From the IMG/VR virus record IMGVR_UViG_3300018080_008188, positions 1-64,000 of that record: a stretch of DNA of 64,000 bases. One strand, written 5' to 3'. The stretch's first letter is position 1. Each line of letters begins with the position of its first letter. A program made the translations under genes and the position numbers. Shown here one piece after another: positions 1-64,000 of this stretch. A model generated the notes under the pieces. It saw only the letters and a program-made list of their open reading frames with translations, had not been told where the DNA came from and made no database searches. The stretch comes from a virus.

Positions 1-6
1 GCCGCA

Positions 7-996
7 ATGATAATGAAGAAGGCGGCCATGGACAGGCTTCCGGCGCTGTCGATCGACCTGTGGAGCGACGAGCAGCTGGGGGAGGTTCTGAACACTCCCG
101 AGCTTGCCGAGAAGCTTGCTGGCAAAGTCGAAGAAATCAAGGTCATGCCCGGAGTTTCGCTCAACATGCTGGCTGCGGCCGTCATGAGGGCGCTGCGCGC
201 CGGCATCAAGGTTCCGGAAGAGGTCATGGCGCGCGCCGTGGATGAGCTGAAGAAGTTTCCCAAGCTGATGGGCAAGATCGGCCCCGAACGCAAGCCACAG
301 GGTCTGACCGAAGTCGGTCCCGCGCGCGAGATGGGATGGTGGGGAATCTGGCTGTACGGACAGCCCTTAGGCTTTGTGGACAGCAAAAGCTCCGCATGGC
401 TCGTGAAAAACCGCCTTGCCAACCGCTTTTCGGAAGATCCTGAAAGCGCCGGAATCTGGTTCAAAAGAAACATGGCAGCTATTCTGGAGCACGAGATTCA
501 GCGACAGCTCTCGACCGCCGGTCATGCCGAATGGTTTACGACGAGGCCGGATAAGATTCCGACCGACACAAAAGCTTTGCGCCAGATGATGGGTCCGGGC
601 TCGTCCAGGGAGCGCAAGAAGCTGATAGAGAAAGCTGTCGATGTTTTCAAGACTCCGGAAGATTTCGAACCCTCCAAAGAATCGGTCATAACCACCGGTA
701 GTCCGGACCCCGACACTAAAGAATCTGCGAAATGGGACAAAACATACCACGAGTCCGGACTTTCCGCAGACGAGGGCAACACATTCGGAAACCAAGCCAA
801 TGCGTCGTACAGGCGTTCGAGAAAGGCTGCCGAAGATTTCGTGCAGCCGTGGGCGGACGAAATCAACCGCAAAACCGACCTGGAACACCCGGAACACGAA
901 TACATGGAGGAGATGGAAAAGGAAAGCTCGTTTCCTCCGATGGCCAGAAAAAGGAGAGTGAAGTCGCCTCCCCTTTCCATGAGAAAAGGAAGGTAG
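7..996 (+). CDS. hypothetical protein upstream of portal (5' end may lie outside the window)
   Basis: I do not recognise this 329-residue protein. Only six bases precede the ATG at 7 and they are open in the same frame, so the true start may lie upstream; a second in-frame ATG is at 13. It is soluble and charged, mostly predicted helix, with no signal peptide or membrane segment. Its most distinctive patch is the Trp-rich MGWWGIWLYG at residues 109-118, and the C-terminus is strongly basic. The stop lies three bases before the portal start, so the two genes are surely co-translated. Terminase genes often sit upstream of portals, but I see no Walker A motif and no nuclease motif, so I do not call it terminase. 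Confidence 0.75.
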   Translation: MIMKKAAMDRLPALSIDLWSDEQLGEVLNTPELAEKLAGKVEEIKVMPGVSLNMLAAAVMRALRAGIKVPEEVMARAVDELKKFPKLMGKIGPERKPQGLTEVGPAREMGWWGIWLYGQPLGFVDSKSSAWLVKNRLANRFSEDPESAGIWFKRNMAAILEHEIQRQLSTAGHAEWFTTRPDKIPTDTKALRQMMGPGSSRERKKLIEKAVDVFKTPEDFEPSKESVITTGSPDPDTKESAKWDKTYHESGLSADEGNTFGNQANASYRRSRKAAEDFVQPWADEINRKTDLEHPEHEYMEEMEKESSFPPMARKRRVKSPPLSMRKGR

Positions 997-999
997 CAC

Positions 1000-3900
1000 A
1001 TGATAGTCAGGCAAGGGGTAAAAGCATCCCATGTTCCAAAAACCGTGAGGGTCATGCCGAAAGTGGCCAGTCTCCTCTCCGAGGAGAGGCGCCAGCAGCT
1101 GGCAGACGATGTGCTGGGCGGTCGCATAAGGGAGGGGCATAGCTATGCCGGTAGTCCTCTTGTGCGCGGAGGGGCGGCAGAGCCCCCGCCTCAGCCGATG
1201 GACCGCGGGATCGTGCGCGGCACATGGGCGGCCCCATACGACCCGTATCCCGCAAGAAGCAGAAAATCGGACATGGGATCATTGGCAGCCGTGGCGCACA
1301 GCCCGTCGTACAAGAAGGCGCAGCTGGAGAAGACCGCCGCCACCACGGCGACCTCTGGCGGAAGAACGACTTCAGCCGGAGCATCCGTCGAGAGGCTGGC
1401 GCCGGAAGTGTATTCCCCGCTGTTCACGATGGCGAACCTCAACCTGCCGCGAGACAGGATCACGGTGAACGCCTGGCTTAGGAACTTTTACGATTTGCAT
1501 CCGATCGTGCGCAACGCCATCACGCTTCACGCCACATACCCGATCAGCAAGTTGACTGTTAAGTGCGCGAACCATGATGTCGAGAACTTCTTCAACGACA
1601 TGGCCGAGGAGATGGACCTTCTTGGCGTGCTGTCCCAAGTCGCCTTGGAATACTGGAAAATGGGCGAGTGCGTGCCTGGAAATTCAATGATCACTACTAA
1701 GAACGGTGATAAGCGGGCTGTTGATATACAGGTTGGCGATCTTGTTTTGACACATGAGGGAAGGTTTAGGAAAGTTGCCCAGAGACTTGTAAATTGGAAG
1801 CACAGCGAAGTGATCGGTATCAGAGCACGTTGTTTTCCAGAAGTCATGGAGGTATCTGGGAACCATCCGATCATGGCAGTAAATATGGCCGGGAAAACGG
1901 GTTATATGAAAAGATGCGTCGTCAAAAATGGGGTTGTCACATATGTCAAGGACTTGGATAAGGGACGTCGGTGGACTGCTGCTGAAAATCTCAGCAAGGG
2001 AGATCTTCTTGTAATTCCTGTAAACAGGGATGTTGAAGACAACAGTCGCATGACAGCACAATGGTGCCGCATGCTTGGTCTTTGGCTGGCGGAAGGGTCT
2101 TTTGGAAAAAATACGGATGGAGAGGTTAAACACCCGATTATAAGCAATTACAATGACAACCTATGGCGCGACTATGAGAGCGTATTTGACAAATGTGGAA
2201 TGCGCTTGGTAAAATCCAAAACCAACGGAAATGGCGCTCTAAGGTCCAAAGCCGCTGGTCGCTGGAAAACCGCCGAAGAAGCAAGGTTTCTGTATAAGAA
2301 TGCAGGTCAATATTCTGGCGGAAAGATTTTGTCTCGTGCCGTGATGCTTCTTCCTCCAAAAAAACAACTTGAGATTATTGCCGGTTTTGTAGACGGTGAT
2401 GGGTGGATACATCGCGGAGCAATTGAAATGGGAACCGTATCAAGAAATCTTGCGATACAATTCAGGCAAATACTTGCGCGCAATTGGATTCTGGCCTCTG
2501 TAGGTCTTGATAAAAGGTCTGAACGCCGAGAAGACAGGAAAAACTTGTATACAATATGTATTCCTGGCATGTATGCCAAAAAATTCACTTTGTGCTCGCG
2601 ATTGTCTGGAAAACTTGACCGTCAGAGAAAACTCCATCCGTCAAGACCAAACAGCCTCCCAAGAAACAAGTTTGGAAAAGATGGTCACATTTTGTCGCCC
2701 ATCATATCTGTTGACCGTCGCAGACTATCAAAGGGAGAGCCGCTATTTAATTTTGAAGTTGAGGAAGACAATTCGTATTGTTCTCATGGGTTCGCCGTAC
2801 ACAATTGTTTTCCGTACGCTGAACTGGACGAACATACGGGTAAATGGCGCAAAATCATTATACAAAATCCTGACTACATACACGTCAAGAAAACAGTGGT
2901 ATCAAGCGAGCCCGTGATATCCCTGCGCCCGGACAAGGTCCTACAGCGCATTGTGATGAGCAACAACCCGGCTGACATACAGCTTCGCAAGCAGATACCG
3001 ACCGATGTCCTGTACCATGTGCGCAAGGGGCAGAACATACCGCTGGACAACTTCAACGTGAGCCACCTCAAGCTTCTGTCAAGCCCGTACGATGTGCGTG
3101 GAACCAGCGTGATCGTCAGCGTATTCAAGGACCTGATGCTATACGACAAGCTGCGCGAAGCCAAGTACGCCCAAGCCGACGGTCTGGTCAATCCCATAAC
3201 ACTTGTTAAGGTTGGAGGAACAGCCGAGGGGGAATACCACCCCACTCCTGAGGATATAGAATACTGGAGAAATATCATAGAGGAAGCTCAGTATGACAAA
3301 GACTTCAAGATCATTACGCATGCCGGAATGGCAATCGAGCGCGTAGGCGCCTCCGGTTCCGTGCTGGAAGTCGGGAGCGACATAGACCTCATCATCAAGA
3401 ACGTGTTTTGGGGGCTCATGGTTCCGCAGGCTGTCGTCGACTCCGAGAGCGCAGCCTATGCGTCGGCATCGATCGGATTGGAGGTTCTCAGGCAAAGATA
3501 CTTCAACTTCAGGAACATGCTGGCCAAGTGGCTGGTCAACAAGATTTTCGCGCCGATCAGCGAGATTCAGGGTTTCTACGAGTACAAGGACGGTGAGAAG
3601 CGCCTCATCGTCCCCGAGGTGGAGTGGAACCACATGAACCTGTACGACCTGCAGGACTATGTGGCCAACATTTCCAGCCTCGTGACGAGCAAGCAGGCGT
3701 CGCTGCAGACCCTGTATCGCAGCCTGGGTCTCAACTACGAGGAAGAGCGGAAAAAGATGCGCCATGAGATGATCGACAATGTCATCACCCAGCGCGAGGA
3801 GGCTGTGCTTGGCACGCTGCCGCTTACGCACCTGCGCAGCATCGACCCGGAGCAGGAGATCATGGAGCCGCTTCCTGGGGAGGAAGGCATGGCGCCTGTC

Positions 3901-4152
3901 GGGGGAATGGGAGCAATGCCTGGTGGAATGGGCGGAGAGATGGGCGGAATGCCCGGAGGCATGCCCGGAGGTCTTGGCGGGGGAGGCGGAATGGGTCCTC
4001 TCGGCATGCCTGAGCTGGGTCCTCCAGGAGCCGGCGGCGAAATGGGCGGTCCGGGAGCTCCCATGGGCGGCGGAGCAACGCCGCCGCTTGGTCCCGGCAC
4101 GCCGGGGGCGGCGCCTATCGAAGGCGGTCCTGGCGGCCTTCCGCCCCTCTAG
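1000..4152 (+). CDS. portal protein precursor containing an intein
   Basis: The precursor has 1050 residues; removing the intein (residues 224-602) leaves a 671-residue portal, a normal size for large tailed phages. The portal forms the dodecameric ring at the unique capsid vertex through which DNA is packaged and ejected. The call rests on the C-terminal extein, which has the helical pattern of portals (around QAVVDSESAAYASASIG), and on position at the head of a cluster with protease-scaffold and capsid genes. Residues from about 957 to the end are a low-complexity Gly/Met/Pro tail. The start is the ATG after AAAGGAAGG, four bases past the previous stop. The intein is more AT-rich than the exteins. 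Portal identity is by pattern and context, not by search. Confidence 0.85.
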   Translation: MIVRQGVKASHVPKTVRVMPKVASLLSEERRQQLADDVLGGRIREGHSYAGSPLVRGGAAEPPPQPMDRGIVRGTWAAPYDPYPARSRKSDMGSLAAVAHSPSYKKAQLEKTAATTATSGGRTTSAGASVERLAPEVYSPLFTMANLNLPRDRITVNAWLRNFYDLHPIVRNAITLHATYPISKLTVKCANHDVENFFNDMAEEMDLLGVLSQVALEYWKMGECVPGNSMITTKNGDKRAVDIQVGDLVLTHEGRFRKVAQRLVNWKHSEVIGIRARCFPEVMEVSGNHPIMAVNMAGKTGYMKRCVVKNGVVTYVKDLDKGRRWTAAENLSKGDLLVIPVNRDVEDNSRMTAQWCRMLGLWLAEGSFGKNTDGEVKHPIISNYNDNLWRDYESVFDKCGMRLVKSKTNGNGALRSKAAGRWKTAEEARFLYKNAGQYSGGKILSRAVMLLPPKKQLEIIAGFVDGDGWIHRGAIEMGTVSRNLAIQFRQILARNWILASVGLDKRSERREDRKNLYTICIPGMYAKKFTLCSRLSGKLDRQRKLHPSRPNSLPRNKFGKDGHILSPIISVDRRRLSKGEPLFNFEVEEDNSYCSHGFAVHNCFPYAELDEHTGKWRKIIIQNPDYIHVKKTVVSSEPVISLRPDKVLQRIVMSNNPADIQLRKQIPTDVLYHVRKGQNIPLDNFNVSHLKLLSSPYDVRGTSVIVSVFKDLMLYDKLREAKYAQADGLVNPITLVKVGGTAEGEYHPTPEDIEYWRNIIEEAQYDKDFKIITHAGMAIERVGASGSVLEVGSDIDLIIKNVFWGLMVPQAVVDSESAAYASASIGLEVLRQRYFNFRNMLAKWLVNKIFAPISEIQGFYEYKDGEKRLIVPEVEWNHMNLYDLQDYVANISSLVTSKQASLQTLYRSLGLNYEEERKKMRHEMIDNVITQREEAVLGTLPLTHLRSIDPEQEIMEPLPGEEGMAPVGGMGAMPGGMGGEMGGMPGGMPGGLGGGGGMGPLGMPELGPPGAGGEMGGPGAPMGGGATPPLGPGTPGAAPIEGGPGGLPPL
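1669..2805 (+). mobile_element. intein with LAGLIDADG homing endonuclease, inserted in the portal
   Basis: This 379-residue element self-splices from the portal. It starts with Cys224 (CVPGNSMI, block A). Block B is GNHPIM with His289. The two dodecapeptide motifs are LGLWLAEG (359-366) and GFVDGDGW (462-469), whose acidic residues are the expected catalytic pair. Block F/G is FNFEVEEDNSY leading to GFAVHN, followed by the +1 residue Cys603. All splicing residues (Cys1, block B His, His-Asn, Cys+1) are present, so it should be active. The interval is visibly more AT-rich than the flanks, which fits recent arrival by homing. Boundaries follow from the motif rules: Cys224 codon at 1669-1671, last Asn codon at 2803-2805. 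Confidence 0.93.
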
Positions 4153-4164
4153 GAAAGGTGAGAA

Positions 4165-4587
4165 ATGGAAAAGTCTGACCTGCTGTTCAAGTCTGCCTGC
4201 CAAAAATGGCATGCAAGGTTTGGAAAGAGCATAAAAGAATCCAACGCTGAAGACGCAGGCGTCATGCGGAAGCATGTAGAGAGGCAGATAAATGCGTGGA
4301 TAGTTGAAAAGCGAAAAATCTCAAAAGAAATAACGGAGCTTGAGCGAATGCTTGCCGACGCCAAAAAAAAGCACTATTCGGCCAGGCTCAGAGCTTCAAT
4401 GCTTGAGCAGCTGTACATTTTCATGAAGCGCGGCGAAAGAGTCATCAGGGACGACATTAGGCGCTTAGCAGACAAGAAAACTGCCGAAGGGGTCGGGGAA
4501 AAAGGGACCAAAGTCGAAGGGGATGTTTTCGCTGCAAAAGAAGACAAAAAGAGCAAATTTTCCGGAGGGGAAAATGACAACGAATAA
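4165..4587 (+). CDS. small coiled-coil protein of unknown function
   Basis: This is an unrecognised 140-residue, highly charged protein. Residues about 30-85 look like a continuous amphipathic helix or coiled coil, with dense Lys, Glu and Arg, and the C-terminus is Lys/Glu-rich and probably disordered. The start follows AGGAAAGGTGAG twelve bases after the portal stop. The last 14 bases overlap the next gene, which points to translational coupling. Its place right after the portal would suit a head accessory or internal protein, but nothing in the sequence shows a specific role. Confidence 0.7.
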   Translation: MEKSDLLFKSACQKWHARFGKSIKESNAEDAGVMRKHVERQINAWIVEKRKISKEITELERMLADAKKKHYSARLRASMLEQLYIFMKRGERVIRDDIRRLADKKTAEGVGEKGTKVEGDVFAAKEDKKSKFSGGENDNE

Positions 4588-6169
4588 AAAGCTGATGCTG
4601 GCAAAGCTGGCTTCCATGTCGCATTTTCTGGACGACGCTGGTTTGTATGCGGACGCTGACATCATCGATGCGACTATTAAGCGCATTGCAAGCAAACCTG
4701 GCAATCTGGAAATGCTGAAGGAGGCCGGATTTTGGCGCAACATCATGAAGCGAATTTCAGGAAGAGCCAGGCGCATCCTCGAAAAGAGTTATCGCAACAT
4801 GTACAGCCGCGCTTTGGAATCGCAGAAGCAGATGGAAGTCGGTCTTCAGAGCATGTTGGAAAAGGCTAAAGAACTAAGGAAACCGCTCAAATTGTACGAC
4901 ATCGGCGGATGGCAGCGTGGCGTGGCATCTGTCCTAACCGGGGTCAACATTCCGAATTTCGTTGCGTATCACGATTTCCAGCAGGCCTTTAACACCTACC
5001 AGAAGGAAATGAGCCAGCAGCTCACCGGCGGTGAGATAGGCGACATTGGTGGGGAAGGCATTCAGCCGGTTCCGGAATTCGGCGAGGAGCCTGCGGCACC
5101 CGCTTCGGAAGGGGAGTCTGCCGGTCCCCAAGAGCTTCCGGGAGCCGAGTTTCTCAGAAGGCGTGAAAGAGAGGAGGGGGATGTGCCCGTACAGCAGCCT
5201 TATTTGCGCCAGCTGTGGGAGGAGTCCGAAAGGCCCGTGTCTTCGCTTCCGGTTCAGGAAGAGCACAAGCCCCCTTTCGCGGGCGGGGACGAGCCTGAAG
5301 AAGCGGGCGAACTGCCAAAATTGCCTGATGAACTTCCAGGTCCTGGAGAAGCGCCTGAGGTTGCCAAGGAACTTCCTGAGAAGGAGCCGGAAGCGGCACC
5401 CGAGCCTCAAGCTGAGCTGAAAACTACTCCCGGTGAGCCTGCGGCAGAACCTGAAGCCGCAGAGGTTGCTTGGGAAGAAGAGCCTGAAGTTCCGGAGGCG
5501 CCGGAAGAAGCCAGCATGACCGAAGAAGAGAAAGATGCTGCCGAGCCGGAAGTGCCCGAGGAAGCTACCGACGAGGAAGGCGAGGAGGTTAGGGAGGAAC
5601 AGTGGACGGAGCGGGTTTTCAGCGGAGTTAAAAAGAGTTCGCGCAAGATACCTGTGGAAGTGTCGTCCGACGGCACCAAGATGCGTATGCCTTTTAAAGA
5701 CTACAAGAGGTTCGTCATGGGCATCAATGCCGATAGCCTCCCCGAAGCCGCCAGAAAGGCCGCCGGCAAAAACCGGCCGTTTCGCGAGACCGCGGATGGA
5801 ATAGTTCCCAACTGGGGCACTGCTCCGGACCAGCTAATAATGTTTATGGGTCCGGTATATTGGGACTCCAAGGTCGTCGACAACTACATAGTTATGAGCA
5901 GGACAGACAAGCCGCTTGACTGGGAGCAGGCGCCGGAGAGGCAGAGGGCGTTGTTCAGCCGGCATCTTGAGGAGCTTGAGAAGGCAAAGCGCGAAGCTGC
6001 GAAAAGAAAGGCCAGGATCATGCGAATCGCCGCGGACTATGAAGAAGCCGAAGGGGAAGACGACGGGGACCAGGAGAATCCAATCGACGCGCTTTCGGAA
6101 GCCGCCCGCGAGCTTCTTGGACAAAGCTCTGTGCGCATGACCGATATCGTTAGGATAGCGCGTTCGTAG
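4574..6169 (+). CDS. virion-cluster protein with N-terminal helical-hairpin module and acidic repeat region
   Basis: This 531-residue protein starts at 4574, not at the in-frame upstream codon 4523, because GGAGGGG lies just before this ATG. Residues 8-39 hold a helical hairpin (LASMSHFLDDAGLYADADII) that recurs in at least eight other genes of this cluster. The middle, about residues 160-345, is a Pro/Glu/Ala low-complexity region, very acidic and probably disordered. A folded part follows (about 350-480, with MGPVYWDSKVVDNYIV), then a Lys/Glu helix and a terminus resembling hairpin flanks (DIVRIARS). No enzyme motif is visible. The acidic middle and position suggest an internal head or scaffold-associated protein; this is inference. 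Confidence 0.75.
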   Translation: MTTNKKLMLAKLASMSHFLDDAGLYADADIIDATIKRIASKPGNLEMLKEAGFWRNIMKRISGRARRILEKSYRNMYSRALESQKQMEVGLQSMLEKAKELRKPLKLYDIGGWQRGVASVLTGVNIPNFVAYHDFQQAFNTYQKEMSQQLTGGEIGDIGGEGIQPVPEFGEEPAAPASEGESAGPQELPGAEFLRRREREEGDVPVQQPYLRQLWEESERPVSSLPVQEEHKPPFAGGDEPEEAGELPKLPDELPGPGEAPEVAKELPEKEPEAAPEPQAELKTTPGEPAAEPEAAEVAWEEEPEVPEAPEEASMTEEEKDAAEPEVPEEATDEEGEEVREEQWTERVFSGVKKSSRKIPVEVSSDGTKMRMPFKDYKRFVMGINADSLPEAARKAAGKNRPFRETADGIVPNWGTAPDQLIMFMGPVYWDSKVVDNYIVMSRTDKPLDWEQAPERQRALFSRHLEELEKAKREAAKRKARIMRIAADYEEAEGEDDGDQENPIDALSEAARELLGQSSVRMTDIVRIARS

Positions 6170-6177
6170 GAGGAAGC

Positions 6178-9100
6178 ATGCCCAGCATGGAGCCAGTGGC
6201 GCTTATGCGCCTGACGGAAACAGACGATCCGGACGAGTTGCTTAAAGAATGCGACAGGGACGACCTTGTGGTGGAGCACAAGCTGGACGGATGGAAGACC
6301 CAGATTGTCAAGAAAGACGGCAAGGTCTCGATCTATAGCAGGCGCGGGCAGGAAGTGACGGAGAATTTTCCCGAAATAGCCAAGGCTCTCTCAGGAATGC
6401 CGGACGGCACGCACATTGAGGGCGAGCTTGTCTACTGGAACGGAGGTAAGCAGGAGATAGGAAAAATGACCTCCTTGGCAAACAGTTCCGCCGAAAAATC
6501 GAGAAGCATGGCAAAGAGTCTTCCCGGGACTGTCAAATTCCATGCTTATGACATCATCAGAAAAGGCGGAAGCGATGTTTCGGGAAAGCCGTTTTCGGAG
6601 CGTAGGAAGATGCTGGAAAGCGCTGTCAGAAAGTCGGAAAAGATCAAGATTACAGAACAGTATCCCTTCTCATCATGGCAGGACGAGACAAAAAGAGCCG
6701 TCAAATCGGGCGGCGAAGGAATCGTGATCAAGCTCAAGAGTGCCACATATCATTGGAAGCCGTCGGGGGAGAGGGAGCCAAAGCCTTCCGGAACCATGTG
6801 GAAGTACAAGGGCGGCGGAGGAAAAAGCGATTCTGACGACTTTGTCGTGTACGACATGTCGATAGGAGAAAAGGGGAAAGCCAAAGCTAAGTTCGGTCAG
6901 TACTACAAGGATAAGCTGTACCACATCAGCGAAATCAGCAACTTGTCCGCAGAAGACGAAAAGAAGTTCAGGAAAAAGCTGAACAATGGACCATTCGTTA
7001 TAGAGATAGGGTTTCAGGAACGCGTCCCCAAGGGCTTGCGGCATCAGAAGTTTCTCAGGTTCCGGGACGACAAGGGCACCAAGGATGCCACGATGGGCGA
7101 ATTCCACGCCAAGCACATAGGCAAAATGAAGCTGGCAAAAGAGGCTATGCGCTTTGCAAGGCTTATTGCCTTGGCATCCGGGTCTGCCAAAATCATGCCG
7201 TTTTCGCGCAGTTGCCGCAAAAGCCTGGAGTGCGGGGACAAAAGCGTTACGCACAGGAGGGGTGATGAGCTTGGCAAATACGAAAGCGGCCAAGTGTGGG
7301 AAGCCGGATCGTACGGCGGAAAACGCTGGGGCATCATGCTTCGCGTTGCCAATGTGGAAAGAAAAAAGTGCGGAGAGGTCAAGAGTAAAGAAATGGATCC
7401 AGACGGAGATGTGGACATTGTGTCTTTCAAAGCGATAATTGACAAGGAGGCGTTTTTAAAGGGTCTCAAGATTCCTAGCTATCAGGAGCTTGTCGACCAT
7501 CTGAAAAGCCTCATCACCAGCCGAAAGAGTCCGTCCGAGCCGCCGACCGTACAGCCGGGTTTGGCGCTTGAAAGGCATGTGCCATCCGGATCGACAAAAG
7601 CCAATGCGCTTACGGCCGTTCCGGAGATCGATGTGCGGAAAGCCTATAATGTGATTGCTGGTCTTGAAAGCAGAGGCAAGTTTGTTGTCGGCGATTCCGG
7701 CACTTCTTTCGGAACCGTGCAGGTACAGCTGGGGAGCTTCGTGCGCCAGCTGATGAAAGACAGGCATCTGGAAGAGGCTTCCGGTCTTAGCAGGGACGAG
7801 CTTGCCAACATAGCCGCGTCGTGGCGCGAGGCATACAGCAAGCTCAGAAAAGCGGGCAGGAAGATCTGGAAGCCCGGATATGTGCGCGTGGACGAGAGCG
7901 CCGTTCGCGAAACTATGAAAAACAAGCGCAAGGTTTCGCGATGGGGAGGAAAGCTGGTGGTGCGCCACAGCCCCCAGAACATGCCGGGCATAGTCGTCAA
8001 GCGAAATGGAAGGTTTGTGGGGCTTGTCCTGGACCTAGACTATCTCAGAAATGAAATCGGCTTGAATGTCAACAGGTACATGGACAGGCTGTATCTCATA
8101 ACCGGACAGTACATAACTTCGGCCGTCGTTCGCAATTCCATAGCCAGGCTGCTCGTGGAGCAGAAGACGGGCGGAGCCTTCAGTAAATTCAGCAAGACAT
8201 TCACATCCAGGAATGTCAACGGCAATGCCAGCCTGCGCGCGCTTGCGGACAGGGCTTCCCAGCGCAACTTTTCCGCTCGCGCAAGGAGCGTCATGCAGGC
8301 CATACGGGAGTCCGGATACGATGTGGGAAATCCGCAGGCGTTCAACGCGTACCAGCTGCTGGCCATATCGAATGCGAGCGGCGTCGGCCGCGTCAGGGAT
8401 TTTCTCATGAACTGCCGCCTGTTCACCAGTGCGAATCTATATTATCTGAAGCGCGGAAATATCGCGCTGACGCGCGCGGGAATACCGTCCAGAATGCCTC
8501 CGCGCGGCGGAATTGCTGGCTTTCCGACTGAAAAGCTGAAAAAATGCCGAATTTCGGCTGCTGAAAAGCTGTCTGGAATTGTGGCGACGGCGGCAGAAAT
8601 GACAGAGCCCATTCCGGGATCAGGCATTGCCGGAGCTGTCAAGTACATCATAAGCCGCTATTTCGAAATGAGGGAAATTCCCCGGTACGAAATGCAGTTC
8701 GGACCTGTCGCGGCAATGTTTCCTCTGCCGAATCAAAGGCTCCTGAAAGTGGTGCTCAAAGGAAACATCGACATAAGCGAGGTCAGAGGGCTTCTTCCGG
8801 ACAAAATGGGCGGCTTCGACATCGAGTACATTGAAGGTCCGAAAAGAAAGTACGAGCCGAGCCCGAGCGCCGAATATGAGGTTCCCGCCGAACGCGAGTT
8901 CGAACGCGAGCAGGCGACGCCGGCAGATGTCGTGTCGCTGCTTCCGCTTCAGATGATGTCCAGATATATCCACCTTCTTGGCGCAGTAAAGAAACAGCTC
9001 GACGAAGAGGGCAAAAGCGTTTCTGACAGGGACCTCAAGGCAACGGTTCTCATGCATGTCGCGGACGAGCATGGGATGTCAAAGGAAGACCTGGAGGGAA

Positions 9101-10404
9101 TGGTGGGCACAAGCGTTGGGGAGTTTGCGGCAAGGGCTTTCTGCGAGTCGCCCCCGATGTACAAGCGCGCATCTGCCACGCTGGCATTTCCTGGTCAGTT
9201 TGCGGAGGATGTCAAGTCAGGCAAGCGAAACTTTACGATACGGCCTGGAGACATGCCGTTTCGCCCGGAAGAGGTTGTCACTGCCGTAACATATTCTGGC
9301 GCAAAGCTGTGCCGAATACGCATTCTTTCCAAAGAGAAGATGAGCCTGAACCGCATTGAGAAGGCGTTTGGATCAAGATGCGCCAAGGCGCTCGAAAGAA
9401 GGTTTGGGCCAAATAGAAGGTTTGTCGTCATACGGTTCGAGCGGTTCGATATGAACGAGGCGGACGATAGCGGGGACGACAGCAGGAAGGCGTCCGAGGT
9501 GCTAATAGACGGAGCCAAAACTCTTACGCGAAGCCAGATACAGAAACACTATTCCAAGCCGGCCGTCAGAAAGTCAATCATGTCCCGCATCAAGGGAAAA
9601 CCGGTTCTTGTGTACATAGGTGTGGGAAAAAACAACAAAGTCCTCAAGCGCAATCACGACGGAAAAGAAATTGTGATAACCGGCGACGACCAGTCCGGAG
9701 ACGAAAATCCTTCAAACTACTGGTACTGGGTGAAGAGGCGCGTTCTTTCCTTTCATGAAGTTTTCGGCACCAAGACAGACCTGGGCTTTGTGGACCTGGA
9801 TTTACACGGCGGATATCCGATCAAGAAGGCCAAGGAATATGCCAGGAAGCTCGTCCCTGAAATTCGGAAGAGGTTCGGCGCCGAAGCGACAATCTACGAA
9901 AGCGGCGGGACCGGGCTGCATGTGGAGTTTCGGCTCGGGGAGAAGACGTCCACCGATAAGCTGCGCAAGGACCTGCGCAGCATGCTTGACGACCTCAATG
10001 AGAATTTTGAGGGCGCTACGACGGGCGTCGTCAAGGATAGAGGAATGCGGACGGACGTCAGCACTCTGCACAACAAGGGCAGCATCAGGGTTCCGGGGTC
10101 CCTTGGGGAAACGCAGGGAAAAGTGAAAAAAAAGATTTCGTCTTCAAAAGATGTGGACGACAACTATGGAAATCTCGGTTACGGACAAAAGCATATTTCG
10201 GACGGACCGGAAGCGTCCGGAAGGGAAGGAGCCTTTTCTCCGCGCCCTCCGTCGTCCGTGGGCGAGCATGGCGGAGGGGGCTGGAACGCTTCGGACGACG
10301 GCGGTCCGCGATGGTATGAATCGGATGGCGATGCCGTAGGGGCCTTCTCTTCTAGGATAGACATGTTTAGAAAAGCCGGAGACGCTTGCGATGAGGATGA
10401 ATAG
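6178..10404 (+). CDS. multidomain protein: ATP-dependent DNA ligase, transglycosylase-like, ASCH and primase (AEP) domains
   Basis: The product has 1408 residues. The ligase domain (1-320) has motif I EHKLDGW with nucleophile Lys35, motif III EGELV (81-85), motif IV GEGIVIK (Glu180) and motif V WKYKG (208-212), then an OB-like part. Around 485-560 an E-S-x-G pattern (Glu497) followed by DSGTSFGTVQ resembles lytic transglycosylases; this is tentative. Residues about 995-1090 look like an ASCH domain (SGKRNFTIRPGD). The end (about 1180-1330) resembles the LigD/archaeo-eukaryotic primase fold: DLD at 1206-1208, SGGTGLH (1242-1248) and Asp1293 before a RVPGSL motif. The start follows AGGAGG. In bacterial LigD the ligase and polymerase act in end joining; here they are fused in another order beside head genes. 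I see no Ku gene in the window. Confidence 0.88.
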   Translation: MPSMEPVALMRLTETDDPDELLKECDRDDLVVEHKLDGWKTQIVKKDGKVSIYSRRGQEVTENFPEIAKALSGMPDGTHIEGELVYWNGGKQEIGKMTSLANSSAEKSRSMAKSLPGTVKFHAYDIIRKGGSDVSGKPFSERRKMLESAVRKSEKIKITEQYPFSSWQDETKRAVKSGGEGIVIKLKSATYHWKPSGEREPKPSGTMWKYKGGGGKSDSDDFVVYDMSIGEKGKAKAKFGQYYKDKLYHISEISNLSAEDEKKFRKKLNNGPFVIEIGFQERVPKGLRHQKFLRFRDDKGTKDATMGEFHAKHIGKMKLAKEAMRFARLIALASGSAKIMPFSRSCRKSLECGDKSVTHRRGDELGKYESGQVWEAGSYGGKRWGIMLRVANVERKKCGEVKSKEMDPDGDVDIVSFKAIIDKEAFLKGLKIPSYQELVDHLKSLITSRKSPSEPPTVQPGLALERHVPSGSTKANALTAVPEIDVRKAYNVIAGLESRGKFVVGDSGTSFGTVQVQLGSFVRQLMKDRHLEEASGLSRDELANIAASWREAYSKLRKAGRKIWKPGYVRVDESAVRETMKNKRKVSRWGGKLVVRHSPQNMPGIVVKRNGRFVGLVLDLDYLRNEIGLNVNRYMDRLYLITGQYITSAVVRNSIARLLVEQKTGGAFSKFSKTFTSRNVNGNASLRALADRASQRNFSARARSVMQAIRESGYDVGNPQAFNAYQLLAISNASGVGRVRDFLMNCRLFTSANLYYLKRGNIALTRAGIPSRMPPRGGIAGFPTEKLKKCRISAAEKLSGIVATAAEMTEPIPGSGIAGAVKYIISRYFEMREIPRYEMQFGPVAAMFPLPNQRLLKVVLKGNIDISEVRGLLPDKMGGFDIEYIEGPKRKYEPSPSAEYEVPAEREFEREQATPADVVSLLPLQMMSRYIHLLGAVKKQLDEEGKSVSDRDLKATVLMHVADEHGMSKEDLEGMVGTSVGEFAARAFCESPPMYKRASATLAFPGQFAEDVKSGKRNFTIRPGDMPFRPEEVVTAVTYSGAKLCRIRILSKEKMSLNRIEKAFGSRCAKALERRFGPNRRFVVIRFERFDMNEADDSGDDSRKASEVLIDGAKTLTRSQIQKHYSKPAVRKSIMSRIKGKPVLVYIGVGKNNKVLKRNHDGKEIVITGDDQSGDENPSNYWYWVKRRVLSFHEVFGTKTDLGFVDLDLHGGYPIKKAKEYARKLVPEIRKRFGAEATIYESGGTGLHVEFRLGEKTSTDKLRKDLRSMLDDLNENFEGATTGVVKDRGMRTDVSTLHNKGSIRVPGSLGETQGKVKKKISSSKDVDDNYGNLGYGQKHISDGPEASGREGAFSPRPPSSVGEHGGGGWNASDDGGPRWYESDGDAVGAFSSRIDMFRKAGDACDEDE

Positions 10405-13093
10405 CGCGGAAGACATCCGCAGAGAAATCAGGACAAGAATCAGGGAAAAGATAGGGGAAATGAAACTGCGCGCGCTATGGCGCGTCGGAAGCCTTGTGTC
10501 TTTTGCCCAGTACGACGAGGACGAGGAAGGGAACAGTATTTTTGATGCCGGGCAAGAGGGGGAAGAGGAGGAAGAAGAGGACCTTGCCGCGAAATGGCTT
10601 CTGGAAAAGGAGGAGAAGCTGCGCAAGGAGCAGGAAAAGCCAAGGGTCCCTGTAGCTCAGGCTCCCGGGAAACTATGGGCGACTCCGGAATACGAATCTG
10701 ACAGGTTCGGGCGCGTTTCGTTTTCGCTGCCTCCGGCAAGCGGCATGTGGCCGGAAGATCCCGGTTCTTCGCCTGCCGGGTTCCCGCTCGGAGAGGAGGA
10801 TGTAGCCAGCAGGCAGGCTCTCACGCAGGCATTCCAGAAGCCTGAAACATGGAACGGTCTTGCGGAGGCGTCCAGAGATCCTAGGCTTGCTCCGGCGTTC
10901 CAGTCATGGCTTGTTCCGAAAGTCATCCTGCTGGTCGGAAAGAAATGGTGGAACGATTTCAAGCACCAGAGGCAGCTCAAGATGTCTCCGTTCGGCTTGT
11001 TCGATTCCGACTACTACAGAAGCAACCGAGACAGGCTGGACAAGAGTGCCCACGGCCGCGCCTGGATCGCTCTCGTACAGCAGGAGGTGGCGCGCATACT
11101 CGCGAAGTATCTCTCATCCAAGGGTCCTGGAAAAAACGAAAACATACACGGATACATATACACATCGCTCCATCGCAAAATGGCCGAGCTTGCAGGCGCG
11201 AATCAGGGATACAAAATGAAGATGGTAGGCGTGTGCGGATACTGCAAATTCAAAAGGCCTCTCATAACCCCTCCGGAGCTGGAGCTTGATAGGGAAACGG
11301 GCTTGTACAAATGCCCGGTATGCGAACAGTCGATCGAAAACAACGAGGAGGAGGTCGGCATCAAGCAGGAAGAGCTGGAAAACGCTGAGCAGCAGAAGGA
11401 GTGGCTGGAGGGTCAGATACAGGTTGTACAAAACCTTGTTGCCGCAGGCGAGGACGAACAGGAGCTTTTGGAGCGCCATGTGCAAAACCTGCGAAAAGTC
11501 CAAGAAAACATCCCGAAGCTGCGCCAGGAAGTGGAGGCGGAACGGGCCGACTTGTCGGCCAGGAAGCGGTTTCTTGCCATTCCGTACGTGCATGTCGGAT
11601 GCGCCAACGAGGACTGTCCGGTAGGCAGAGTTCCCCTTACATCGGTTGACTGGAGCAGTCCGTACTGGAGCGAGCCGGAAGGTAAAATGGCGCGCGCGTT
11701 CCTTTCCGACCGCTACAACATAGTGGAGCCGGGATGGGAGAGAAGCCGGGCGCAGCGCGCGGAAGACCATTGGGATGAGCTTTCCAAGCGCTCCAGGTAT
11801 TCGGCTCCGCCAGACGAGATGCTAAATGTTCCGTTCATATGCCCGTACGACGGCACGCGGTTCACCCCGGCAGAAGCCAAGGGCAGGGGTCCAATGGCAG
11901 CAAACTCTGGCTACCGGGTCGGCGGGATGATAATCCCTCCGCCGCTGTCAAGAAGATGGGTCACCGACCTTCAGAAGCATCCCGGCACTCAGGTAGGCGA
12001 AGAGGATGTTGGCCCGTCCTACCATATAGAGGATGTGAGGGAGCTGACTGGAGCGGAAGTCGACCTCAGCGCAAGCAAGGCGCATGAAAGATTCACATCG
12101 CAAATGGAGTTTCGCAAAAGGTTCGACTGGATGCGCGACATCCTAGAGGAGAAGCGCGACGACTACAGGGAAAAGATAAGGGACGAAGCCGGGAGCCTGA
12201 AGGCCAGCAAAGGCTCCAAGGCCAGAATGTATGTCCTGCGGGAAGACCTGTACGAATTTCTTTTGGATTGGTCGTCCAACAGCCCGATCCATTTTGTCGG
12301 ATGGGTTTGCGAAAGGGCTCCGCGCACCAGGAAGGTTATGGAGCAGCACGGGTTCAATGAAGACGGAACGCCCAACATGGAGTTTAAAAGCAATACGGAA
12401 TACCACGCCATGAGCAAAGAGGCTGCCGAGCAGGTGAATTCAATGATCCTGCAGGGATGGATGAAAAAAGTGATGGAGCGGCATCCGGCGGATTGGCTTG
12501 ATCTGCTTGTCGGGCGCGGAAAATGGGGAAAGGGAGTTTCGTCGTGGCTGACGACGGAGCACCAAGACGGAGTTCCTCCCGTGGCGTATTTCATCTCTCC
12601 CGTAGAGCAGCGCGGAAGCGACCTGTCTTTCGCTCCATGTATGCTGCGCTACACGAAGGCGAAAAAAGTCGTGCGCAAGGGTGAAGGCGGCGAAAGTGTC
12701 GCTGAATGGGTGGCGTACGGCAAAAAAACGCCCTTGGGAATTCATCAGCGGCACAGCAAAACCTATAAGGGTCAGCCGAGGATTGCCGCAATCATGGGAG
12801 TGTGGGACTATCGCGGGCAGCCGGTTGGGGAAAAGACTACCGGTTTGCCGATTCCCGCAGACCAGGGCGATATGGTGGCCGGCGATCTGAGATCGCTAAG
12901 CCACGCCGTGGCGCAGCCGGATTTCAAGGGCGTGTACCTGCGCAACGACCAGCTGGGCATGGCGGACGGAGACCATGTGCTGGTGAAAGCCGTATTTATG
13001 CCGTGGAGTGGAGGCTGGCTGCCGATGAAAATCATGCACGAAGTGTACAGGGGCGTCAAGGAAACCGCCGACCACGAAGGAATGTCGAAATGA
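10391..13093 (+). CDS. large zinc-ribbon protein of unknown function
   Basis: I do not recognise this 900-residue protein as a whole. Residues 40-80 are acidic low complexity. A zinc ribbon is clear: CGYC at 282-285 pairs with CPVC at 308-311. Further Cys pairs follow near residue 400 (CANEDC) and near 480 (ICPYDG). A Glu/Gln-rich coiled coil lies between, about 315-385. The C-terminal 300 residues look folded, without a motif I can name. It overlaps the ligase-primase gene by 14 bases and the phosphoesterase-topoisomerase gene by 4, so all three are made together. That suggests a partner in the same DNA-handling set, perhaps a DNA-binding component. Identity with any named family is not shown. 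Confidence 0.75.
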   Translation: MRMNSAEDIRREIRTRIREKIGEMKLRALWRVGSLVSFAQYDEDEEGNSIFDAGQEGEEEEEEDLAAKWLLEKEEKLRKEQEKPRVPVAQAPGKLWATPEYESDRFGRVSFSLPPASGMWPEDPGSSPAGFPLGEEDVASRQALTQAFQKPETWNGLAEASRDPRLAPAFQSWLVPKVILLVGKKWWNDFKHQRQLKMSPFGLFDSDYYRSNRDRLDKSAHGRAWIALVQQEVARILAKYLSSKGPGKNENIHGYIYTSLHRKMAELAGANQGYKMKMVGVCGYCKFKRPLITPPELELDRETGLYKCPVCEQSIENNEEEVGIKQEELENAEQQKEWLEGQIQVVQNLVAAGEDEQELLERHVQNLRKVQENIPKLRQEVEAERADLSARKRFLAIPYVHVGCANEDCPVGRVPLTSVDWSSPYWSEPEGKMARAFLSDRYNIVEPGWERSRAQRAEDHWDELSKRSRYSAPPDEMLNVPFICPYDGTRFTPAEAKGRGPMAANSGYRVGGMIIPPPLSRRWVTDLQKHPGTQVGEEDVGPSYHIEDVRELTGAEVDLSASKAHERFTSQMEFRKRFDWMRDILEEKRDDYREKIRDEAGSLKASKGSKARMYVLREDLYEFLLDWSSNSPIHFVGWVCERAPRTRKVMEQHGFNEDGTPNMEFKSNTEYHAMSKEAAEQVNSMILQGWMKKVMERHPADWLDLLVGRGKWGKGVSSWLTTEHQDGVPPVAYFISPVEQRGSDLSFAPCMLRYTKAKKVVRKGEGGESVAEWVAYGKKTPLGIHQRHSKTYKGQPRIAAIMGVWDYRGQPVGEKTTGLPIPADQGDMVAGDLRSLSHAVAQPDFKGVYLRNDQLGMADGDHVLVKAVFMPWSGGWLPMKIMHEVYRGVKETADHEGMSK

Positions 13094-15798
13094 GGCGGCG
13101 TTCATGCGCGGCTTTCGACGAACGCTGCGAGCCGGACATCTTTGCCTTCGCCAAGGACCCGCTTTCCTCGTACAAGTCCAAAAGGGAATTTGGCGATACT
13201 CCGGAGCCTTCAGGCTCCACGGCGGGAAAAAACAAGCACAGGTTCGTCATCCAGAGGCACAAGGCCAAGCGCGCCGGGGAACATTTTGACCTTCGCCTTG
13301 AGAACGACGAAGGCGCGATGACTTCATGGAGCATTCCCAAGCACAGGATGCCCGAAGGAAAGGAGAAGCTCCTGGCAATCAAGACTGAAGACCATCCGCT
13401 TGAGTACCGGACATTCGAGGGCGAGATTCCCAAGGGCGAATACGGAGCTGGAAAAGTGTCTGTCCATGATTCTGGAACCTATGACGAGCTGGAACATTCG
13501 TCATCGAAAATCGTTTTCAAGCTCAAGGGAAAAAAGGAAAAGGGAACCTACAGGATCTTCAAGACCGACGGGAAGCGTTGGATGATCATGGAGCATAATC
13601 CAGGCAGCAAAGCTGACGATGTGGAAAAGGTTGTTATACTTCTTCGCGGTGGCGAAAAGCAGCCCAATATTCAAAATGGCATCTTCTCTGGTGCGAGAGG
13701 CCGGAGTTTCGATGAAAGGCTGAATGGGATGGAAGTTTCCTTTGCGAACGAGCCCGAGTGTACTGGAAGGCTGAGCGGATGGTTCATTGTAACAAAGCCG
13801 CTTTCCAGTCATCCGGGTCTCCGTTTACAGGTTATTCCGGACGATGGCAGGCATTCTATTTTTGCTTCTGTCAACCAACTTCTTCTGCCTGACAATGTGG
13901 AAATTTCTTGGCTTCCTGAATTCGAACCATTTGCCGAGAAAAAGGCATCCGCTTCCAGAATGAAAGCCATTTCCGTCAGGCAGCCTTGGGCTAGTCTCAT
14001 AGCGGACGGAGGAAAAACCATTGAGACGCGCACATGGGGAACGAAATACCGCGGTCCGCTACTCATAGTGTCTTCCGCCAAGCCAAAAATAGAGCCGGCC
14101 GGCTTTGCGCTTGCCATAGCCGATCTTGTCGACTGCCGGCCGATGACGCCTGAAGACGAGAGCCGCGCCATGTGCGAATCATATCCGTCAGCCAATTCGT
14201 GGGTGCTTGACAACATCAGAAAGATAGAGCCCTTCAGAGTCAGGGGGGCTCTTGGCTTGTACGATGTTGAAATGCCTAAAAATCCTCTGTTCGTGCGCAA
14301 TGCCAAGTACATAGACAAAATCAAGCAGGACAGCGGCAACATAACATATGTGTACAGCGACAAGCATATCGAAAAGAGGAACATCGACAAGGCGAAGAGG
14401 CTCAGGCGACTGAACAAGACCATGTCCAAGCTGCGCAGCCAGGTGCGCAAGGATCTCGCAAGCGACGACAAGCAGCTGCGCAACACGGCCCTTGCCGTGG
14501 CAGTCATCGACGAGACATATTCGCGCGTGGGTAATAGGAATTCGGCCGACGAGATGCAGCATTACGGGCTTACGACATGGATGGTCAAGCATGTGTCTTC
14601 CGGTTCCGATGGCATGCATATAAGATATGTCGGAAAGACTGGCGTCAAGCAGGACCGCAAGGTGACGGGAAAGCCCGCCAAGCTCATCAGGGATTTGTGC
14701 AAGGGCAAAAAGAAGAACGACACCCTGTTTGCGGGCGAGGGATACAGCGTCACGCCCAAGGCGATCAACGCATATCTGAGCCAGTTCGGCGTTTCAGCCA
14801 AGGACATTCGCGGACTGCATGCAAATTCCGAAATGGTCAGGGCGCTTAAGAAGGAGCGCAAGGGAAAACTGCCGTCCGACGAGGGCGAGAAAAAGAAGAA
14901 GCTCAAGGAAGAGTTCAACAAGGCGCTTGAGTCTGCCGCAGACAGGGTGGGGCACCAGGCGGGCACATTGCGAAGGCAGTATCTCATTCCATCGCTCGAG
15001 CCAGACTACCTGGGGGACGGCAAAATAGGCTCATTTGCGCTTGATGCGGAAGACGACCCACCGCTTTCCGCCAAGGCGGACTGGAAACGCAAACCATATT
15101 GGTTTGAACCATACGAAGAACCGAATGCGGCATCCTTCCGGGAAGTCAGCCACAAACTACAGCCGGGTCAAGGTACTTTTCTGAAGCCAAAAAGCGAAGA
15201 GGAACTTCTGCGCGAACAGGGTTTCATGGATGTTCGGCAAAAAGAGGAACATCGGTCGGACATAAAGCATCAGCCCGATGTTGAAAAGCAAAAACGGGAG
15301 CAGGAGCAGACCATGTCCGTTCCGCGCTTCGCAGACAGATTTGGTCTACAAGATGTGGAAAACCTCATGAGCAGACTTGGAGGCCAGGATATCGTGACCA
15401 CAAAGAGGAAGTCAGGCGGATTTAAAGCATTATGTAGGTTTCCATATGTCCATGGCGGCGCAAAATATCTTGTTGTTTCGGTAATAGCCGGACCGGACAC
15501 CTATTCAACGCCAGGCGGTGCCAGCGACCTTTATTCCGAAGTTGAGGTGTCGTTGTTGGACAGCAACGGAATGCGCGGCTTTCTGCCTGGCTTAAAAAAG
15601 CACTACGGTATTCCGTATAGTTATGAAGGCGTATATGTTGCACTCAACACCCAGCAGGTAAGGGACATGATGTACGCCATAGCAAACAATGAAGACCTTG
15701 GCGGCATCAGGAAGATTAGGCTTGATGAGGATATCGACGAAGAAGATTCAAACTATGGCGACGACGGGCTGCCGCTGTCCGCGCACATGGAAGCCTGA
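13090..15798 (+). CDS. multidomain protein: LigD-type 3'-phosphoesterase, ASCH domain and type IB topoisomerase
   Basis: This 902-residue protein starts at the ATG overlapping the previous stop. Residues 50-165 match the LigD 3'-phosphoesterase, which trims 3' ends: RH at 56-57, HFDLRLE (65-71) and DHPLEY with His102, then FEGEIPKGEYGAGKV. Residues 291-395 are an ASCH domain (ISVRQPWASLI). Residues about 400-640 are a poxvirus/bacterial type IB topoisomerase: YSRVGN, YGLTT, YVGKTG, AKDIRGLHAN, VGH ending at His622, and RRQY with catalytic Tyr631. All expected catalytic positions appear present. The last 250 residues are unassigned. Topoisomerase IB relaxes DNA by transient 3' linkage; the phosphoesterase could clean ends. 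Together with the upstream ligase-primase it forms a split LigD-like set. Confidence 0.88.
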   Translation: MRRRSCAAFDERCEPDIFAFAKDPLSSYKSKREFGDTPEPSGSTAGKNKHRFVIQRHKAKRAGEHFDLRLENDEGAMTSWSIPKHRMPEGKEKLLAIKTEDHPLEYRTFEGEIPKGEYGAGKVSVHDSGTYDELEHSSSKIVFKLKGKKEKGTYRIFKTDGKRWMIMEHNPGSKADDVEKVVILLRGGEKQPNIQNGIFSGARGRSFDERLNGMEVSFANEPECTGRLSGWFIVTKPLSSHPGLRLQVIPDDGRHSIFASVNQLLLPDNVEISWLPEFEPFAEKKASASRMKAISVRQPWASLIADGGKTIETRTWGTKYRGPLLIVSSAKPKIEPAGFALAIADLVDCRPMTPEDESRAMCESYPSANSWVLDNIRKIEPFRVRGALGLYDVEMPKNPLFVRNAKYIDKIKQDSGNITYVYSDKHIEKRNIDKAKRLRRLNKTMSKLRSQVRKDLASDDKQLRNTALAVAVIDETYSRVGNRNSADEMQHYGLTTWMVKHVSSGSDGMHIRYVGKTGVKQDRKVTGKPAKLIRDLCKGKKKNDTLFAGEGYSVTPKAINAYLSQFGVSAKDIRGLHANSEMVRALKKERKGKLPSDEGEKKKKLKEEFNKALESAADRVGHQAGTLRRQYLIPSLEPDYLGDGKIGSFALDAEDDPPLSAKADWKRKPYWFEPYEEPNAASFREVSHKLQPGQGTFLKPKSEEELLREQGFMDVRQKEEHRSDIKHQPDVEKQKREQEQTMSVPRFADRFGLQDVENLMSRLGGQDIVTTKRKSGGFKALCRFPYVHGGAKYLVVSVIAGPDTYSTPGGASDLYSEVEVSLLDSNGMRGFLPGLKKHYGIPYSYEGVYVALNTQQVRDMMYAIANNEDLGGIRKIRLDEDIDEEDSNYGDDGLPLSAHMEA

Positions 15799-15801
15799 AC
15801 A

Positions 15802-15822
15802 CTATCAATAACCTAGCATCAT
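15802..15822 (+). promoter_or_regulatory. candidate phage late promoter, copy 1
   Basis: This copy reads CTATCAATAACCTAGCATCA, one of six intergenic copies of CTAYYAATAAYNNNNCATTAT. It lies in the short gap between the topoisomerase gene and the gene at 15841, with GGAGG at 15828-15832 after it. The TATCAATAA core recalls late-promoter -10 elements of other large phages, but its recognition factor is unknown. Confidence 0.6.
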
Positions 15823-15840
15823 GTTGCGGAGGCTAATGAC

Positions 15841-16140
15841 ATGGGAATGGCTGAATTCCTTGAAAACAGGATGAAAGGCGAGGAAATATGCGTGAGCCTC
15901 GGGCAAGATGCCGAGACAGTCACGTTCGACCAGTATTGGACGTCCAACCGCGAGTTTTTTCAAGGGAAAGTGGCTTGCGTACAGGACGGAGTCCTGGAGC
16001 TGGAAATTGCCGGGCAGGGGTCCGTATGGATTGCGTGCAGCGAGATACAAGCCATGTGGCGGCCGGGATTTAATTATTACCGAGCTGTGCGGGCTACAGT
16101 GACCGGACGGCCGCAAGGCGGAAGGAGAGGTCAGTCGTAG
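15841..16140 (+). CDS. hypothetical small protein
   Basis: This is an unrecognised 99-residue protein, probably beta-rich (alternating hydrophobic pattern in residues 40-75, GKVACVQDGVLELEI), with a short basic tail. It starts eight bases past GCGGAGG and is the first gene after candidate promoter copy 1. It ends one base before the next gene. No motif indicates function; a small head or internal protein is possible from its place. Confidence 0.65.
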   Translation: MGMAEFLENRMKGEEICVSLGQDAETVTFDQYWTSNREFFQGKVACVQDGVLELEIAGQGSVWIACSEIQAMWRPGFNYYRAVRATVTGRPQGGRRGQS

Positions 16141-16141
16141 C

Positions 16142-16822
16142 ATGCTTATCAAGCTAGCGCGCATTGTGAAGCGCAAGGGAAAATGGTGCGTTATCGGCCA
16201 CAAGAAGGGCAAGGGCGGCAAGCACAAGGTTTTTGGCTGCTACAACAGCAAGGAAAAAGCCAAGAAGCGCCTTGGTCAAATATATTTCTTCAAGAGCCAT
16301 GGTGCTTTGGACAGGCTGCTTGAAGCCGCAGACGAGATGGACAGCAGGGGAATGCTTCATCTTGCGGACGCTGTCGAAGCATGCGTGGAAACCGTTGTGT
16401 CCATGGGGCTTGACGACGGAAATCCGGCGTCGGTGAGAATCGGGAAGATCGTATCCTTGCTTGAGAAAAGGGGCGAGCACGATCTTGCCGAAAAGGTGGA
16501 TGCCGCGGTGCCGGACATCATAGACGTCGAATCTGGAAGGGAGTGCGGAGAGTGCCCGGACATGGAGGTTTTCGCCATGTCGCGGCGCATTGGCGGATCT
16601 TTCGTAAGGACGGCTGACAGAATGTACAAGACGGCCATTGAACTGCGGCGCATATGGAACGAAGGTGCGGTGGGCGATGACAGCTTCGAGCACAGGAAAA
16701 TGCGCGAGTTGCGCTGCGTGCTGAAGACGGGGTTTCTCGCCCCGCCGCCGCCGGGCTGCAAGGTGCCGAAGGGGTTTGTAAGCTGGTGGGACTATTTCAA
16801 CAAGGCAGGGGACAAGGAATGA
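16142..16822 (+). CDS. virion-cluster protein with two helical-hairpin modules
   Basis: The product has 226 residues. The N-terminus (about 1-50) is very basic, with GKWCVIGHKKGKGGKHK and a segment spaced like a small nucleic-acid-binding domain. Two copies of the recurrent hairpin follow: LLEAADEMDSRGMLHLADAV (residues about 58-80) and IVSLLEKRGEHDLAEKVDAA (about 102-121). A Cys pair (CGEC) sits near residue 138. A short Pro-rich loop (APPPPGCKVPKGF) near the C-terminus recalls a motif frequent in small phage proteins. It overlaps the next gene by four bases. No enzymatic residues are visible. The shared modules suggest a common assembly or packaging partner with its neighbours. Confidence 0.7.
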   Translation: MLIKLARIVKRKGKWCVIGHKKGKGGKHKVFGCYNSKEKAKKRLGQIYFFKSHGALDRLLEAADEMDSRGMLHLADAVEACVETVVSMGLDDGNPASVRIGKIVSLLEKRGEHDLAEKVDAAVPDIIDVESGRECGECPDMEVFAMSRRIGGSFVRTADRMYKTAIELRRIWNEGAVGDDSFEHRKMRELRCVLKTGFLAPPPPGCKVPKGFVSWWDYFNKAGDKE

Positions 16823-17439
16823 AACCAGAAGAGAAAGCCAGGGTGATTGAGGCGGACCTGCACAACCGCCTTGCCGATGCGGCTACGGCTGTTAGAGACG
16901 CCGTGCGCTTGCTCGCCGAAGCCGGCATGAGCCGGCAGAATGCAGAGCGGTCGATTATGGAGCTGCTTGAAGACGAGGTGTCGTTCGGAAAGGAGTCCGA
17001 AGAGGTGGGCGAGCTTGCGCGCATGGCAGAGCAGCTTGACTGCGACGGCCACTTCGAGGCGGCGGACGCCATGGATCGCCTGATGTACAAGAAGACGGCT
17101 GCCATCGAGCGCATGCGCAAAATGGCGGAATCCGCAGCGCTCGGAGAGTTCGGCGTTTCCGAAGACGACCAGGAGACCTACGATGTCGTAGCCGACAGCA
17201 TCCACAACATGCGCGGGGTCGACATCAGGGCGCTTGCGGGAATGTCCGAGGAGCTGAGGGGCGCGCTTTCGGGCATGACGGCTGACATGATGCGGCTGCT
17301 GGACAAGGTCCTGCAGCACAGCGGATCCGAGACCAAGGTTGGGTCGGTCGTCTCCAAGCTCGAGGAATACTACAAGTGGTGCTTTGCCAAAATTGCCGCT
17401 GCATCCAAGATTTCCGTGGGACCGTCGGAAGAGGAATAG
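16819..17439 (+). CDS. helical protein with hairpin module
   Basis: This 206-residue, almost entirely helical protein starts at the ATG preceded by GGGGACAAGGA and overlapping the previous stop by four bases. Residues about 62-92 hold the shared hairpin (LARMAEQLDCDGHFEAADAM) followed by KKTA. The rest is amphipathic helix without catalytic motifs or membrane segments. Like its neighbours it seems to belong to a family of internal head proteins built around the hairpin. Function is unknown. Confidence 0.7.
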   Translation: MKPEEKARVIEADLHNRLADAATAVRDAVRLLAEAGMSRQNAERSIMELLEDEVSFGKESEEVGELARMAEQLDCDGHFEAADAMDRLMYKKTAAIERMRKMAESAALGEFGVSEDDQETYDVVADSIHNMRGVDIRALAGMSEELRGALSGMTADMMRLLDKVLQHSGSETKVGSVVSKLEEYYKWCFAKIAAASKISVGPSEEE

Positions 17440-17440
17440 C

Positions 17441-18568
17441 ATGAGCCTTGAAGGCCGGCTTGAGGCATTGCGTCCCGAGCTTGCTCGCGCGGCACAGAAA
17501 GTAGTCGACGAATGGCAGCAGGACGAGGAGGGGATCGACGAGGTTTTCGGCGGCGGCGGCGCGTGCGACGAAGTTTCGCGCGCCATGGTTGAAGTGGTGT
17601 ACGACCGCCTTAAGGGCGTCGATGCGACATACGGGTCCCAGCCTGGGAACGATCATGAATGGATCGTGGCATACGACGGCAGCGAAGCATGCGTTGTGGA
17701 CATACCCCCGGGCGTCTATGAAGTTGGCGGCGGGTATTCATGGAAGAAAATCGAAGGAGCCGAGATATCGCCCGGCGACATTGTGATAGAGCGCATCGAG
17801 GCGGACTTGGTCCGGGACTTGTTCAGCGAGGGAATGAAAATGAAAAAGACTCTGATTGCTCTTGCAGAGGAGCTTGAAAGACAGGGAGAGGAGAACAGCG
17901 GCCTTCTTGCGCGTGCGCTTGCCGGGGCAACAGAGGTCAATGTCGGTGCTGGGAGTGTTCCTGGCGTCGTTGATGCGGGTGGCAGAAAGAACACTTCCAA
18001 ACAGGCAAAGGGACCTTCGACATACGGAGAGCTTAGTCAGGAAGACCAGCAGTTTGTACACAGCATGTCGGAAAATCTCATAAACCTCGGCAAGGATAGG
18101 AAGGAGGCGTGGAAGTATGCTCTAAACTATGTGCTGCGCAAGGCGAAGAGCGAGCAGGCAAAGAAGGCTCCCAAGCCGGCGGCTAGCGGAACCTTGGCGG
18201 ACCAGAAGCTAGTATGGGAGTTCCCGCCCCCGGAAGTGATGAGGGACATGTACGGATTCATAGCTTGGGCGCTTCCGCAGGCAGACCCGAAATATACAGA
18301 AATGGGTCGCAAGGGTGAAGTAGCAGCAGCCAGACGGGCGCTATACACAATGCTGAAGGTCAAGGGACCGAAGGTCGCCAAGATCATACAGGCAAAATAC
18401 AACAGGGCGCAGATGGAAGGTGATCGCAGGGAGATGAGCAGGCTGCGTCGCTGGTGGAAAGCGCTGACGGGCGTATGGCACATGTCCCAGAACCTGATGC
18501 GCCAGCTGAACGAATACGAGAAGTCGCCCGGCTACACGGCTGCTCCGGGCTACGGGGAGACTGAATAG
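17441..18568 (+). CDS. putative cysteine-hydrolase-like protein with hairpin module
   Basis: This 375-residue protein starts one base after the previous stop, with GAGGA upstream. Residues 36-100 form a compact domain with GGACDEVS-type, DHEWIVAYD and VDIPPGVYEVGGGY motifs. Cys42, His72 and Asp87 occur in the order of a papain-like triad. I have the impression of a conserved small domain seen in bacterial and phage proteins but cannot name it. Residues about 133-165 carry the shared hairpin (LIALAEELERQGEENSGLLA). The C-terminal half (190-375) is helical and basic. The hydrolase idea rests only on the order of the three residues and needs structural comparison. Confidence 0.65.
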   Translation: MSLEGRLEALRPELARAAQKVVDEWQQDEEGIDEVFGGGGACDEVSRAMVEVVYDRLKGVDATYGSQPGNDHEWIVAYDGSEACVVDIPPGVYEVGGGYSWKKIEGAEISPGDIVIERIEADLVRDLFSEGMKMKKTLIALAEELERQGEENSGLLARALAGATEVNVGAGSVPGVVDAGGRKNTSKQAKGPSTYGELSQEDQQFVHSMSENLINLGKDRKEAWKYALNYVLRKAKSEQAKKAPKPAASGTLADQKLVWEFPPPEVMRDMYGFIAWALPQADPKYTEMGRKGEVAAARRALYTMLKVKGPKVAKIIQAKYNRAQMEGDRREMSRLRRWWKALTGVWHMSQNLMRQLNEYEKSPGYTAAPGYGETE

Positions 18569-18572
18569 TTCC

Positions 18573-20321
18573 ATGTCCGCGAACAACCGGAAGGTCGCCC
18601 ATGGGGTCGTAAAGGAGGCTCAGAGCCCCATGGACCCCGTAAAAAGAACGGCGGAATCCATCACAAAAATCATTAACTTTCTCCTGTTCCGCGTTCCGCA
18701 GAAGAACAAGAGGCGGTACCTGTCCAGGATCCGCGGAAAGATCATGCGGCTTCCGGCTGGGCAGATAGGTCTCAAGCAGATGCCGCCAAGCGCGTCAATA
18801 GGACAGTCCATAAGCCTTACGAGGAACATCCTTGCTGGTCTGAACCCGTTTTTCGTCCAGCAGGTTATCGACGAGGTCGGGCGTACCCTGGAAGGCGTCA
18901 GGGACGTACACTACCCGTCCCCGCCCACAATGCTTCCGCAGGTCGGGAAAGGGCGAAAGGGCAGGTCGTTCGAGCCCACAGCGTCCGAAAACCCGCCCCT
19001 TTGCAAACATGCGCAGAATGTCGTTGTTATGCCTTGGGACCCGGCCGTAAGAGCGGCTGTCGAGCGCATCAAAAGCAAGTATCCAGGTCTGCTCAGGCAG
19101 GTGAAGAAGATAACCGTATATCCTGGAAGCTCCGATCATCTCGGGCATGTGCAGTCGGGGCCCGGGAAGGACCCGCGCGAAATACACCTTTTCAAGGGAT
19201 CGATAGAAAACGCTATGAAGCGCGCCCTTAAGGGCGCTAAGCCAAGCCAGGCGGACTACAACGCAATGCTGGAAATGGCCATCGTCGAGGTGATAGGGCA
19301 CGAGGCAGGACATATCGGGGAGCACGAGCGGACTGAAGAGCAGATGATGGCGCAGCCGTTTCATGGCGAGCCGCAAGCGGAAGCCAAGAGCAGGGAGGCG
19401 CTGAAGCGGATATATCCCGAACTCAGGGCGGACGACGACGCTGCGTTTTTCAATGCGCGCGCATGCCGCAGGCGCGGTGTCGGTCGCATGCTTGGACATA
19501 TGTTCGACACGCTTGGTGCCCGCATCGGAGACGGATGCTTTCGGGAAAGGCTGGCAGAATGGCAAGCGGACCGCGGAATCGAACCCACCGGAAGGCTTGA
19601 CCGCCTAACGCTTGCGATGCTGAGGTCGCAGTTGGGGCACAGGAACTTCGACAGGTTTCCTAGGAATTTCGGCATGGTGTCGCAGCAGCCGCACTGCCTA
19701 TGCAGGGGAGGTCTGCCGGACAGCGAAGACCAGCTCAAAGCCTTGCGGGACGAACTCGGCATCAGGCGCATTGTGTCTTTGGACACAAGATTTCCGGAGC
19801 TTGCCGGCTGGTGCGCAAACCTAGGGCTGGAGCATGTTCCCCTTCCGTTTGAGCACGGGTCGCCGGCTGACGAGGGGTGGACCTTGATGGGACCCAGCGT
19901 TTCCGGTTTCCTGTCTGAGTCTCCGACATATGTACACTGTCTACACGGTGCCGACCGCACAGGTGGAATCGTTGCCAGGCATCGCACGGAATCCGGCTGG
20001 CCATGCGACCTTGCGTACCGCGAAGCAAAAGCGTACGGATTCAAGGATATGTTCGTGGACATGATCGACAGGTTCGTGGACACATGCTCATGCGACCCGG
20101 AATCGCATCGCCATCCTCCGCTTGACACATCGTACATAAGGAACGCGCTGAGAAAACAGACAAGAAACGAGCACATTGAGCAGAATCTGATAGAGCCAAC
20201 GCCAGCAGACCTGCAGTTTAACACTGAAAACCAGGGATACAGCAGCGGACCGGGATCGTTCATGAGCAATCCTTACGGCATACGGTCGATCCCCGTAGCC
20301 ACCGAAGGCGGCGGCAGATGA
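18573..20321 (+). CDS. fusion of metallopeptidase-like, peptidoglycan-binding-like and tyrosine-phosphatase domains
   Basis: This 582-residue protein combines three recognisable parts. Residues about 150-270 hold a zincin signature, GHEAGHIGEHE, with the HExxH at 243-247 and further acidic residues downstream. Residues about 325-355 (EWQADRGIEPTGRLDRLTL) resemble a peptidoglycan-binding repeat. Residues about 375-520 form a dual-specificity phosphatase: the signature HCLHGADRTG has Cys456 and Arg462 in the CX5R loop, with IRRIVSLDTR typical of the family upstream. The C-terminal 60 residues look unstructured. It starts five bases after the previous gene and overlaps the next by four. A cell-wall and signalling role on infection is an inference; the domain calls are by motif. 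Confidence 0.8.
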   Translation: MSANNRKVAHGVVKEAQSPMDPVKRTAESITKIINFLLFRVPQKNKRRYLSRIRGKIMRLPAGQIGLKQMPPSASIGQSISLTRNILAGLNPFFVQQVIDEVGRTLEGVRDVHYPSPPTMLPQVGKGRKGRSFEPTASENPPLCKHAQNVVVMPWDPAVRAAVERIKSKYPGLLRQVKKITVYPGSSDHLGHVQSGPGKDPREIHLFKGSIENAMKRALKGAKPSQADYNAMLEMAIVEVIGHEAGHIGEHERTEEQMMAQPFHGEPQAEAKSREALKRIYPELRADDDAAFFNARACRRRGVGRMLGHMFDTLGARIGDGCFRERLAEWQADRGIEPTGRLDRLTLAMLRSQLGHRNFDRFPRNFGMVSQQPHCLCRGGLPDSEDQLKALRDELGIRRIVSLDTRFPELAGWCANLGLEHVPLPFEHGSPADEGWTLMGPSVSGFLSESPTYVHCLHGADRTGGIVARHRTESGWPCDLAYREAKAYGFKDMFVDMIDRFVDTCSCDPESHRHPPLDTSYIRNALRKQTRNEHIEQNLIEPTPADLQFNTENQGYSSGPGSFMSNPYGIRSIPVATEGGGR

Positions 20322-20899
20322 CGGACAACATTGCGCCCCCGCTTGTCAGGCTTGCAAACGAGCTGGATGCTGCGGGAATGCCGGAGGAGGCCGATCGCGT
20401 AGATGCCATTCTGCGCCATGCGGCTTTGTGGGACAGGATTGGTAGAGCGCTGCGCCGGAAATACGACCGGCTGCGCACGCTGTTCGAGAAAAGCCGTTCA
20501 AAAACGGACGATGAAAAAAGGGAATACAGTGCCCCTGCGGGTAAGAGGCTGGACGACATGCTGCGCAAAAGGCTTGCCGGACCTGCCGAAAAGAGGCTTT
20601 ATGTATGGTTTTGTAACAGGTATGCCTCGTCGTGCGGACCGTGTAGGGCGAGACATGGCAGGATGCGCACGCTGGAGCAATGGCGCGCGAACGGGATGCC
20701 CGGACCGGGCGTGTGCGAAAAAGCAAAGTGCTCGTGCTCCCTGATCGGCATCGGACCCGGAGGAACGGTTCAGCAAACCGCTTCCGATCAGGACATTGCG
20801 GCGAATTCCATCGGCTTGCGGGACGACGGAAAGCTCGAAAACATGAACCAAGGGTTTTCTCTTGAGCCGTTCTTCAGCAATTACGGAGACATACAATAA
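20318..20899 (+). CDS. minor head (Mu gpF/SPP1 gp7-like) protein with hairpin module
   Basis: This is a 193-residue protein. Residues about 8-36 are a clean copy of the shared hairpin (LVRLANELDAAGMPEEADRV). The C-terminal half has a Cys-rich unit: CGPC, then RHGRMRTLEQW, then GMPGPGVCEKAKCSCSL. That order (CxxC, a G/RTLxxW stretch, PG, and a closing Cys cluster) is typical of the end of phage head morphogenesis proteins of the Mu gpF/SPP1 gp7 type, which sit inside the head near the portal. The protein is shorter than full family members, so it may be only the C-terminal domain joined to the local hairpin. It ends the block before candidate promoter copy 2. Confidence 0.65.
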   Translation: MTDNIAPPLVRLANELDAAGMPEEADRVDAILRHAALWDRIGRALRRKYDRLRTLFEKSRSKTDDEKREYSAPAGKRLDDMLRKRLAGPAEKRLYVWFCNRYASSCGPCRARHGRMRTLEQWRANGMPGPGVCEKAKCSCSLIGIGPGGTVQQTASDQDIAANSIGLRDDGKLENMNQGFSLEPFFSNYGDIQ

Positions 20900-20957
20900 C
20901 GCAACCGTCCGGCAGCCTTTGCGTCGGCATTTTGTGCCGCATATAGCTATTGATAAT

Positions 20958-20978
20958 CTATTAATAATTTACCATTCT
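20958..20978 (+). promoter_or_regulatory. candidate phage late promoter, copy 2
   Basis: The element reads CTATTAATAATTTACCATTC and matches the six-copy consensus. An incomplete copy (CTATTGATAAT) abuts it at 20947-20957, so two starts may exist. It lies in the 122-base gap before the gene at 21022. Confidence 0.6.
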
Positions 20979-20985
20979 TCCGAAG

Positions 20986-21007
20986 GGCCGCACGGCCGTT
21001 TTCTTTT
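20986..21007 (+). terminator. leader hairpin with T-rich tail (possible attenuator)
   Basis: A short GGCC-GCAC-GGCC hairpin is followed by a T-rich run (GTTTTCTTTT) directly downstream of candidate promoter copy 2 and upstream of the ribosome site GCGGAGGGG. The stem is only four pairs, so it may be a leader structure rather than a terminator. Confidence 0.3.
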
Positions 21008-21021
21008 CATGCGGAGGGGCG

Positions 21022-21639
21022 ATGAGCGGAGAAACAGCAGTAGTCAAATCGGCGCAGAACATTCCGCGTTCGCTTGAAATCTCCGAAGAAGAGAAGCAGG
21101 CGGCGCGCATGTCGCTTGAGGCGCTCCAGGCTTTCATGAAGAAGCTCGGGGAGGCGCAGCAGCACGACGAGCGCCTGTCCAATGTGCTCAAAAGGGTTCC
21201 GGAGGCTGTTCCGGACCAGATGTACGAAATACGGCATCTGCTGCACCAGTTTCAGAGCGAAGTCAGGTCGAACTACAGAAACCTGATACCCGAGTTTGGA
21301 AAGGCGCTCGACCTCATGAGTCCGCTTCTCAAGGACACGGAAACAGCTGAGATAAAGAATTCGCTTGTTGACACGATGCAGCGCATCTCTGACGCCGTCG
21401 AAACCTACATGGAGGAACTCGACGCTTTCTCGCCGGAGCAGGTGCAGAACCTGACTATGCTTGCCGGAAAGATAGCGCAGCTGGTAAACAGCATGGAAAC
21501 GCTGGTGGATGTCCAGTTGCGAGAGCATTTCAACAAAAATGTGCTGAGGCGCAGAAAGTCGATTGCTGAAATAAGGTTGGGAATCATGAAGCGCGCAAGG
21601 CTTATAAGGCTGTTTGGGGGCAATGATGGCGATCATTAA
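21022..21639 (+). CDS. helical protein of unknown function
   Basis: This 205-residue protein is predicted helical nearly throughout, with long amphipathic stretches (residues 25-65 and 75-175) and a basic C-terminus (KRARLIRL). It starts after GCGGAGGGG and is the first gene after candidate promoter copy 2. Nothing in it is catalytic and it has no membrane segment. A small structural or scaffold-like role is possible. It overlaps the zinc-ribbon gene by about 14 bases. Confidence 0.7.
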   Translation: MSGETAVVKSAQNIPRSLEISEEEKQAARMSLEALQAFMKKLGEAQQHDERLSNVLKRVPEAVPDQMYEIRHLLHQFQSEVRSNYRNLIPEFGKALDLMSPLLKDTETAEIKNSLVDTMQRISDAVETYMEELDAFSPEQVQNLTMLAGKIAQLVNSMETLVDVQLREHFNKNVLRRRKSIAEIRLGIMKRARLIRLFGGNDGDH

Positions 21640-21832
21640 GCGTTCTGAAGCGAAAATAGGCAGCGTCTTCCGTGACCGCGGAGAGGCGCTTGAGGAAGTA
21701 GCCGCGCGCAGCGTCTGCTGCGCAAAGTGCGGCAAGAAGCTGGATCCGGAGTCTCCGGGACCGCTTGTTCGGTGCGCCGCGTGCGGATTCATGACTCCGA
21801 GAATGCTGTCTGCCGAGGAGGGTCATGCCTGA
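21626..21832 (+). CDS. small zinc-ribbon protein
   Basis: The product is about 68 residues with a four-Cys ribbon: CAKCGKK then CAACGF. Two adjacent ATGs occur at 21623 and 21626; the second is better spaced from GGGGG. The gene overlaps both neighbours (14 bases before, 8 after), so it is coupled. It may be a nucleic-acid-binding accessory or simply travel with the zinc-knuckle HNH gene that follows. Confidence 0.65.
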   Translation: MAIIKRSEAKIGSVFRDRGEALEEVAARSVCCAKCGKKLDPESPGPLVRCAACGFMTPRMLSAEEGHA

Positions 21833-22781
21833 GCAGAGAAAATGCTCGGTATGCGGAAATGTCCCCAAAAGACCTTTTGCGGTAAGGAGCCCTGCGGTGT
21901 GCAGGGCGTGCTATTCGAAAAGCAGGCATAAAAAGGAAACCTGTTTTTGTTGCGGAAGGCTCTGGTGGGTGGCAAAGAGGCAGGATGGAAAGCCTATTTG
22001 CCGAAAATGCGCATGGAGACAGTATTCGAGGCCAACGGGCGTTTGCCTGTTGTGCGGAAAAGAAGCTGAGATCCACTCAAGAACATCAGATGGGCACCCA
22101 GTCTGCGGTCGATGTCATGCCAGACCGAAAGCAAAGTGCTCATCATGCGGACGGGTCAGGCGCATAAATTCCAGGAACAGCGGCAGGCCAATTTGCGCCA
22201 GCTGCTATGTGGCTCCGGAGGCCACCTGTGTAGAATGCGGACTTGTGAGACCAATACATGGCAACGGAAAGTGCGCTTCTTGCTATCGAACGCCCAAAGA
22301 GAAATGCGGCAAATGCGGCAAAATAAAAGCCGTACATGTGAGAAAGAAAGGCAAGCCGCTTTGTATTACATGCTATGACCCTCCGAAACGAGCCTGCTCG
22401 GCCTGCGGAAAAGTGAGAATGCTGAAGACCAGGGGCATATCGGAGCTTTGCCCAAGCTGCTACTGCAAGAGGCGAGAAGAGGCTGACCCTGCGCTGAAAG
22501 TGATAAGGCGGCTGAGAGTAAGGCTGCGCCACGCCTTTAGGTCATATTCCGAACACGGCAAGGTTAAAAAGTCGGATGAATACGGGATAGACTACAGGGC
22601 CATATGCGAGCATCTTGGTTCTTGTCCTGGGAAGTGGGGAGACTGGCACATAGACCATATCGTTCCGCTTAGTTTTTTCGACTTTGACGATCCAGAGCAA
22701 ATCAAGAAAGCGTTTGCTCCGGAAAATCACCGATGGGTTACCGCCGCAGAAAACCTGAAAAAAGGAGCGAAAATGCCATGA
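21825..22781 (+). CDS. HNH homing endonuclease with a tandem zinc-knuckle array
   Basis: The product has 318 residues. Residues 1-215 contain about seven successive CxxC...CxxC units (for example CSVCG, CFCCG, CLLCG, CSSCG, CVECG, CGKCG, CSACG), each about 30 residues long and each closed by a second CxxC such as CRKC or CASC. The C-terminal domain (about 235-318) is an HNH nuclease: WHIDHIVPLS, then the Asn-containing ENHRWVTAAENLKKG. This form, with a Cys-rich recognition part, suits a free-standing homing endonuclease cutting phage DNA. It sits between two virion genes, overlapping both (8 and 4 bases), and the overlap with the protease gene argues it is well settled. Confidence 0.85.
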   Translation: MPEQRKCSVCGNVPKRPFAVRSPAVCRACYSKSRHKKETCFCCGRLWWVAKRQDGKPICRKCAWRQYSRPTGVCLLCGKEAEIHSRTSDGHPVCGRCHARPKAKCSSCGRVRRINSRNSGRPICASCYVAPEATCVECGLVRPIHGNGKCASCYRTPKEKCGKCGKIKAVHVRKKGKPLCITCYDPPKRACSACGKVRMLKTRGISELCPSCYCKRREEADPALKVIRRLRVRLRHAFRSYSEHGKVKKSDEYGIDYRAICEHLGSCPGKWGDWHIDHIVPLSFFDFDDPEQIKKAFAPENHRWVTAAENLKKGAKMP

Positions 22782-25700
22782 CGATTGTGAAATTTGCGGA
22801 ATCGCAATTCACATCCGACCAGATTCATACTCCAGATATTGCGCTTGCCGACGATCTGGTTCGCAGCAGGTTTCTACACAAGGTGGCCGCCCTGAAGAAA
22901 GTGGCTCCAAAAGCCAATGATTTTGTATATTTTTCATGCGTAATGATGCACAGCGGCGAAGCCGCATTGGTCGACCAAGCTACGGGCGAGCCGAAGCTCG
23001 GAAGCAACGGAAAACCGCTGACTTCGGAATGGATTATTGACAAAAAAGGGTCATGGAAATGGAAATGTAGCGATCCCAATGTGTTGCCATACAAAAACAA
23101 TAACGGTGACATATTCCCCGAATCGGAACTGAAGAAAGCTTATCGCCTGTGGGTCGGAAGACCGCTTTGTAAGGACCATCAGAGCAGTTCCGTAGATGGC
23201 GTGCGCGGCCTGGTCGTCGACACATACTGGGACGACAAGTACAAGCGCGTCGTCGCGCTGTGCGCACTGGACAAGATAAACTATCCGGATCTTGCAAGGA
23301 AAGTTTCCACCGGTTATGCGACAAATGTGTCCATGGGTACTGCAGTCGGTAAGTCCATCTGCTTCGAATGCGGCAACATTGCGCGCACCGAAGCCGAATA
23401 CTGTCTCCATGTAAAGGGCAAGACGACTTACGGCGAGATCAACATCGACTTGTCGCCAATCGAGCTGAGCATTGTCGTGACTGGCGCCGATCCCGGCGCC
23501 AAGCTGCGCAGCGTGATCGCAAGCCTGAACAAGTATTCCAAGGAGAAGGTCAACCAGGTGGAGCAGCTCAGAACGGCCGGATGTGTTGTCCCTGGCGAGG
23601 TGGACAGGCTTGAGAACGAGATAGGGGAACTGAAGCGCCAGCTTTCGCTGGCCGGCTCTGCGATTTCAAAAAAGGCTCTCGACGACGAGAGCAGCACAAA
23701 GATAAGGAACCTCATGGCGGTCATCGACAGCCCGAACGCGTCCGCCGACGCGAAGTCGATGGCCAACAGGCAGCTGATCCAGGAGCTTTCGGAAGACATG
23801 TCGCCTGGAGAGCTTGCCGCCGGAGAGGCGGGCACACCGGCAGCGTCCGAAGCTGGACGGGCGCCGGCGGTTTCCGAAGCAAACACTCCCTACGGCATGG
23901 CGGGAAACTACGCCATGACGGGGGGAAGGGGCGATGCCACGCAGGACCCCCATTCCAGCGGGCCGGTGCCGCACTGGTCCCTTGACGGGCGAGAGTCGCG
24001 TCTCGCCGAAATGGGCTTGGGTGCCCAGGTTCTGGTTATCCAGAGCAGATTGGATGCCATGGAGAAGGCGTTGCATGACATGCCAGGGAGCATCCGAGCA
24101 ACCGCCAGCAGCAGGACAAACAAGGAGGAAAACAACATGTCCAAGCTTGAAGAGAGGGCTCGCGCCCGTCGCGCGCTGTTCGACAAGAAAGCGTACCACC
24201 AGGGAGGCGGCGGAGTCAACGACCCGCAGACCTATCCGGTCGATCCGACGAACGACCAGCTGAAGACCAAGGGAGACAAGCAGATGGATGGACAGGGCCT
24301 GGAGCCCGGGTCCGACGGACTGCATCCCGGATACCAGAGCTACGGTAACGAGCTGGAGCTGAAGAAAAAGCTGTCCCGCGCCGAGCTGGAGCAGCGCAGG
24401 CTGCGCCGCGAGGCTCTTCTGAGCCAGGGCGAGGATAAGTTTTTCTCCGACGGGAACAATGTGTACAAGCGCGATGTGAGCGGAAACGTAACGCAGCTCA
24501 AGGAGATTCCGAAGCCTGCCATGTCGGCGGACGACGATCACGATCCGGATGAGCCGGTCGATCCGGCCGACCTTCTGAGCCAGGCGTACTGGCAGGGTGG
24601 CGGCGGAGTCAATGAGCCGCAAACCTATCCTGTCGACCCCATGAATGACAGCCTCAAGACTGATGGCGACAAACAGATGGAGGGTCAGGGAATGGAGCCC
24701 GGCAACGACGGAGTCCATCCAGGCTACCAGAGCTACGGCAACGAGGAGGCTCTTCGCAAGCGCCTGCTTCGCGCCGATCTGCGCGCTGAGTTCATAAAGG
24801 TTTTCGCAAACCATGAAAAGTCCGATATCAACAAGCAGGCCAGCCGCTGGGACGTGTATGCCGACGGCGAGAAAGTCATGACCGTCAAGGGCGGAGAGGC
24901 CTACGACGGCGAGTTCCTGGGACAGTACTGGGATTTCTTCTCGTCCAAGGACTACGGCAGAAGGCTGATGGCCGAACTTCGAGACAAGGGGCTTAGCAAA
25001 GTGGCTTACGAGCTGACCGGTCGCATCGTGACGGCGCAGCCCCCGATTCCAGCGCCTCCGGCTCCCGAAGCCGCAGCGCCTCCGGCGCCTCCGCTTCCGG
25101 CCGAAGAGCCCGCGCTTTCCGAAGGCGAGGAGCCGGCTGACGCAGAAAAGACCAAGGACGAGGTGGATGATGCGCTAAAGAAAGTCGAAGAGGATCTTGC
25201 GCACCTGAAGAGCCTTTTGGGTTCAGAAGGCGTGGCAACCAAGGGAAAGGAGGAACTTCCTCCTATCGAGGAAACCGTCCCGGCAACCGCTTCGTCAGAA
25301 ATGCAAATTCGCGTAGCTGAGCTGATCGAGGGTCTCGACAACTCCGGCGACGAGCTGGCGCTCCTGTCCGAGACGCTTGGAAGGAAACTGCAGCCCAAGA
25401 GCGAGGAAGAGGTAGCAGCGCGCGACGAGTTGGTGCAAATTGCGCGTGAATCGCTGGACGCGTGCGGCGAGCTTCGCAAGGACGCCGCGCTCGTGCTTGA
25501 AGCTGCCAAGGAAGAAGAAGGCGACGACAAGAAAGAGAAGGAAGACGATAAAGATAAGGACCTGCCCCCATTCATGAAGAGGAAGAGGGGCAAAGGCAAG
25601 GAAGAGGAAAGCGAGAAGAAGGAAGACAAGAAGGATAAGAAAGAAGAGGAGAAGGAAGAGGATAAGAAAGAAGACGAGAAAGACGACAAGAAGGAAGACA

Positions 25701-26803
25701 AGAAGAGCGAAGCGGAGCTGAAGCTGGAGCGCATGCTCGAAGCGCGCGCCGCAAAGCGGCGCCGGATGGTGCGAATTGCGCTTGGCGCCGAAGAGGCCGA
25801 AGGGCTTTCCGAACGCGTCGAGGCTCTTGAGGAGCTGGAGGAGAAGGAGCACGACATTCCCCTCGGTCCCGAAGAGAAGACTCCGGAGCCCGCTGCCGAG
25901 GACGACGACGATGAGCTTCTTGCCAAGCTCCTGTCTGAGTTCGAGGAAGAGGAAAAGAAAGAGGATGAGGAAGGCGAAGAGGACTTCGAGGACGAGCCGG
26001 AGCTTGACGCTTTTGACGGCGGTCTGATGGCAGATGCTGCGCAGCGCAGGGAATGGCGCGAGAAGCTGGCGTCCGACATGGAGAAAATGGCTGCTGGCGA
26101 CTACCAGCTGAAGCTGGACCCTGCCGCTGACATGGACACAGACATGGTTCCTGCCGCGCATCCGCAGGGCGGTTATTCGCTTGAGGGTCTGGACACCTCT
26201 CCTTCCGACGAGGGGCACAAGATCGAACGCATCGACGAGATCAAGGCCAAAATCATGAAAGCAGTCGAAAGCCTTCCTCCGGTGCGCGAGGCTGTCGAGC
26301 GCGTCGGTGACTTGCTGAAGTCCGGTGCGCTGATTGAAGCCGATCTTGGCGACGAGGCGAAGCTCAAGGCTCTTGCCGTCGATCCGGAAGCCGCAAAGTA
26401 CTGGAGCCAGTACTTCGGCGAAGGCGACCAGGCAAGCAAGCAGTTCGGTCAGGAGCTGACCAAGGAGTTCGTCCAGAAGAAGGCGAGCGCCGATGCCGAC
26501 ACATACCGGATCAAACTGGCTAGGGCCTATGATGTTGCTCTTGAAATGCAGGACAAGGGCATGATTGACGGTCAGAACGATCTGCACACCCAGGTTCACG
26601 AGCTGATGGAGTTCGACGACAAGGCTTTCGAGGCTTTCAAGAAGTCCATCGACCGGTTCCCCGGAACCGGAGGCTCGGTCCGAACCGCGAGTGCCGGAAA
26701 GGCGATCGAGGTCGGAGTTCAGAACGAAGTCGGAGAAGGCGGCCATGCTGCCATGGCTGATGACGCAGTGTCGCTTGCCAGCCAGCTGAAGCGAATTTGG
26801 TAG
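22778..26803 (+). CDS. prohead protease fused to a scaffold-like region
   Basis: This is a 1341-residue protein. The start is the ATG at 22778 after AAAGGAG, overlapping the HNH stop. Residues about 20-230 resemble phage prohead maturation proteases: NNNGDIFPESEL, then CKDHQ with His134, then STGYATNVSMG with Ser185, and a zinc-like CFEC...CLH group just after. The protease cleaves scaffold and capsid proteins inside the prohead. The remainder is scaffold-like: helical segments, a duplicated Gly-rich unit, Pro/Ala linkers, a long Lys/Glu/Asp low-complexity block (about 910-985) and helical C-terminal segments. An internal strong ribosome site at 24122 allows the scaffold part to be made alone. 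It is the last large gene before the internal-protein set. Confidence 0.82.
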   Translation: MTIVKFAESQFTSDQIHTPDIALADDLVRSRFLHKVAALKKVAPKANDFVYFSCVMMHSGEAALVDQATGEPKLGSNGKPLTSEWIIDKKGSWKWKCSDPNVLPYKNNNGDIFPESELKKAYRLWVGRPLCKDHQSSSVDGVRGLVVDTYWDDKYKRVVALCALDKINYPDLARKVSTGYATNVSMGTAVGKSICFECGNIARTEAEYCLHVKGKTTYGEINIDLSPIELSIVVTGADPGAKLRSVIASLNKYSKEKVNQVEQLRTAGCVVPGEVDRLENEIGELKRQLSLAGSAISKKALDDESSTKIRNLMAVIDSPNASADAKSMANRQLIQELSEDMSPGELAAGEAGTPAASEAGRAPAVSEANTPYGMAGNYAMTGGRGDATQDPHSSGPVPHWSLDGRESRLAEMGLGAQVLVIQSRLDAMEKALHDMPGSIRATASSRTNKEENNMSKLEERARARRALFDKKAYHQGGGGVNDPQTYPVDPTNDQLKTKGDKQMDGQGLEPGSDGLHPGYQSYGNELELKKKLSRAELEQRRLRREALLSQGEDKFFSDGNNVYKRDVSGNVTQLKEIPKPAMSADDDHDPDEPVDPADLLSQAYWQGGGGVNEPQTYPVDPMNDSLKTDGDKQMEGQGMEPGNDGVHPGYQSYGNEEALRKRLLRADLRAEFIKVFANHEKSDINKQASRWDVYADGEKVMTVKGGEAYDGEFLGQYWDFFSSKDYGRRLMAELRDKGLSKVAYELTGRIVTAQPPIPAPPAPEAAAPPAPPLPAEEPALSEGEEPADAEKTKDEVDDALKKVEEDLAHLKSLLGSEGVATKGKEELPPIEETVPATASSEMQIRVAELIEGLDNSGDELALLSETLGRKLQPKSEEEVAARDELVQIARESLDACGELRKDAALVLEAAKEEEGDDKKEKEDDKDKDLPPFMKRKRGKGKEEESEKKEDKKDKKEEEKEEDKKEDEKDDKKEDKKSEAELKLERMLEARAAKRRRMVRIALGAEEAEGLSERVEALEELEEKEHDIPLGPEEKTPEPAAEDDDDELLAKLLSEFEEEEKKEDEEGEEDFEDEPELDAFDGGLMADAAQRREWREKLASDMEKMAAGDYQLKLDPAADMDTDMVPAAHPQGGYSLEGLDTSPSDEGHKIERIDEIKAKIMKAVESLPPVREAVERVGDLLKSGALIEADLGDEAKLKALAVDPEAAKYWSQYFGEGDQASKQFGQELTKEFVQKKASADADTYRIKLARAYDVALEMQDKGMIDGQNDLHTQVHELMEFDDKAFEAFKKSIDRFPGTGGSVRTASAGKAIEVGVQNEVGEGGHAAMADDAVSLASQLKRIW
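24137..26803 (+). CDS. nested in-frame scaffold protein (internal start)
   Basis: AAGGAGG at 24122-24128 lies eight bases before an in-frame ATG at 24137 inside the protease gene. Starting there would give an 888-residue protein beginning MSKLEERARARRAL, without the protease domain. Nested scaffolds of this form are known in lambda (C/Nu3) and related phages, where the shorter product is the main scaffold. The protein contains the duplicated Gly-rich unit, the charged low-complexity block and the helical end. The Shine-Dalgarno match is better than that of many real starts here, which is the only direct evidence. Confidence 0.6.
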   Translation: MSKLEERARARRALFDKKAYHQGGGGVNDPQTYPVDPTNDQLKTKGDKQMDGQGLEPGSDGLHPGYQSYGNELELKKKLSRAELEQRRLRREALLSQGEDKFFSDGNNVYKRDVSGNVTQLKEIPKPAMSADDDHDPDEPVDPADLLSQAYWQGGGGVNEPQTYPVDPMNDSLKTDGDKQMEGQGMEPGNDGVHPGYQSYGNEEALRKRLLRADLRAEFIKVFANHEKSDINKQASRWDVYADGEKVMTVKGGEAYDGEFLGQYWDFFSSKDYGRRLMAELRDKGLSKVAYELTGRIVTAQPPIPAPPAPEAAAPPAPPLPAEEPALSEGEEPADAEKTKDEVDDALKKVEEDLAHLKSLLGSEGVATKGKEELPPIEETVPATASSEMQIRVAELIEGLDNSGDELALLSETLGRKLQPKSEEEVAARDELVQIARESLDACGELRKDAALVLEAAKEEEGDDKKEKEDDKDKDLPPFMKRKRGKGKEEESEKKEDKKDKKEEEKEEDKKEDEKDDKKEDKKSEAELKLERMLEARAAKRRRMVRIALGAEEAEGLSERVEALEELEEKEHDIPLGPEEKTPEPAAEDDDDELLAKLLSEFEEEEKKEDEEGEEDFEDEPELDAFDGGLMADAAQRREWREKLASDMEKMAAGDYQLKLDPAADMDTDMVPAAHPQGGYSLEGLDTSPSDEGHKIERIDEIKAKIMKAVESLPPVREAVERVGDLLKSGALIEADLGDEAKLKALAVDPEAAKYWSQYFGEGDQASKQFGQELTKEFVQKKASADADTYRIKLARAYDVALEMQDKGMIDGQNDLHTQVHELMEFDDKAFEAFKKSIDRFPGTGGSVRTASAGKAIEVGVQNEVGEGGHAAMADDAVSLASQLKRIW
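24194..24352 (+). repeat. Gly-rich 53-residue repeat, copy 1
   Basis: This unit begins YHQGGGGVNDPQTYPVDP and ends HPGYQSYGNE. It recurs once at 24587 with about three-quarters or more of residues identical. The copies lie 393 bases apart in frame. It looks like an internal duplication in the scaffold part. Confidence 0.85.
24587..24745 (+). repeat. Gly-rich 53-residue repeat, copy 2
   Basis: The second copy begins YWQGGGGVNEPQTYPVDP and ends HPGYQSYGNE, the same length as copy 1. Both are followed by a Leu/Arg-rich helix (LKKKLSRAEL; LRKRLLRADL), so the duplicated block is longer than the Gly-rich part. Confidence 0.85.
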
Positions 26804-26814
26804 AAAACCGGATG

Positions 26815-26838
26815 TCCGGGGACCTTATGGTCCCCGGA
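26815..26838 (+). terminator. strong hairpin after the protease-scaffold gene
   Basis: A perfect ten-pair stem TCCGGGGACC/GGTCCCCGGA encloses the loop TTAT just after the stop. There is no T run, so it may be a processing or mRNA-protecting structure rather than an intrinsic terminator. Confidence 0.5.
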
Positions 26839-26866
26839 TGTTCCATAGCATAAAAAGGAGTGCCCG

Positions 26867-27043
26867 ATGCAGAGCAAGCGCGAAGTGCGACTGGAGCTTG
26901 AACGCGACCTGAAGCCTTTCGACATCACCGACGATGAGATAGACGCATTGCTCGAATGGCTCGGCTACAAGCCGAAGAAAGGCATGCTCATCCTTAACAC
27001 CGGAAAAATAAGGAGTCAAACTGCCGATGAAAAGCAGCGCTGA
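26867..27043 (+). CDS. very small hypothetical protein (58 residues)
   Basis: ATG at 26867 follows AAAAAGGAG with good spacing and opens a 58-residue frame (MQSKREVRLELERDL at the start) ending TGA at 27041-27043. It is highly charged and predicted helical (residues 5-35), then LGYKPKKGMLIL. It overlaps the next gene by 17 bases, as is usual here. There is no known family. Its ribosome site and tight fit between the hairpin and the next gene support it being real. Confidence 0.6.
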   Translation: MQSKREVRLELERDLKPFDITDDEIDALLEWLGYKPKKGMLILNTGKIRSQTADEKQR

Positions 27044-27272
27044 TGAAATAGCGGCCGCGATGGTCGACGCCTTGAAAATGAGCAGGAAAGCCGGATGGGG
27101 CATGGGTTCTGTAAGCCTGGAGCATGTCATAGCAGAGCTGGCCAAGGCGCGCAGCTGCGCGGAAGTGGAAGCGGTAAACCAGAAATATGTGGCCAGCGGA
27201 AAGCTGGCTGACAAGACCGACCAAGGAATGATGGCTGTCGCCGACAGAAAGCGGGAGCTTGGATGCAAATGA
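27027..27272 (+). CDS. small helical protein with shared N-terminal motif
   Basis: This 81-residue protein has AAGGAG at 27010 serving its start. The N-terminus SADEIAAAMVDALKMSRKAG matches the N-termini of the next two genes (DIAAAMSGILED; DQIVAGMVALLED). The rest is helical. The shared N-terminus may be a targeting or prohead-association sequence. No catalytic features are visible. Confidence 0.7.
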   Translation: MKSSADEIAAAMVDALKMSRKAGWGMGSVSLEHVIAELAKARSCAEVEAVNQKYVASGKLADKTDQGMMAVADRKRELGCK

Positions 27273-27294
27273 TGCCTGTGAGGAGGCTTGAACA

Positions 27295-27987
27295 ATGACC
27301 CTGAAGTCCTACCATGCCAACGACATTGCTGCCGCGATGTCTGGCATTCTTGAAGACGAGAGCTTTGCCGGACTCTATCGCACGGCATCTCTGGAACAAA
27401 AGGCTGAAGACAAGGGAGAGAAGAAACCGTGCGGCTGTTATGTCGCGGACGGTCCGTGTGTTCACGACGGGCTTGTGGCGGACGATGCCGTTTCCGAAAC
27501 GCCTGCGGAAAAGCCCGGAGAAGAGGCTCCGGCATGCGACGCCGGAGACATTCAGCTGGCGATTGCAATCGATTTCGCAGTAGAACGCCTTTCGAAGGTG
27601 GCTGGAGCGCTGGACAAATCCGGATTCGCCGGAGTGGCCGACAAGATCGACGCTGTAATTTCCAACCTTTCCGACAGCCGCCCGAAAGTTGCGATTGCTG
27701 CCGCCAAAAAGGGCAAGAAGAACGGAAAGGGCGGAGACGGAAAGCCCGGGCGTTCTTACAAGGAGTGGCTGAAGGCTCTTCCTGACGGCAAGGACAAAGA
27801 AGCCTTCCGGAAGCGCTATGAGGGCGCTATGGAAACCGCCAAGAAAAAAGGCATGAAAAAGAAGGACGCCGAAGAATACGCCGCGCGTACGGCTATCGAC
27901 AAGCTGCCGAAAAAGTACCTCAAAGAGCCGACCGGAGTCCACGGACCGGGAAAGAGCGGTCCAAAGGTCAAGAAGGGAAAGAAGTAG
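27295..27987 (+). CDS. internal-protein-like gene with N-terminal motif, hairpin module and basic tail
   Basis: The product has 230 residues. It opens with the shared N-terminal motif (NDIAAAMSGILEDESFAG). A small Cys/His cluster follows (CGCYVADGPCVHDG, residues 44-57). The hairpin module is at about residues 96-125 (LSKVAGALDKSGFAGVADKI). Residues 137-230 are very Lys-rich with GKKNGKGGDGKPG, suggesting DNA contact inside the capsid. The start follows AGGAGG. Its likely role is a DNA-condensing or ejected head protein; that is inference from charge and context. Confidence 0.7.
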   Translation: MTLKSYHANDIAAAMSGILEDESFAGLYRTASLEQKAEDKGEKKPCGCYVADGPCVHDGLVADDAVSETPAEKPGEEAPACDAGDIQLAIAIDFAVERLSKVAGALDKSGFAGVADKIDAVISNLSDSRPKVAIAAAKKGKKNGKGGDGKPGRSYKEWLKALPDGKDKEAFRKRYEGAMETAKKKGMKKKDAEEYAARTAIDKLPKKYLKEPTGVHGPGKSGPKVKKGKK

Positions 27988-27996
27988 GAGGCCGTC

Positions 27997-28380
27997 ATGA
28001 AAAACTCGGACCAGATTGTAGCAGGAATGGTTGCTCTGCTTGAGGACAGCGGTGTTCTTGAAAAGAAGGCCTCCGGCGACGAACTTGTGGCGATTGCCGG
28101 ATCGCTTGTCCGCGTGGCAGACCTTGCCGACGCCGCAGGCGCCCCGGATGTTGCCGATGCAGTTTCCATGGCTCTCGGAAACCTCGCTGAAAAGGGCGTG
28201 GAAGCCGAAGTTGCAATGCCAGGCGCTGACGCCGAGTTGACGGCTCCGGACCTTGTTCTAAAGGCGGAAGCCGACACACTGATCAGGATCGCCGACAGGC
28301 TCGACAAGATGGGGCATGAGGAAGCCGCGTCCGCATTGGACATTGCCCTTTCGCATCTGGGCGAAAGGCTTTCGGGCTAG
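27997..28380 (+). CDS. small helical protein with two hairpin modules
   Basis: This 127-residue protein consists of the shared N-terminal motif (NSDQIVAGMVALLEDSG) followed by two copies of the hairpin: LVRVADLADAAGAPDVADAV (about 36-60) and LIRIADRLDKMGHEEAASAL (about 94-115). It is therefore the minimal form of this protein family, and the best guide to the module's boundaries. There is no other domain. The start follows GGAGGCCGTC nine bases after the previous stop. Confidence 0.7.
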   Translation: MKNSDQIVAGMVALLEDSGVLEKKASGDELVAIAGSLVRVADLADAAGAPDVADAVSMALGNLAEKGVEAEVAMPGADAELTAPDLVLKAEADTLIRIADRLDKMGHEEAASALDIALSHLGERLSG

Positions 28381-28416
28381 TTCGCAGCTCCTCTGGCTGT
28401 GGGAAAGGCATCAGAA

Positions 28417-29112
28417 ATGGTATTGAGGCTCATTCAGATCGGCAACGCGCTGTCGACCAGCTATACGGTAGACAGTACTTCCGTTTTCCAGCCGGGCAAC
28501 ATCGGCCAGCTAAAGGTCGTTGGAAACCAAGTGGTTGCAGGGCTGTCTGACGGAACTGCCCCTTTCGGCATCATAGACGACGTCCGCACCGCCGCCTTCA
28601 CCACGCCCAGCATCGACGTGGTGACGGTCATACCGGCCGTGGGCGTCCAGGACGCGTACGGCCGGTACTACACTGTGGCTGAGGCAAAGCAGGAGCTGCC
28701 GGACTCGCAGATAGTCCCGTCCAGCTTCGTGTGCGATGTTGAAAACCTGGAATTGAACCACATAAACGGCATCCTTACGGCTCCGGCTGGCACGGAGCTG
28801 AACTTCGACCTAGACGGGGACCATATTCCCGACAGCATAAAGGTCATCTCAAGCTATGTGTCCAGGGTGCCCGACCTTCCGGGCGACGACACGACGCTTG
28901 GCAGCAACCGCGTGACGCTGTGGTTTTGCCGCGGAATATTTGAGACCGACCAGTTCGACCCGACGCAGCGCTACCCGATCAACGCCACTTTGTATGTGAA
29001 CGAGAACGGGCAGCTAACTTCAAAGCAGATAACCCCGCAGCATCCTCCGGTGGGCATCGTAACGGGTCCTCCCAGCGCGATGATCAACACGCTGCAGTTC
29101 CTGTGGGGATAA
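28417..29112 (+). CDS. beta-rich virion structural protein
   Basis: This is a 231-residue protein; the ATG at 28417, nine bases past GGAAAGG, is preferred to an in-frame GTG at 28399. Alternating hydrophobic pattern and many Gly/Pro/Thr turns indicate a beta-sandwich (for example VVAGLSDGTAPFGIIDDVRT and APAGTELNFDLDGDHI). It ends with IVTGPPSAMINTLQFLWG. The style fits capsid decoration or head-completion proteins, and it lies between helical internal proteins in the head cluster. I cannot assign a family. Confidence 0.7.
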   Translation: MVLRLIQIGNALSTSYTVDSTSVFQPGNIGQLKVVGNQVVAGLSDGTAPFGIIDDVRTAAFTTPSIDVVTVIPAVGVQDAYGRYYTVAEAKQELPDSQIVPSSFVCDVENLELNHINGILTAPAGTELNFDLDGDHIPDSIKVISSYVSRVPDLPGDDTTLGSNRVTLWFCRGIFETDQFDPTQRYPINATLYVNENGQLTSKQITPQHPPVGIVTGPPSAMINTLQFLWG

Positions 29113-29122
29113 GGAGGCGCGC

Positions 29123-29665
29123 ATGTCTTTTGCACGCGAAGACCGCATGGCGTGGGACGCCAGCGAAGTCATGGCGGAGCTGGAGAAAATAGCCAAAGAA
29201 ACCGGTGTGCTGGACGGTCCGCCGCCCGAGGCGTTTCAGCCGATTGTGATTGAAGCGGAAGAGAAAGAGCCGGAGCTGGAGCAGAAGCAGCCGGAGCCGG
29301 TCCAGCCCGCCGACGAGCAGAGGGCGGACGACGCGGGGATCGGAGTCGGGGAGCTTAATGGACTAACAGCCGCGGTCAAAAAAGGCCTAAAGGCTATGGC
29401 GTACAACCTGGCAGATGCCGGGATGATCAAGAAAGCCCATGCTGTTGAGTGCACGCTCAAGGAAATCGAACCCATCTGCGAGAACATCAGAGCCGTTGCC
29501 CAGCGCATTGCACGCATGGGGGACGGTTTTTTGCGTCAGAATGAGAATGTCCTGGCGACGTCTTCGTTCAGGCTGGCGACGTCACTCATGGAGAAGGCGG
29601 CCGAATACGAAGTGAACAAGCAGCAGCAGCAGGAGGAGGACAGCGATGCGCCACATCAAAGCTAG
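29123..29665 (+). CDS. virion-cluster protein with shared N-terminal motif and hairpin
   Basis: The product has 180 residues and starts after AAGGAGG. Residues about 9-28 (WDASEVMAELEKIAKETGVL) match the N-termini of the next large gene and of the gene at 34692. Residues 40-75 are a Pro/Glu/Gln linker. A hairpin copy lies at about 89-117 (LKAMAYNLADAGMIKKAHAV), and the C-terminal half is helical with a Gln-rich end. No enzymatic motif was seen. It overlaps the next gene by 20 bases. Confidence 0.7.
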   Translation: MSFAREDRMAWDASEVMAELEKIAKETGVLDGPPPEAFQPIVIEAEEKEPELEQKQPEPVQPADEQRADDAGIGVGELNGLTAAVKKGLKAMAYNLADAGMIKKAHAVECTLKEIEPICENIRAVAQRIARMGDGFLRQNENVLATSSFRLATSLMEKAAEYEVNKQQQQEEDSDAPHQS

Positions 29666-32600
29666 CGAAAGCGTAGTCATACGGGAGCTTGAAAAAATAG
29701 CGTCCGACATGGGCTGGGTAGTTGAGGAGAAAGCAGATCCCGGGCTTGAAAACGCTGTGCGCGAAAAGGTCAATTCCGTTGGGGCGCTGCTGCCTTCCAA
29801 TGTATCTCTGGAGCATGTGCTGCCGGTGCCCGAAGGCGGAGACGTGAGGCGCGCGCTGGATGTTGTCCGGCACGCCGCCTCCAGGCATGAGGCAAAAGAA
29901 TCCGGCGGAAAATACCGCGCGGCTGTAGAAATGCTTGGTGACAGCAACCTAGATAGGGTTCTTGCCGGCCTTGAGGGTGTCGAAAATATTATCAAGTCTG
30001 CCGAAGTATACAACATGGAAGATGTACTAAGAGATGCCAGAAAACTCGACGAGAAGCGTGGACCGAAACAACAGAAAAGAGTGGATCCGGGTTTGGTGCG
30101 GAAAATTACGAAGCTCTGGAACCAACTTCCCATTCCAGACAAACGCAAATTACTTGGCGGCTTGGATGTAAAATCATGGACGAAGAAATACGGCCCTCTG
30201 ATTGAACATTTTGCTAAACCGCAGAATTTCAAACAACTTCAGCAGACGCACGCACGCTTATCGAATGTTAAAAATGTGGAATTTGGCAAACCCGTTATTG
30301 AGCGTGCCCCATATTCTACTAAAAGAAAAACAAGGAGGACAGGAAATCCAACTCTGGTCAAGGTTCAGAAGTACTTGGTGCGCTGGTTCAAAAACCCGGC
30401 AATACTGGGACCCACCGGTGCTGACGGTTTCTGGGGAAGATATACTGCCAAGGCATGGAACAGGTTCATGAAAGACATAGGAAACACGGCTTTGGCTAAT
30501 AAGGGACCGAAAAATCCTCCGGATCAAGGAAACCTTGAGTGGTTTTTGCATGTAATGCAATATGGCGAAAAGCCGGCACCAAGGCAAACCGAACGGCAAA
30601 CTACGCAACAGCAGTCCGGTCAGCAGCCTGCTGATCTGGGCAGATCATCGCCTTTTGCCTGGCAGTCGAAAGCTCACGACGCGCGCGATTCGCAACTCGA
30701 AAGGTTTGGCGATGCCAAGGAGAATATGATGAGCAGACACGATGGGCGCAAAGTTTCCGTAGCGCAGGACATGCCGGCCGAGCACATTCCCGAAGGCCTT
30801 GCGGGACGTCCCGTCCCCGTCCCTTCGGCTGAAGAGCTTGCCAAGCGCAAACCGCAACAGCAGGCGTTCCAGCCGAAGCTCCCGGACTGGATGAAGGGGG
30901 ACGAGGTTCCGGATGTGGTTCCTGAGCATCTGGTGCAGCCGCGCCAGCCGGAAACCGCGCCAACGGCTTCGCCGTACGCGCAGCTTTCCGGACCCGACCA
31001 GGCGTTTGTCAGAAACAGGGCGCGCCAGCTGGTCGAGATGTCGCGCGGCAGGCTGACTCCGCAGCAGGCGCAGCAGAGGGCGATCATTGAGCTTCAGAGG
31101 CGCAAGGGAGCTTCCGTTGCGCTGGACCTGGTGTCTCTCGCCGGCGACCTTGAAAAGATGGGGGAGCACAAGGCTGCGCGGGCAGTCGATAGGCAGCTGG
31201 CCATCTACAAGGCGGCTCTGGACAGGCTGTACGACATCACTGGAGAGACCGGGGAGCAGCTGATCGACAAAGCCCACCCCGGCGGAGGTCCGACGATGGC
31301 TCCCGCCGCCGACGAGGGCGGAAAGGTGGAGACGATCGTCGAGGAGCAGAGGAAGAACATCGAGCGGGCGACGAAGGCGCCGACCGGCAAGTACGCGTTC
31401 GTGGTGCGGCAGCTCGTTTCGCTGGCCAACCGCCTGGAGGGCGAGGGCAAGGCGAATGCTGTCGCGTCGGTAGACAAGGCTCTCAGGGACATCGAGAGGA
31501 GGGCGTCGCTCCCTTTCGTCGGTAACGCCGGACTGCATAACATTGAGAGGAAAGCTAAGCAGGTCGGTGACGATACCGAGCTTAGGGTGGCGTTCGCCAA
31601 AAAGATACGCTCTCTGAGCGGCAAGGCAGCCAAAATAGAGGGGGCCGTTGAGGACCAGCACTGGATTGGTCCGTCGGAGCGCGAAAAGGATTACTGGATA
31701 TCCTGGAATTTCGGCAGCAGGAAAAGGAACTGCCAGGAATACGACCAGTTTGCCGACGACGCAAAAGAGGCGCTCGCGTGGTGGGCCGTCAACATAGGCA
31801 GCTTTCTCAAAAGCGGCAAAATGAGCAAGCTTGCGGTTTCTGTTCGGCAGATGACGGGCGTGTTCAAGACAATAGGCGAATACTACGAAATCGTAAAAGA
31901 CGACAACTCGCCGAACGCTCTTTACGACGATTTCAAGGCGACGGCCGATTCGATCATTGCGGCCGTAGGCGCGCTGGAGAAGGGAAACAGAAACAAGGCT
32001 TTGGAGTATCTTGGCATCAAGGCAAAGGAAAAAGAAGCGCCAAGCAAGCCCGGCGCTTCTCCGTCTGCCGTAAAAATGCTCGATGCGACAAGCGCCCAGG
32101 CGAAGTACAAGAGTCTGCTGTCCCGCTTCCGGAACGCCCTTCGCAACCCCAAGGACGATGAGAAGCTGCTAAGCGCTTTTTCAAAACGCCATGTCGGGCT
32201 GGATTCCCTTTTCAAATGGATTCAGAAAGAGCTGTCCCAGGTTGACAAGATGTCTGATGCGACGGTAGTCAAGCAAAGGAACATGGTCCGAAAATACATC
32301 AAGCAGCTTGTGCAGCGCGGAGCCATAGCGGTTCAGGCCGGCAACAGAAGCGATCTCATCAGAAAGCTCGCCGAGAAGCCTGCGCAGACTGCTCCGCAGC
32401 AGCCCAAGGGCCAGTCGGGAGGTCTGCCAGAATTGGCTACCGGAAAACCCAGGAGGGTGCCGACCGGCCAGCGACGTAGGCCGAGAGTACAGTACGACGC
32501 CGATGTGGCGCGCCTACAGGTCATGATGGCCAAGGCAGGATACCGCAGCATGATGCCGACGACTTTCAAAACGGGGAAGCCGGACGGCAAGTGGGGCAAG

Positions 32601-33590
32601 GAAACCGCCAAGGTGTGGAACCAGGTCCTGCGCAAGAAGTTTCTTGAGGCTGCCGGCGGCAGCCCGCAATACGACATAGGCGGAGCCTCCCCTGCCAGGC
32701 AGCCCGGTCCGGGTGCCATCCAGAAAGCCATGCGGGCCGCGCAGTACCTGTCAATGGCAGGGCGGTCGCCGGGGCTCAGCGGAACCGTCAAGCTCGCCGA
32801 GGGCGTGGAGGTTCCGGCAAGCTCCATGCGAGATCCTGTCATGTTCATGCGCGCTCTGGCGAAGGTGCAAGCCAGCGGCGTGTCGGGCAAGCGGATCATG
32901 TCGCCAGAGAACCTGAAGGCGGCCGTCAAGCTTCTGGACGCATACGAGAACACCCTCAGGGACGCGCGCCATCCGAACTACATGGGCCTGTACTACCAGC
33001 AGGGCCCGGCCGCCGTAAGGCGGCGCCTTGCCGCCGTGAGGGGTCTCAGGGCAAAGCTGCAGAGAAGCAGCGGCGACGTTCCCCCGAGCTACGATGTTGG
33101 CGGAGGCACGGGATATGGCAAAGGTGGCGAAGGAGAGGGGCTGGGATACAGCCCCATGCTAGGAGGGCGCGGCCAGCAGGCAGCAAGAATGCCGAGAAGA
33201 GGCTGGGTGACCGAAATGTTCAAGAACGACCCGAGCAGGATGAGCGCATTTGTAAGCGCATTTCCAGGCGCCGCGAGATCGGCGTCTCCGGGAGATTACA
33301 TAACCTCGATGTGGGGTGGTGCCAGAGTGGCGAGAAACCCCAACCTGTTCATGCAGTTCTCCCACAAGATAGCCCCGCGCCGCTCAAAGGACTTCGCTGC
33401 CGGGGCGGGGGCGAAGGAAAGCGCCCTGAAGTATCTCGGCTATCTGCAGGACAAGACATCAAAGTTCCTGTCTGAACTGTACGATGTGGTCGGTCCAAGT
33501 GACTGGAGGTATACCAGTGCGTACAGCCAATGGGAGGAGATGACTGGCAATGAGCCTTACCTGCGTCAGCAGCTCGCCGGAATGCAGTAG
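29646..33590 (+). CDS. large probable internal/ejected virion protein with peptidoglycan-binding-like units
   Basis: This is a 1314-residue protein. The N-terminus (ASESVVIRELEKIASDMG) carries the shared motif. Two units resemble peptidoglycan-binding repeats: one near residue 260 (DGFWGRYTAKAWNRF) and one near 980 (DGKWGKETAKVWNQV). Residues about 490-620 contain two hairpin modules (LVSLAGDLEKMGEHKAARAV; LVSLANRLEGEGKANAVASV) flanking DITGETGEQLIDKAHP, a segment shared with the gene at 34692. Gln/Pro-rich linkers separate the parts. No membrane segment is evident. The size, modular form and position before the capsid gene suit an ejection protein that meets the cell wall; a tape measure is less likely because it lies in the head cluster. 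Confidence 0.75.
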   Translation: MRHIKASESVVIRELEKIASDMGWVVEEKADPGLENAVREKVNSVGALLPSNVSLEHVLPVPEGGDVRRALDVVRHAASRHEAKESGGKYRAAVEMLGDSNLDRVLAGLEGVENIIKSAEVYNMEDVLRDARKLDEKRGPKQQKRVDPGLVRKITKLWNQLPIPDKRKLLGGLDVKSWTKKYGPLIEHFAKPQNFKQLQQTHARLSNVKNVEFGKPVIERAPYSTKRKTRRTGNPTLVKVQKYLVRWFKNPAILGPTGADGFWGRYTAKAWNRFMKDIGNTALANKGPKNPPDQGNLEWFLHVMQYGEKPAPRQTERQTTQQQSGQQPADLGRSSPFAWQSKAHDARDSQLERFGDAKENMMSRHDGRKVSVAQDMPAEHIPEGLAGRPVPVPSAEELAKRKPQQQAFQPKLPDWMKGDEVPDVVPEHLVQPRQPETAPTASPYAQLSGPDQAFVRNRARQLVEMSRGRLTPQQAQQRAIIELQRRKGASVALDLVSLAGDLEKMGEHKAARAVDRQLAIYKAALDRLYDITGETGEQLIDKAHPGGGPTMAPAADEGGKVETIVEEQRKNIERATKAPTGKYAFVVRQLVSLANRLEGEGKANAVASVDKALRDIERRASLPFVGNAGLHNIERKAKQVGDDTELRVAFAKKIRSLSGKAAKIEGAVEDQHWIGPSEREKDYWISWNFGSRKRNCQEYDQFADDAKEALAWWAVNIGSFLKSGKMSKLAVSVRQMTGVFKTIGEYYEIVKDDNSPNALYDDFKATADSIIAAVGALEKGNRNKALEYLGIKAKEKEAPSKPGASPSAVKMLDATSAQAKYKSLLSRFRNALRNPKDDEKLLSAFSKRHVGLDSLFKWIQKELSQVDKMSDATVVKQRNMVRKYIKQLVQRGAIAVQAGNRSDLIRKLAEKPAQTAPQQPKGQSGGLPELATGKPRRVPTGQRRRPRVQYDADVARLQVMMAKAGYRSMMPTTFKTGKPDGKWGKETAKVWNQVLRKKFLEAAGGSPQYDIGGASPARQPGPGAIQKAMRAAQYLSMAGRSPGLSGTVKLAEGVEVPASSMRDPVMFMRALAKVQASGVSGKRIMSPENLKAAVKLLDAYENTLRDARHPNYMGLYYQQGPAAVRRRLAAVRGLRAKLQRSSGDVPPSYDVGGGTGYGKGGEGEGLGYSPMLGGRGQQAARMPRRGWVTEMFKNDPSRMSAFVSAFPGAARSASPGDYITSMWGGARVARNPNLFMQFSHKIAPRRSKDFAAGAGAKESALKYLGYLQDKTSKFLSELYDVVGPSDWRYTSAYSQWEEMTGNEPYLRQQLAGMQ

Positions 33591-34695
33591 CTTCGCACTC
33601 GTTAAGGAAGCCGGCGCCGGAGAGGTTGTCAGATCCGTCATGTCTCGCTTCGGCGAGCAGATAGACAGCATTAGCTTGCGTCGCAAGCCGTTTGAGACCC
33701 TGTTCAAATACATGGGAACAGGTCTGCTGTGGGCTTCCGGGCACAGGATGCTTGCCGTGCTTTTTGGCGCAGCTGAAAGCCTCCTAGGCATCGGACTCGG
33801 AACGGTCGGATCCATGATAGACAAAATGCTTGGCTTTGGCGGAAGCAAGATGCCGCAGGTAAGCGATTCGTCATTGTACGAAAGCGCCAAGGGAACCGTC
33901 GACAGCATCATATCCCGGATCCGCGGCAAGTCGGCTGTTTTCGAGCGACGCCTAATGTCCAAGAATGGCATGTTTGAAATGGACGATCTGCTTGTGGCGT
34001 GGGCCGCCGGAGTCGCGCCGGTTGTGGCGCCAGCGGCGGCCAAGTCTTCCCTCTGGTCTCGCATGGGACGGTGGATTGGGCTTGTGAAAGGAGGGGAGAG
34101 GCTTTCCCTCATAGGGCTGCTGTACGGGCTTCTGAAGGCGTTCAGCGCAGGAGTGCTTGTACATACAGGAATAAGTTTCCTGACCAAAGACGTCCCGGAT
34201 CTGATACGGGGGGTTCCCACTGAGCATGGAAAGGAAACTGGAGCGGGAGACCAGCGTCCTTCTGCGCGCACATTAAGGCGCTATGTCAATTCCGGCAGCG
34301 GAGTGGAGAAAACGATCATTGCCGTTCTTGACTCGCGCTTTCACAGCGGAGGGGTGAAGTTCTCCCGGCTGTTCGAACGCGCGCGAGGCAAAAAGCTCGC
34401 CGGATCGGAAGAGATGCAGGGGATTCTACAGGATGTCGTTTACGAGCATGACGGAATGCCAATAGAGAAGATAGACAGGTACGAAATGTTCGTGGCGCCA
34501 GACCCGGCGGAAATGGCCTCAAGGCTGCTTCCCGAGTATGTCCCGGCGGTATCTGCGGGTGCGCAGCCCGCAGCTTCGCGGAAGAGCCCTGCGGCAAAGC
34601 CGCTTTCCAGGAGAAAAAGAAAGCGGTTCAAAATGACAAGGCAGCAGATAGAGAACAGGCTTGAAAGCCTGCTTTCGGAGGAGATGGCAGCATGA
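33550..34695 (+). CDS. virion-cluster protein with hydrophobic segments
   Basis: This 381-residue protein starts at an ATG after GGGAGGAG, overlapping the previous gene by 41 bases. Three long hydrophobic stretches occur: about 58-90 (AVLFGAAESLLGIGLGTVG), about 155-172 (LLVAWAAGVAPVVAPAAA) and about 192-220 (LSLIGLLYGLLKAFSAGVL). The C-terminus is basic (SRRKRKRFKMTR). A soluble N-terminus with no signal peptide plus such Gly-rich hydrophobic segments is typical of phage proteins that enter the host membrane on ejection, but a true membrane role is inferred. It overlaps the next gene by four bases. Confidence 0.7.
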   Translation: MSLTCVSSSPECSSFALVKEAGAGEVVRSVMSRFGEQIDSISLRRKPFETLFKYMGTGLLWASGHRMLAVLFGAAESLLGIGLGTVGSMIDKMLGFGGSKMPQVSDSSLYESAKGTVDSIISRIRGKSAVFERRLMSKNGMFEMDDLLVAWAAGVAPVVAPAAAKSSLWSRMGRWIGLVKGGERLSLIGLLYGLLKAFSAGVLVHTGISFLTKDVPDLIRGVPTEHGKETGAGDQRPSARTLRRYVNSGSGVEKTIIAVLDSRFHSGGVKFSRLFERARGKKLAGSEEMQGILQDVVYEHDGMPIEKIDRYEMFVAPDPAEMASRLLPEYVPAVSAGAQPAASRKSPAAKPLSRRKRKRFKMTRQQIENRLESLLSEEMAA

Positions 34696-35912
34696 GCTTT
34701 GAACAATGGAACGGAAGCGCGGTCATGGCGGAGTTCGCCAAGAAGGCGGCCGAAAGCGGGCTGATCTCGTCCGACCTGTCACAGACCGGCGGCGGAGACC
34801 TCGTCGGAAATCCGAGCAAGGAAAACCCGGAATTCGTCAGACACAAGCCTACCGAGGACTATGACATTACCGAAGAGACGGGAGAGCAGCTGATCGACAG
34901 GGCGCACCCCAAGCCTGTCACGGTTGCCGACGCACAAGGAAGCGGCGCGCTTGTTGAAAATGTCAACGAACAGCAGCGCCACGATCTGGAAGTAGCCACC
35001 AAGATGCCGCACGGCACGCTCGTCGGCGTACATGCTTCTTTGACCAGGGAGCTGGCGAAAATAGCGGAGGAGCTGGATAGCCGGGGAAAAGAGGCGGCAG
35101 CAGTCCGCGTAGACAAATCCATGAAAAAAGTCGGCGGCATTGTTGGCTCCATTGGCGCCATTGCGATCAACCCGTGGTTTCTGATTCCGGCGCTGGTAGT
35201 CGGTCTTGGCGTGGCGGCAAACTATGTGAACTTTTTCGGATATACCGAGACGCTCAACGAAGATCTCAAAGACCTCATAAACGTGATCGAGGAGTTCGCC
35301 GAAGATTCGGAGCCCGGTCAGATGGCGCGCGACATACTGTCGGACCTAAGGCCGTATGCAAACAGGTTTGCGCGCATTCCGTCTCGCAAGGATGCTGAAA
35401 GCTTCGCGATATTCGTGCGGGATCTGGACAAGTTCGGTCAAATGCTTCCGCAGCTTGAAGCCGACATAAAGATGATGGTCGTTACAAGCGGCGGGGCGGA
35501 CTGGTACAAGTTCGGTCTTGACCAGGAAGCCAGAGTCGTCGACAAGCTCAACAGCGTGAAAAAGTGTTTCAGCAAACTCTCGTCAGTTGCTGGCGCAGCG
35601 GCAACGGTAGGCGCCCAGCAAATCAAAAGGCGGAGAGGCAAAGGCAGGGGTGAAAGGGGGCTTCCAGGCAAAGGAGACCGAAACATCGCCGCCATCCAGA
35701 AGCTCGTAGGAATGCGCCCAACAGGCAGGATGAACGGAAAGACGCAGCAGGCCATCCGCAACGCCGAAAAAAGAATACAGAAGATATTCGACAAGCATCT
35801 TGCGGACAAGGGATGGAATGTGATCGGTCTTTTCCTGCGCGACGACGGGACGACCATGGAAGCAGGAAAGATGAAGGAAATCATGGAACTAGCCGAAAGC
35901 TACATTCTCTAG
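34692..35912 (+). CDS. probable ejected virion protein with membrane segment and hairpin module
   Basis: The product has 406 residues. The N-terminus (NGSAVMAEFAKKAAESGLIS) matches the shared motif. Residues 57-150 are homologous to part of the 1314-residue protein: DITEETGEQLIDRAHP, then a hairpin (LAKIAEELDSRGKEAAAVRV). A hydrophobic helix follows (about 155-190, NPWFLIPALVVGLGVAANYV). A basic linker (KRRRGKGRGERG) leads to a peptidoglycan-binding-like end (IQKLVGMRPTGRMNGKT). The order of docking module, membrane helix and wall-binding unit suggests a factor acting at the envelope during DNA entry. This is inference; no catalytic residues are visible. Confidence 0.72.
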   Translation: MSFEQWNGSAVMAEFAKKAAESGLISSDLSQTGGGDLVGNPSKENPEFVRHKPTEDYDITEETGEQLIDRAHPKPVTVADAQGSGALVENVNEQQRHDLEVATKMPHGTLVGVHASLTRELAKIAEELDSRGKEAAAVRVDKSMKKVGGIVGSIGAIAINPWFLIPALVVGLGVAANYVNFFGYTETLNEDLKDLINVIEEFAEDSEPGQMARDILSDLRPYANRFARIPSRKDAESFAIFVRDLDKFGQMLPQLEADIKMMVVTSGGADWYKFGLDQEARVVDKLNSVKKCFSKLSSVAGAAATVGAQQIKRRRGKGRGERGLPGKGDRNIAAIQKLVGMRPTGRMNGKTQQAIRNAEKRIQKIFDKHLADKGWNVIGLFLRDDGTTMEAGKMKEIMELAESYIL

Positions 35913-35943
35913 GTTCCATAAACCCATAGTATTTTTCGGAAAT

Positions 35944-35964
35944 CTGCTAATATTTTTCCATTAG
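35944..35964 (+). promoter_or_regulatory. candidate phage late promoter, copy 3
   Basis: The element reads CTGCTAATATTTTTCCATTA. It agrees with copy 6 (CTACTAATAATTCCGCATTA) at 15 of 20 positions. It lies in the AT-rich 124-base gap before the capsid-associated gene, as expected for high expression of capsid genes. Confidence 0.55.
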
Positions 35965-36036
35965 TTTGAAAAGGCCCATTACAGGGCTTAAAGATCAAAG
36001 ACCAAAAAACCCTTTTATGTTTGGAGGATAGTGAAT

Positions 36037-36711
36037 ATGGCACTCAAACTTCTTCAGCCCGGCGGACCGCCCCTCGGACAGTTCGACATGCTCGACACCG
36101 ACACGGCGATTCTCGGAGGCGAAATCGGAACCCTTTCATCCGCGGCGCGCGCCAACTCGACGACCGAGAAGGCGGCCGCAGACGTTCTCGACGGATATGT
36201 CAACGACGCAGGAACCCTCAAAAGGGCCGTCGTCACCCGCACGCTCGCGAACGACAATGTTCGCCCGCTGTGGCTGCTCGACGAGGGAACCAAGAACTAC
36301 GGAACCCTCTTCGGCGTGACCATCGGCGTTCCCGCCGGTCTTGGCACGGGTTTCGCCAGCGGAGTCTATTCTGGCACCCCGCTCGGTCCCCATACCGGAG
36401 CCGCAAGCGGCAAGGTTACTTGCTGGGACAAGCCCGGCGTGTATGGCGTCACTCTGGATGCGGCCGACACTGCTGCAGCCAACGGCCTGACCCCGACCAA
36501 CACGACCCTAACTCCGGGATCTGCGCTGTACGCAACAGCCACCGGTCTTCTGACCCCGACGGTTGCCAAAACCCCAGGCGGAGCCGGTCCTGTCGTAGCT
36601 CGCTTTGTTGAGTTCGAGACGACCGAAGTGTCCTTGGTCCGCACGCCACCGTCACTTGTCGGCGCGAGCGAGCAGATTGAGCATGCGGTCATCAGCTACT
36701 TCCTCGAGTAG
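36037..36711 (+). CDS. capsid-associated structural protein (possible decoration protein)
   Basis: This 224-residue protein starts at the ATG after TTGGAGG; an in-frame GTG two codons earlier is less likely. It is rich in Ala, Thr, Gly and Pro with alternating hydrophobics, so mostly beta structure, and lacks charged helices. It directly precedes the major capsid gene and follows candidate promoter copy 3. That is the usual place and composition for a head decoration protein. I see no specific signature, so the decoration role is inferred from context. Confidence 0.7.
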   Translation: MALKLLQPGGPPLGQFDMLDTDTAILGGEIGTLSSAARANSTTEKAAADVLDGYVNDAGTLKRAVVTRTLANDNVRPLWLLDEGTKNYGTLFGVTIGVPAGLGTGFASGVYSGTPLGPHTGAASGKVTCWDKPGVYGVTLDAADTAAANGLTPTNTTLTPGSALYATATGLLTPTVAKTPGGAGPVVARFVEFETTEVSLVRTPPSLVGASEQIEHAVISYFLE

Positions 36712-36733
36712 GCAAAATAGCATAACTTAACTT

Positions 36734-36754
36734 GGGGCCGCCATTGGCGGCCCC
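36734..36754 (+). terminator. perfect hairpin between decoration-like and capsid genes
   Basis: The nine-pair stem GGGGCCGCC/GGCGGCCCC closes over ATT in the 91-base gap before the capsid gene. A second small hairpin (AGGTT-TC-AACCT) follows. There is no T run, so mRNA processing or stabilisation is as likely as termination. Confidence 0.5.
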
Positions 36755-36802
36755 CAGGTTTCAACCTTTCAGAACAAAGAGAACCCCAGGAGGTCAAAGA
36801 AA

Positions 36803-37828
36803 ATGTCTACCAAGCTATTCAGTACGCATGGTGAGCTCAACGCAACCGGCGTGAAGGATGCCTTGGCCAACATAGTGAAGTACGCCAGCATTCTTGAGGA
36901 GATGCAGCCTGCCAACAGCGGCATGGCGCAGCAGCCCTCTTTCACCGACCAGCAGCGCGACGAGCTGATCAAGCGCGCCCTTCTTACCCAGGAGGGCAAA
37001 ATCGCTCTAGGCCAGGCAATGGCCAATCCGATTCGTAGGAACCTCGATTACCAGGGCGTGGGTCGCCGCGTGCTGGTCGTGGATCCGCTTCCCCAGGGCG
37101 CCCTTCCCGTGTACGACCGAGACATCGATGTCGCGGCCGTCGTGGTGTCCTCGAACGGCTCGGCTCCCGAAAGCCGCGTCTTCGGCGACAGGGTGACCGT
37201 GCCCGAGTTCGAGGTCATTTCGAACCCAACCGTCAGGATCGCTGAGGTCCGCCGGCGCCGGTTCAATGTGATTGACAGGGCGCAGCAGAAGGCCCGCCAG
37301 GAGATCCAGGCCCAAGAGGATGCCAACATCTTCGCAGCTCTGGACTTCGCAGGCGATGTTTCCCTCGGCGGCGAGAACACCGCCACGGACGTTGCGGACG
37401 CCGGTCTTCTGAAGCGCGACCTTTCGGAGATCAAGGTCTCCGTCGACCGCTGGGACCTCGTCACTTCAAAGTTCCTCATGAATATCATTGAGTTTAATGA
37501 TATCCTGAACTGGGCTTCCGGCGGTGGTACCGTTGGAGTCGGCGAGATCGACCCCGTGACGCAGCGTGAGATCCTTCAGACTGGTCTTTACGCGCAGATC
37601 TGGGGCTCCGACATCATCGTCAGCAAGATCGTTCCTCCGGGAACTGTCTTCGGCGTGGCCGATCCGGAGTTCGTGGGTGTTCTTCCGATACGGCAGGACA
37701 TCGAAGTTCTTCCGGCTGATGAACCTAAACAGCTAAAGCTTGGCTGGGTTGTGAACGAAATCATAGGGATAGGCATCGTCAACCCGCGCGGCGTGGCTGT
37801 TGGTCGCAAGAACGTGGCTGTCGGCTAA
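36803..37828 (+). CDS. major capsid protein, HK97 fold
   Basis: This 341-residue protein starts after AGGAGG. The order of elements fits HK97-type capsid proteins of large phages: an N-terminal helical arm (1-75), a spine with RRNLDYQGVGRRVLVVDPL, the P-domain region (FEVISNPTVRIAEVRRRRFN, then a long helix with ARQEIQAQEDANIFAAL), and an A-domain end with WGSDIIVSKIVPPGTVFGV. It assembles the icosahedral shell after scaffold removal by the upstream protease. Position after scaffold and decoration-like genes and before a strong terminator supports the call. No N-terminal cleavage site can be fixed by eye. Confidence 0.85.
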   Translation: MSTKLFSTHGELNATGVKDALANIVKYASILEEMQPANSGMAQQPSFTDQQRDELIKRALLTQEGKIALGQAMANPIRRNLDYQGVGRRVLVVDPLPQGALPVYDRDIDVAAVVVSSNGSAPESRVFGDRVTVPEFEVISNPTVRIAEVRRRRFNVIDRAQQKARQEIQAQEDANIFAALDFAGDVSLGGENTATDVADAGLLKRDLSEIKVSVDRWDLVTSKFLMNIIEFNDILNWASGGGTVGVGEIDPVTQREILQTGLYAQIWGSDIIVSKIVPPGTVFGVADPEFVGVLPIRQDIEVLPADEPKQLKLGWVVNEIIGIGIVNPRGVAVGRKNVAVG

Positions 37829-37861
37829 CCACCGGTCCAAAAACTTAATAACCTAGAAAAA

Positions 37862-37891
37862 ACCGAACCGTTTCGGCGGTTCGGTTTTTTT
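37862..37891 (+). terminator. intrinsic terminator after the major capsid gene
   Basis: The nine-pair stem ACCGAACCG/CGGTTCGGT has a TTTCGG loop and is followed directly by seven Ts. This is the clearest rho-independent terminator in the window and marks the end of the head operon. Confidence 0.92.
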
Positions 37892-37894
37892 ATG

Positions 37895-37923
37895 TTGACT
37901 GTGTCGTTTGGCTCCCATATTTT
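37895..37923 (+). promoter_or_regulatory. sigma70-like promoter before the nuclease cassette
   Basis: TTGACT (37895-37900) and TATTTT (37918-37923) are separated by 17 bases. This lies immediately after the capsid terminator and before the AT-rich nuclease gene. A transcript start near 37930 would fall after the ATG at 37924, which favours an internal start at 37972. Confidence 0.55.
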
Positions 37924-39528
37924 ATGGGTAAGATATTTTCATCATCAGCAGATAAAAATGGTAAAAAAAAGATGGTCAGAAAAAGACAGAAAACAAGCAA
38001 TGAAAATCTCATAAAAGACATAAAGTCGGTTTCAAAAAAGATTGGGCGAATCCCGCGCCAAAAGGATTACAAAGAGCATGGTTCATTTGCGCTGAATACA
38101 TTGCTAAACCGGAAACCTTGGAATTTGTGGCTTACAGAAATATTTGGAACAACAAACAAAAGAAAAGAAAAACAAGGAAATCCTGTTACTGATTTGGAAT
38201 TTCTTTCAGACATCAAAAAAGTATACGATATGCTGGGGAAAATTCCTACACAGAGGGATTACAGCAGACATGGATCATATGCTCTTACATCTTTGCTGCG
38301 GCGAAAAAGATGGAACCAATGGCTTGAGGCGTCTCTTGGAAAAGGCATGGTCAACTACAATCGGTCTTCATTGGCACAAGGAAAACGAATTCCAGATCAT
38401 AAACTGATGAACGATGTTAGGGCAATTACAAAAAAACTTGGGCATCCTCCGTCAAGAGGTGAATACAAACATTCTGGCATATATTCTTCAGATACAATTG
38501 TTTCCAGAATGCCATGGGATGATTTTGTGTTTAAAGCTGTTGGAAAACGACCATCTCCTGTTATGACCTCCAGAGCAAAAGTCAGTGAAGAAGACTTGCT
38601 GGACAATCTGTCTGACATTTACAGAAAACTTGGTAGAACACCTGTGCGTGACGATTGTGACAAGGGCAAATATAGCTATGTAGTATATCGGCGATGTTTT
38701 GGAACTTTCGGAAACGCCCTTGTGGCCGCTGGTATGATAAATCCACTCAACAGATACTGTATACCGAGGAACGAATTGATTGGCGAAATACAGCGCGTTT
38801 ATGGTATTTTGAAGCATACGCCGTCAATAGAAGAGTTTTTAGACCACAGTCCAATAATGAGCATAGGTCCGATATATTTCGAATTTGGGTCTTGGACAAG
38901 AGCGCTTCTTGCATCTTCCATTCCTGTCGAAAAGGCAAGAAATGTTACAAAAAAACATGTTTCGGAGGCGCTTGATGAATGGTTTGAACAGAACAACCGC
39001 GATATCTCCTGTATGGAATACTGGCAAATCCGCAAGGCAAGGGCACGACGTGAATTTCCATATTCTCCTTCAACAGTTAAGGAAAAATTGGGCAAAAAAA
39101 CTTGGGCCGAATGTATACGCTCGTGCGGTTTCGATTATGAATCCAGGGATATATTTCAATTTCGCCAATCAGTTATTGGAAAAGATGGAAGAAAATACAA
39201 GTCCAGAATTGAAGCTGATGTGGCATATGAACTTTTATCACTATGGCGCAAAAACCAAATAGTTTCATATGAATATGAAGCACGAGTGCTTCCGGAAAGA
39301 CAGTGGACATGTGATTTCCTGATCAAGACAAACAATGGGAACATATGGTTGGAAGTGGATGGCTTGCGTTGTAATAGAAAACATCCGTATGACTCCGGCA
39401 ACAACGAAAAAATAGAATATTACAAAAAAAGCGGAAAACAATGGGGAGTCATATCATACGATTCTAAGGACATTGCGTTTGCAACAAGAAAAATCGTGCT
39501 AGGAACAGCGGACCGTGAAACGCATTGA
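37924..39528 (+). CDS. homing-type nuclease: helical DNA-recognition repeats plus PD-(D/E)XK-like domain
   Basis: The frame has up to 534 residues; if the promoter at 37895 is used the start is more likely ATG 37972 (518 residues, MVRKRQ). Residues 25-320 hold about five repeats of the homing-endonuclease-associated type, each near IKKVYDMLGKIPTQRDYSRHG and closing with a W-rich element (KRWNQWL, FGSWTRALL). The C-terminal part (about 410-520) resembles PD-(D/E)XK/Vsr-type nucleases: SRIEADVAYELL, then YEYEARVLPERQWTCDF with Asp464 and WLEVDG with Glu477 and Asp479. It is markedly AT-rich compared with its neighbours, a sign of recent transfer. It is related to the next gene. Confidence 0.8.
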   Translation: MGKIFSSSADKNGKKKMVRKRQKTSNENLIKDIKSVSKKIGRIPRQKDYKEHGSFALNTLLNRKPWNLWLTEIFGTTNKRKEKQGNPVTDLEFLSDIKKVYDMLGKIPTQRDYSRHGSYALTSLLRRKRWNQWLEASLGKGMVNYNRSSLAQGKRIPDHKLMNDVRAITKKLGHPPSRGEYKHSGIYSSDTIVSRMPWDDFVFKAVGKRPSPVMTSRAKVSEEDLLDNLSDIYRKLGRTPVRDDCDKGKYSYVVYRRCFGTFGNALVAAGMINPLNRYCIPRNELIGEIQRVYGILKHTPSIEEFLDHSPIMSIGPIYFEFGSWTRALLASSIPVEKARNVTKKHVSEALDEWFEQNNRDISCMEYWQIRKARARREFPYSPSTVKEKLGKKTWAECIRSCGFDYESRDIFQFRQSVIGKDGRKYKSRIEADVAYELLSLWRKNQIVSYEYEARVLPERQWTCDFLIKTNNGNIWLEVDGLRCNRKHPYDSGNNEKIEYYKKSGKQWGVISYDSKDIAFATRKIVLGTADRETH

Positions 39529-40750
39529 TGATATGGAAATTATATCGGATATATTGCGTGTATCTGAAATCATGAACCGAGTTCCGTCGGCATCGGAATA
39601 CCGCCGGTTGGGGAAGTTCTCCATTCCCTCCCTGTACTCCCGCAAGCCTTGGGGCGCATGGCTGACCGACATTTTTCCGGACCATGAGCCAAGAAGGTTT
39701 CCGGGGCAGGAATGCCGCTCCGCATCCAAGGAAGAACTCCTTTCCGAGCTTTCCCGCATAGCCGCAAAGCTGGGCAAGCCGCCGTCTACAGCCGAGGTCG
39801 AGCGCGAGTCTTCCATTCCCGCATGCCGCTACACGCAGGAGTTTGGAACTTTGGAAAGCGCCCTGCGGCGGCTTGGCATGTCGCGCAGCCTGCTTTCCAA
39901 AGAAGACATAGTGAGCAGCATAAAAGGCGTCGCCTCGGATATCGGGCGCGTTCCCATGCAGGCCGAATTCCTTTCAAGGAGCAGATCCGTAGGTTCTTCG
40001 GCGTCCATATCCAGGCTTTTCGGCTCGTGGAACAGCGCCCTTGCGGAAGCTGACCTTGAACCCATCAAGTTTCGCAAAGCAGACCCTTCGGATGTTGCTA
40101 GGTCCGTAAGGGCGTGGCTTGAGGACAATGGAGGGGACACGGCATGCCTGAGATATTGGTCCATAGTGAAGGCGCGCAAGCGGGGAAAATTCAGATACGC
40201 CGCCAACACGATAAAGTCGTGTTTTCCCGGAAAATCGTGGGAAGAGGCTATTTCAGCGTGCGGCGTCGAATACAAGACGCAGAACCAGTTCTTCTGCCGC
40301 GGCAGCTTTCGCGGAGCCGATGGCGCCGCATACCTTTCATCCATGGAAAAGGACGCCGCAGACGAACTGCTTGCAATGCGCGAGCTTGGCGAGATAGATT
40401 CGTACGAGTACGAGGTGCGCGTGTGCGACGACAGAAAGTGGACATGCGACTTTGTTGTGCGAAGGGGAGGCGGCGAACTGTGGATGGAAGTTGACGGCAT
40501 GGGAAAGTCAAGATATGTTCCGTACGACATGGGCAACGAAAAGATAGGGCATTATGAAAAATCCGGCATGAACTACGCTGTCGTGTCCGGACCCGACATG
40601 TCGCGCGCCGTCCGGCGCGCCGTTGGAGAGCTTCTTTTGAAAGGCGGAAAGCATGGCAAGAAAAATGATCGACCGAAAATCAGCGCTTGCGTCTCTTGTG
40701 GACCTGTCGGACAGGCTGGGGAGAAGCAGCATCGGGAAAAGGGACGCTGA
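39515..40750 (+). CDS. second homing-type nuclease, paralogue of the preceding gene
   Basis: This 411-residue protein likely starts at GTG 39515 (AGGAA upstream), overlapping the previous gene; ATG 39533 is an alternative. It has the same plan: three or so recognition repeats (for example IKGVASDIGRVPMQAEFLSR, closing with FGSWNSALAEA), a linker with ACLRYWSIVKARKRGKF matching the first gene's MEYWQIRKARARRE, and the nuclease end YEYEVRVCDDRKWTCDF plus WMEVDG. Unlike its AT-rich partner it has the base composition of the phage. Its last 98 bases overlap the methyltransferase gene, and the C-terminal residues read there look non-homologous. Confidence 0.8.
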   Translation: MKRIDDMEIISDILRVSEIMNRVPSASEYRRLGKFSIPSLYSRKPWGAWLTDIFPDHEPRRFPGQECRSASKEELLSELSRIAAKLGKPPSTAEVERESSIPACRYTQEFGTLESALRRLGMSRSLLSKEDIVSSIKGVASDIGRVPMQAEFLSRSRSVGSSASISRLFGSWNSALAEADLEPIKFRKADPSDVARSVRAWLEDNGGDTACLRYWSIVKARKRGKFRYAANTIKSCFPGKSWEEAISACGVEYKTQNQFFCRGSFRGADGAAYLSSMEKDAADELLAMRELGEIDSYEYEVRVCDDRKWTCDFVVRRGGGELWMEVDGMGKSRYVPYDMGNEKIGHYEKSGMNYAVVSGPDMSRAVRRAVGELLLKGGKHGKKNDRPKISACVSCGPVGQAGEKQHREKGR

Positions 40751-42737
40751 CGCTGATGAAGCGTGCCCCAGCTCCATGACTTTCATAAGGATGTTCGGAT
40801 CTTGGAAAGAAGCCCTGAAGGCTGCAGGTCTTGAGGAAGGCAAAAAGACCGGACGGCCGCCGCGCGAAAAGCCGAACCTTATGCCGAGGAAAAAGCCGTG
40901 GCCGGACGACGATCCGCTCAGGTTTCCTGAAACGGACGCGATTTCGAACGATCCGAAGTCCATAATGATAGACGAGCACCTGGTGTGGAAAGGCAACAGG
41001 CTGGATCCCGCATTCCTGCGGTCCGTGAACGAGGATGCCAGGGACGAGATTGCCAAAGACGTGTTCAACTTCGTTCTGAAGTGCGACATTATGTCGTGCG
41101 GATACGACGAGGGCAAAGTGCGGCGCGACTTTGAGAATCTCAAAAACTCGCGCAAGGCGATTTTGGAATCCGGCGGAACCCTTTCCGTTTCGAGCGCCGG
41201 AGCTTCCGGTCACAGGGTGTACAGGCATTTTTTTCCAAACATACTGAAGATCAGCAGCGGAAGCAGGCCTTCGGTGTTCGAAGTCCTGTCCGACAGGAAG
41301 AAATTGTGGTCGGTGATCAGGAACAGGATCGGCAACACTTTGCTGTATTCCGACAGCGGCGGTCCTCCCCTGCAGTACCCCATGCCGATCACGATGTCCC
41401 AGCTTGCCATAGGTGCCAAGAATTCTGGTTTAGCTTCCATGGGCAGCATATTCAAGCCGGATGTTGCCAGGGCGGTTTACAGGCGGTGGGTGAAGGATGG
41501 AGACAGGGTTCTTGACTATTCGTGCGGATTCGGCACAAGGCTTCTCGGGCTGATGGCCAGCGGCGTCAGGGCGTCCTATCTCGGATACGAGCCCAACACC
41601 GAAACGCACGCCGGAATCGTCCGCATGGCGTCTTTCTTTGGATTCGGCGACCTGGACGTCAGGTGTAGCGGGTCTGAGGACGGCGAGGAGTTCTCCGACG
41701 TGTCGTTCGCATTCTCCAGCCCCCCGTACTTTTCGCACGAGAGATATTGCGACGAACCGACCCAGTGCTACATACGCTATCCAGAATATGCGGAATGGCT
41801 TGAAATGTACTGGAGGCGGACTGTGTCAAGGGTGCGCAGAATGCTGTCCCCGGACGGCGTTTTTGGAGTGAACATCGGGAACAAAGCCAATGCGGCGATG
41901 CGTTCCATGGAAGAGGACGTCAGGCGCGTGGTGGAAAGCGAAGGTTTCGAGCCCGTCGAAACGGTGTGGATGTCGACTTCCAGGTCGCATTTGACGGGAA
42001 AAAAGGGCACCGGCAGGAACACCAAGGCCGAAGGCATGTTTTTCTACCGCAAGGCGCCAATGGTGCGCAAAACAGTCGGAAGCTCCGAAAAGAAACCGTC
42101 AGGAGCCAAAATCGTATGCGGCGACATGACAAAAGAGGTCCCTAAGCTCGAGAGTCCGTCCGACCTGGCCATAATGAGCCCCCCGGATGTTTCCGAAATG
42201 GGGGACGATTTCGGCGAATATGAAAGGTTCCTGACCAAAGCGTACGCCGCCGCGGCGGACAATGTCCGCCCGGGCGGCGTGGTTGCTTCGTCGACGACGG
42301 ACCGAAGGTCGTCGGGCAGGGTGTATCCGAAGCATTCAAGGATAGCGGATATCATGTTTTCCTTGGGTTTTGTGCTGGAGGACCACAAGATATGGGCGAA
42401 AACCCTGAAAGCCAATCTTTACATACCCACCTTCGCGCATGTCATGGTGTTCAGGAAGCCTGGCACACCGCGCGTGAAGAACAAGGTGTCCGAATTTCTT
42501 CCGGACGTATGGCACATTCCTGTCGACAAGGCGCCGGGAAGCCCAAAGCACGATTCCTTTCCGACCGAGCTTGTCAGAAGGCTGGTGGACAGGTATTCCA
42601 ACCCGGGCGACATGGTTCTTGATCCGTTCTCCGGGTCGGGAAAAACCGCCTCCGTATGTATGGGCTTGGGAAGAAAATGCATCTGCATTGACATCAGCCC
42701 CTCTTCTGTATCCGCTTCCAAATCCCTCATTCCGTAG
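40653..42737 (+). CDS. tandem DNA methyltransferase fused to a recognition repeat
   Basis: This is a 694-residue protein. Residues 8-58 are one homing-type recognition repeat (ending FGSWKEALKAAGL), linking it to the two nucleases upstream. The first methyltransferase domain has VLDYSCGFGTRL (Asp288-Gly294 region, SAM binding) and SSPPYF (355-360, catalytic). The second, about 480-694, has AIMSPPD (509-512) and, last, VLDPFSGSGKT (657-663), the circularly permuted order of beta-class N4/N6 enzymes. In the second motif IV the usual Tyr is Asp, which may impair catalysis. It probably modifies bases to protect phage DNA or the nuclease target. It ends before candidate promoter copy 4. Confidence 0.82.
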   Translation: MARKMIDRKSALASLVDLSDRLGRSSIGKRDADADEACPSSMTFIRMFGSWKEALKAAGLEEGKKTGRPPREKPNLMPRKKPWPDDDPLRFPETDAISNDPKSIMIDEHLVWKGNRLDPAFLRSVNEDARDEIAKDVFNFVLKCDIMSCGYDEGKVRRDFENLKNSRKAILESGGTLSVSSAGASGHRVYRHFFPNILKISSGSRPSVFEVLSDRKKLWSVIRNRIGNTLLYSDSGGPPLQYPMPITMSQLAIGAKNSGLASMGSIFKPDVARAVYRRWVKDGDRVLDYSCGFGTRLLGLMASGVRASYLGYEPNTETHAGIVRMASFFGFGDLDVRCSGSEDGEEFSDVSFAFSSPPYFSHERYCDEPTQCYIRYPEYAEWLEMYWRRTVSRVRRMLSPDGVFGVNIGNKANAAMRSMEEDVRRVVESEGFEPVETVWMSTSRSHLTGKKGTGRNTKAEGMFFYRKAPMVRKTVGSSEKKPSGAKIVCGDMTKEVPKLESPSDLAIMSPPDVSEMGDDFGEYERFLTKAYAAAADNVRPGGVVASSTTDRRSSGRVYPKHSRIADIMFSLGFVLEDHKIWAKTLKANLYIPTFAHVMVFRKPGTPRVKNKVSEFLPDVWHIPVDKAPGSPKHDSFPTELVRRLVDRYSNPGDMVLDPFSGSGKTASVCMGLGRKCICIDISPSSVSASKSLIP

Positions 42738-42788
42738 TTCCGCCTTTTCGCACTTTTTACACCCCCTTCGCGCCAATATAGAAAAAAT

Positions 42789-42809
42789 CTATCAATAATA
42801 GCGTATTAT
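42789..42809 (+). promoter_or_regulatory. candidate phage late promoter, copy 4
   Basis: The element reads CTATCAATAATAGCGTATTA, matching the six-copy consensus, with AAAAAT just before it as in copy 5. It is followed by a leader hairpin GGCGC-ATTTT-GCGCC (42817-42831) and the ribosome site GAGGTGG, and it opens the tail-side gene block. Confidence 0.65.
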
Positions 42810-42844
42810 GTTGTCGGGCGCATTTTGCGCCGAGGTGGCATTTT

Positions 42845-43147
42845 ATGAGCAGATTCAACTATTTTGAAAACATCAGCGTTGACGGGTACTCGTTTCCGAC
42901 TGTGCCGCAAGCCCAGTTCAACTTCATCGCGCAGGGAATATCTTTCCTGAACCGCGGTTCGAAAATCCTCCAGTATTCGTTCGACGGCACAAATGTCCAT
43001 GGCGACCTGGACCCGTCGGATGCCTCTGCTGGCCTCACATTCGACAGCCGGAACGAGCACCGGGTGTGGTTCAAGGGGGACGACGGGTACGGCACTGTGC
43101 GTGTTGAGGCATGGGGCGGCTGGGGCAAGAAGCTGACCAACCGATGA
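42845..43147 (+). CDS. small structural protein, first of the tail-side block
   Basis: This 100-residue protein is predicted beta-rich (FNFIAQGISFLNRGSKILQY) and ends in an Arg/Val/Trp/Gly stretch (VRVEAWGGWGKKL). It contains two of the DGY tripeptides typical of this region (SVDGYSF, GDDGYG). It directly follows candidate promoter copy 4 and overlaps the next gene by four bases. The size and composition suit a head-tail joining or tail-completion protein; no family is recognised. Confidence 0.68.
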   Translation: MSRFNYFENISVDGYSFPTVPQAQFNFIAQGISFLNRGSKILQYSFDGTNVHGDLDPSDASAGLTFDSRNEHRVWFKGDDGYGTVRVEAWGGWGKKLTNR

Positions 43148-43479
43148 GCTTCATACGCAGAGCCGATGGCGTGACGGTCTATGGAGGACCGCATGTCGGA
43201 AGCAGAGGACCACTAGGCTCCATAAAATTCGGCGGAGCGCCGAACATGCTTTCCGAGGAGGATCGCGAGTGGGAACGCTTGGTCGTCGAAGCCATGGTTC
43301 CAATCGGAGAGTCGTTCGGAGGGCGCTGGCGCGAGGACGCCGGGCTGTACGACGACGGTTTTGAATGGGACCACGATCCACAGCTTGCAATGGTTTCGAA
43401 CTTATGGGGCGCCTACAGGCGCCCGGAGAACGACTTTTTCGAGCCCGAAGGGGGCTCCTTGTTCAGGAGAGCAGGGTAG
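43144..43479 (+). CDS. hypothetical structural-type protein
   Basis: This is a 111-residue protein starting at the ATG that overlaps the previous stop. The composition is Gly/Arg/Glu-rich with Trp and Phe patches (WERLVVEAMVPIGESFGG). No motif or membrane segment was seen. It lies among head-tail connection genes, which is the only clue to its role. Confidence 0.62.
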   Translation: MSFIRRADGVTVYGGPHVGSRGPLGSIKFGGAPNMLSEEDREWERLVVEAMVPIGESFGGRWREDAGLYDDGFEWDHDPQLAMVSNLWGAYRRPENDFFEPEGGSLFRRAG

Positions 43480-43482
43480 GCA

Positions 43483-43887
43483 ATGAGAGTCACGAACACC
43501 GGAAACAAGATCCGTAAGCCGCTCACGGAAAAGAACATCGTTGAAGCAATGATCACCAAGGACAAGGCGAAGGCGATCTATGACGCCGTGAGTGGCAGCA
43601 AAAAATTCCAGAAGGATGTAGATCAGATGAAAGGCGCGTTGGGACACATATTCGGCAGCGGCGGAACGCCGCATTCCGGAAAACCCAGACCAAGACCGAA
43701 TCCCGACCCGAAGGTGGACAAGGCGCTGGACGGATGGAATCCGCACAAGCCCATAACCGACGATGCGAGGAAGGCGCTGGACGGCATGTTCGGCGGCAAG
43801 CACAAAAGGCAAGATCCGACATTCAGGGGCGCATTCAAGCCTTCCAGGCGCGCCTCCGACACCCACCACCAGAAAGCGGCATCATGA
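43483..43887 (+). CDS. basic hypothetical protein
   Basis: This 134-residue protein is very basic, with a Pro/Arg-rich centre (GKPRPRPNPDPKVD) and a repeat-like pair of short units (DKALDGWNPHKP and RKALDGMFGGKHK). The N-terminal third is helical. It starts three bases after the previous stop and overlaps the next gene by four. DNA contact is possible from its charge. Function is unknown. Confidence 0.65.
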   Translation: MRVTNTGNKIRKPLTEKNIVEAMITKDKAKAIYDAVSGSKKFQKDVDQMKGALGHIFGSGGTPHSGKPRPRPNPDPKVDKALDGWNPHKPITDDARKALDGMFGGKHKRQDPTFRGAFKPSRRASDTHHQKAAS

Positions 43888-44162
43888 CAGAACCGGCAAA
43901 AATCAGCGAAGAAAAGATCAGGCGCAACCTGCGCGTCCGAGCTATGAAGCTCGGCGCCACCAAGGAGCTTGACAAGCTGTTTGCCAAGTGGGACGCGTTT
44001 CTTGCCATGGTCGACGGACAGGAGCGCCTGGACGCGGCCAAAGAGGCGATCTTGGAGGTTCAACACCTCCTCAACATCAATCCCGCCGACCAAGGTCTTA
44101 TAATAGGCGATGAGCTTGTCGTCAAACCGCTAAGCTGGAGCGGGAAGGAGAAAGGAAGATGA
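43884..44162 (+). CDS. small helical hypothetical protein
   Basis: This 92-residue protein has its start fixed by the four-base overlap with the previous gene. Residues 5-60 are helical and charged, followed by a short beta end (IIGDELVVKPLSW). It overlaps the next gene by four bases. No motif indicates function. Confidence 0.62.
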   Translation: MTEPAKISEEKIRRNLRVRAMKLGATKELDKLFAKWDAFLAMVDGQERLDAAKEAILEVQHLLNINPADQGLIIGDELVVKPLSWSGKEKGR

Positions 44163-44389
44163 AGGGAGACAAGAACGCAGTCATCCAGGTTGATGTATCC
44201 AACGGCTGGTACAGAATCGGAAACCGCCTGAATAGAGTCGAAGGAAAAATACCCGATGGTCACGAATGTAGAATCGAAGGATTCCGGGTCGTCAATGGCA
44301 AGATCACCAGAAAAGGAAAAATCTCTTTCAGGGAGACTGGAAGAAAGCCGTATTGTGCCGTGCTGGTTGGAAATTCTGTAAGCACATAA
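44159..44389 (+). CDS. small hypothetical protein upstream of the cold-shock gene
   Basis: This 76-residue protein starts after AAAGGAAG. It is basic and probably beta-rich (VDVSNGWYRIGNRL, then ITRKGKISFRE), perhaps an OB- or SH3-like fold. The base composition is slightly more AT-rich than its neighbours. It overlaps the previous gene by four bases. No known family is recognised. After it come 152 bases with a hairpin (AGCTGGCT/AGCCGGCT) and no convincing gene. Confidence 0.6.
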   Translation: MKGDKNAVIQVDVSNGWYRIGNRLNRVEGKIPDGHECRIEGFRVVNGKITRKGKISFRETGRKPYCAVLVGNSVST

Positions 44390-44541
44390 GACGAAGTGGA
44401 AGCGCAAGTGCGATATGGACATCGGAACTATGATGTTCATTCTCAGGAAAGGAGCTGGCTGAAAAAGCCGGCTTTCAACATGGCTCGTCGGTGTAAATAT
44501 AAAACGCGGACGACGACAAAGAAGAGAGGAAAAGAATCAAG

Positions 44542-45048
44542 ATGGAACAAGAAAGATTCACTGGAAAAGTAGTTTGGTCAAGCTAGGCCCCATGTAGAGG
44601 AAACTCTTCATGCGTACCGGGTGAATTGCTGGAACCCTCAGCGCATAGCGGCGGTGGAAATCAGCAGCCAAGCCTGCGAAAGCCCATAGAAGTAGCAGGA
44701 AGGTTCAGAGACCAGAGGAGAGAGTAGGGCAATCAATAACCTCCTCCACGAGCGCCCGGCATCCCATGCGGATGATGATATGGTCCGACACTCCGGAAAA
44801 ATCCGGAGATCCGGTTTAAACGGCCGGAACAACTGATTGTTAGCGAGAAGCGCGGATACGGCTTCATCGGTCGCGACGACGACGGCAGCGAGCTGTTCGT
44901 ACACTACACGAACATTATCGACGATCCCGGAGCGTTCAGAAAGCTGGTTTCCGGACAGATTGTCAGCTTTGCGCTTGGCGAAAACAACAAGGGCTTACAA
45001 GCCGTGGAGGTCGAGATCATTGGCGAGCCGGAGATCGAGGCGCAATAG
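44542..45048 (+). CDS. cold-shock domain protein, interrupted by a group I intron
   Basis: Exon 1 is 44542-44578 and exon 2 is 44840-45048; joining them gives 81 residues ending at TAG 45046-45048. Only the joined frame yields the complete domain: FTGKVVWFSEKRGYGFI, with RNP1 RGYGFI, then RNP2-type ELFVHYTNI and the closing VSGQIVSFALGENNKG. The spacing from the conserved WF to GYGF equals that of bacterial CspA-type proteins, which supports the splice junction. Such proteins bind single-stranded nucleic acid and act as RNA chaperones. Unspliced mRNA would stop after 14 residues. The ribosome site is AGAGGAAAA, ahead of ATG 44542. Confidence 0.88.
44579..44839 (+). ncRNA. group I self-splicing intron (ORF-less, 261 nt)
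   Basis: The insert carries hallmark core elements. An R-like segment (GTTCAGAGACCAGA, near 44703) and an S-like segment (GATGATATGGTCCGA, near 44772) should pair as P7. P1 can form between the last exon bases GTTTGGT and the intron's GCTAGGC at 44582-44588, leaving the required U.G at the splice site. A P9-type hairpin CTCCGG/CCGGAG follows. The 5' junction is after T44578 and the intron ends with G44839. No endonuclease lies inside, but an HNH gene lies about 0.7 kb downstream. Confidence 0.88.
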
Positions 45049-45106
45049 TAGCGGCATCACGGAGCAGTACTGGGTCAGGAACATACATCCGCAGAGGATG
45101 CATGTT

Positions 45107-45514
45107 ATGGTTGGGGACCTAGGATACAAGGTTCCATGGGGTCAGTCGCGCAACCTTCTAAGCCCGACTTCGGGCTTGGACCCGGCGCGCGTGAAAAAAT
45201 CCGCCAAAGGCGGATCTCTTCGCAAGCGCCTGGACCAGCGCATCTTGGTGGAGGTTTCCGGACCGCCGGACTTGCGCCCTCCCAGGCTGTCAGTGGCGCC
45301 TCCAGACAGCCTGTCGTTTCCGTACCGTTCAAAGTCCGGAATATCGGTGGACGAGGGCGATGTTGCGGAGGAGCTGCAGTCGTCCATCATAGCTGACGAC
45401 GACAATCTGATCCGCGAAATGGAGATAGACATGGACGGCGACGGCGACGGGGACAACGACATGACGGAGGGCGGAATCCCCATCATGGCTTCGGAAGAAA
45501 AGGGGAAAGGGTAG
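45107..45514 (+). CDS. hypothetical structural-type protein
   Basis: The frame gives 135 residues from ATG 45107, nine bases after GCAGAGG; ATG 45098 is also in frame. The translation upstream of these (YWVRNIHPQRMHVMVGDLGY) looks protein-like, so the real start could be a rare codon further upstream. The C-terminus is very acidic (MDGDGDGDNDMTEGG). The centre is Pro/Arg-rich. It resembles small neck or tail proteins only in context. The next gene begins one base after its stop. Confidence 0.6.
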   Translation: MVGDLGYKVPWGQSRNLLSPTSGLDPARVKKSAKGGSLRKRLDQRILVEVSGPPDLRPPRLSVAPPDSLSFPYRSKSGISVDEGDVAEELQSSIIADDDNLIREMEIDMDGDGDGDNDMTEGGIPIMASEEKGKG

Positions 45515-45515
45515 C

Positions 45516-45842
45516 GTGCCACTCAGACCGAAAAAATCGTGCGAGGTTTGCGGGCTGAAAAAGCGAAGCATTCTGCACAGGCACCACATTATACCGCGGT
45601 GCGACCCGCGATGTACCAACTCCAACGGAAACATTGCCGTTTTGTGCCCCAACTGCCACGGGCTGGTTCATGCCGGGGAGATTGTAATCGTAGGCGTATA
45701 CACGTCCACCGCCGGAATCGTTCCCGTATGGTTCAGAAGCGGCGAAGAGCCGCCGTTTCCGAAAGAACTCTGGATAGTGAAGGACAATCCTCTGGTCAGG
45801 ACGATCGGCGGGGAAGAAGACGATCTGCCTGAAGAGGAATGA
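45516..45842 (+). CDS. HNH endonuclease
   Basis: This 108-residue protein starts at GTG 45516 after AAGGGGAAAGGG. The HNH fold is clear: CEVCG (zinc), RHHIIPRCDPR with the catalytic His pair, NGNIAVLCPNCHGLVHAG with the metal-binding Cys pair and final His. Free-standing HNH genes of this size in phages act as homing nucleases or, next to terminases, in packaging. No terminase is visible here. It lies just downstream of the intron-bearing cold-shock gene, so it may mobilise that intron. The C-terminus is acidic. Confidence 0.85.
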   Translation: MPLRPKKSCEVCGLKKRSILHRHHIIPRCDPRCTNSNGNIAVLCPNCHGLVHAGEIVIVGVYTSTAGIVPVWFRSGEEPPFPKELWIVKDNPLVRTIGGEEDDLPEEE

Positions 45843-45846
45843 CGCC

Positions 45847-46377
45847 ATGGTTTTCCGCACGCCGGACGAGTTTCCGGGACCGTCTATAGATTCCGAATAC
45901 CGCATTACGGGACCGGACTATGACATCGACGAAGACGATTACGGCGTCCTAACTTTCGGCGCCGACGGCTATTTTGTTCTGGAAGACCTTTTTGGTCCGT
46001 TCAATCCAAGGTCGGGCGAGAGCGTCGACTATGTAACTGAAGAAGAACACAGGACGCTCAGGCAGCTGATCCATTTCATCGAAACCAACAGCCCCGGTCC
46101 CGGGTTTGGAGATGGCCCGTACGCATCTGAGGTCCTGCCTGCTGCTGACCCGTTTCCCACCAGCGAAACCTGGTTTAAAACAGCTGGAGACAGAACGGCT
46201 GGAACGGGCAAAATTTGCCGATGGGAAGCCACCTACAATGCGAACAAGACTTTTGCCACTGAGAAATGGATAGTATATAAGGCTGATGGTCTTAACCCTG
46301 CTGCTGATGCAACGGACACCATCAGCTATTCGGGAACCTTCGAAACCGGACGCAGCAGGGCATACACGGTGTACTGA
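45847..46377 (+). CDS. tail-type structural protein
   Basis: This 176-residue acidic protein starts after GAAGAGGA. It is probably mostly beta, with residues 30-60 (DYGVLTFGADGYFVLEDLF) and a C-terminal Thr/Tyr-rich segment resembling fibre or neck proteins (CRWEATYNANKTFATEKW). One DGY is present. Its stop overlaps the next start. No family is recognised; the structural call rests on composition and context. Confidence 0.65.
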   Translation: MVFRTPDEFPGPSIDSEYRITGPDYDIDEDDYGVLTFGADGYFVLEDLFGPFNPRSGESVDYVTEEEHRTLRQLIHFIETNSPGPGFGDGPYASEVLPAADPFPTSETWFKTAGDRTAGTGKICRWEATYNANKTFATEKWIVYKADGLNPAADATDTISYSGTFETGRSRAYTVY

Positions 46378-47504
46378 TGGCCAAATCTCCCATAGCGATC
46401 CTATATGATCATGTTAATTCGCGATTCCTGAAGTACATCCAGGACGGATATGAATCTTTGATGGGCGTCGCGTCCAAACTGCGGAATGCGGCTGGAACTA
46501 TTGTTAATCCGTCCACCGAGGATACGCTTGCCACACGCCTGTCACAAACCACCGGAGCTGCGATTCAGACGGTGCTTGAGGCAGTACGCGACACGGACGG
46601 AATCAAGAAAATCACTGATTCGCTGCCAGCCGGTGACAACAACATAGGGAATGTTGATGCAATACAGTCCGGCACATGGACTGTTCAGCAAGGCACACCG
46701 CCGTGGAAAATGGAGGGCAAGGATGCGGATGGCGCACCGCCGACGGAAAATCCCATTCTAGTGGCAGGACAGGACGGAACCAATGTTCAGTCTTTTAAAA
46801 CCAACGCTTCCGGACGTATTGAGAATGTGATCCATGATTCGTCCGGCAATGCCGTGGGCGTTGTTCTCGATGGTGCCGTTTACCGCCTGCAGGGCGATTC
46901 CAAAGTGGCCAAGGGCGATTTGGACTTGGTACATCTACAGGTTATCGATGTAGAATCCGGGCTGGGGCGGATGAAGACTACGATTTACACGCCGGACGGG
47001 GACCCAGTGGCGTTTGGAGCGGTTAGTTCATCAGTCAAAAACGATTTTGTAAAAACCGACGGTGGGTCCTCAAATCTGCTTGATACTTGGGCCGGGTCTC
47101 CTGTCACATACACATACGAAGCTGACGACGACTATGACATTTCTCTACAGGAAATCAGATTTACAATGGCGTCGAACAGCATAACCTTCGGGTCTGAATA
47201 CTTTGGAGCGGTTAGCGGACCGCTGACCAATGGACTGCTGATTGAAGCTGTGTCTAATGGAACGGCAGTAACAATATTCAACATTAAACAGAACGAAGAG
47301 TTTGTTCTGTTTGCTTCTCCTGGCGGCTGGGAATGGGTTGTGAGCAACAAAGACCTGATGACCAGCGCTTATCTGATAGGGGGCGGCTTGAAACTGTATG
47401 CCGGAACCGGCGACATGGTGAGGGTCACCGTGCGGGACGACATCGATTCTGCCGGCAATTATTTTCAATGTTTTGTGAAGGGCAACCTGCTGATGGAGGG
47501 TTAA
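46377..47504 (+). CDS. virion structural protein (tail or fibre)
   Basis: This is a 375-residue protein. Residues about 38-105 contain NPSTEDTLATRL and LPAGDNNIGNVDAI, a pattern common in phage tail proteins where such repeated units line adhesins. The rest is a Gly/Thr/Ser-rich beta-structure (TNASGRIENVIHDSSGNAV). No enzyme motif was seen. It lies in a run of structural genes and begins at the ATG overlapping the previous stop. It could be a fibre, a neck protein or a baseplate component. Confidence 0.7.
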   Translation: MAKSPIAILYDHVNSRFLKYIQDGYESLMGVASKLRNAAGTIVNPSTEDTLATRLSQTTGAAIQTVLEAVRDTDGIKKITDSLPAGDNNIGNVDAIQSGTWTVQQGTPPWKMEGKDADGAPPTENPILVAGQDGTNVQSFKTNASGRIENVIHDSSGNAVGVVLDGAVYRLQGDSKVAKGDLDLVHLQVIDVESGLGRMKTTIYTPDGDPVAFGAVSSSVKNDFVKTDGGSSNLLDTWAGSPVTYTYEADDDYDISLQEIRFTMASNSITFGSEYFGAVSGPLTNGLLIEAVSNGTAVTIFNIKQNEEFVLFASPGGWEWVVSNKDLMTSAYLIGGGLKLYAGTGDMVRVTVRDDIDSAGNYFQCFVKGNLLMEG

Positions 47505-47505
47505 A

Positions 47506-48354
47506 ATGCCAACCACTATTTCCATAGCTGGCGGTCAAACAGTCGGCGTAGATGCCGAGCTGAAAACTGGCATCATCAAAGCGTCGATTTCTGCGCTTAA
47601 GATTTCTGTCAGTGAATTCAAGTATGATATCGGTGGGCTAAGGGGAGTATACTCCGGAGCGACCGGCCAATCTGTAACCGACAACGACACCAGTTATGTA
47701 TATCTTGACAATAGTGCTTCGCTTCAAATAAACACGACAGGATTTCCGTCAGAATTACATATTCCTTTGGGCAGAGTGGTTGCTGTAAACGGAGAGGTTC
47801 TTGAGATTTATGACGAACGCGTATTGATGGCGAGCAGTGCGGCATTGCAAAGCACATGCCGTATCGGATATCCGGTAGATGGAGGAATCAGAGGAGGCGG
47901 GACTTCTGCCAGTTCAAACAACGACATGCCGGCCATTAAATACGACTACGACGCCTATGGGTGGAACCGCTGGGTTGGAAGACCGCCTCAGAACTATGTG
48001 TCTGGGGACCTGACAATGCGCTTATATGTTACGGTGCCCTCTTCGCCGTCAAATGGAACAGGAACCCGATGGACATTAGAGTGGGCTTTCCGAAGCGTCG
48101 ACGACGACCTGGGAGACTGGGATAATTCGGATACGGTAATATATTCATTTGATGGCAGCGATATCGCAGACGATTTATGGGTGATGGATTTTACGCTTCC
48201 ATCCGGCGCTTTCGACAAAGATGCCGACCTGATGTTTTTCAAGCTGACGCGAAAGGCCACCGATCCCGATGATGATTGCGGCAAGTATGTATATGTTCAT
48301 GCTCAAGAATTGAGGTATGTAGGATATACGCTGGCTGGACAGGCTGGTCAATAA
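47506..48354 (+). CDS. virion structural protein (tail or fibre)
   Basis: This 282-residue protein is beta-rich throughout (LRGVYSGATGQSVTDNDTSY; LTMRLYVTVPSSPSNGTGT), with a first half that resembles a short trimerising fibre segment and a second half of jelly-roll type pattern ending YVYVHAQELRYVGYTL. Its start lies one base after the previous stop. Composition and context make it a tail or fibre protein. The base composition is a little more AT-rich than the preceding head genes. Confidence 0.68.
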   Translation: MPTTISIAGGQTVGVDAELKTGIIKASISALKISVSEFKYDIGGLRGVYSGATGQSVTDNDTSYVYLDNSASLQINTTGFPSELHIPLGRVVAVNGEVLEIYDERVLMASSAALQSTCRIGYPVDGGIRGGGTSASSNNDMPAIKYDYDAYGWNRWVGRPPQNYVSGDLTMRLYVTVPSSPSNGTGTRWTLEWAFRSVDDDLGDWDNSDTVIYSFDGSDIADDLWVMDFTLPSGAFDKDADLMFFKLTRKATDPDDDCGKYVYVHAQELRYVGYTLAGQAGQ

Positions 48355-48355
48355 C

Positions 48356-48541
48356 ATGGGAGCTGAAACGGCAACGCTCATAGATCAGCTGGCGGAGATT
48401 TTTCAACTCACATCTGTTAAATGTAACACTTGTGGTTTCGAATTCTACGGACCAGCAAAATGGGACGATAAGAATAAGACAACTGTACATTTGGGCAAAT
48501 GCCCAAAATGTGGTTCGAAAGACATTTCAATCAAGGAGTGA
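48356..48541 (+). CDS. small zinc-ribbon protein
   Basis: The product has 61 residues, with CNTCGFEF and KCPKCGSK forming a classical four-Cys ribbon. It starts one base after the previous stop and ends five bases before the hydrolase gene. It is AT-rich like the hydrolase that follows, and the two may have arrived together. Its role is unknown, possibly nucleic-acid binding. Confidence 0.7.
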   Translation: MGAETATLIDQLAEIFQLTSVKCNTCGFEFYGPAKWDDKNKTTVHLGKCPKCGSKDISIKE

Positions 48542-48546
48542 AAAAA

Positions 48547-49437
48547 ATGAGTACACAAATCGATGTATTGAAGGCAAAAACCGAGCAAATTTCCATTCTA
48601 GGCGAAGAGCGAATTGCCATGGACCCGGAATTGCGTTCCAACGAAGGCATTGCTTTACATCAGCAAGTGCTTATTACGGTCATGAATGATACGGATAAGT
48701 ACGGCATGTATACGGTTCACATGGATTATCAAGATGGCACGGATAATGACGATGTTCGCATGACTTTGGCTGGTCGCCAGAGGCTTGACCAATCAGATTC
48801 TTTCGACGCTTATTTGGACAAGGATTGCGTTCAAACGGGACAAAGCAAAGCGCAACTTGATTCAAACAACCAGTACGGAGAAATTCTTACCGAAACTGAT
48901 TCCCAGCACGACAAGATCGTAATCTGTGCTCCTCATGGCGGCGCCATTGAATCAAACACTGATGAGCAAACTGAGTGGTGTTATAACAAGCTGGTCAATA
49001 CCTACAGCAAAGACGCCAGCAGATGGGAAGCGTGCGGTTGGCAGGACGAAGTTGGAGCATACGATGCCTGGCATATTACAAGCACCGACATTTCCCGCGA
49101 CAGTTTTAGCCTTTTGGATTCAATCGGCGATCGCGATTTCCAGTACGCAGTGGCATTCCACGGATTTTCACAAGACGGAATTCTCATCGGCGGAAATGCG
49201 CCGGCGGATTTGAAATGTACGATTCGGCAAGCTATAGAAACTGCTTGCGAGGGTAATGTTGAAGTTGCCATTACTACCGAAGGCGAATACTCCGGTACCG
49301 ATCCGGACAATTTTGTGAACTGGTTAACGGATGGCGGCAGCGGCGGTATTCAAATCGAGCAAAGCTATTATGCTCGGTCCAACTATGCCCAGGAGATCGC
49401 CGAAGCGGTAGCTGATGTGATGCAAAGTCTGATCTAG
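48547..49437 (+). CDS. poly-gamma-glutamate hydrolase family protein
   Basis: This 296-residue protein starts after AAGGAG. It matches the phage poly-gamma-glutamate hydrolase family (PghP/YjqB type): CAPHGGAIESNTDEQT with His130 and Glu135, AYDAWHITSTDIS, and AVAFHGFSQDGILIGG with His205; these are the expected zinc ligands and loop. The enzyme cuts gamma-linked polyglutamate capsules, helping the phage reach or leave capsulated cells. Its position amid tail genes suggests it may be virion-bound. It is more AT-rich than the neighbouring tail genes, hinting at acquisition. It has no signal peptide. Confidence 0.85.
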   Translation: MSTQIDVLKAKTEQISILGEERIAMDPELRSNEGIALHQQVLITVMNDTDKYGMYTVHMDYQDGTDNDDVRMTLAGRQRLDQSDSFDAYLDKDCVQTGQSKAQLDSNNQYGEILTETDSQHDKIVICAPHGGAIESNTDEQTEWCYNKLVNTYSKDASRWEACGWQDEVGAYDAWHITSTDISRDSFSLLDSIGDRDFQYAVAFHGFSQDGILIGGNAPADLKCTIRQAIETACEGNVEVAITTEGEYSGTDPDNFVNWLTDGGSGGIQIEQSYYARSNYAQEIAEAVADVMQSLI

Positions 49438-49610
49438 CAGAACTAGTGGTCGCTAGCCGGTAACGACAGGCAGAGAATAGGGCTAACCAAACCTGTGACC
49501 ATAAATTTGCGCAGAAAGCAGAACTTGTTTTCGGGTGTATTTAAAAATGGTTGAGACCGCTTGCCAGGAAATACAGATATGAGGATCGAATTTGAGGAAA
49601 CAGTTGTCTG
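49438..49610 (+). other. 173-base intergenic region
   Basis: No convincing gene was seen. A ten-residue frame (MRIEFEETVV) at 49578 ends against the phosphoesterase start and may be a translated leader. I see no tRNA, no promoter element of the common type and no strong hairpin. The strand choice only reflects the neighbouring genes. Confidence 0.5.
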
Positions 49611-50279
49611 ATGGTACATATGGTTGTCAGCGACACGCATATTGGAGACGACAGGGGGGACAGGAATCTTCCGTCGCTTTTTAAAGTGGTTGAAAAATAC
49701 GCTGTTCCAGATTCGCACCTTATTCTAAACGGTGACATATTCGATCTTGCCGCAAAAATGAGGCTAGACGAAAGACACAAAGAATTTATGGATGTTGCGC
49801 GCCGACACGGACGCATAACATACATTCAGGGAAACCATGATTGGATTATAAAATGTTTTGGCGATGTGCTTTCCAATGACATGAGATTCGCAAATGAACT
49901 GAAAATGGAGTCGGGCGGCACAAAATTCAGGATAATACATGGACACCAATATGATTTCGTCGCCAATCGGATGCCAAAGGCAAACAGGGCGGTCATAAAG
50001 ATAAACCACTGGGTTAGACGGTTCACAACTGTTGACTTACAACTCATCCTGAGAACCACAAAAATGGGCAAACGGCTGCTGGAAAAGCAGGAGAAGAGGC
50101 TGGCAAGGCGAGAAAAATGGGCGGATGTTATCGTAGCAGGGCATACGCACCGGCCAAAAGCCGAGCGAATTGGTGATAAAACATATGTAAATACTGGAGA
50201 TTGGGTAGAAAGAGACAACCGCGCATTTCTTTTGATAGAAGACGACGGAAGTTTCGAATTACACAGGCTGGATCGTTGA
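49611..50279 (+). CDS. metallophosphoesterase (calcineurin-like, LpxH-like arrangement)
   Basis: This 222-residue protein has the full metal-binding set of calcineurin-type phosphoesterases: SDTHIGD, LNGDIFD, IQGNHDW, IHGHQYD and VAGHTHRPK. The order and length resemble UDP-diacylglucosamine hydrolase-like and related bacterial enzymes; the substrate cannot be read from sequence. The ATG follows GAGGAAA. The gene is AT-rich and stands alone between the hydrolase and candidate promoter copy 5. In a phage it might remove phosphate ends of nucleic acids or alter an envelope component. The family is secure; the role is open. Confidence 0.85.
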   Translation: MVHMVVSDTHIGDDRGDRNLPSLFKVVEKYAVPDSHLILNGDIFDLAAKMRLDERHKEFMDVARRHGRITYIQGNHDWIIKCFGDVLSNDMRFANELKMESGGTKFRIIHGHQYDFVANRMPKANRAVIKINHWVRRFTTVDLQLILRTTKMGKRLLEKQEKRLARREKWADVIVAGHTHRPKAERIGDKTYVNTGDWVERDNRAFLLIEDDGSFELHRLDR

Positions 50280-50291
50280 TGCTATAAAAAT

Positions 50292-50312
50292 CTATCAATA
50301 ACAGAGCATTGG
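50292..50312 (+). promoter_or_regulatory. candidate phage late promoter, copy 5
   Basis: The element reads CTATCAATAACAGAGCATTG, matching the six-copy consensus with AAAAAT before it. It heads the block of fibre genes from 50396. Confidence 0.62.
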
Positions 50313-50339
50313 AGATAAAGGGACTTGTTTGCTCCCTTG

Positions 50340-50354
50340 CCCGCCGTTGGCGGG
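50340..50354 (+). terminator. leader hairpin downstream of promoter copy 5
   Basis: CCCGCC-GTT-GGCGGG forms a six-pair GC stem in the leader. There is no T run, so it is more likely a leader-stabilising or regulatory hairpin than a terminator. Confidence 0.35.
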
Positions 50355-50395
50355 CGGTTATGTTCAAGTCATGTTTGTGTTAGAGGAAAAATCAG

Positions 50396-50815
50396 ATGCC
50401 AAGAACCCGCACCAGGGGCACGTACATATGTGACGGCTCCGTGACGACCGACAAGGTCGCAAATGGTGCGATAACGACAGTCAAGTTGGGAAACGGCAGT
50501 GTTACGGAGGAAAAACTTTCCGCCGACCTGCGCGAGCGCATTCTTGCATCTGCGAGACCGGCAGCGCGCGAAAGGTTCGAGGCCGAAATTCCTGCTGACA
50601 CTGATGTAGCAATACCGGGCGGTTTTTCATGGAGCAATACCCAGGATTTTGCGACACGCTTCGTGATAACGCTGAACGGACAGACGCTTGGGAACGGAGA
50701 GACAAAGCCGTCCGGTAGAGAGTGGACAGACGTATATCCCGGCAGCTCAAACACTACAATGCGATTTCCCTTCGATTTGGAAAGGGGAAGCAAGATTTTG
50801 GTGGTCCGCCTATGA
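50396..50815 (+). CDS. fibre-like structural protein
   Basis: This is a 139-residue protein with two short repeats typical of tail-fibre N-terminal regions: DGSVTTDKVANGAITTVKLG and NGSVTEEKLS. The C-terminal half is a beta domain (RFVITLNGQTLGNGETK). It is the first gene after promoter copy 5, starting after AGAGGAAAA. It is a probable fibre or collar piece; the next gene overlaps by four bases. Confidence 0.7.
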   Translation: MPRTRTRGTYICDGSVTTDKVANGAITTVKLGNGSVTEEKLSADLRERILASARPAARERFEAEIPADTDVAIPGGFSWSNTQDFATRFVITLNGQTLGNGETKPSGREWTDVYPGSSNTTMRFPFDLERGSKILVVRL

Positions 50816-51042
50816 CCGACAGCAAGTACACATACAGCACAAGCGACATAGCACTTGCGGCTTATCTCAAGCTCAAAGGGATGCTGCTGGTGGACTGCGG
50901 TCGTGACGGGCAGAAATTCAGATTCACATTTGAAGATCCGGAAGACGAGGGCGGTGCGCTGGCAATAGAATTCAGCAATTCGGAGTGTAGGCGGTACGAT
51001 GATGAGATTCGCTCGCTGAAAAAAATCCTATACAGCGGATAG
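50812..51042 (+). CDS. small DUF5659-like protein
   Basis: This is a 76-residue protein. The pattern SDIALAAYLKLKG, then FRFTFEDPED and LAIEFSNSE with a helical end (DDEIRSLKKIL), resembles a small phage/bacterial domain (DUF5659-type) of unknown function. The start ATG overlaps the previous stop. It is short and soluble; the role is unknown. Confidence 0.65.
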   Translation: MTDSKYTYSTSDIALAAYLKLKGMLLVDCGRDGQKFRFTFEDPEDEGGALAIEFSNSECRRYDDEIRSLKKILYSG

Positions 51043-51102
51043 CGGATCGTTAAAGACAAGGGGAAGGGAAAAATACACCAGTAACTGGGGGTTACGTAAA
51101 AG

Positions 51103-52812
51103 ATGGTTTTCCGTAGCAGAATCAGAGCATCGCAGCTCGACAGCGACGACACATTCGAATTTGCAGAAGTCGTAATCGACGGGTATTCCGGAAACGAACT
51201 CGACGAGGGTTTGAAAACCGGTCTTATCTTCAAAAACGGACACGGCGGCAGCAACACACTGCAAATTCATGCCGACGACGGGGAGATCAACCAGATAGGA
51301 TCGGGTCAGGTCACATTCAACGGAAATGTTGACATGAACAACGGTCTGGACGTCCTTGGCGGAAACGCCTTTGTGGCCAACGATCTGACAGTAAATGGAG
51401 ACCTTACTGTCAATGGCACTGAAACGGTCCTTAATATCGAAAGCCTGATTATAGAAGATCCGGTTGAGGTTTTCAACGCCACCGGGACCGAAGCGCTGAC
51501 CGACTGGACGGGATTTTCAGCCAGGGATGGCGACGGATACAACCGCATCGGCTGGGTTTTCGACGGATATTGGGGTCTGTCGACTTCCGCAACAGCGGAC
51601 GCCGACGATGTGCCGGACAGGGCAATAGCCTACATGGGAACCGGTGTTACTGATGGAGACCTTTCGGCTGACGAAGCTGCCAGCCGCATAGGTGTTTTGG
51701 AGCAGAACGGCGTAACCGGAGCGGACATCCAGGAGGCTCTTGAAAACCTTGCCAGCGGAACCACTGATTCCACAGGAACCAACAACCTGACCTGGCATGT
51801 AAATCAGGATGCCGACGCTACCGACGAAGATCCGTGTCTCATCATGAGCGGCGGCGACGGCGCAAGCGTGATCGACGGCTATCTGTGCTTGATAACCGAT
51901 TCCGTTTCAGGCGATCGCTGGGAGTTCAAGACATACGAGGGCGGAAGTCTGACCGACGGCGATGTGCACATCAATCCGAGCGGAACCACGGATGCCATCG
52001 ATGCCACGATGACATTCAACGCCGGCAATGGCGCTGACGCATACCAGGCAAGCGTTTCCTTGGACGGATATTCCGGCACCTTGTCCTACACGGCCAGCGA
52101 GCACGAGTTCAGCGGGGATGTGAACATGCTGAACGACCTGGATGTTGACGGAAGCGCAAATGTCGATGTAGATCTTAGCGTCGGGGGAGATGCCGACATT
52201 ACCGGAGGCCTTACGGTAGGCCTGGATGCCGACATTACCGGAAGTCTGACTGTCGACGGATACGCAACCCTAGGCGACAGCGCCGACGACCATGTTGTGG
52301 TCACAGGTACGCTCTACAGCGATTTGATGCCGGACGACGCGGCATATCAGCTTGGCGATACGGACAGCAGGTGGCTCGACGGTTACTTCGACATGTTCAC
52401 TCCGACAGCCTACACGCCGGTCGGAGACGACGACAGTCTGCAGGGGCACTTGAAAGGCATCGATAACAAACTGGACACCCTCGATGGTCAGACGGACTTT
52501 CCCTTGGCAATATATGAGGTGACGAACGCAGAGGCAGGCGCCGACGAAGTTGATACCACCAGGGCTGTCGATCAGGGAGACCAGCTGTCGACAATCGGAA
52601 GCCTTACGGACGAGGAGTTTCGCGACAGGGTCAGGATTTATCTGAACGGCAAGCTCCTGTACAACGACACGGACGACAGAGCCAACAGCGCCGCAGTGGA
52701 TGCTGCTGACAGGGATGTTGCCAGAAAGACTGGAACGCTCGACACGCTCGTGTTTGGCGGCGACGTCAAAAAGAACGCGGTGCTTCATGTCGAGCTTCTG
52801 AAGGTTCCGTAA
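51103..52812 (+). CDS. tail fibre / adhesin-like structural protein
   Basis: This 569-residue protein is rich in Asp, Gly, Thr and Ser with repeated beta units: ANDLTVNGDLTVNGTE, then DLSVGGDADITGG and GLDADITGSLTVDGYATLG, the TVNG/DITG pattern of trimeric fibres. Six or seven DGY tripeptides occur, including two DGYSG units. It ends in a small folded head (LRIYLNGKLLYND-like). It starts at 51103; the ribosome site is weak. A terminator follows at once, so it closes the short block begun by copy 5. Receptor binding is likely but untested. Confidence 0.78.
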   Translation: MVFRSRIRASQLDSDDTFEFAEVVIDGYSGNELDEGLKTGLIFKNGHGGSNTLQIHADDGEINQIGSGQVTFNGNVDMNNGLDVLGGNAFVANDLTVNGDLTVNGTETVLNIESLIIEDPVEVFNATGTEALTDWTGFSARDGDGYNRIGWVFDGYWGLSTSATADADDVPDRAIAYMGTGVTDGDLSADEAASRIGVLEQNGVTGADIQEALENLASGTTDSTGTNNLTWHVNQDADATDEDPCLIMSGGDGASVIDGYLCLITDSVSGDRWEFKTYEGGSLTDGDVHINPSGTTDAIDATMTFNAGNGADAYQASVSLDGYSGTLSYTASEHEFSGDVNMLNDLDVDGSANVDVDLSVGGDADITGGLTVGLDADITGSLTVDGYATLGDSADDHVVVTGTLYSDLMPDDAAYQLGDTDSRWLDGYFDMFTPTAYTPVGDDDSLQGHLKGIDNKLDTLDGQTDFPLAIYEVTNAEAGADEVDTTRAVDQGDQLSTIGSLTDEEFRDRVRIYLNGKLLYNDTDDRANSAAVDAADRDVARKTGTLDTLVFGGDVKKNAVLHVELLKVP

Positions 52813-52835
52813 GCCAAGAATATAGGCAAACAAGG

Positions 52836-52861
52836 GCGGCGGGCTTCCGCCGCTCTTTTTT
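52836..52861 (+). terminator. intrinsic terminator after the fibre gene
   Basis: A seven-pair stem GCGGCGG/CCGCCGC with a GCTT loop is followed by TCTTTTTT. It ends 19 bases before the next start and closes the fibre block. Confidence 0.85.
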
Positions 52862-52880
52862 GAAGAAAGGTTGAAAGACA

Positions 52881-53300
52881 ATGGAGAAGGTATCAGAAGG
52901 CGCTAATTTGCCGAAACAGAAAGTTGACATCAATGCGGTTCTCCTGAAGCAGGTTCAGCAGCTACAGCAACTTTTGATGGTTCAGGAGCATGCTGACCAG
53001 CAGGAAAAACGCACCAACTACGACAGCAAAGGCATCCAGGACCTTCGCATGATGGCAGACCTTTTGGAAGATGTTCAAGACCAGATAGAGCCGATTCGCG
53101 ACAGGGCTCTTGACGAGAAAGCTCGTCTCACCGGTTTTGCCCAGTGCGCCGAAACATGCTGTAAGATATTGGCGAACAAGTCGGCCGGCATTCGCAAGCG
53201 CGCAATTGACATGGCCAAGGAGGCATGCTCTCCAAGCATGAGCCAGGACAAAGGCGGCAAGCAGAGAAAAAGATTTTCTGCATACAAGAAGGAGGGCTGA
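52881..53300 (+). CDS. helical hypothetical protein
   Basis: This 139-residue protein starts after GAAAGG. It is almost wholly helical, with a Gln/Leu coiled coil near residues 18-45 (LLKQVQQLQQLLMVQEHADQ) and a basic C-terminus. Two adjacent Cys (ETCCKIL) may be buried. No motif indicates function. It sits directly after the terminator, without a recognisable promoter. It may be a small chaperone or tail-assembly protein, by analogy only. Confidence 0.65.
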   Translation: MEKVSEGANLPKQKVDINAVLLKQVQQLQQLLMVQEHADQQEKRTNYDSKGIQDLRMMADLLEDVQDQIEPIRDRALDEKARLTGFAQCAETCCKILANKSAGIRKRAIDMAKEACSPSMSQDKGGKQRKRFSAYKKEG

Positions 53301-53304
53301 TCGA

Positions 53305-53598
53305 TTGGTTACGATCAATCTCAGGACCGGAGGAGGCGCTCTCGAGCACATACATGAGAACGAAGACCTCAGTTCCCAGATCGACGGATACAACTCAGTG
53401 TTCACAACCAGTTTCGAGTACAAACCTGGTTCGCTCATTGTCCGCGTCGACGGACTTACCTTTAGAAGCGGCGAAGACGACGATTTTACGGAAACTGGGG
53501 CAAAGGAGTTCACATGGAACGACAGCCCTGTTCCTGGAGAGGGTCCTGGAGACTGCGAGGCGACCATGTTCGTATCATACCTGAGAAAGGTTCCATGA
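53305..53598 (+). CDS. small beta-rich structural protein (TTG start)
   Basis: The product has 97 residues. The start is TTG 53305: AAGGAGGG lies eight bases upstream and no ATG fits better. Residues 25-60 contain DGYNSVFTTSFEYKPGS and IVRVDGLTFRSG, a beta-domain pattern shared with small tail proteins of phages. It is a probable tail or baseplate component. The adjacent genes are similar in size and style. Confidence 0.65.
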   Translation: MVTINLRTGGGALEHIHENEDLSSQIDGYNSVFTTSFEYKPGSLIVRVDGLTFRSGEDDDFTETGAKEFTWNDSPVPGEGPGDCEATMFVSYLRKVP

Positions 53599-53606
53599 GG
53601 TGATGA

Positions 53607-53918
53607 ATGGGAATAGGACCTTTTCGCGCAGGAAAAACAGCTCGCCTCCCCTTGGCAGTCACGCTTGACGGCGAAACGATCGCCGTCGGCAACCCACGCG
53701 TTCACAGACTGATAGGACCGGATCAGAACGATGTACAGGGTTTTCCGCAGGCGATGCAGACCGCCAGCACTGGCATATACTACTATGAGATACAGCTTTT
53801 TCAGACCGGCAACTACACGGCAATATTCAGAGCGGAACTGGGCGGATCTACCCTTGAGGACATAGAGCCGTTCGTTGTGGAACCGCCTGACGGATTTCCA
53901 AGAATAGAGTGCGCATAG
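53607..53918 (+). CDS. small beta-rich structural protein
   Basis: This is a 103-residue protein. Residues 60-95 contain STGIYYYEIQLFQTGNYTAI, the pattern of an immunoglobulin-like strand pair, then FRAELGGST and FVVEPPDG. Such small Ig-like units are common in neck and tail proteins. The ribosome site is GAGGTG. No other feature is visible. Confidence 0.65.
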   Translation: MGIGPFRAGKTARLPLAVTLDGETIAVGNPRVHRLIGPDQNDVQGFPQAMQTASTGIYYYEIQLFQTGNYTAIFRAELGGSTLEDIEPFVVEPPDGFPRIECA

Positions 53919-53931
53919 GAGGTGCCTTGCC

Positions 53932-54819
53932 ATGACAACCAGCCGCAAGGTGATAGTCGGACAGACCATCAACCTGGACATCAAGGTGTACAACGCCCTG
54001 AATCAGCTGGTTGACTCAGACAGCACGCCGTATGTTGAGGTCAAGGATGCCAGCGCGAATGTGTACCGCGCATCGTCGCCTTCAGGCGTGGTAAGGCTTG
54101 ACACCGGAAGATACCGCATCGCCTTCACTGTTCCGGCTTCTGCGGAAAGCGGAATCTGGAGCGACACTTGGCGCACGATGGTTGACGGCAATCTCATTAC
54201 GGACACGTTCAACTTCATAGTCCTTACATCAAGCGCTTCCATGGATGTGGATGGCAGGCAGATAGGCGACGACCCTGAGGTTTCCTTTTCGCAGGATGAA
54301 ATCTACGGCATCAACATACTCATGGAGCAGCTGCGGTGCCGCCTCAAGGACCGCAAGAGCATCAAATCCGTTTCCAAGGACGGCTATGGAGCAAATGTGC
54401 TTGTCGAATGCCCCATTTTCTCGGACGAGGAGCTGCTCTGCTTCATCAAAGCCAGCCTTAGCGAATTCAACCAGGTTCCACATTTTACCAGCTTCACTTT
54501 TGCCGACCCGATGATTTACGAGAGATACGCGCATGTAATTACCGAAGGTGCTTTTATACTGGCGATGGCTGCGCAGATGCTTGTGGAAGCTGGCAGGGAA
54601 TATACGCTGTCGGACAACGGCATCAGCAACCAGCCGCCTCCGCTGTCCACGGCAATGAACAACAACCTGAGCGCTTTCTTGAGCAGGCATACGGACATGC
54701 TCAAGTTCATCAAGTGCAGCTTGAAGCCAGCGCCGATGGGAACTGGAACCTTCAGAGTACTGGCAGTCAGCCCCGCATTTCTGAGGCTTAGACACCTGAG
54801 ACAGCGGCAAATAATTTAA
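53932..54819 (+). CDS. virion structural protein with Ig-like N-terminal part
   Basis: This 295-residue protein starts after AGGAGG. The N-terminal 100 residues look Ig-like (SRKVIVGQTINLDIKVYNAL; GRYRIAFTVPASAESGIWS). The rest is helical, with a segment resembling connector or tail proteins (DEIYGINILMEQLRCRLKDR) and one DGYG. A head-tail connector, neck or tail-completion role is possible. The following nuclease gene starts six bases on and separates it from the next structural genes. Confidence 0.68.
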   Translation: MTTSRKVIVGQTINLDIKVYNALNQLVDSDSTPYVEVKDASANVYRASSPSGVVRLDTGRYRIAFTVPASAESGIWSDTWRTMVDGNLITDTFNFIVLTSSASMDVDGRQIGDDPEVSFSQDEIYGINILMEQLRCRLKDRKSIKSVSKDGYGANVLVECPIFSDEELLCFIKASLSEFNQVPHFTSFTFADPMIYERYAHVITEGAFILAMAAQMLVEAGREYTLSDNGISNQPPPLSTAMNNNLSAFLSRHTDMLKFIKCSLKPAPMGTGTFRVLAVSPAFLRLRHLRQRQII

Positions 54820-54824
54820 AGAAA

Positions 54825-55970
54825 ATGAAATGTCCGGTCTGCGGCAAATCGTGCCATGGAAAAGTCGGTATCAGCAGCCATGTCTTCAAGACGAAAGATG
54901 AAGCGCATTTGGAATTTGTGCGCAGGCAGAATGTGCTGGTTGACGGGGCTTTCTTCAGAAACATCTCTTGCGGAGATTTGGCGGGCAGCAGGGAATGCCA
55001 TGTGTCTGTGGCATACATATGCGAAAGATGGCAAAAAATTCCCGGATACAAGGAAAGAAAATCGCGCATGAACTCAAGCCGCATGCTTGGCGAGTGGAAA
55101 AAAGGTCAAAGAAAGGTGCCGCCATCTTTCACAAACAAAGGCGCAGAATACGATCTGGGAAAGAAAACGACGATCTCGCAAAAGCAGCATGACAAAATCG
55201 TGTCGCTGTTTGAATCCGACAAAAGCATTGCCGGCATAGCCAAAGAGGTCTCATGCGACCGCAAAACAGTGAGAAGCGTTTTCCTGCGCGAATTCGGCAG
55301 CCAAAAAACCAAAAGCCGTGGAAAAAAAATGGCATCCGCCACATGTTTGCGCACTGTAGCCGGAAAAAACAAGGTGCCCGCCGATTCGGGTCTTGGAAAA
55401 GCGATAGTTGATTCTTTCTGCGGAAACGAGGGCATTAGGTCGGTGGCAAAGAGGCTGGGAACAGGAACGGGAGTGGTGGTTCGCATATGGAAGCATGCTT
55501 TTGGTGCGGACGGATATAAAAGACGCTGCGCAAGAATGCGCAAGATACAGCGCGAAAGGGCATCGAAGTCTCTCAGGGTTGCAAAATTTTTGGGCTCGAA
55601 AAACGAAAGGCTTTGTCATAGGGTATTGTCGGAAAAAATTCCAGGCACAAATGTAATACACCATGACTACAGCATAGTATGCGGTCTCGAAATAGACATT
55701 TCAATACCGGAGATGAAAGTGGCAATAAGCTGGGACGGTCCTGGGCACAGAAGACCTGTGTTTGGCCGCCGCGCATTCGGGCGGACTTTAAAGAATGACA
55801 GAAGGCGGGACCATGCTCTAAGGTCCATTGGATGGAGACATATTTCCATCATCGACGAGGGAAGACACAATCCGCCGTTTGTAAAGCATGCCGTTGACCT
55901 CATAATAGGCAAATTGGGCGGCAAATGGTCCGGAAAATGTGTGATAGACCCAAGGAAGGAAGAAGGATGA
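54825..55970 (+). CDS. homing-type nuclease with zinc finger, HTH-like units and Vsr-like C-terminal domain
   Basis: This is a 381-residue protein. Residues 3-20 hold a zinc-binding element (CPVCGKSCHGKVGISSH). Two HTH-like DNA-recognition units follow, near residues 122-160 (KSIAGIAKEVSCDRKTVRSV) and 197-232 (IRSVAKRLGTGTGVVVRIW). The C-terminal 120 residues look like a Vsr/PD-(D/E)XK endonuclease: NERLCHRVL, GLEIDISIPEMKVAISWDG and RDHALRSIGWRHISI. It sits between tail genes, overlapping the next by four bases. It is a plausible free-standing homing endonuclease, and its DNA target may be the adjoining tail gene. Confidence 0.8.
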   Translation: MKCPVCGKSCHGKVGISSHVFKTKDEAHLEFVRRQNVLVDGAFFRNISCGDLAGSRECHVSVAYICERWQKIPGYKERKSRMNSSRMLGEWKKGQRKVPPSFTNKGAEYDLGKKTTISQKQHDKIVSLFESDKSIAGIAKEVSCDRKTVRSVFLREFGSQKTKSRGKKMASATCLRTVAGKNKVPADSGLGKAIVDSFCGNEGIRSVAKRLGTGTGVVVRIWKHAFGADGYKRRCARMRKIQRERASKSLRVAKFLGSKNERLCHRVLSEKIPGTNVIHHDYSIVCGLEIDISIPEMKVAISWDGPGHRRPVFGRRAFGRTLKNDRRRDHALRSIGWRHISIIDEGRHNPPFVKHAVDLIIGKLGGKWSGKCVIDPRKEEG

Positions 55971-56293
55971 TTTTCAATTCCATGAACCTCCAGCAGAAAA
56001 TGCTGGTGTACACCGGATGCGCTGAGCTTAGAAGCCCTGGGGAGCTGCGAGCCGAGATAGCCGGTCTCAGAAGCCTTATTAAGGAGGCCGAGCTTCTCAT
56101 TAGCAAACATGAGCAGGCGCTTGTCATAGCCTATGAAGAAGCTGCCATGGCTGCTGTGCCGCACGGAAACGACAAGGAGGACGCTTCGGATGAGCGAGAA
56201 AACAAAGGGGAAACTGGAAAACAGGATAGTCAGGATTCTCAGAAAGACGCTGAAGAAGCATCCGATTGCCCACCGCTTGTGCGAAAAGTATGA
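55967..56293 (+). CDS. small coiled-coil protein
   Basis: This 108-residue protein has its start fixed by the ATGA overlap with the nuclease stop and by AGAAGG before it. Residues 18-65 form a charged coiled coil (ELRAEIAGLRSLIKEAELLI). The C-terminal third is acidic and probably disordered. It overlaps the zincin gene by about 104 bases in another frame, which is unusually long; the zincin start may be the later ATG as chosen here. Its function is unknown. Confidence 0.6.
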   Translation: MIFNSMNLQQKMLVYTGCAELRSPGELRAEIAGLRSLIKEAELLISKHEQALVIAYEEAAMAAVPHGNDKEDASDERENKGETGKQDSQDSQKDAEEASDCPPLVRKV

Positions 56294-56660
56294 GGAGGAT
56301 ATCGGTCTCATAGACGATATTCCGATCAGGTTCGAGCCCATCGACGTGTCGGCAAAAACCGTCAACGGCGAGATCATCCTCAACTCCAAATTGCTTGAGG
56401 GCGAATTCAGGGACAATATGAGGTACCTGGTTCACGAATTCGTACATGCTCTGCAGCAGGAAAACGGACTGGTCGAAGAGAAGCCGGAAAGCGGCGAATA
56501 TCTTGACGATCCAAACGAGATAGAGGCGTTCCAGGCGCAGCTGGACTTCATGGACGGCTGCTACAGCGAGGAGGAAGTACAAGAGTATTTGGAGCAGCTG
56601 CTGGACCATCACAACATCAAGGGAAAAGAACGCAAGCGCAAAATCCAAGAGCTTGCGTAA
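56190..56660 (+). CDS. small HExxH metallopeptidase-like protein
   Basis: This is a 156-residue protein with the start at 56190 after AAGGAGGA. The active site is VHEFVHALQQ with His82, Glu83 and His86; EIEAFQAQ around residue 112 could supply the third ligand. Length and form suit SprT-like or ImmA-like minimal zincins. It ends two bases before candidate promoter copy 6. A role in cleaving a host or virion protein is possible but not shown. Its first 104 bases overlap the previous gene. Confidence 0.75.
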   Translation: MSEKTKGKLENRIVRILRKTLKKHPIAHRLCEKYEEDIGLIDDIPIRFEPIDVSAKTVNGEIILNSKLLEGEFRDNMRYLVHEFVHALQQENGLVEEKPESGEYLDDPNEIEAFQAQLDFMDGCYSEEEVQEYLEQLLDHHNIKGKERKRKIQELA

Positions 56661-56661
56661 A

Positions 56662-56682
56662 CTACTAATAATTCCGCATTAT
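56662..56682 (+). promoter_or_regulatory. candidate phage late promoter, copy 6
   Basis: The element reads CTACTAATAATTCCGCATTA, matching the consensus. It overlaps a leader hairpin CCGCAT/ATGCGG (56674-56693) that ends just before the ribosome site CGGAG of the gene at 56704. Confidence 0.6.
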
Positions 56683-56703
56683 TTCTGATGCGGCAACGGA
56701 GCA

Positions 56704-57741
56704 ATGGCGCGATTCACAAAGTTTCTGCCGGAGCCGGGCAAGACGGGTGTCCAGAGGACAGCCGCAATCAGCTTCACGGTTCTTGACGATGCCTACGGAG
56801 CCCAGATTTCAACGCTGTCCGCATCCGTGGGTGGCGTCAGGGCGATCTCCGGCGGTTCGTTCGTCGGAGGGTTCTCTGGCCAGATAATAGCCGGGTCCGG
56901 CAAATGGGTGACCGCCATATATCCGCGGGCTCCTTCATTCCTGGCCAGGGCCTCGGAGATAGAGGTTGAAGCATCGGTCCGGAATTCGCTCGGCGAACTG
57001 GACTCGTACGGCTGGAGCTTTTTCACTGTCGGATATGTGGCTCCAGGCAGTCCGTCAGAAGATTCTCCCGCAGTTCCGCCAAACAGAGCGTGCCTGGTCG
57101 GCAAGCCGTTCTTTGTACACAACATGTCTGGTCTTGACGCCGCCCTAGATGCTGGCGTCGGAACAGAAGTGGACCTGCAGTGGCTACAGGCTTCGCCGTA
57201 TGACGAAAACAACGCGGTAGTATACAACATATACATGTCGACTTCGCTCGTAAGCGTGTTCGACAATCCTCCGCAGTTCATGTCAACGGCCCTGTCGGCC
57301 TCCATTGGAGGCCTCCATCCTGGAGACACGCACTTTTTTGCTGTGCGCGCTTCGGAGATGGATCCACAGGTTTCGAGCTTAAGGGGTCTGAAGCAGGCGG
57401 GGTCCAGCATGTTTCGCTATCCGTCCACCTTCCTGTCGTCTGCGGTGGGGGACGGATATCTGGAGATTCCCGTTGAATCTGTAGAGGGGTTCCCGGAGTT
57501 CGGAATAGCCGTTGTCGAGGACGAACTCATAAAATATTCGTCCCTGCGGCAGGTTCCTCCGGCCCTGATGCTCGCCGATGCCTACGGAAGAGGCTGCGCA
57601 GGGTCGCTGGCTGAAAGCCATTTGGCCGGGGTCGCAATCGGACTGTACTGGGGGAGGGAGGACGACAACACAGTCATATCCCAGGCGACTCCGACATTCC
57701 AGAAGCCAGAGGCGGCTCTGACATATGTGCTTCCAGATTGA
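56704..57741 (+). CDS. tail structural protein with fibronectin-like parts
   Basis: This 345-residue protein starts after CGGAG and follows promoter copy 6. It is beta-rich: AAISFTVLDDAYGAQISTLS near the N-terminus and VDLQWLQASPYDENNAVVYN in the middle look like fibronectin/Ig-like modules, then a small DGYLEIPVESVEG domain resembling tail or baseplate proteins. It ends with TGA 57739-57741; the frame after this stop continues as DGY repeats into the next gene. A tail or baseplate component is likely. Confidence 0.72.
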   Translation: MARFTKFLPEPGKTGVQRTAAISFTVLDDAYGAQISTLSASVGGVRAISGGSFVGGFSGQIIAGSGKWVTAIYPRAPSFLARASEIEVEASVRNSLGELDSYGWSFFTVGYVAPGSPSEDSPAVPPNRACLVGKPFFVHNMSGLDAALDAGVGTEVDLQWLQASPYDENNAVVYNIYMSTSLVSVFDNPPQFMSTALSASIGGLHPGDTHFFAVRASEMDPQVSSLRGLKQAGSSMFRYPSTFLSSAVGDGYLEIPVESVEGFPEFGIAVVEDELIKYSSLRQVPPALMLADAYGRGCAGSLAESHLAGVAIGLYWGREDDNTVISQATPTFQKPEAALTYVLPD

Positions 57742-57810
57742 TACGGACAGGACGGATACAGGGACGGATACGACGGGTATTCCCCGCGCGACGGCTATGA
57801 CGGCTACCTG
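57742..57810 (+). other. DGY-repeat-coding stretch between a TGA stop and the next ATG
   Basis: Directly after TGA 57739-57741, and in the same frame as both the previous and the next gene, 69 bases read YGQDGYRDGYDGYSPRDGYD and on to GYL before ATG 57811. No ATG, GTG or TTG lies inside and no ribosome site precedes 57811. The text is protein-like because DGY is the recurrent tripeptide of this gene block. Readthrough, a broken fusion or a CTG start would explain it. Confidence 0.6.
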
Positions 57811-58704
57811 ATGCATCGCCAGGTAAACCGTGACGACATAACGACGCCGGTGGAGAACAGCAACGACGGGTCTGGTAATTTCCCGTCTTTCGATCACTGC
57901 GGAAGCTACCGCCGGGAATCTCCGGCGGCTCTTTGGAAAGGACAGTGCGTGCCAAGCTATCTCGGAGGAATACAGTACAGAGACGGCGTGTTCGTGCGCG
58001 AGCAGAACATGCGGAGCCAAATGCTCCAGCGCGAAGAGCTGATGCTGGAGACGACTGGCGAGCCTTTCGTGCTGCTGCGAAGGAAATGGACCGGCATGCG
58101 CTGTCCATGCCATATGCAGAGAAGGGAGCACGCGGACAAGAGGTGCCCCAACTGCTATGGCACCGGATTTCAAAACGGATACGACCAGTTTGTAAATCCG
58201 CGGCGCCCGGACGGGCGCATATTGGCGCGGGTCAGTCCGGCGACGGAAGACCTCGTCATAGAGGACAAGGGCGGTCTTACGCCCCAGTACTCGCCGTCGG
58301 CATGGACGATGGCGTTCCCAGGCATAAAGGACCGGGATGCGCTTGTAAGGTTCAATGAGGACGGGACTGAAGAGTTCAGGTATATGATACTTAATGTTGA
58401 GCGCGTGAAGGAGTTTTTTGCGCAGTCGGGGGCGCAGAAGTTCAACATGCAGCGCTTCCACCGCACGGACATCATCTACCAGTATCCGGTACAGAGGGAC
58501 ATGTCGCCGTTCCCGTCGGCTGCCGAGACAGACCCGGCAAGCGCCCCGGGCATACCGAGCCATACGCATGTCCTGTACTTTCCGAACGGTATAGATGTCG
58601 GCAACCTGAACGGAGTGACTGCCGTCAACCACAATCACAGCCATGTGATAAGAAACGGCATGCTGCTTCCGGCTTTCGGGCATGTACACACTTTGACGAT
58701 TTAG
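57811..58704 (+). CDS. tail/baseplate protein with zinc cluster and C-terminal HxH motifs
   Basis: The product is at least 297 residues from ATG 57811; the coding frame may extend upstream (see the preceding stretch). Residues 92-125 hold a zinc cluster: CPCHMQ then CPNCYGTGF, as in a family of phage tail or baseplate proteins. The C-terminus has SHTHVL, VNHNHSHV and GHVHT: repeated His-x-His units like those binding metal in tail-fibre and tail-tube tips. It lacks a good ribosome site, which fits translational coupling or readthrough from the gene before. It is probably a baseplate or fibre component. Confidence 0.75.
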   Translation: MHRQVNRDDITTPVENSNDGSGNFPSFDHCGSYRRESPAALWKGQCVPSYLGGIQYRDGVFVREQNMRSQMLQREELMLETTGEPFVLLRRKWTGMRCPCHMQRREHADKRCPNCYGTGFQNGYDQFVNPRRPDGRILARVSPATEDLVIEDKGGLTPQYSPSAWTMAFPGIKDRDALVRFNEDGTEEFRYMILNVERVKEFFAQSGAQKFNMQRFHRTDIIYQYPVQRDMSPFPSAAETDPASAPGIPSHTHVLYFPNGIDVGNLNGVTAVNHNHSHVIRNGMLLPAFGHVHTLTI

Positions 58705-58717
58705 GAGAACCTCCGCA

Positions 58718-61700
58718 ATGACCTCAAGGTACCCAGCGGAAATAGACGGATATCAGCAAATAAGGGTGGCTCGCGACGGCGTCGACGAGATAGTCGCCAC
58801 AGATCACAATGCCCTTAGAAGTGCTGTCGTAAAGGTAGAGCAGACGCTCGGCATCAATCCGGCCGGATCTTTCGGAACGGTGGTTGCGCGCCTTGAGAGC
58901 GCTTCGGCTGACATCATGAGCCATGTCACCGGATCGCAGCCAAAACACCAGGACACTGTCATCGAAGGCGCGGCAAAGTCGTCTTCATATCTTGCGCTAG
59001 CGGCCGGGTCAACGGCTACCCAGCTGTCCGCCCTGGTACAGGCTCTTGGAGAATCGTCCGGAGCCCTTCGCGTAGGATATGCCGGCAGCGGAGCTGACAA
59101 GTTCGCGGACGGCAGCGCCGTCCCATCGGGCACGGTCAAAAGCGGACTGGGGTCGATCGCTTCGATGCTTGGCGGGTCTTCCGGGTCGGAAAGGATTGGG
59201 GCGTCCGGCTTCTCCACAGGCAAGTTTTCCGTTTCAGGGGCAGATATCGATGCACAGCTTAAAAGCCTTGGGGGAGTCGCCGACGAGTTGAGCGAAATTG
59301 CCGAAATGGCGTTTGCCGGTCTTGTAACAAGCGGCCTGGCAGTGACGCGCGCAAATGCCACCTCCGTGAATGTTTCGTCGGGGTTTTTGATGTCCGACGG
59401 TCTTCTTCGCAGATATGCGGGAGGAACCTTTGCGCATTCCGGTGCGGGCTTCCACCGCATATACGCGTATATCAACAGCTCCGGCAATATCGCCATCGGA
59501 GACGCCGCCAGCGACGCCGCGCTGATGGCCAATGTTCCTCTGGCGGTTTTTACCGAAACTGGAGCGGCGCATACCGGATTCGTCGGTCTTCGCAGGTTCG
59601 GTCTTCACATGAACCGCGAGCAGATAACGGTCGGGTCGGACGGGTACGGGGCGGATTTTACATCGTTCAAAAGCGCCATGGAATACATGAGCCGGGCGGT
59701 GTCGGCCGGAGCATTCACGCCGCGCAAGATTATGGTGGTAAGCGACATAACGGTTCCCTCAGCAGAGCTGCCGATAGAGCTTGAAAGCGACATGATGGTC
59801 GACGGCGGAAACCACACGCTGACATGGAGCGCAGACTCTGCGCTGTTCAAAATCGACAACAAGAACAGGGTGGTGGTCAAGAATGTGAGGGGGTACTACT
59901 CTCCGGCGGCTGTCGGCGTCAACGCTGCTTTCCTGGACATCGACGCGACAACCTCCGCAAGCGAAGTGGAAGTTTCTACATGCTTCACCAGAAGCGGCGG
60001 AGGCTTGGGATATTTCATCACATACGACACGAGCGGAGGAGGAAGCCTGGACACATTGGTTGTCGAAAGCTGCAATGCCAGATGCGAGCTGTCCGCTCTC
60101 AAGGGCGGAACGGCCGCTGCCGAAGCCGCACCGAAGCACAGCAGAATAGCTGGAAACTATTTCGGACAGAATTCGTTTGTAGCGCAGGCTGATCCGTGTA
60201 TGATGATTGGCGACTTTTCCATTGCGGACGGAAATGTGCTGCAGGGGGGCTACAATGTCGGAATCCGCTCGCACTATGCCGAGGGCGTGGTCGTTTCAGA
60301 CAACATAGTGAACGGCGGCACGGGAACCAGAACGGTCTCCGGCACGGCATACATGGCCAAAGGCATCGAGATGATGGTCAATGCTTCGCTGTGGCTGCAG
60401 CGTTCGATAATCAGCGGAAACTATGTCAAGGGCTGCACATCTGTCGGAGTAGACCTCAATCCTTCGGGCACTGGCGAAGCCACGAACTGTATGGTAAGCG
60501 GGAACATGGTAGACAATTCTCGCGATTTCGACGCGGCGTCGATAGGAGTCAGGGGCGACGACCAGAATTCCATGGTCGAAGGCAACTATATCATCCATCC
60601 GGGGACATACGCTGTTTACAAGTCGCCATATATCGTCGGAAACATGGTACACTGCAAGCAGGGCAACACCATGACTTCTGCAATCGACGTCTCCGGCACC
60701 GATCCAATGGTAGTTAGCGGAAACATGGTGTTCGATCTCAGCGGAGACGGCATAACGGGCAGCGGGGACGATTTCCAGCTAGTACATGGAAACTACATCT
60801 CGTTCGATTCCGGGGGGGCTCCGGGCGTGGGCGTTTCCGGCATGGGCGAAAACGCGGCAATTGCGTACAACTACATAGGCAGTCCGGGAACCTACGGGAT
60901 AAACCATGGAGGAGATTCCGGAACCGTGGCTGGGAATGTCATTGACAGCGCGACCGGAATAGGAATCAACATCAGCGGCCTCCTGGCTTCCGTGTACGGA
61001 AACGCAATTGTGGACTGCCAAGGGGCGTCATGCGTCGTCGTCAGCGGCAACAGGGCGTCTGTTGCTGACAACCTGCTTGTTTCCCCAACTGCCAAGGGCG
61101 TGGCATTGTCGTCTGCGCAGTATTGTATGGTTTCCGGCAACTATGTTAGCGGAGCCGGCGGAACGGCGATAGAGGCCGGATCCGGCTGCCACCACGCTTC
61201 GTTCGTTGGAAACTATGCCTACAGCGGATCCGGCATAGGAATTCTTGCCAGCGCCGAAAGGTGCCTGGCCTCGTCCAATTTCGCGTATGGCGGGACTGTG
61301 GGAATATCGTTCGATGCGTCTGCTGCGCGAGGCGCAATAGTGGCCAACCATGTGGTAGACAACACCGGCGCGGCAGCAATAGAGAACTACAGCGGCCTGT
61401 GCCTCATTTCCGGAAACTTCTCAAGAAACGCCGGCGGCGTCGGCATACGGCTGGACGGAAACGCCATCGATGTGATAGGAAATTTCGTAGACGAGCCTAC
61501 GAGCCATGCGTTCGAAGCTCCCGGCTCGCACGCCTGGTCGTCGGTCGTCGGAAACTATGTCAGGCTGTCCGGAGACCATGCAATAGAAATGGAAAGCAGC
61601 TACGAGGCGCTGATAATCGGAAACAACCTTAACGGGGTAACCGGAATAGGAATTTCGACAAACGGGGTCCTGTGCACGGTGGCAAGCAACAAAATACGAA

Positions 61701-62776
61701 GCGCATCCAGCCACGGAATAGACATAAACGACGGCGACAGCAACCTTGTAATTGGCAACCATCTGTACAGCATCGGAGAATATGGCATAAACGGAGATTC
61801 GTCGGACCTGGCGTCCATTATAGGAAATTTCATTTCGACCGTAACCAACGCCAACCAGAACGGAATAGGCATTGCCGGAGACCGGTGCTCGATAGTTGGA
61901 AACTTTATTCAGAATATCAGCAACATAGGAATAAACGCAACTGGCGACAACAACCTGGTGTCTTCAAATGTAATCGACACCGCCGATTTTTGTATTCGCA
62001 ACGGCGCCAATGCGCTCATAATCGGCAACAGGATGCGAAGCTGCGACTGGGGAGTGTATCCGTACGGGGCAAGCCACAACATGTCCGTTGTCGGCAACAT
62101 GGTTGATACGCATGCCGAAATAGCGTATGTGATAGACGGTCTTGAGGACTGCCTGGTAATAGGAAATACATCGGTCACTCCGGCCGATGCTGCCGCATAC
62201 GGAATATACGGACCGACTGCAAACAGTTCGATGGTTGTAGGAAACAGGTGCGAGGGAACAGGCGGAGGTGCCATATACTCTCTCGGAACCGGAGTCGTGG
62301 ATTCTTTCAACAAGGGGCAGTCATACGAAGTCACCCTTGGAGCAGCCAGTGCAGCAGTGGAAAGAACAGATGCCGGGGCGTCGACATGGGACAAGGTGAC
62401 CGCGGAGCTTTCTGCCACCAATGTCACTTTCGAGCCGTTTTACTACTCCGTGGTCTGGGAGTTCGGAAACGAGTCTGTTCCCATTGGGGCGACCATAGAT
62501 CAGATTGAAGTTGAATATTCCATTTCTGTAGGAGCGGTTAACGACCTCAACATGTCGTGGACCAGCGACAAGGGATTTGGGGCTGCCCCAGTAACTGTGA
62601 ATGCACAAGGCGCAGTAGCTGCCACTGGCCTGAACAAGACCGAAACCATGACTCCGGATGTTCCTCCGGCTATCATGGAAAGGGGGCAGTTTCATCAGGT
62701 TTTGTGCATAGCCATGAATGTTAGCGGTGCCTGGTCGATGAAAATACATGCGGTCAGGCTAACATACACACTTTAA
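58718..62776 (+). CDS. beta-helix tail-spike or fibre protein
   Basis: This is a 1352-residue protein. The N-terminus contains EIDGYQQIRVARDGVDEIV and TDHNALRSAVVKVEQTLG, typical of phage tail proteins that attach to the baseplate. Residues about 350-1210 form a long right-handed parallel beta-helix, with a repeated coil of VSGNMV/VVGNY type (for example CMVSGNYVSGAGGTAIEAG; SIVGNFIQNISNIGI). The C-terminal 120 residues look like a separate head, with a beta pattern ending MKIHAVRLTYTL. Beta-helix spikes bind and often cut surface polysaccharide; no catalytic pair can be fixed by eye. The start follows AGGAG. It is a good candidate for the host-range determinant. Confidence 0.85.
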   Translation: MTSRYPAEIDGYQQIRVARDGVDEIVATDHNALRSAVVKVEQTLGINPAGSFGTVVARLESASADIMSHVTGSQPKHQDTVIEGAAKSSSYLALAAGSTATQLSALVQALGESSGALRVGYAGSGADKFADGSAVPSGTVKSGLGSIASMLGGSSGSERIGASGFSTGKFSVSGADIDAQLKSLGGVADELSEIAEMAFAGLVTSGLAVTRANATSVNVSSGFLMSDGLLRRYAGGTFAHSGAGFHRIYAYINSSGNIAIGDAASDAALMANVPLAVFTETGAAHTGFVGLRRFGLHMNREQITVGSDGYGADFTSFKSAMEYMSRAVSAGAFTPRKIMVVSDITVPSAELPIELESDMMVDGGNHTLTWSADSALFKIDNKNRVVVKNVRGYYSPAAVGVNAAFLDIDATTSASEVEVSTCFTRSGGGLGYFITYDTSGGGSLDTLVVESCNARCELSALKGGTAAAEAAPKHSRIAGNYFGQNSFVAQADPCMMIGDFSIADGNVLQGGYNVGIRSHYAEGVVVSDNIVNGGTGTRTVSGTAYMAKGIEMMVNASLWLQRSIISGNYVKGCTSVGVDLNPSGTGEATNCMVSGNMVDNSRDFDAASIGVRGDDQNSMVEGNYIIHPGTYAVYKSPYIVGNMVHCKQGNTMTSAIDVSGTDPMVVSGNMVFDLSGDGITGSGDDFQLVHGNYISFDSGGAPGVGVSGMGENAAIAYNYIGSPGTYGINHGGDSGTVAGNVIDSATGIGINISGLLASVYGNAIVDCQGASCVVVSGNRASVADNLLVSPTAKGVALSSAQYCMVSGNYVSGAGGTAIEAGSGCHHASFVGNYAYSGSGIGILASAERCLASSNFAYGGTVGISFDASAARGAIVANHVVDNTGAAAIENYSGLCLISGNFSRNAGGVGIRLDGNAIDVIGNFVDEPTSHAFEAPGSHAWSSVVGNYVRLSGDHAIEMESSYEALIIGNNLNGVTGIGISTNGVLCTVASNKIRSASSHGIDINDGDSNLVIGNHLYSIGEYGINGDSSDLASIIGNFISTVTNANQNGIGIAGDRCSIVGNFIQNISNIGINATGDNNLVSSNVIDTADFCIRNGANALIIGNRMRSCDWGVYPYGASHNMSVVGNMVDTHAEIAYVIDGLEDCLVIGNTSVTPADAAAYGIYGPTANSSMVVGNRCEGTGGGAIYSLGTGVVDSFNKGQSYEVTLGAASAAVERTDAGASTWDKVTAELSATNVTFEPFYYSVVWEFGNESVPIGATIDQIEVEYSISVGAVNDLNMSWTSDKGFGAAPVTVNAQGAVAATGLNKTETMTPDVPPAIMERGQFHQVLCIAMNVSGAWSMKIHAVRLTYTL

Positions 62777-62790
62777 AAGCGGAGCCTTTC

Positions 62791-63138
62791 ATGCCAACCA
62801 AATTTGAGACGACAAGACTGTATGTCCAAGACGGATATGAAGAGGGCGGCGACGGCGCGCCCGTCATGGACGGATACGATGTGGTGGAAACGGCTGACGG
62901 CTATGATGTGTCGTGTTTTCATGTGCCATTGCACCATGCCAAGAATCTTCGCATGTTTCTGTACAGGGCGAACTTTTCCATATACATGGGGGAACAGGGG
63001 CTGTACAGCCATTCGGCCAGCCATCTTGCTTCTCTGATAGACAGCAGGGAGCGAATGAAGAGGCTTCTGCAGTCCATTGATGAATCGTCGGAAGACGAGC
63101 CGTACGACAAGATCATAGACAGGAATATTTTCAGATAG
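62791..63138 (+). CDS. small structural-type protein
   Basis: This 115-residue protein carries three DGY tripeptides (VQDGYEE, VMDGYDV, TADGYDV) near its N-terminus. The rest is mixed, with a helical end. It follows the spike gene by 14 bases and may be its chaperone or a small tail component. No family is recognised. Confidence 0.65.
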   Translation: MPTKFETTRLYVQDGYEEGGDGAPVMDGYDVVETADGYDVSCFHVPLHHAKNLRMFLYRANFSIYMGEQGLYSHSASHLASLIDSRERMKRLLQSIDESSEDEPYDKIIDRNIFR

Positions 63139-63151
63139 GAAGGAGGCAAGA

Positions 63152-63544
63152 ATGGAAAAGGAGACTTTGCTCGGTCTTATAAAAGAACAGCGCGATGTGG
63201 TGAAAAGAGCTCAGAAGCAGCTCGACAGCCTGCTTGATCTTGCCAGCGACATGGGAATGGATGTCCAGGGAGCCGGCATGGCACAGGAGCATTCATCCAT
63301 AGCTGACAAGGTCAAATCCGAGATAGGGAAAAAAAGGCGCGAAATCATGGAGCAGGTCAGGCGCATGAGGCAGGACGCAATGGACCAGATGGAGCAAATG
63401 AAAACGGAGTTCAATGCGATTGAAACAGGCGCGCCAGGCATGGCTGGAGTTGGCGGATTCGGAGCCGCGCCTGGAGCTGCCGGATGGGAGGGCAGGCTTG
63501 CTGGTCTTGTGCCTGCCGCAACAAAACATCCAAAGGGGGCATGA
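63152..63544 (+). CDS. helical protein with Gly/Ala/Pro-rich tail
   Basis: This is a 130-residue protein starting after GGAAGGAGG. Residues 1-90 are strongly helical and charged (IKEQRDVVKRAQKQLDSLL; EQVRRMRQDAMDQMEQMK), probably a coiled coil. Residues 90-130 are Gly/Ala-rich. It directly precedes the holin-like gene. A chaperone or lysis-associated role is possible. No motif is present. Confidence 0.65.
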   Translation: MEKETLLGLIKEQRDVVKRAQKQLDSLLDLASDMGMDVQGAGMAQEHSSIADKVKSEIGKKRREIMEQVRRMRQDAMDQMEQMKTEFNAIETGAPGMAGVGGFGAAPGAAGWEGRLAGLVPAATKHPKGA

Positions 63545-63545
63545 A

Positions 63546-63887
63546 ATGAGCAACCACGGCGAAGAGACAGTGTATGTGCCGGAAAAGAAAGCTGACCAGA
63601 AGCAAATGTCCCGCAAATGGGCGCTGGCTCTGCTTGTGGTGATTTTGGCCACCGTCGGCGCCTTGGTGCCGCCCATGGTAAGCGCATGGGTGTTCGGCGC
63701 TGTTGAGCCGCTGAAGGTTATCACCGGAGCAGAATGGGTGTCGGTCGCCACAATGGTGAGCGCCGCCTACATAGGCGGAAACATCTGGCAGAAACACATT
63801 GAGAAGAAAAGCGTGTCCGCTTCCGGAAACGTAACGCTCGACGCGTCCGTCGAGCTGTCCGCCGACGGAAACGAGAAGGAAGCATAA
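63546..63887 (+). CDS. holin-like two-helix membrane protein
   Basis: This 113-residue protein starts at ATG 63546, two bases after the previous gene. Two hydrophobic helices are clear: about 25-50 (WALALLVVILATVGALVPPM) and about 64-81 (WVSVATMVSAAYIGGNIW). The N-terminus is polar and the C-terminus is charged and acidic, with a Lys cluster after the second helix. Small size, two helices and a place after the tail genes suit a class II holin, which would release the lysin at the end of infection. No lysin is seen beside it in the window, so holin remains a candidate. Confidence 0.55.
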   Translation: MSNHGEETVYVPEKKADQKQMSRKWALALLVVILATVGALVPPMVSAWVFGAVEPLKVITGAEWVSVATMVSAAYIGGNIWQKHIEKKSVSASGNVTLDASVELSADGNEKEA

Positions 63888-63905
63888 CACCGCGGAGGAG
63901 CGGCA

Positions 63906-64000
63906 ATGTCCATCAATTACCCGGCAGATTTCGACACCGATGCGCAGATTCCCAGGATAGACGACAACATAAGCGAAATCGGCGGAGATGTCATCAATGC
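63906..64000 (+). CDS. truncated structural-type gene at window end
   Basis: ATG 63906 follows GCGGAGGAGCGG and opens a frame running off the window (MSINYPADFDTDAQIPRIDD). The N-terminus, with IPRIDDNISEIGGDVI, resembles those of tail-fibre or baseplate genes and of the spike gene's EIDGYQQI/DEIVATDHNAL part. Only about 31 residues are visible, so no further call is made. Confidence 0.6.
   Translation, partial: MSINYPADFDTDAQIPRIDDNISEIGGDVIN

Follow-up and report, generated by a model that had tools for sequence, protein, structure and literature searches.

A predicted DNA repair set and a type IB topoisomerase encoded among the head genes of large phages, possibly delivered with the genome

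Introduction

Polyvalent proteins of phages and conjugative elements are large proteins that join unrelated enzyme domains and are encoded among virion genes. It has been argued that polyvalent proteins encoded near virion genes are packaged and injected (PMC5512222). Bacterial LigD combines ligase (LIG), primase-polymerase (POL) and 3'-phosphoesterase (PE) activities. In mycobacteria, LigC with Prim-PolC, which are host repair proteins, fills short gaps and seals nicks in excision repair (PMC5663958), so such a set can work without end bridging. Among phages, the mycobacteriophages Omega and Corndog express Ku and use host LigD for infection (Pitcher 2006, as cited in PMC7719229), while a published search of about 3,000 actinobacteriophages for NHEJ components found none (PMC7719229). 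Finally, type IB topoisomerases (TopIB) are encoded by a few jumbo phages, such as Motura, RSL1, Lu11 and PaBG (PMC7824862).

Here we analysed a stretch of 64,000 nucleotides (hereafter, the window), which is the first part of the 134,081-bp virus record IMGVR_UViG_3300018080_008188. The original prediction, made from the sequence alone, was that ligase, primase-like and 3'-phosphoesterase motifs of the LigD type are split over two proteins in another order, with a TopIB and two ASCH domains added, and that these proteins, being encoded between portal and capsid, may be packaged and injected to seal or circularise incoming DNA. We confirmed the observation, whereas its interpretation is only partly supported.

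Results

Gene content of the locus

Three overlapping plus-strand genes lie between a portal gene (1000-4152, plus strand; PHROG portal, 1.2e-50) and an ORF containing a prohead protease (22733-26803, plus strand; PHROG head maturation protease, 4.7e-11). Thus, the proposed location between portal and capsid holds as a location between portal and prohead protease. The portal gene is interrupted by a LAGLIDADG intein, and portal genes of the relatives are also interrupted, at one or two places (contigs L102:1072-5358, L106:1137-5345, L107:1111-4116 and L108:1127-5383). After the portal comes an acidic protein (4523-6169, plus strand), for which jackhmmer found matches in the relatives L023, L102 and L105-L109; it is conserved next to the portal, and a scaffold role is a guess from its position and composition.

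The first of the three genes, p1 (6178-10404, 1408 aa), encodes LIG, a mid domain, an ASCH domain and a predicted POL. The second, p2 (10391-13093, 900 aa), lies between the two enzyme-bearing proteins. The third, p3, ends at 15798 and most likely starts at ATG 13090, in an ATGA overlap with the p2 stop, giving 902 aa; it encodes PE, a second ASCH domain, TopIB and an unassigned C-terminal part. The catalytic residues named in the original prediction were right: Lys35 of p1 is the lysine of the ligase KLDG motif, and Tyr631 of p3 is correct if the protein starts at 13090 (it is Tyr727 in the frame from 12802). Downstream, a small protein (16142-16822, plus strand) is conserved after PE in the relatives, and a related segment is fused to TopIB in the contig L014.

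A short helical motif (like LARMAEQLDCDGHFEAADAMD) recurs in at least four and perhaps six proteins of the head region (4523-6169, 16142-16822, 16786-17439 and 20318-20899; weaker in 34692-35912 and 29123-29665) and was not seen elsewhere in the record. It might mark proteins that enter the capsid; we considered such a capsid-targeting role, but p1-p3 lack the motif. The same region contains a protein (18573-20321) with a weak match to "Swiss Army Knife" phosphatase domains (PF22784, 9e-5, below cut-off). Further along, an ORF at 37924-39528 has five homing-endonuclease-associated HNH repeats in a low-GC stretch (44% against about 55% around it). Elsewhere in the same record, at L003:14326-15762 and L004:2294-4333, we found a tubulin/FtsZ-family GTPase and a PrkA-type AAA kinase.

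Domain assignment

LIG (6178-7167, plus strand), an ATP-dependent DNA ligase nucleotidyltransferase plus OB-type region, is unambiguous as an ATP-dependent ligase (Pfam DNA_ligase_A_M, 9.6e-29, over cut-off). However, it is nearest to archaeal and Lig1 enzymes (PDB 2cfm, 5.3e-28), with the LigD ligase domain weaker (1vs0, 1.1e-8), and it misses the LigD and NHEJ-ligase equivalog cut-offs (TIGR02779, 74.8 of 227.75 bits; TIGR02776, 69 of 373.2 bits). The ligase is therefore not of the LigD/NHEJ-ligase type by these criteria.

PE (13252-13560, plus strand) is unambiguous and clearly of the LigD family: Pfam LigD_N matched at 1.8e-27 (96.1 bits, cut-off 31.1), the best PDB match was 3p43 at 4.9e-34, and NCBIfam TIGR02777 gave 141.2 bits, just under its cut-off of 144. 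The metal triad His, His, Asp (residues named in PMC8656161) is conserved, apart from a two-residue loop insertion shared by the phage clade.

TopIB (catalytic domain at 14302-15111, plus strand; Tyr codon at 14980) is also unambiguous (Pfam Topoisom_I, 7.8e-28, over cut-off). Indeed, the catalytic pentad R, K, R, H, Y is invariant in 11 of 11 sequences and aligns to the solved TopIBs 2f4q and 2h7f. Both ASCH domains (9184-9441 and 13969-14157, plus strand) passed the Pfam cut-off, with 3.2e-4 and 7.8e-7, respectively.

The predicted POL (9478-10107, plus strand) carries VDLD, SGGTGLH and a third conserved motif, STLHNKGSIRVPGS. Its Pfam match (LigD_Prim-Pol, 0.0015) is below cut-off, and a comparison with PDB sequences gave nothing usable. 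A Foldseek search with the predicted core of the region returned LigD-POL and Prim-PolC structures as its top 15 PDB hits (best E 6.9e-5, prob 1.00), although the confidence of the model is modest (mean pLDDT 60; about 75-93 in most of residues 111-200).

The mid domain of p1 (7618-8607, plus strand) is conserved in seven phages and carries a lysozyme-like motif, LESRGKFVVGDSGTSFGTVQV. We evaluated the lysozyme reading by structure prediction with two fold searches (no PDB or BFVD fold match), by Pfam (no match) and by a profile comparison with the L023 counterpart, and it was not confirmed; thus, we do not count this domain as a peptidoglycan hydrolase. Lastly, p2 gave no family, phage or PDB match, but it has conserved CxxC pairs (zinc-ribbon-like), with invariant Cys columns in five phages.

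Conservation of the repair set

Searches of viral contigs with the single window proteins found nothing, and profiles were needed. A profile scan with the POL found five contigs besides that of L102, up to 340 kb. All seven phages, the window included, have portal, scaffold-like gene, LIG, mid domain, ASCH and POL in that order, and PE follows in the five that reach that far. In L102 (8099-17635), one ORF of 3178 aa holds LIG, mid, ASCH, POL, DJ-1/PfpI, p2-like and PE, and an intein with a LAGLIDADG endonuclease interrupts PE one residue before its HFDLRLE motif. L106 (2851 aa) and L107 (1362 aa, without the p2 part) are also single ORFs, while L108 is split after POL and adds a 2'-5' RNA ligase-type (2H) domain. 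In L106, a protein with five DUF4379 treble-clef zinc-finger repeats (17946-19388) lies between the PE-bearing ORF and TopIB. The domains of the window are collinear with these single-ORF versions, so the split in another order noted originally is a lineage-specific gene fission or fusion.

The enzyme domains are far better conserved than p2: LIG is 57-63% identical in six relatives, POL 63-68% and PE 59-75%, against 23-34% for p2. We infer that this pattern fits selection for the enzyme activities. Nevertheless, a 340-kb contig with LIG, POL and PE has no TopIB, so the two modules are separable. PE was found only in the window's record among 11 records and in none of 12 further TopIB records (a run without positive control). 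A tblastn search with PE found no match in 50,697 phage records, and no relative of the POL was found in cellular genomes.

A search for Ku elsewhere in the genome had been proposed beforehand as a check: no Ku was found in 18 records, i.e., the window's record and 17 others, although many are fragments and a host Ku cannot be excluded. No NAD ligase was found in the window's record or in six relatives. The ligase in p1 is the only ATP-dependent ligase found in the window's record, and TopIB occurs once; other ligases occur elsewhere in a few of the records.

A wider clade of phage TopIB

Starting from the TopIB domain, we reached the 485-kb uncultured phage LR745208 and then 136 viral contigs encoding relatives, 80 of which were kept. 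After de-replication, 69 IMG/VR and LR745208 sequences remained, with a median ORF length of 1042 aa and a maximum of 3125 aa. Within the fetched stretch, 41 have the portal and 45 the protease, 29 have portal upstream and protease downstream, and in 19 of 69 neither was found; most contigs are incomplete. Conversely, none of the cellular TopIB loci, used as a negative control, gave a portal or protease match. Among the 46 contigs of 100 kb or more, 29 have TopIB near portal or prohead protease, where about 9.4 are expected by chance (P about 8e-11, a rough test that assumes a 40-kb target and independent contigs). A weak portal match in Rhizobium phage RHEph12 (E 0.00098) is probably chance or profile drift.

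In the phylogenetic tree, 31 cellular TopIBs form one group (support 99/94) and 70 non-redundant phage sequences another (98/91), leaving out one long-branch phage row. In cellular genomes, the TopIB search returned mostly cellular enzymes with 22-34% identity, plus two contigs of the phage type in metagenome-assembled genomes.

The fusion partners of this TopIB differ: HAD_SAK_1 (L012, L016), M23 peptidase (L017, L018), PolyA polymerase (L009) and 2'-5' RNA ligase (L009, L023). Across 32 further giant ORFs we found PolyA_pol, 2H, HAD_SAK_1, PAP2, InPase, LPD1 and NUDIX. LPD1 and InPase occur in two each of these 32 TopIB relatives and not in p1-p3 themselves. LPD1 is by its name a polyvalent-protein domain, and InPase and 2H are discussed as such in PMC5512222. 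Peptidoglycan-hydrolase partners are rare, with none of that kind among the 32 further giants. The L023 counterpart of p1 has a Glucosaminidase-like domain just below its cut-off.

Discussion

Taken together, what the sequences show directly is the domains (for POL, with the reservations above), the catalytic residues, the conserved order and the head-cluster location; the enzyme activities, the packaging, the delivery to the host and the target of the set are our inference. With moderate confidence, we consider p1, p2 and p3 to be polyvalent head-cluster proteins of a large-phage lineage that carry a Ku-less DNA repair set. In this view, PE would clean 3' ends, POL would fill gaps or extend ends, LIG would seal nicks and TopIB would relax torsion. 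The proteins would most likely be put into the capsid during assembly and enter the host with the genome, where they would mend nicks, gaps and perhaps ends of the incoming DNA before phage genes are expressed. An NHEJ system is not shown, while the reading that the set works like a LigD/LigC nick, gap and end repair set is supported.

Of the original prediction, a set with the three LigD-type activities, as inferred from sequence and fold, plus TopIB in the head cluster is supported. The packaged-and-injected part gains only indirect support, from the position among head genes, from the M23 peptidase fusion and the Glucosaminidase-like domain in L023, and from the polyvalent-type (LPD1, InPase) and 2H or RNA-repair partners. 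More broadly, it remains a tentative possibility that large phages deliver with their genome a preformed, Ku-independent DNA repair and topology machine, with 3'-end cleaner, gap-filling primase-polymerase, ligase and TopIB on a few giant head proteins, restoring the genome before any phage gene is expressed. If so, some large phages would bring their own repair and DNA-topology enzymes into the cell instead of relying on the host or on newly made proteins. It would also add TopIB as a recurrent core module of polyvalent proteins and the LigD-type 3'-phosphoesterase as a phage-borne enzyme, and it makes testable the question of how very long genomes with nicks or damage are made ready for replication on entry.

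The main rival, which we consider unlikely but not excluded, is proofreading during packaging: the proteins would act in the producing cell at the portal or prohead, mending nicks and gaps and relaxing torsion in concatemeric DNA, and need not enter the next host. The genes lie between portal and prohead protease, and we infer that the activities fit DNA being threaded through a motor. However, this hypothesis does not explain the fusions of the same TopIB to a cell-wall peptidase or RNA-repair domains, nor the Glucosaminidase-like domain in L023.

Less likely still, these could be ordinary replication and repair enzymes that happen to be encoded among head genes and act during replication. 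The presence of a single ATP-dependent ligase, no detected NAD ligase and one TopIB in the window's record could agree with this. On the other hand, the head-cluster position is conserved across many diverged phages, with fusions into giant ORFs and unrelated partner domains. NHEJ or circularisation of the injected genome, as originally proposed, is the least likely: although activities of the three LigD types are predicted and the Omega and Corndog precedent exists, the absence of Ku from the 18 records (many of them fragments) and the Lig1/archaeal-like ligase weaken it, and nick and gap repair, as by LigC with Prim-PolC, does not call for end bridging and fits better.

Comparison with known systems

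The TopIB of jumbo phages such as Motura, RSL1, Lu11 and PaBG is likewise encoded by large phages; these were not matched by the L009 TopIB query at 1e-4, a search in which only LR745208 matched among 50,697 phage records, and the paper describing them does not mention LigD (PMC7824862). Cellular and poxvirus-type TopIBs share the catalytic core and the pentad, but the phage sequences form a separate clade and are often found in giant head-cluster ORFs.

As in mycobacterial LigC with Prim-PolC, a ligase is accompanied by a putative Prim-Pol, and Prim-PolC is among the best fold matches; here PE and TopIB are added and the genes lie in a phage head cluster. With bacterial LigD the locus shares the same three predicted activities, and the predicted POL core has LigD POL/Prim-PolC as its closest folds in a model of modest confidence. 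The differences are the order LIG, POL, PE, spread over up to 3178 aa with other domains or over several genes (p1 and p3 in the window, one ORF in L102, L106 and L107), the ligase nearer Lig1/archaeal enzymes, and the absence of a detected Ku.

The closest concept is that of polyvalent proteins: p1 and p3 likewise join several unrelated enzyme domains in one polypeptide and are encoded in the vicinity of virion genes, and relatives carry LPD1, InPase and 2H domains. In our literature search, limited to open-licence papers, the main text of PMC5512222 does not mention LigD, has "topoisomerase" only in a reference title and "ligase" only three times (the passage shown concerns RNA ligases). What differs from the polyvalent proteins described there is that here TopIB is the recurrent core, and one lineage adds a LigD-like set.
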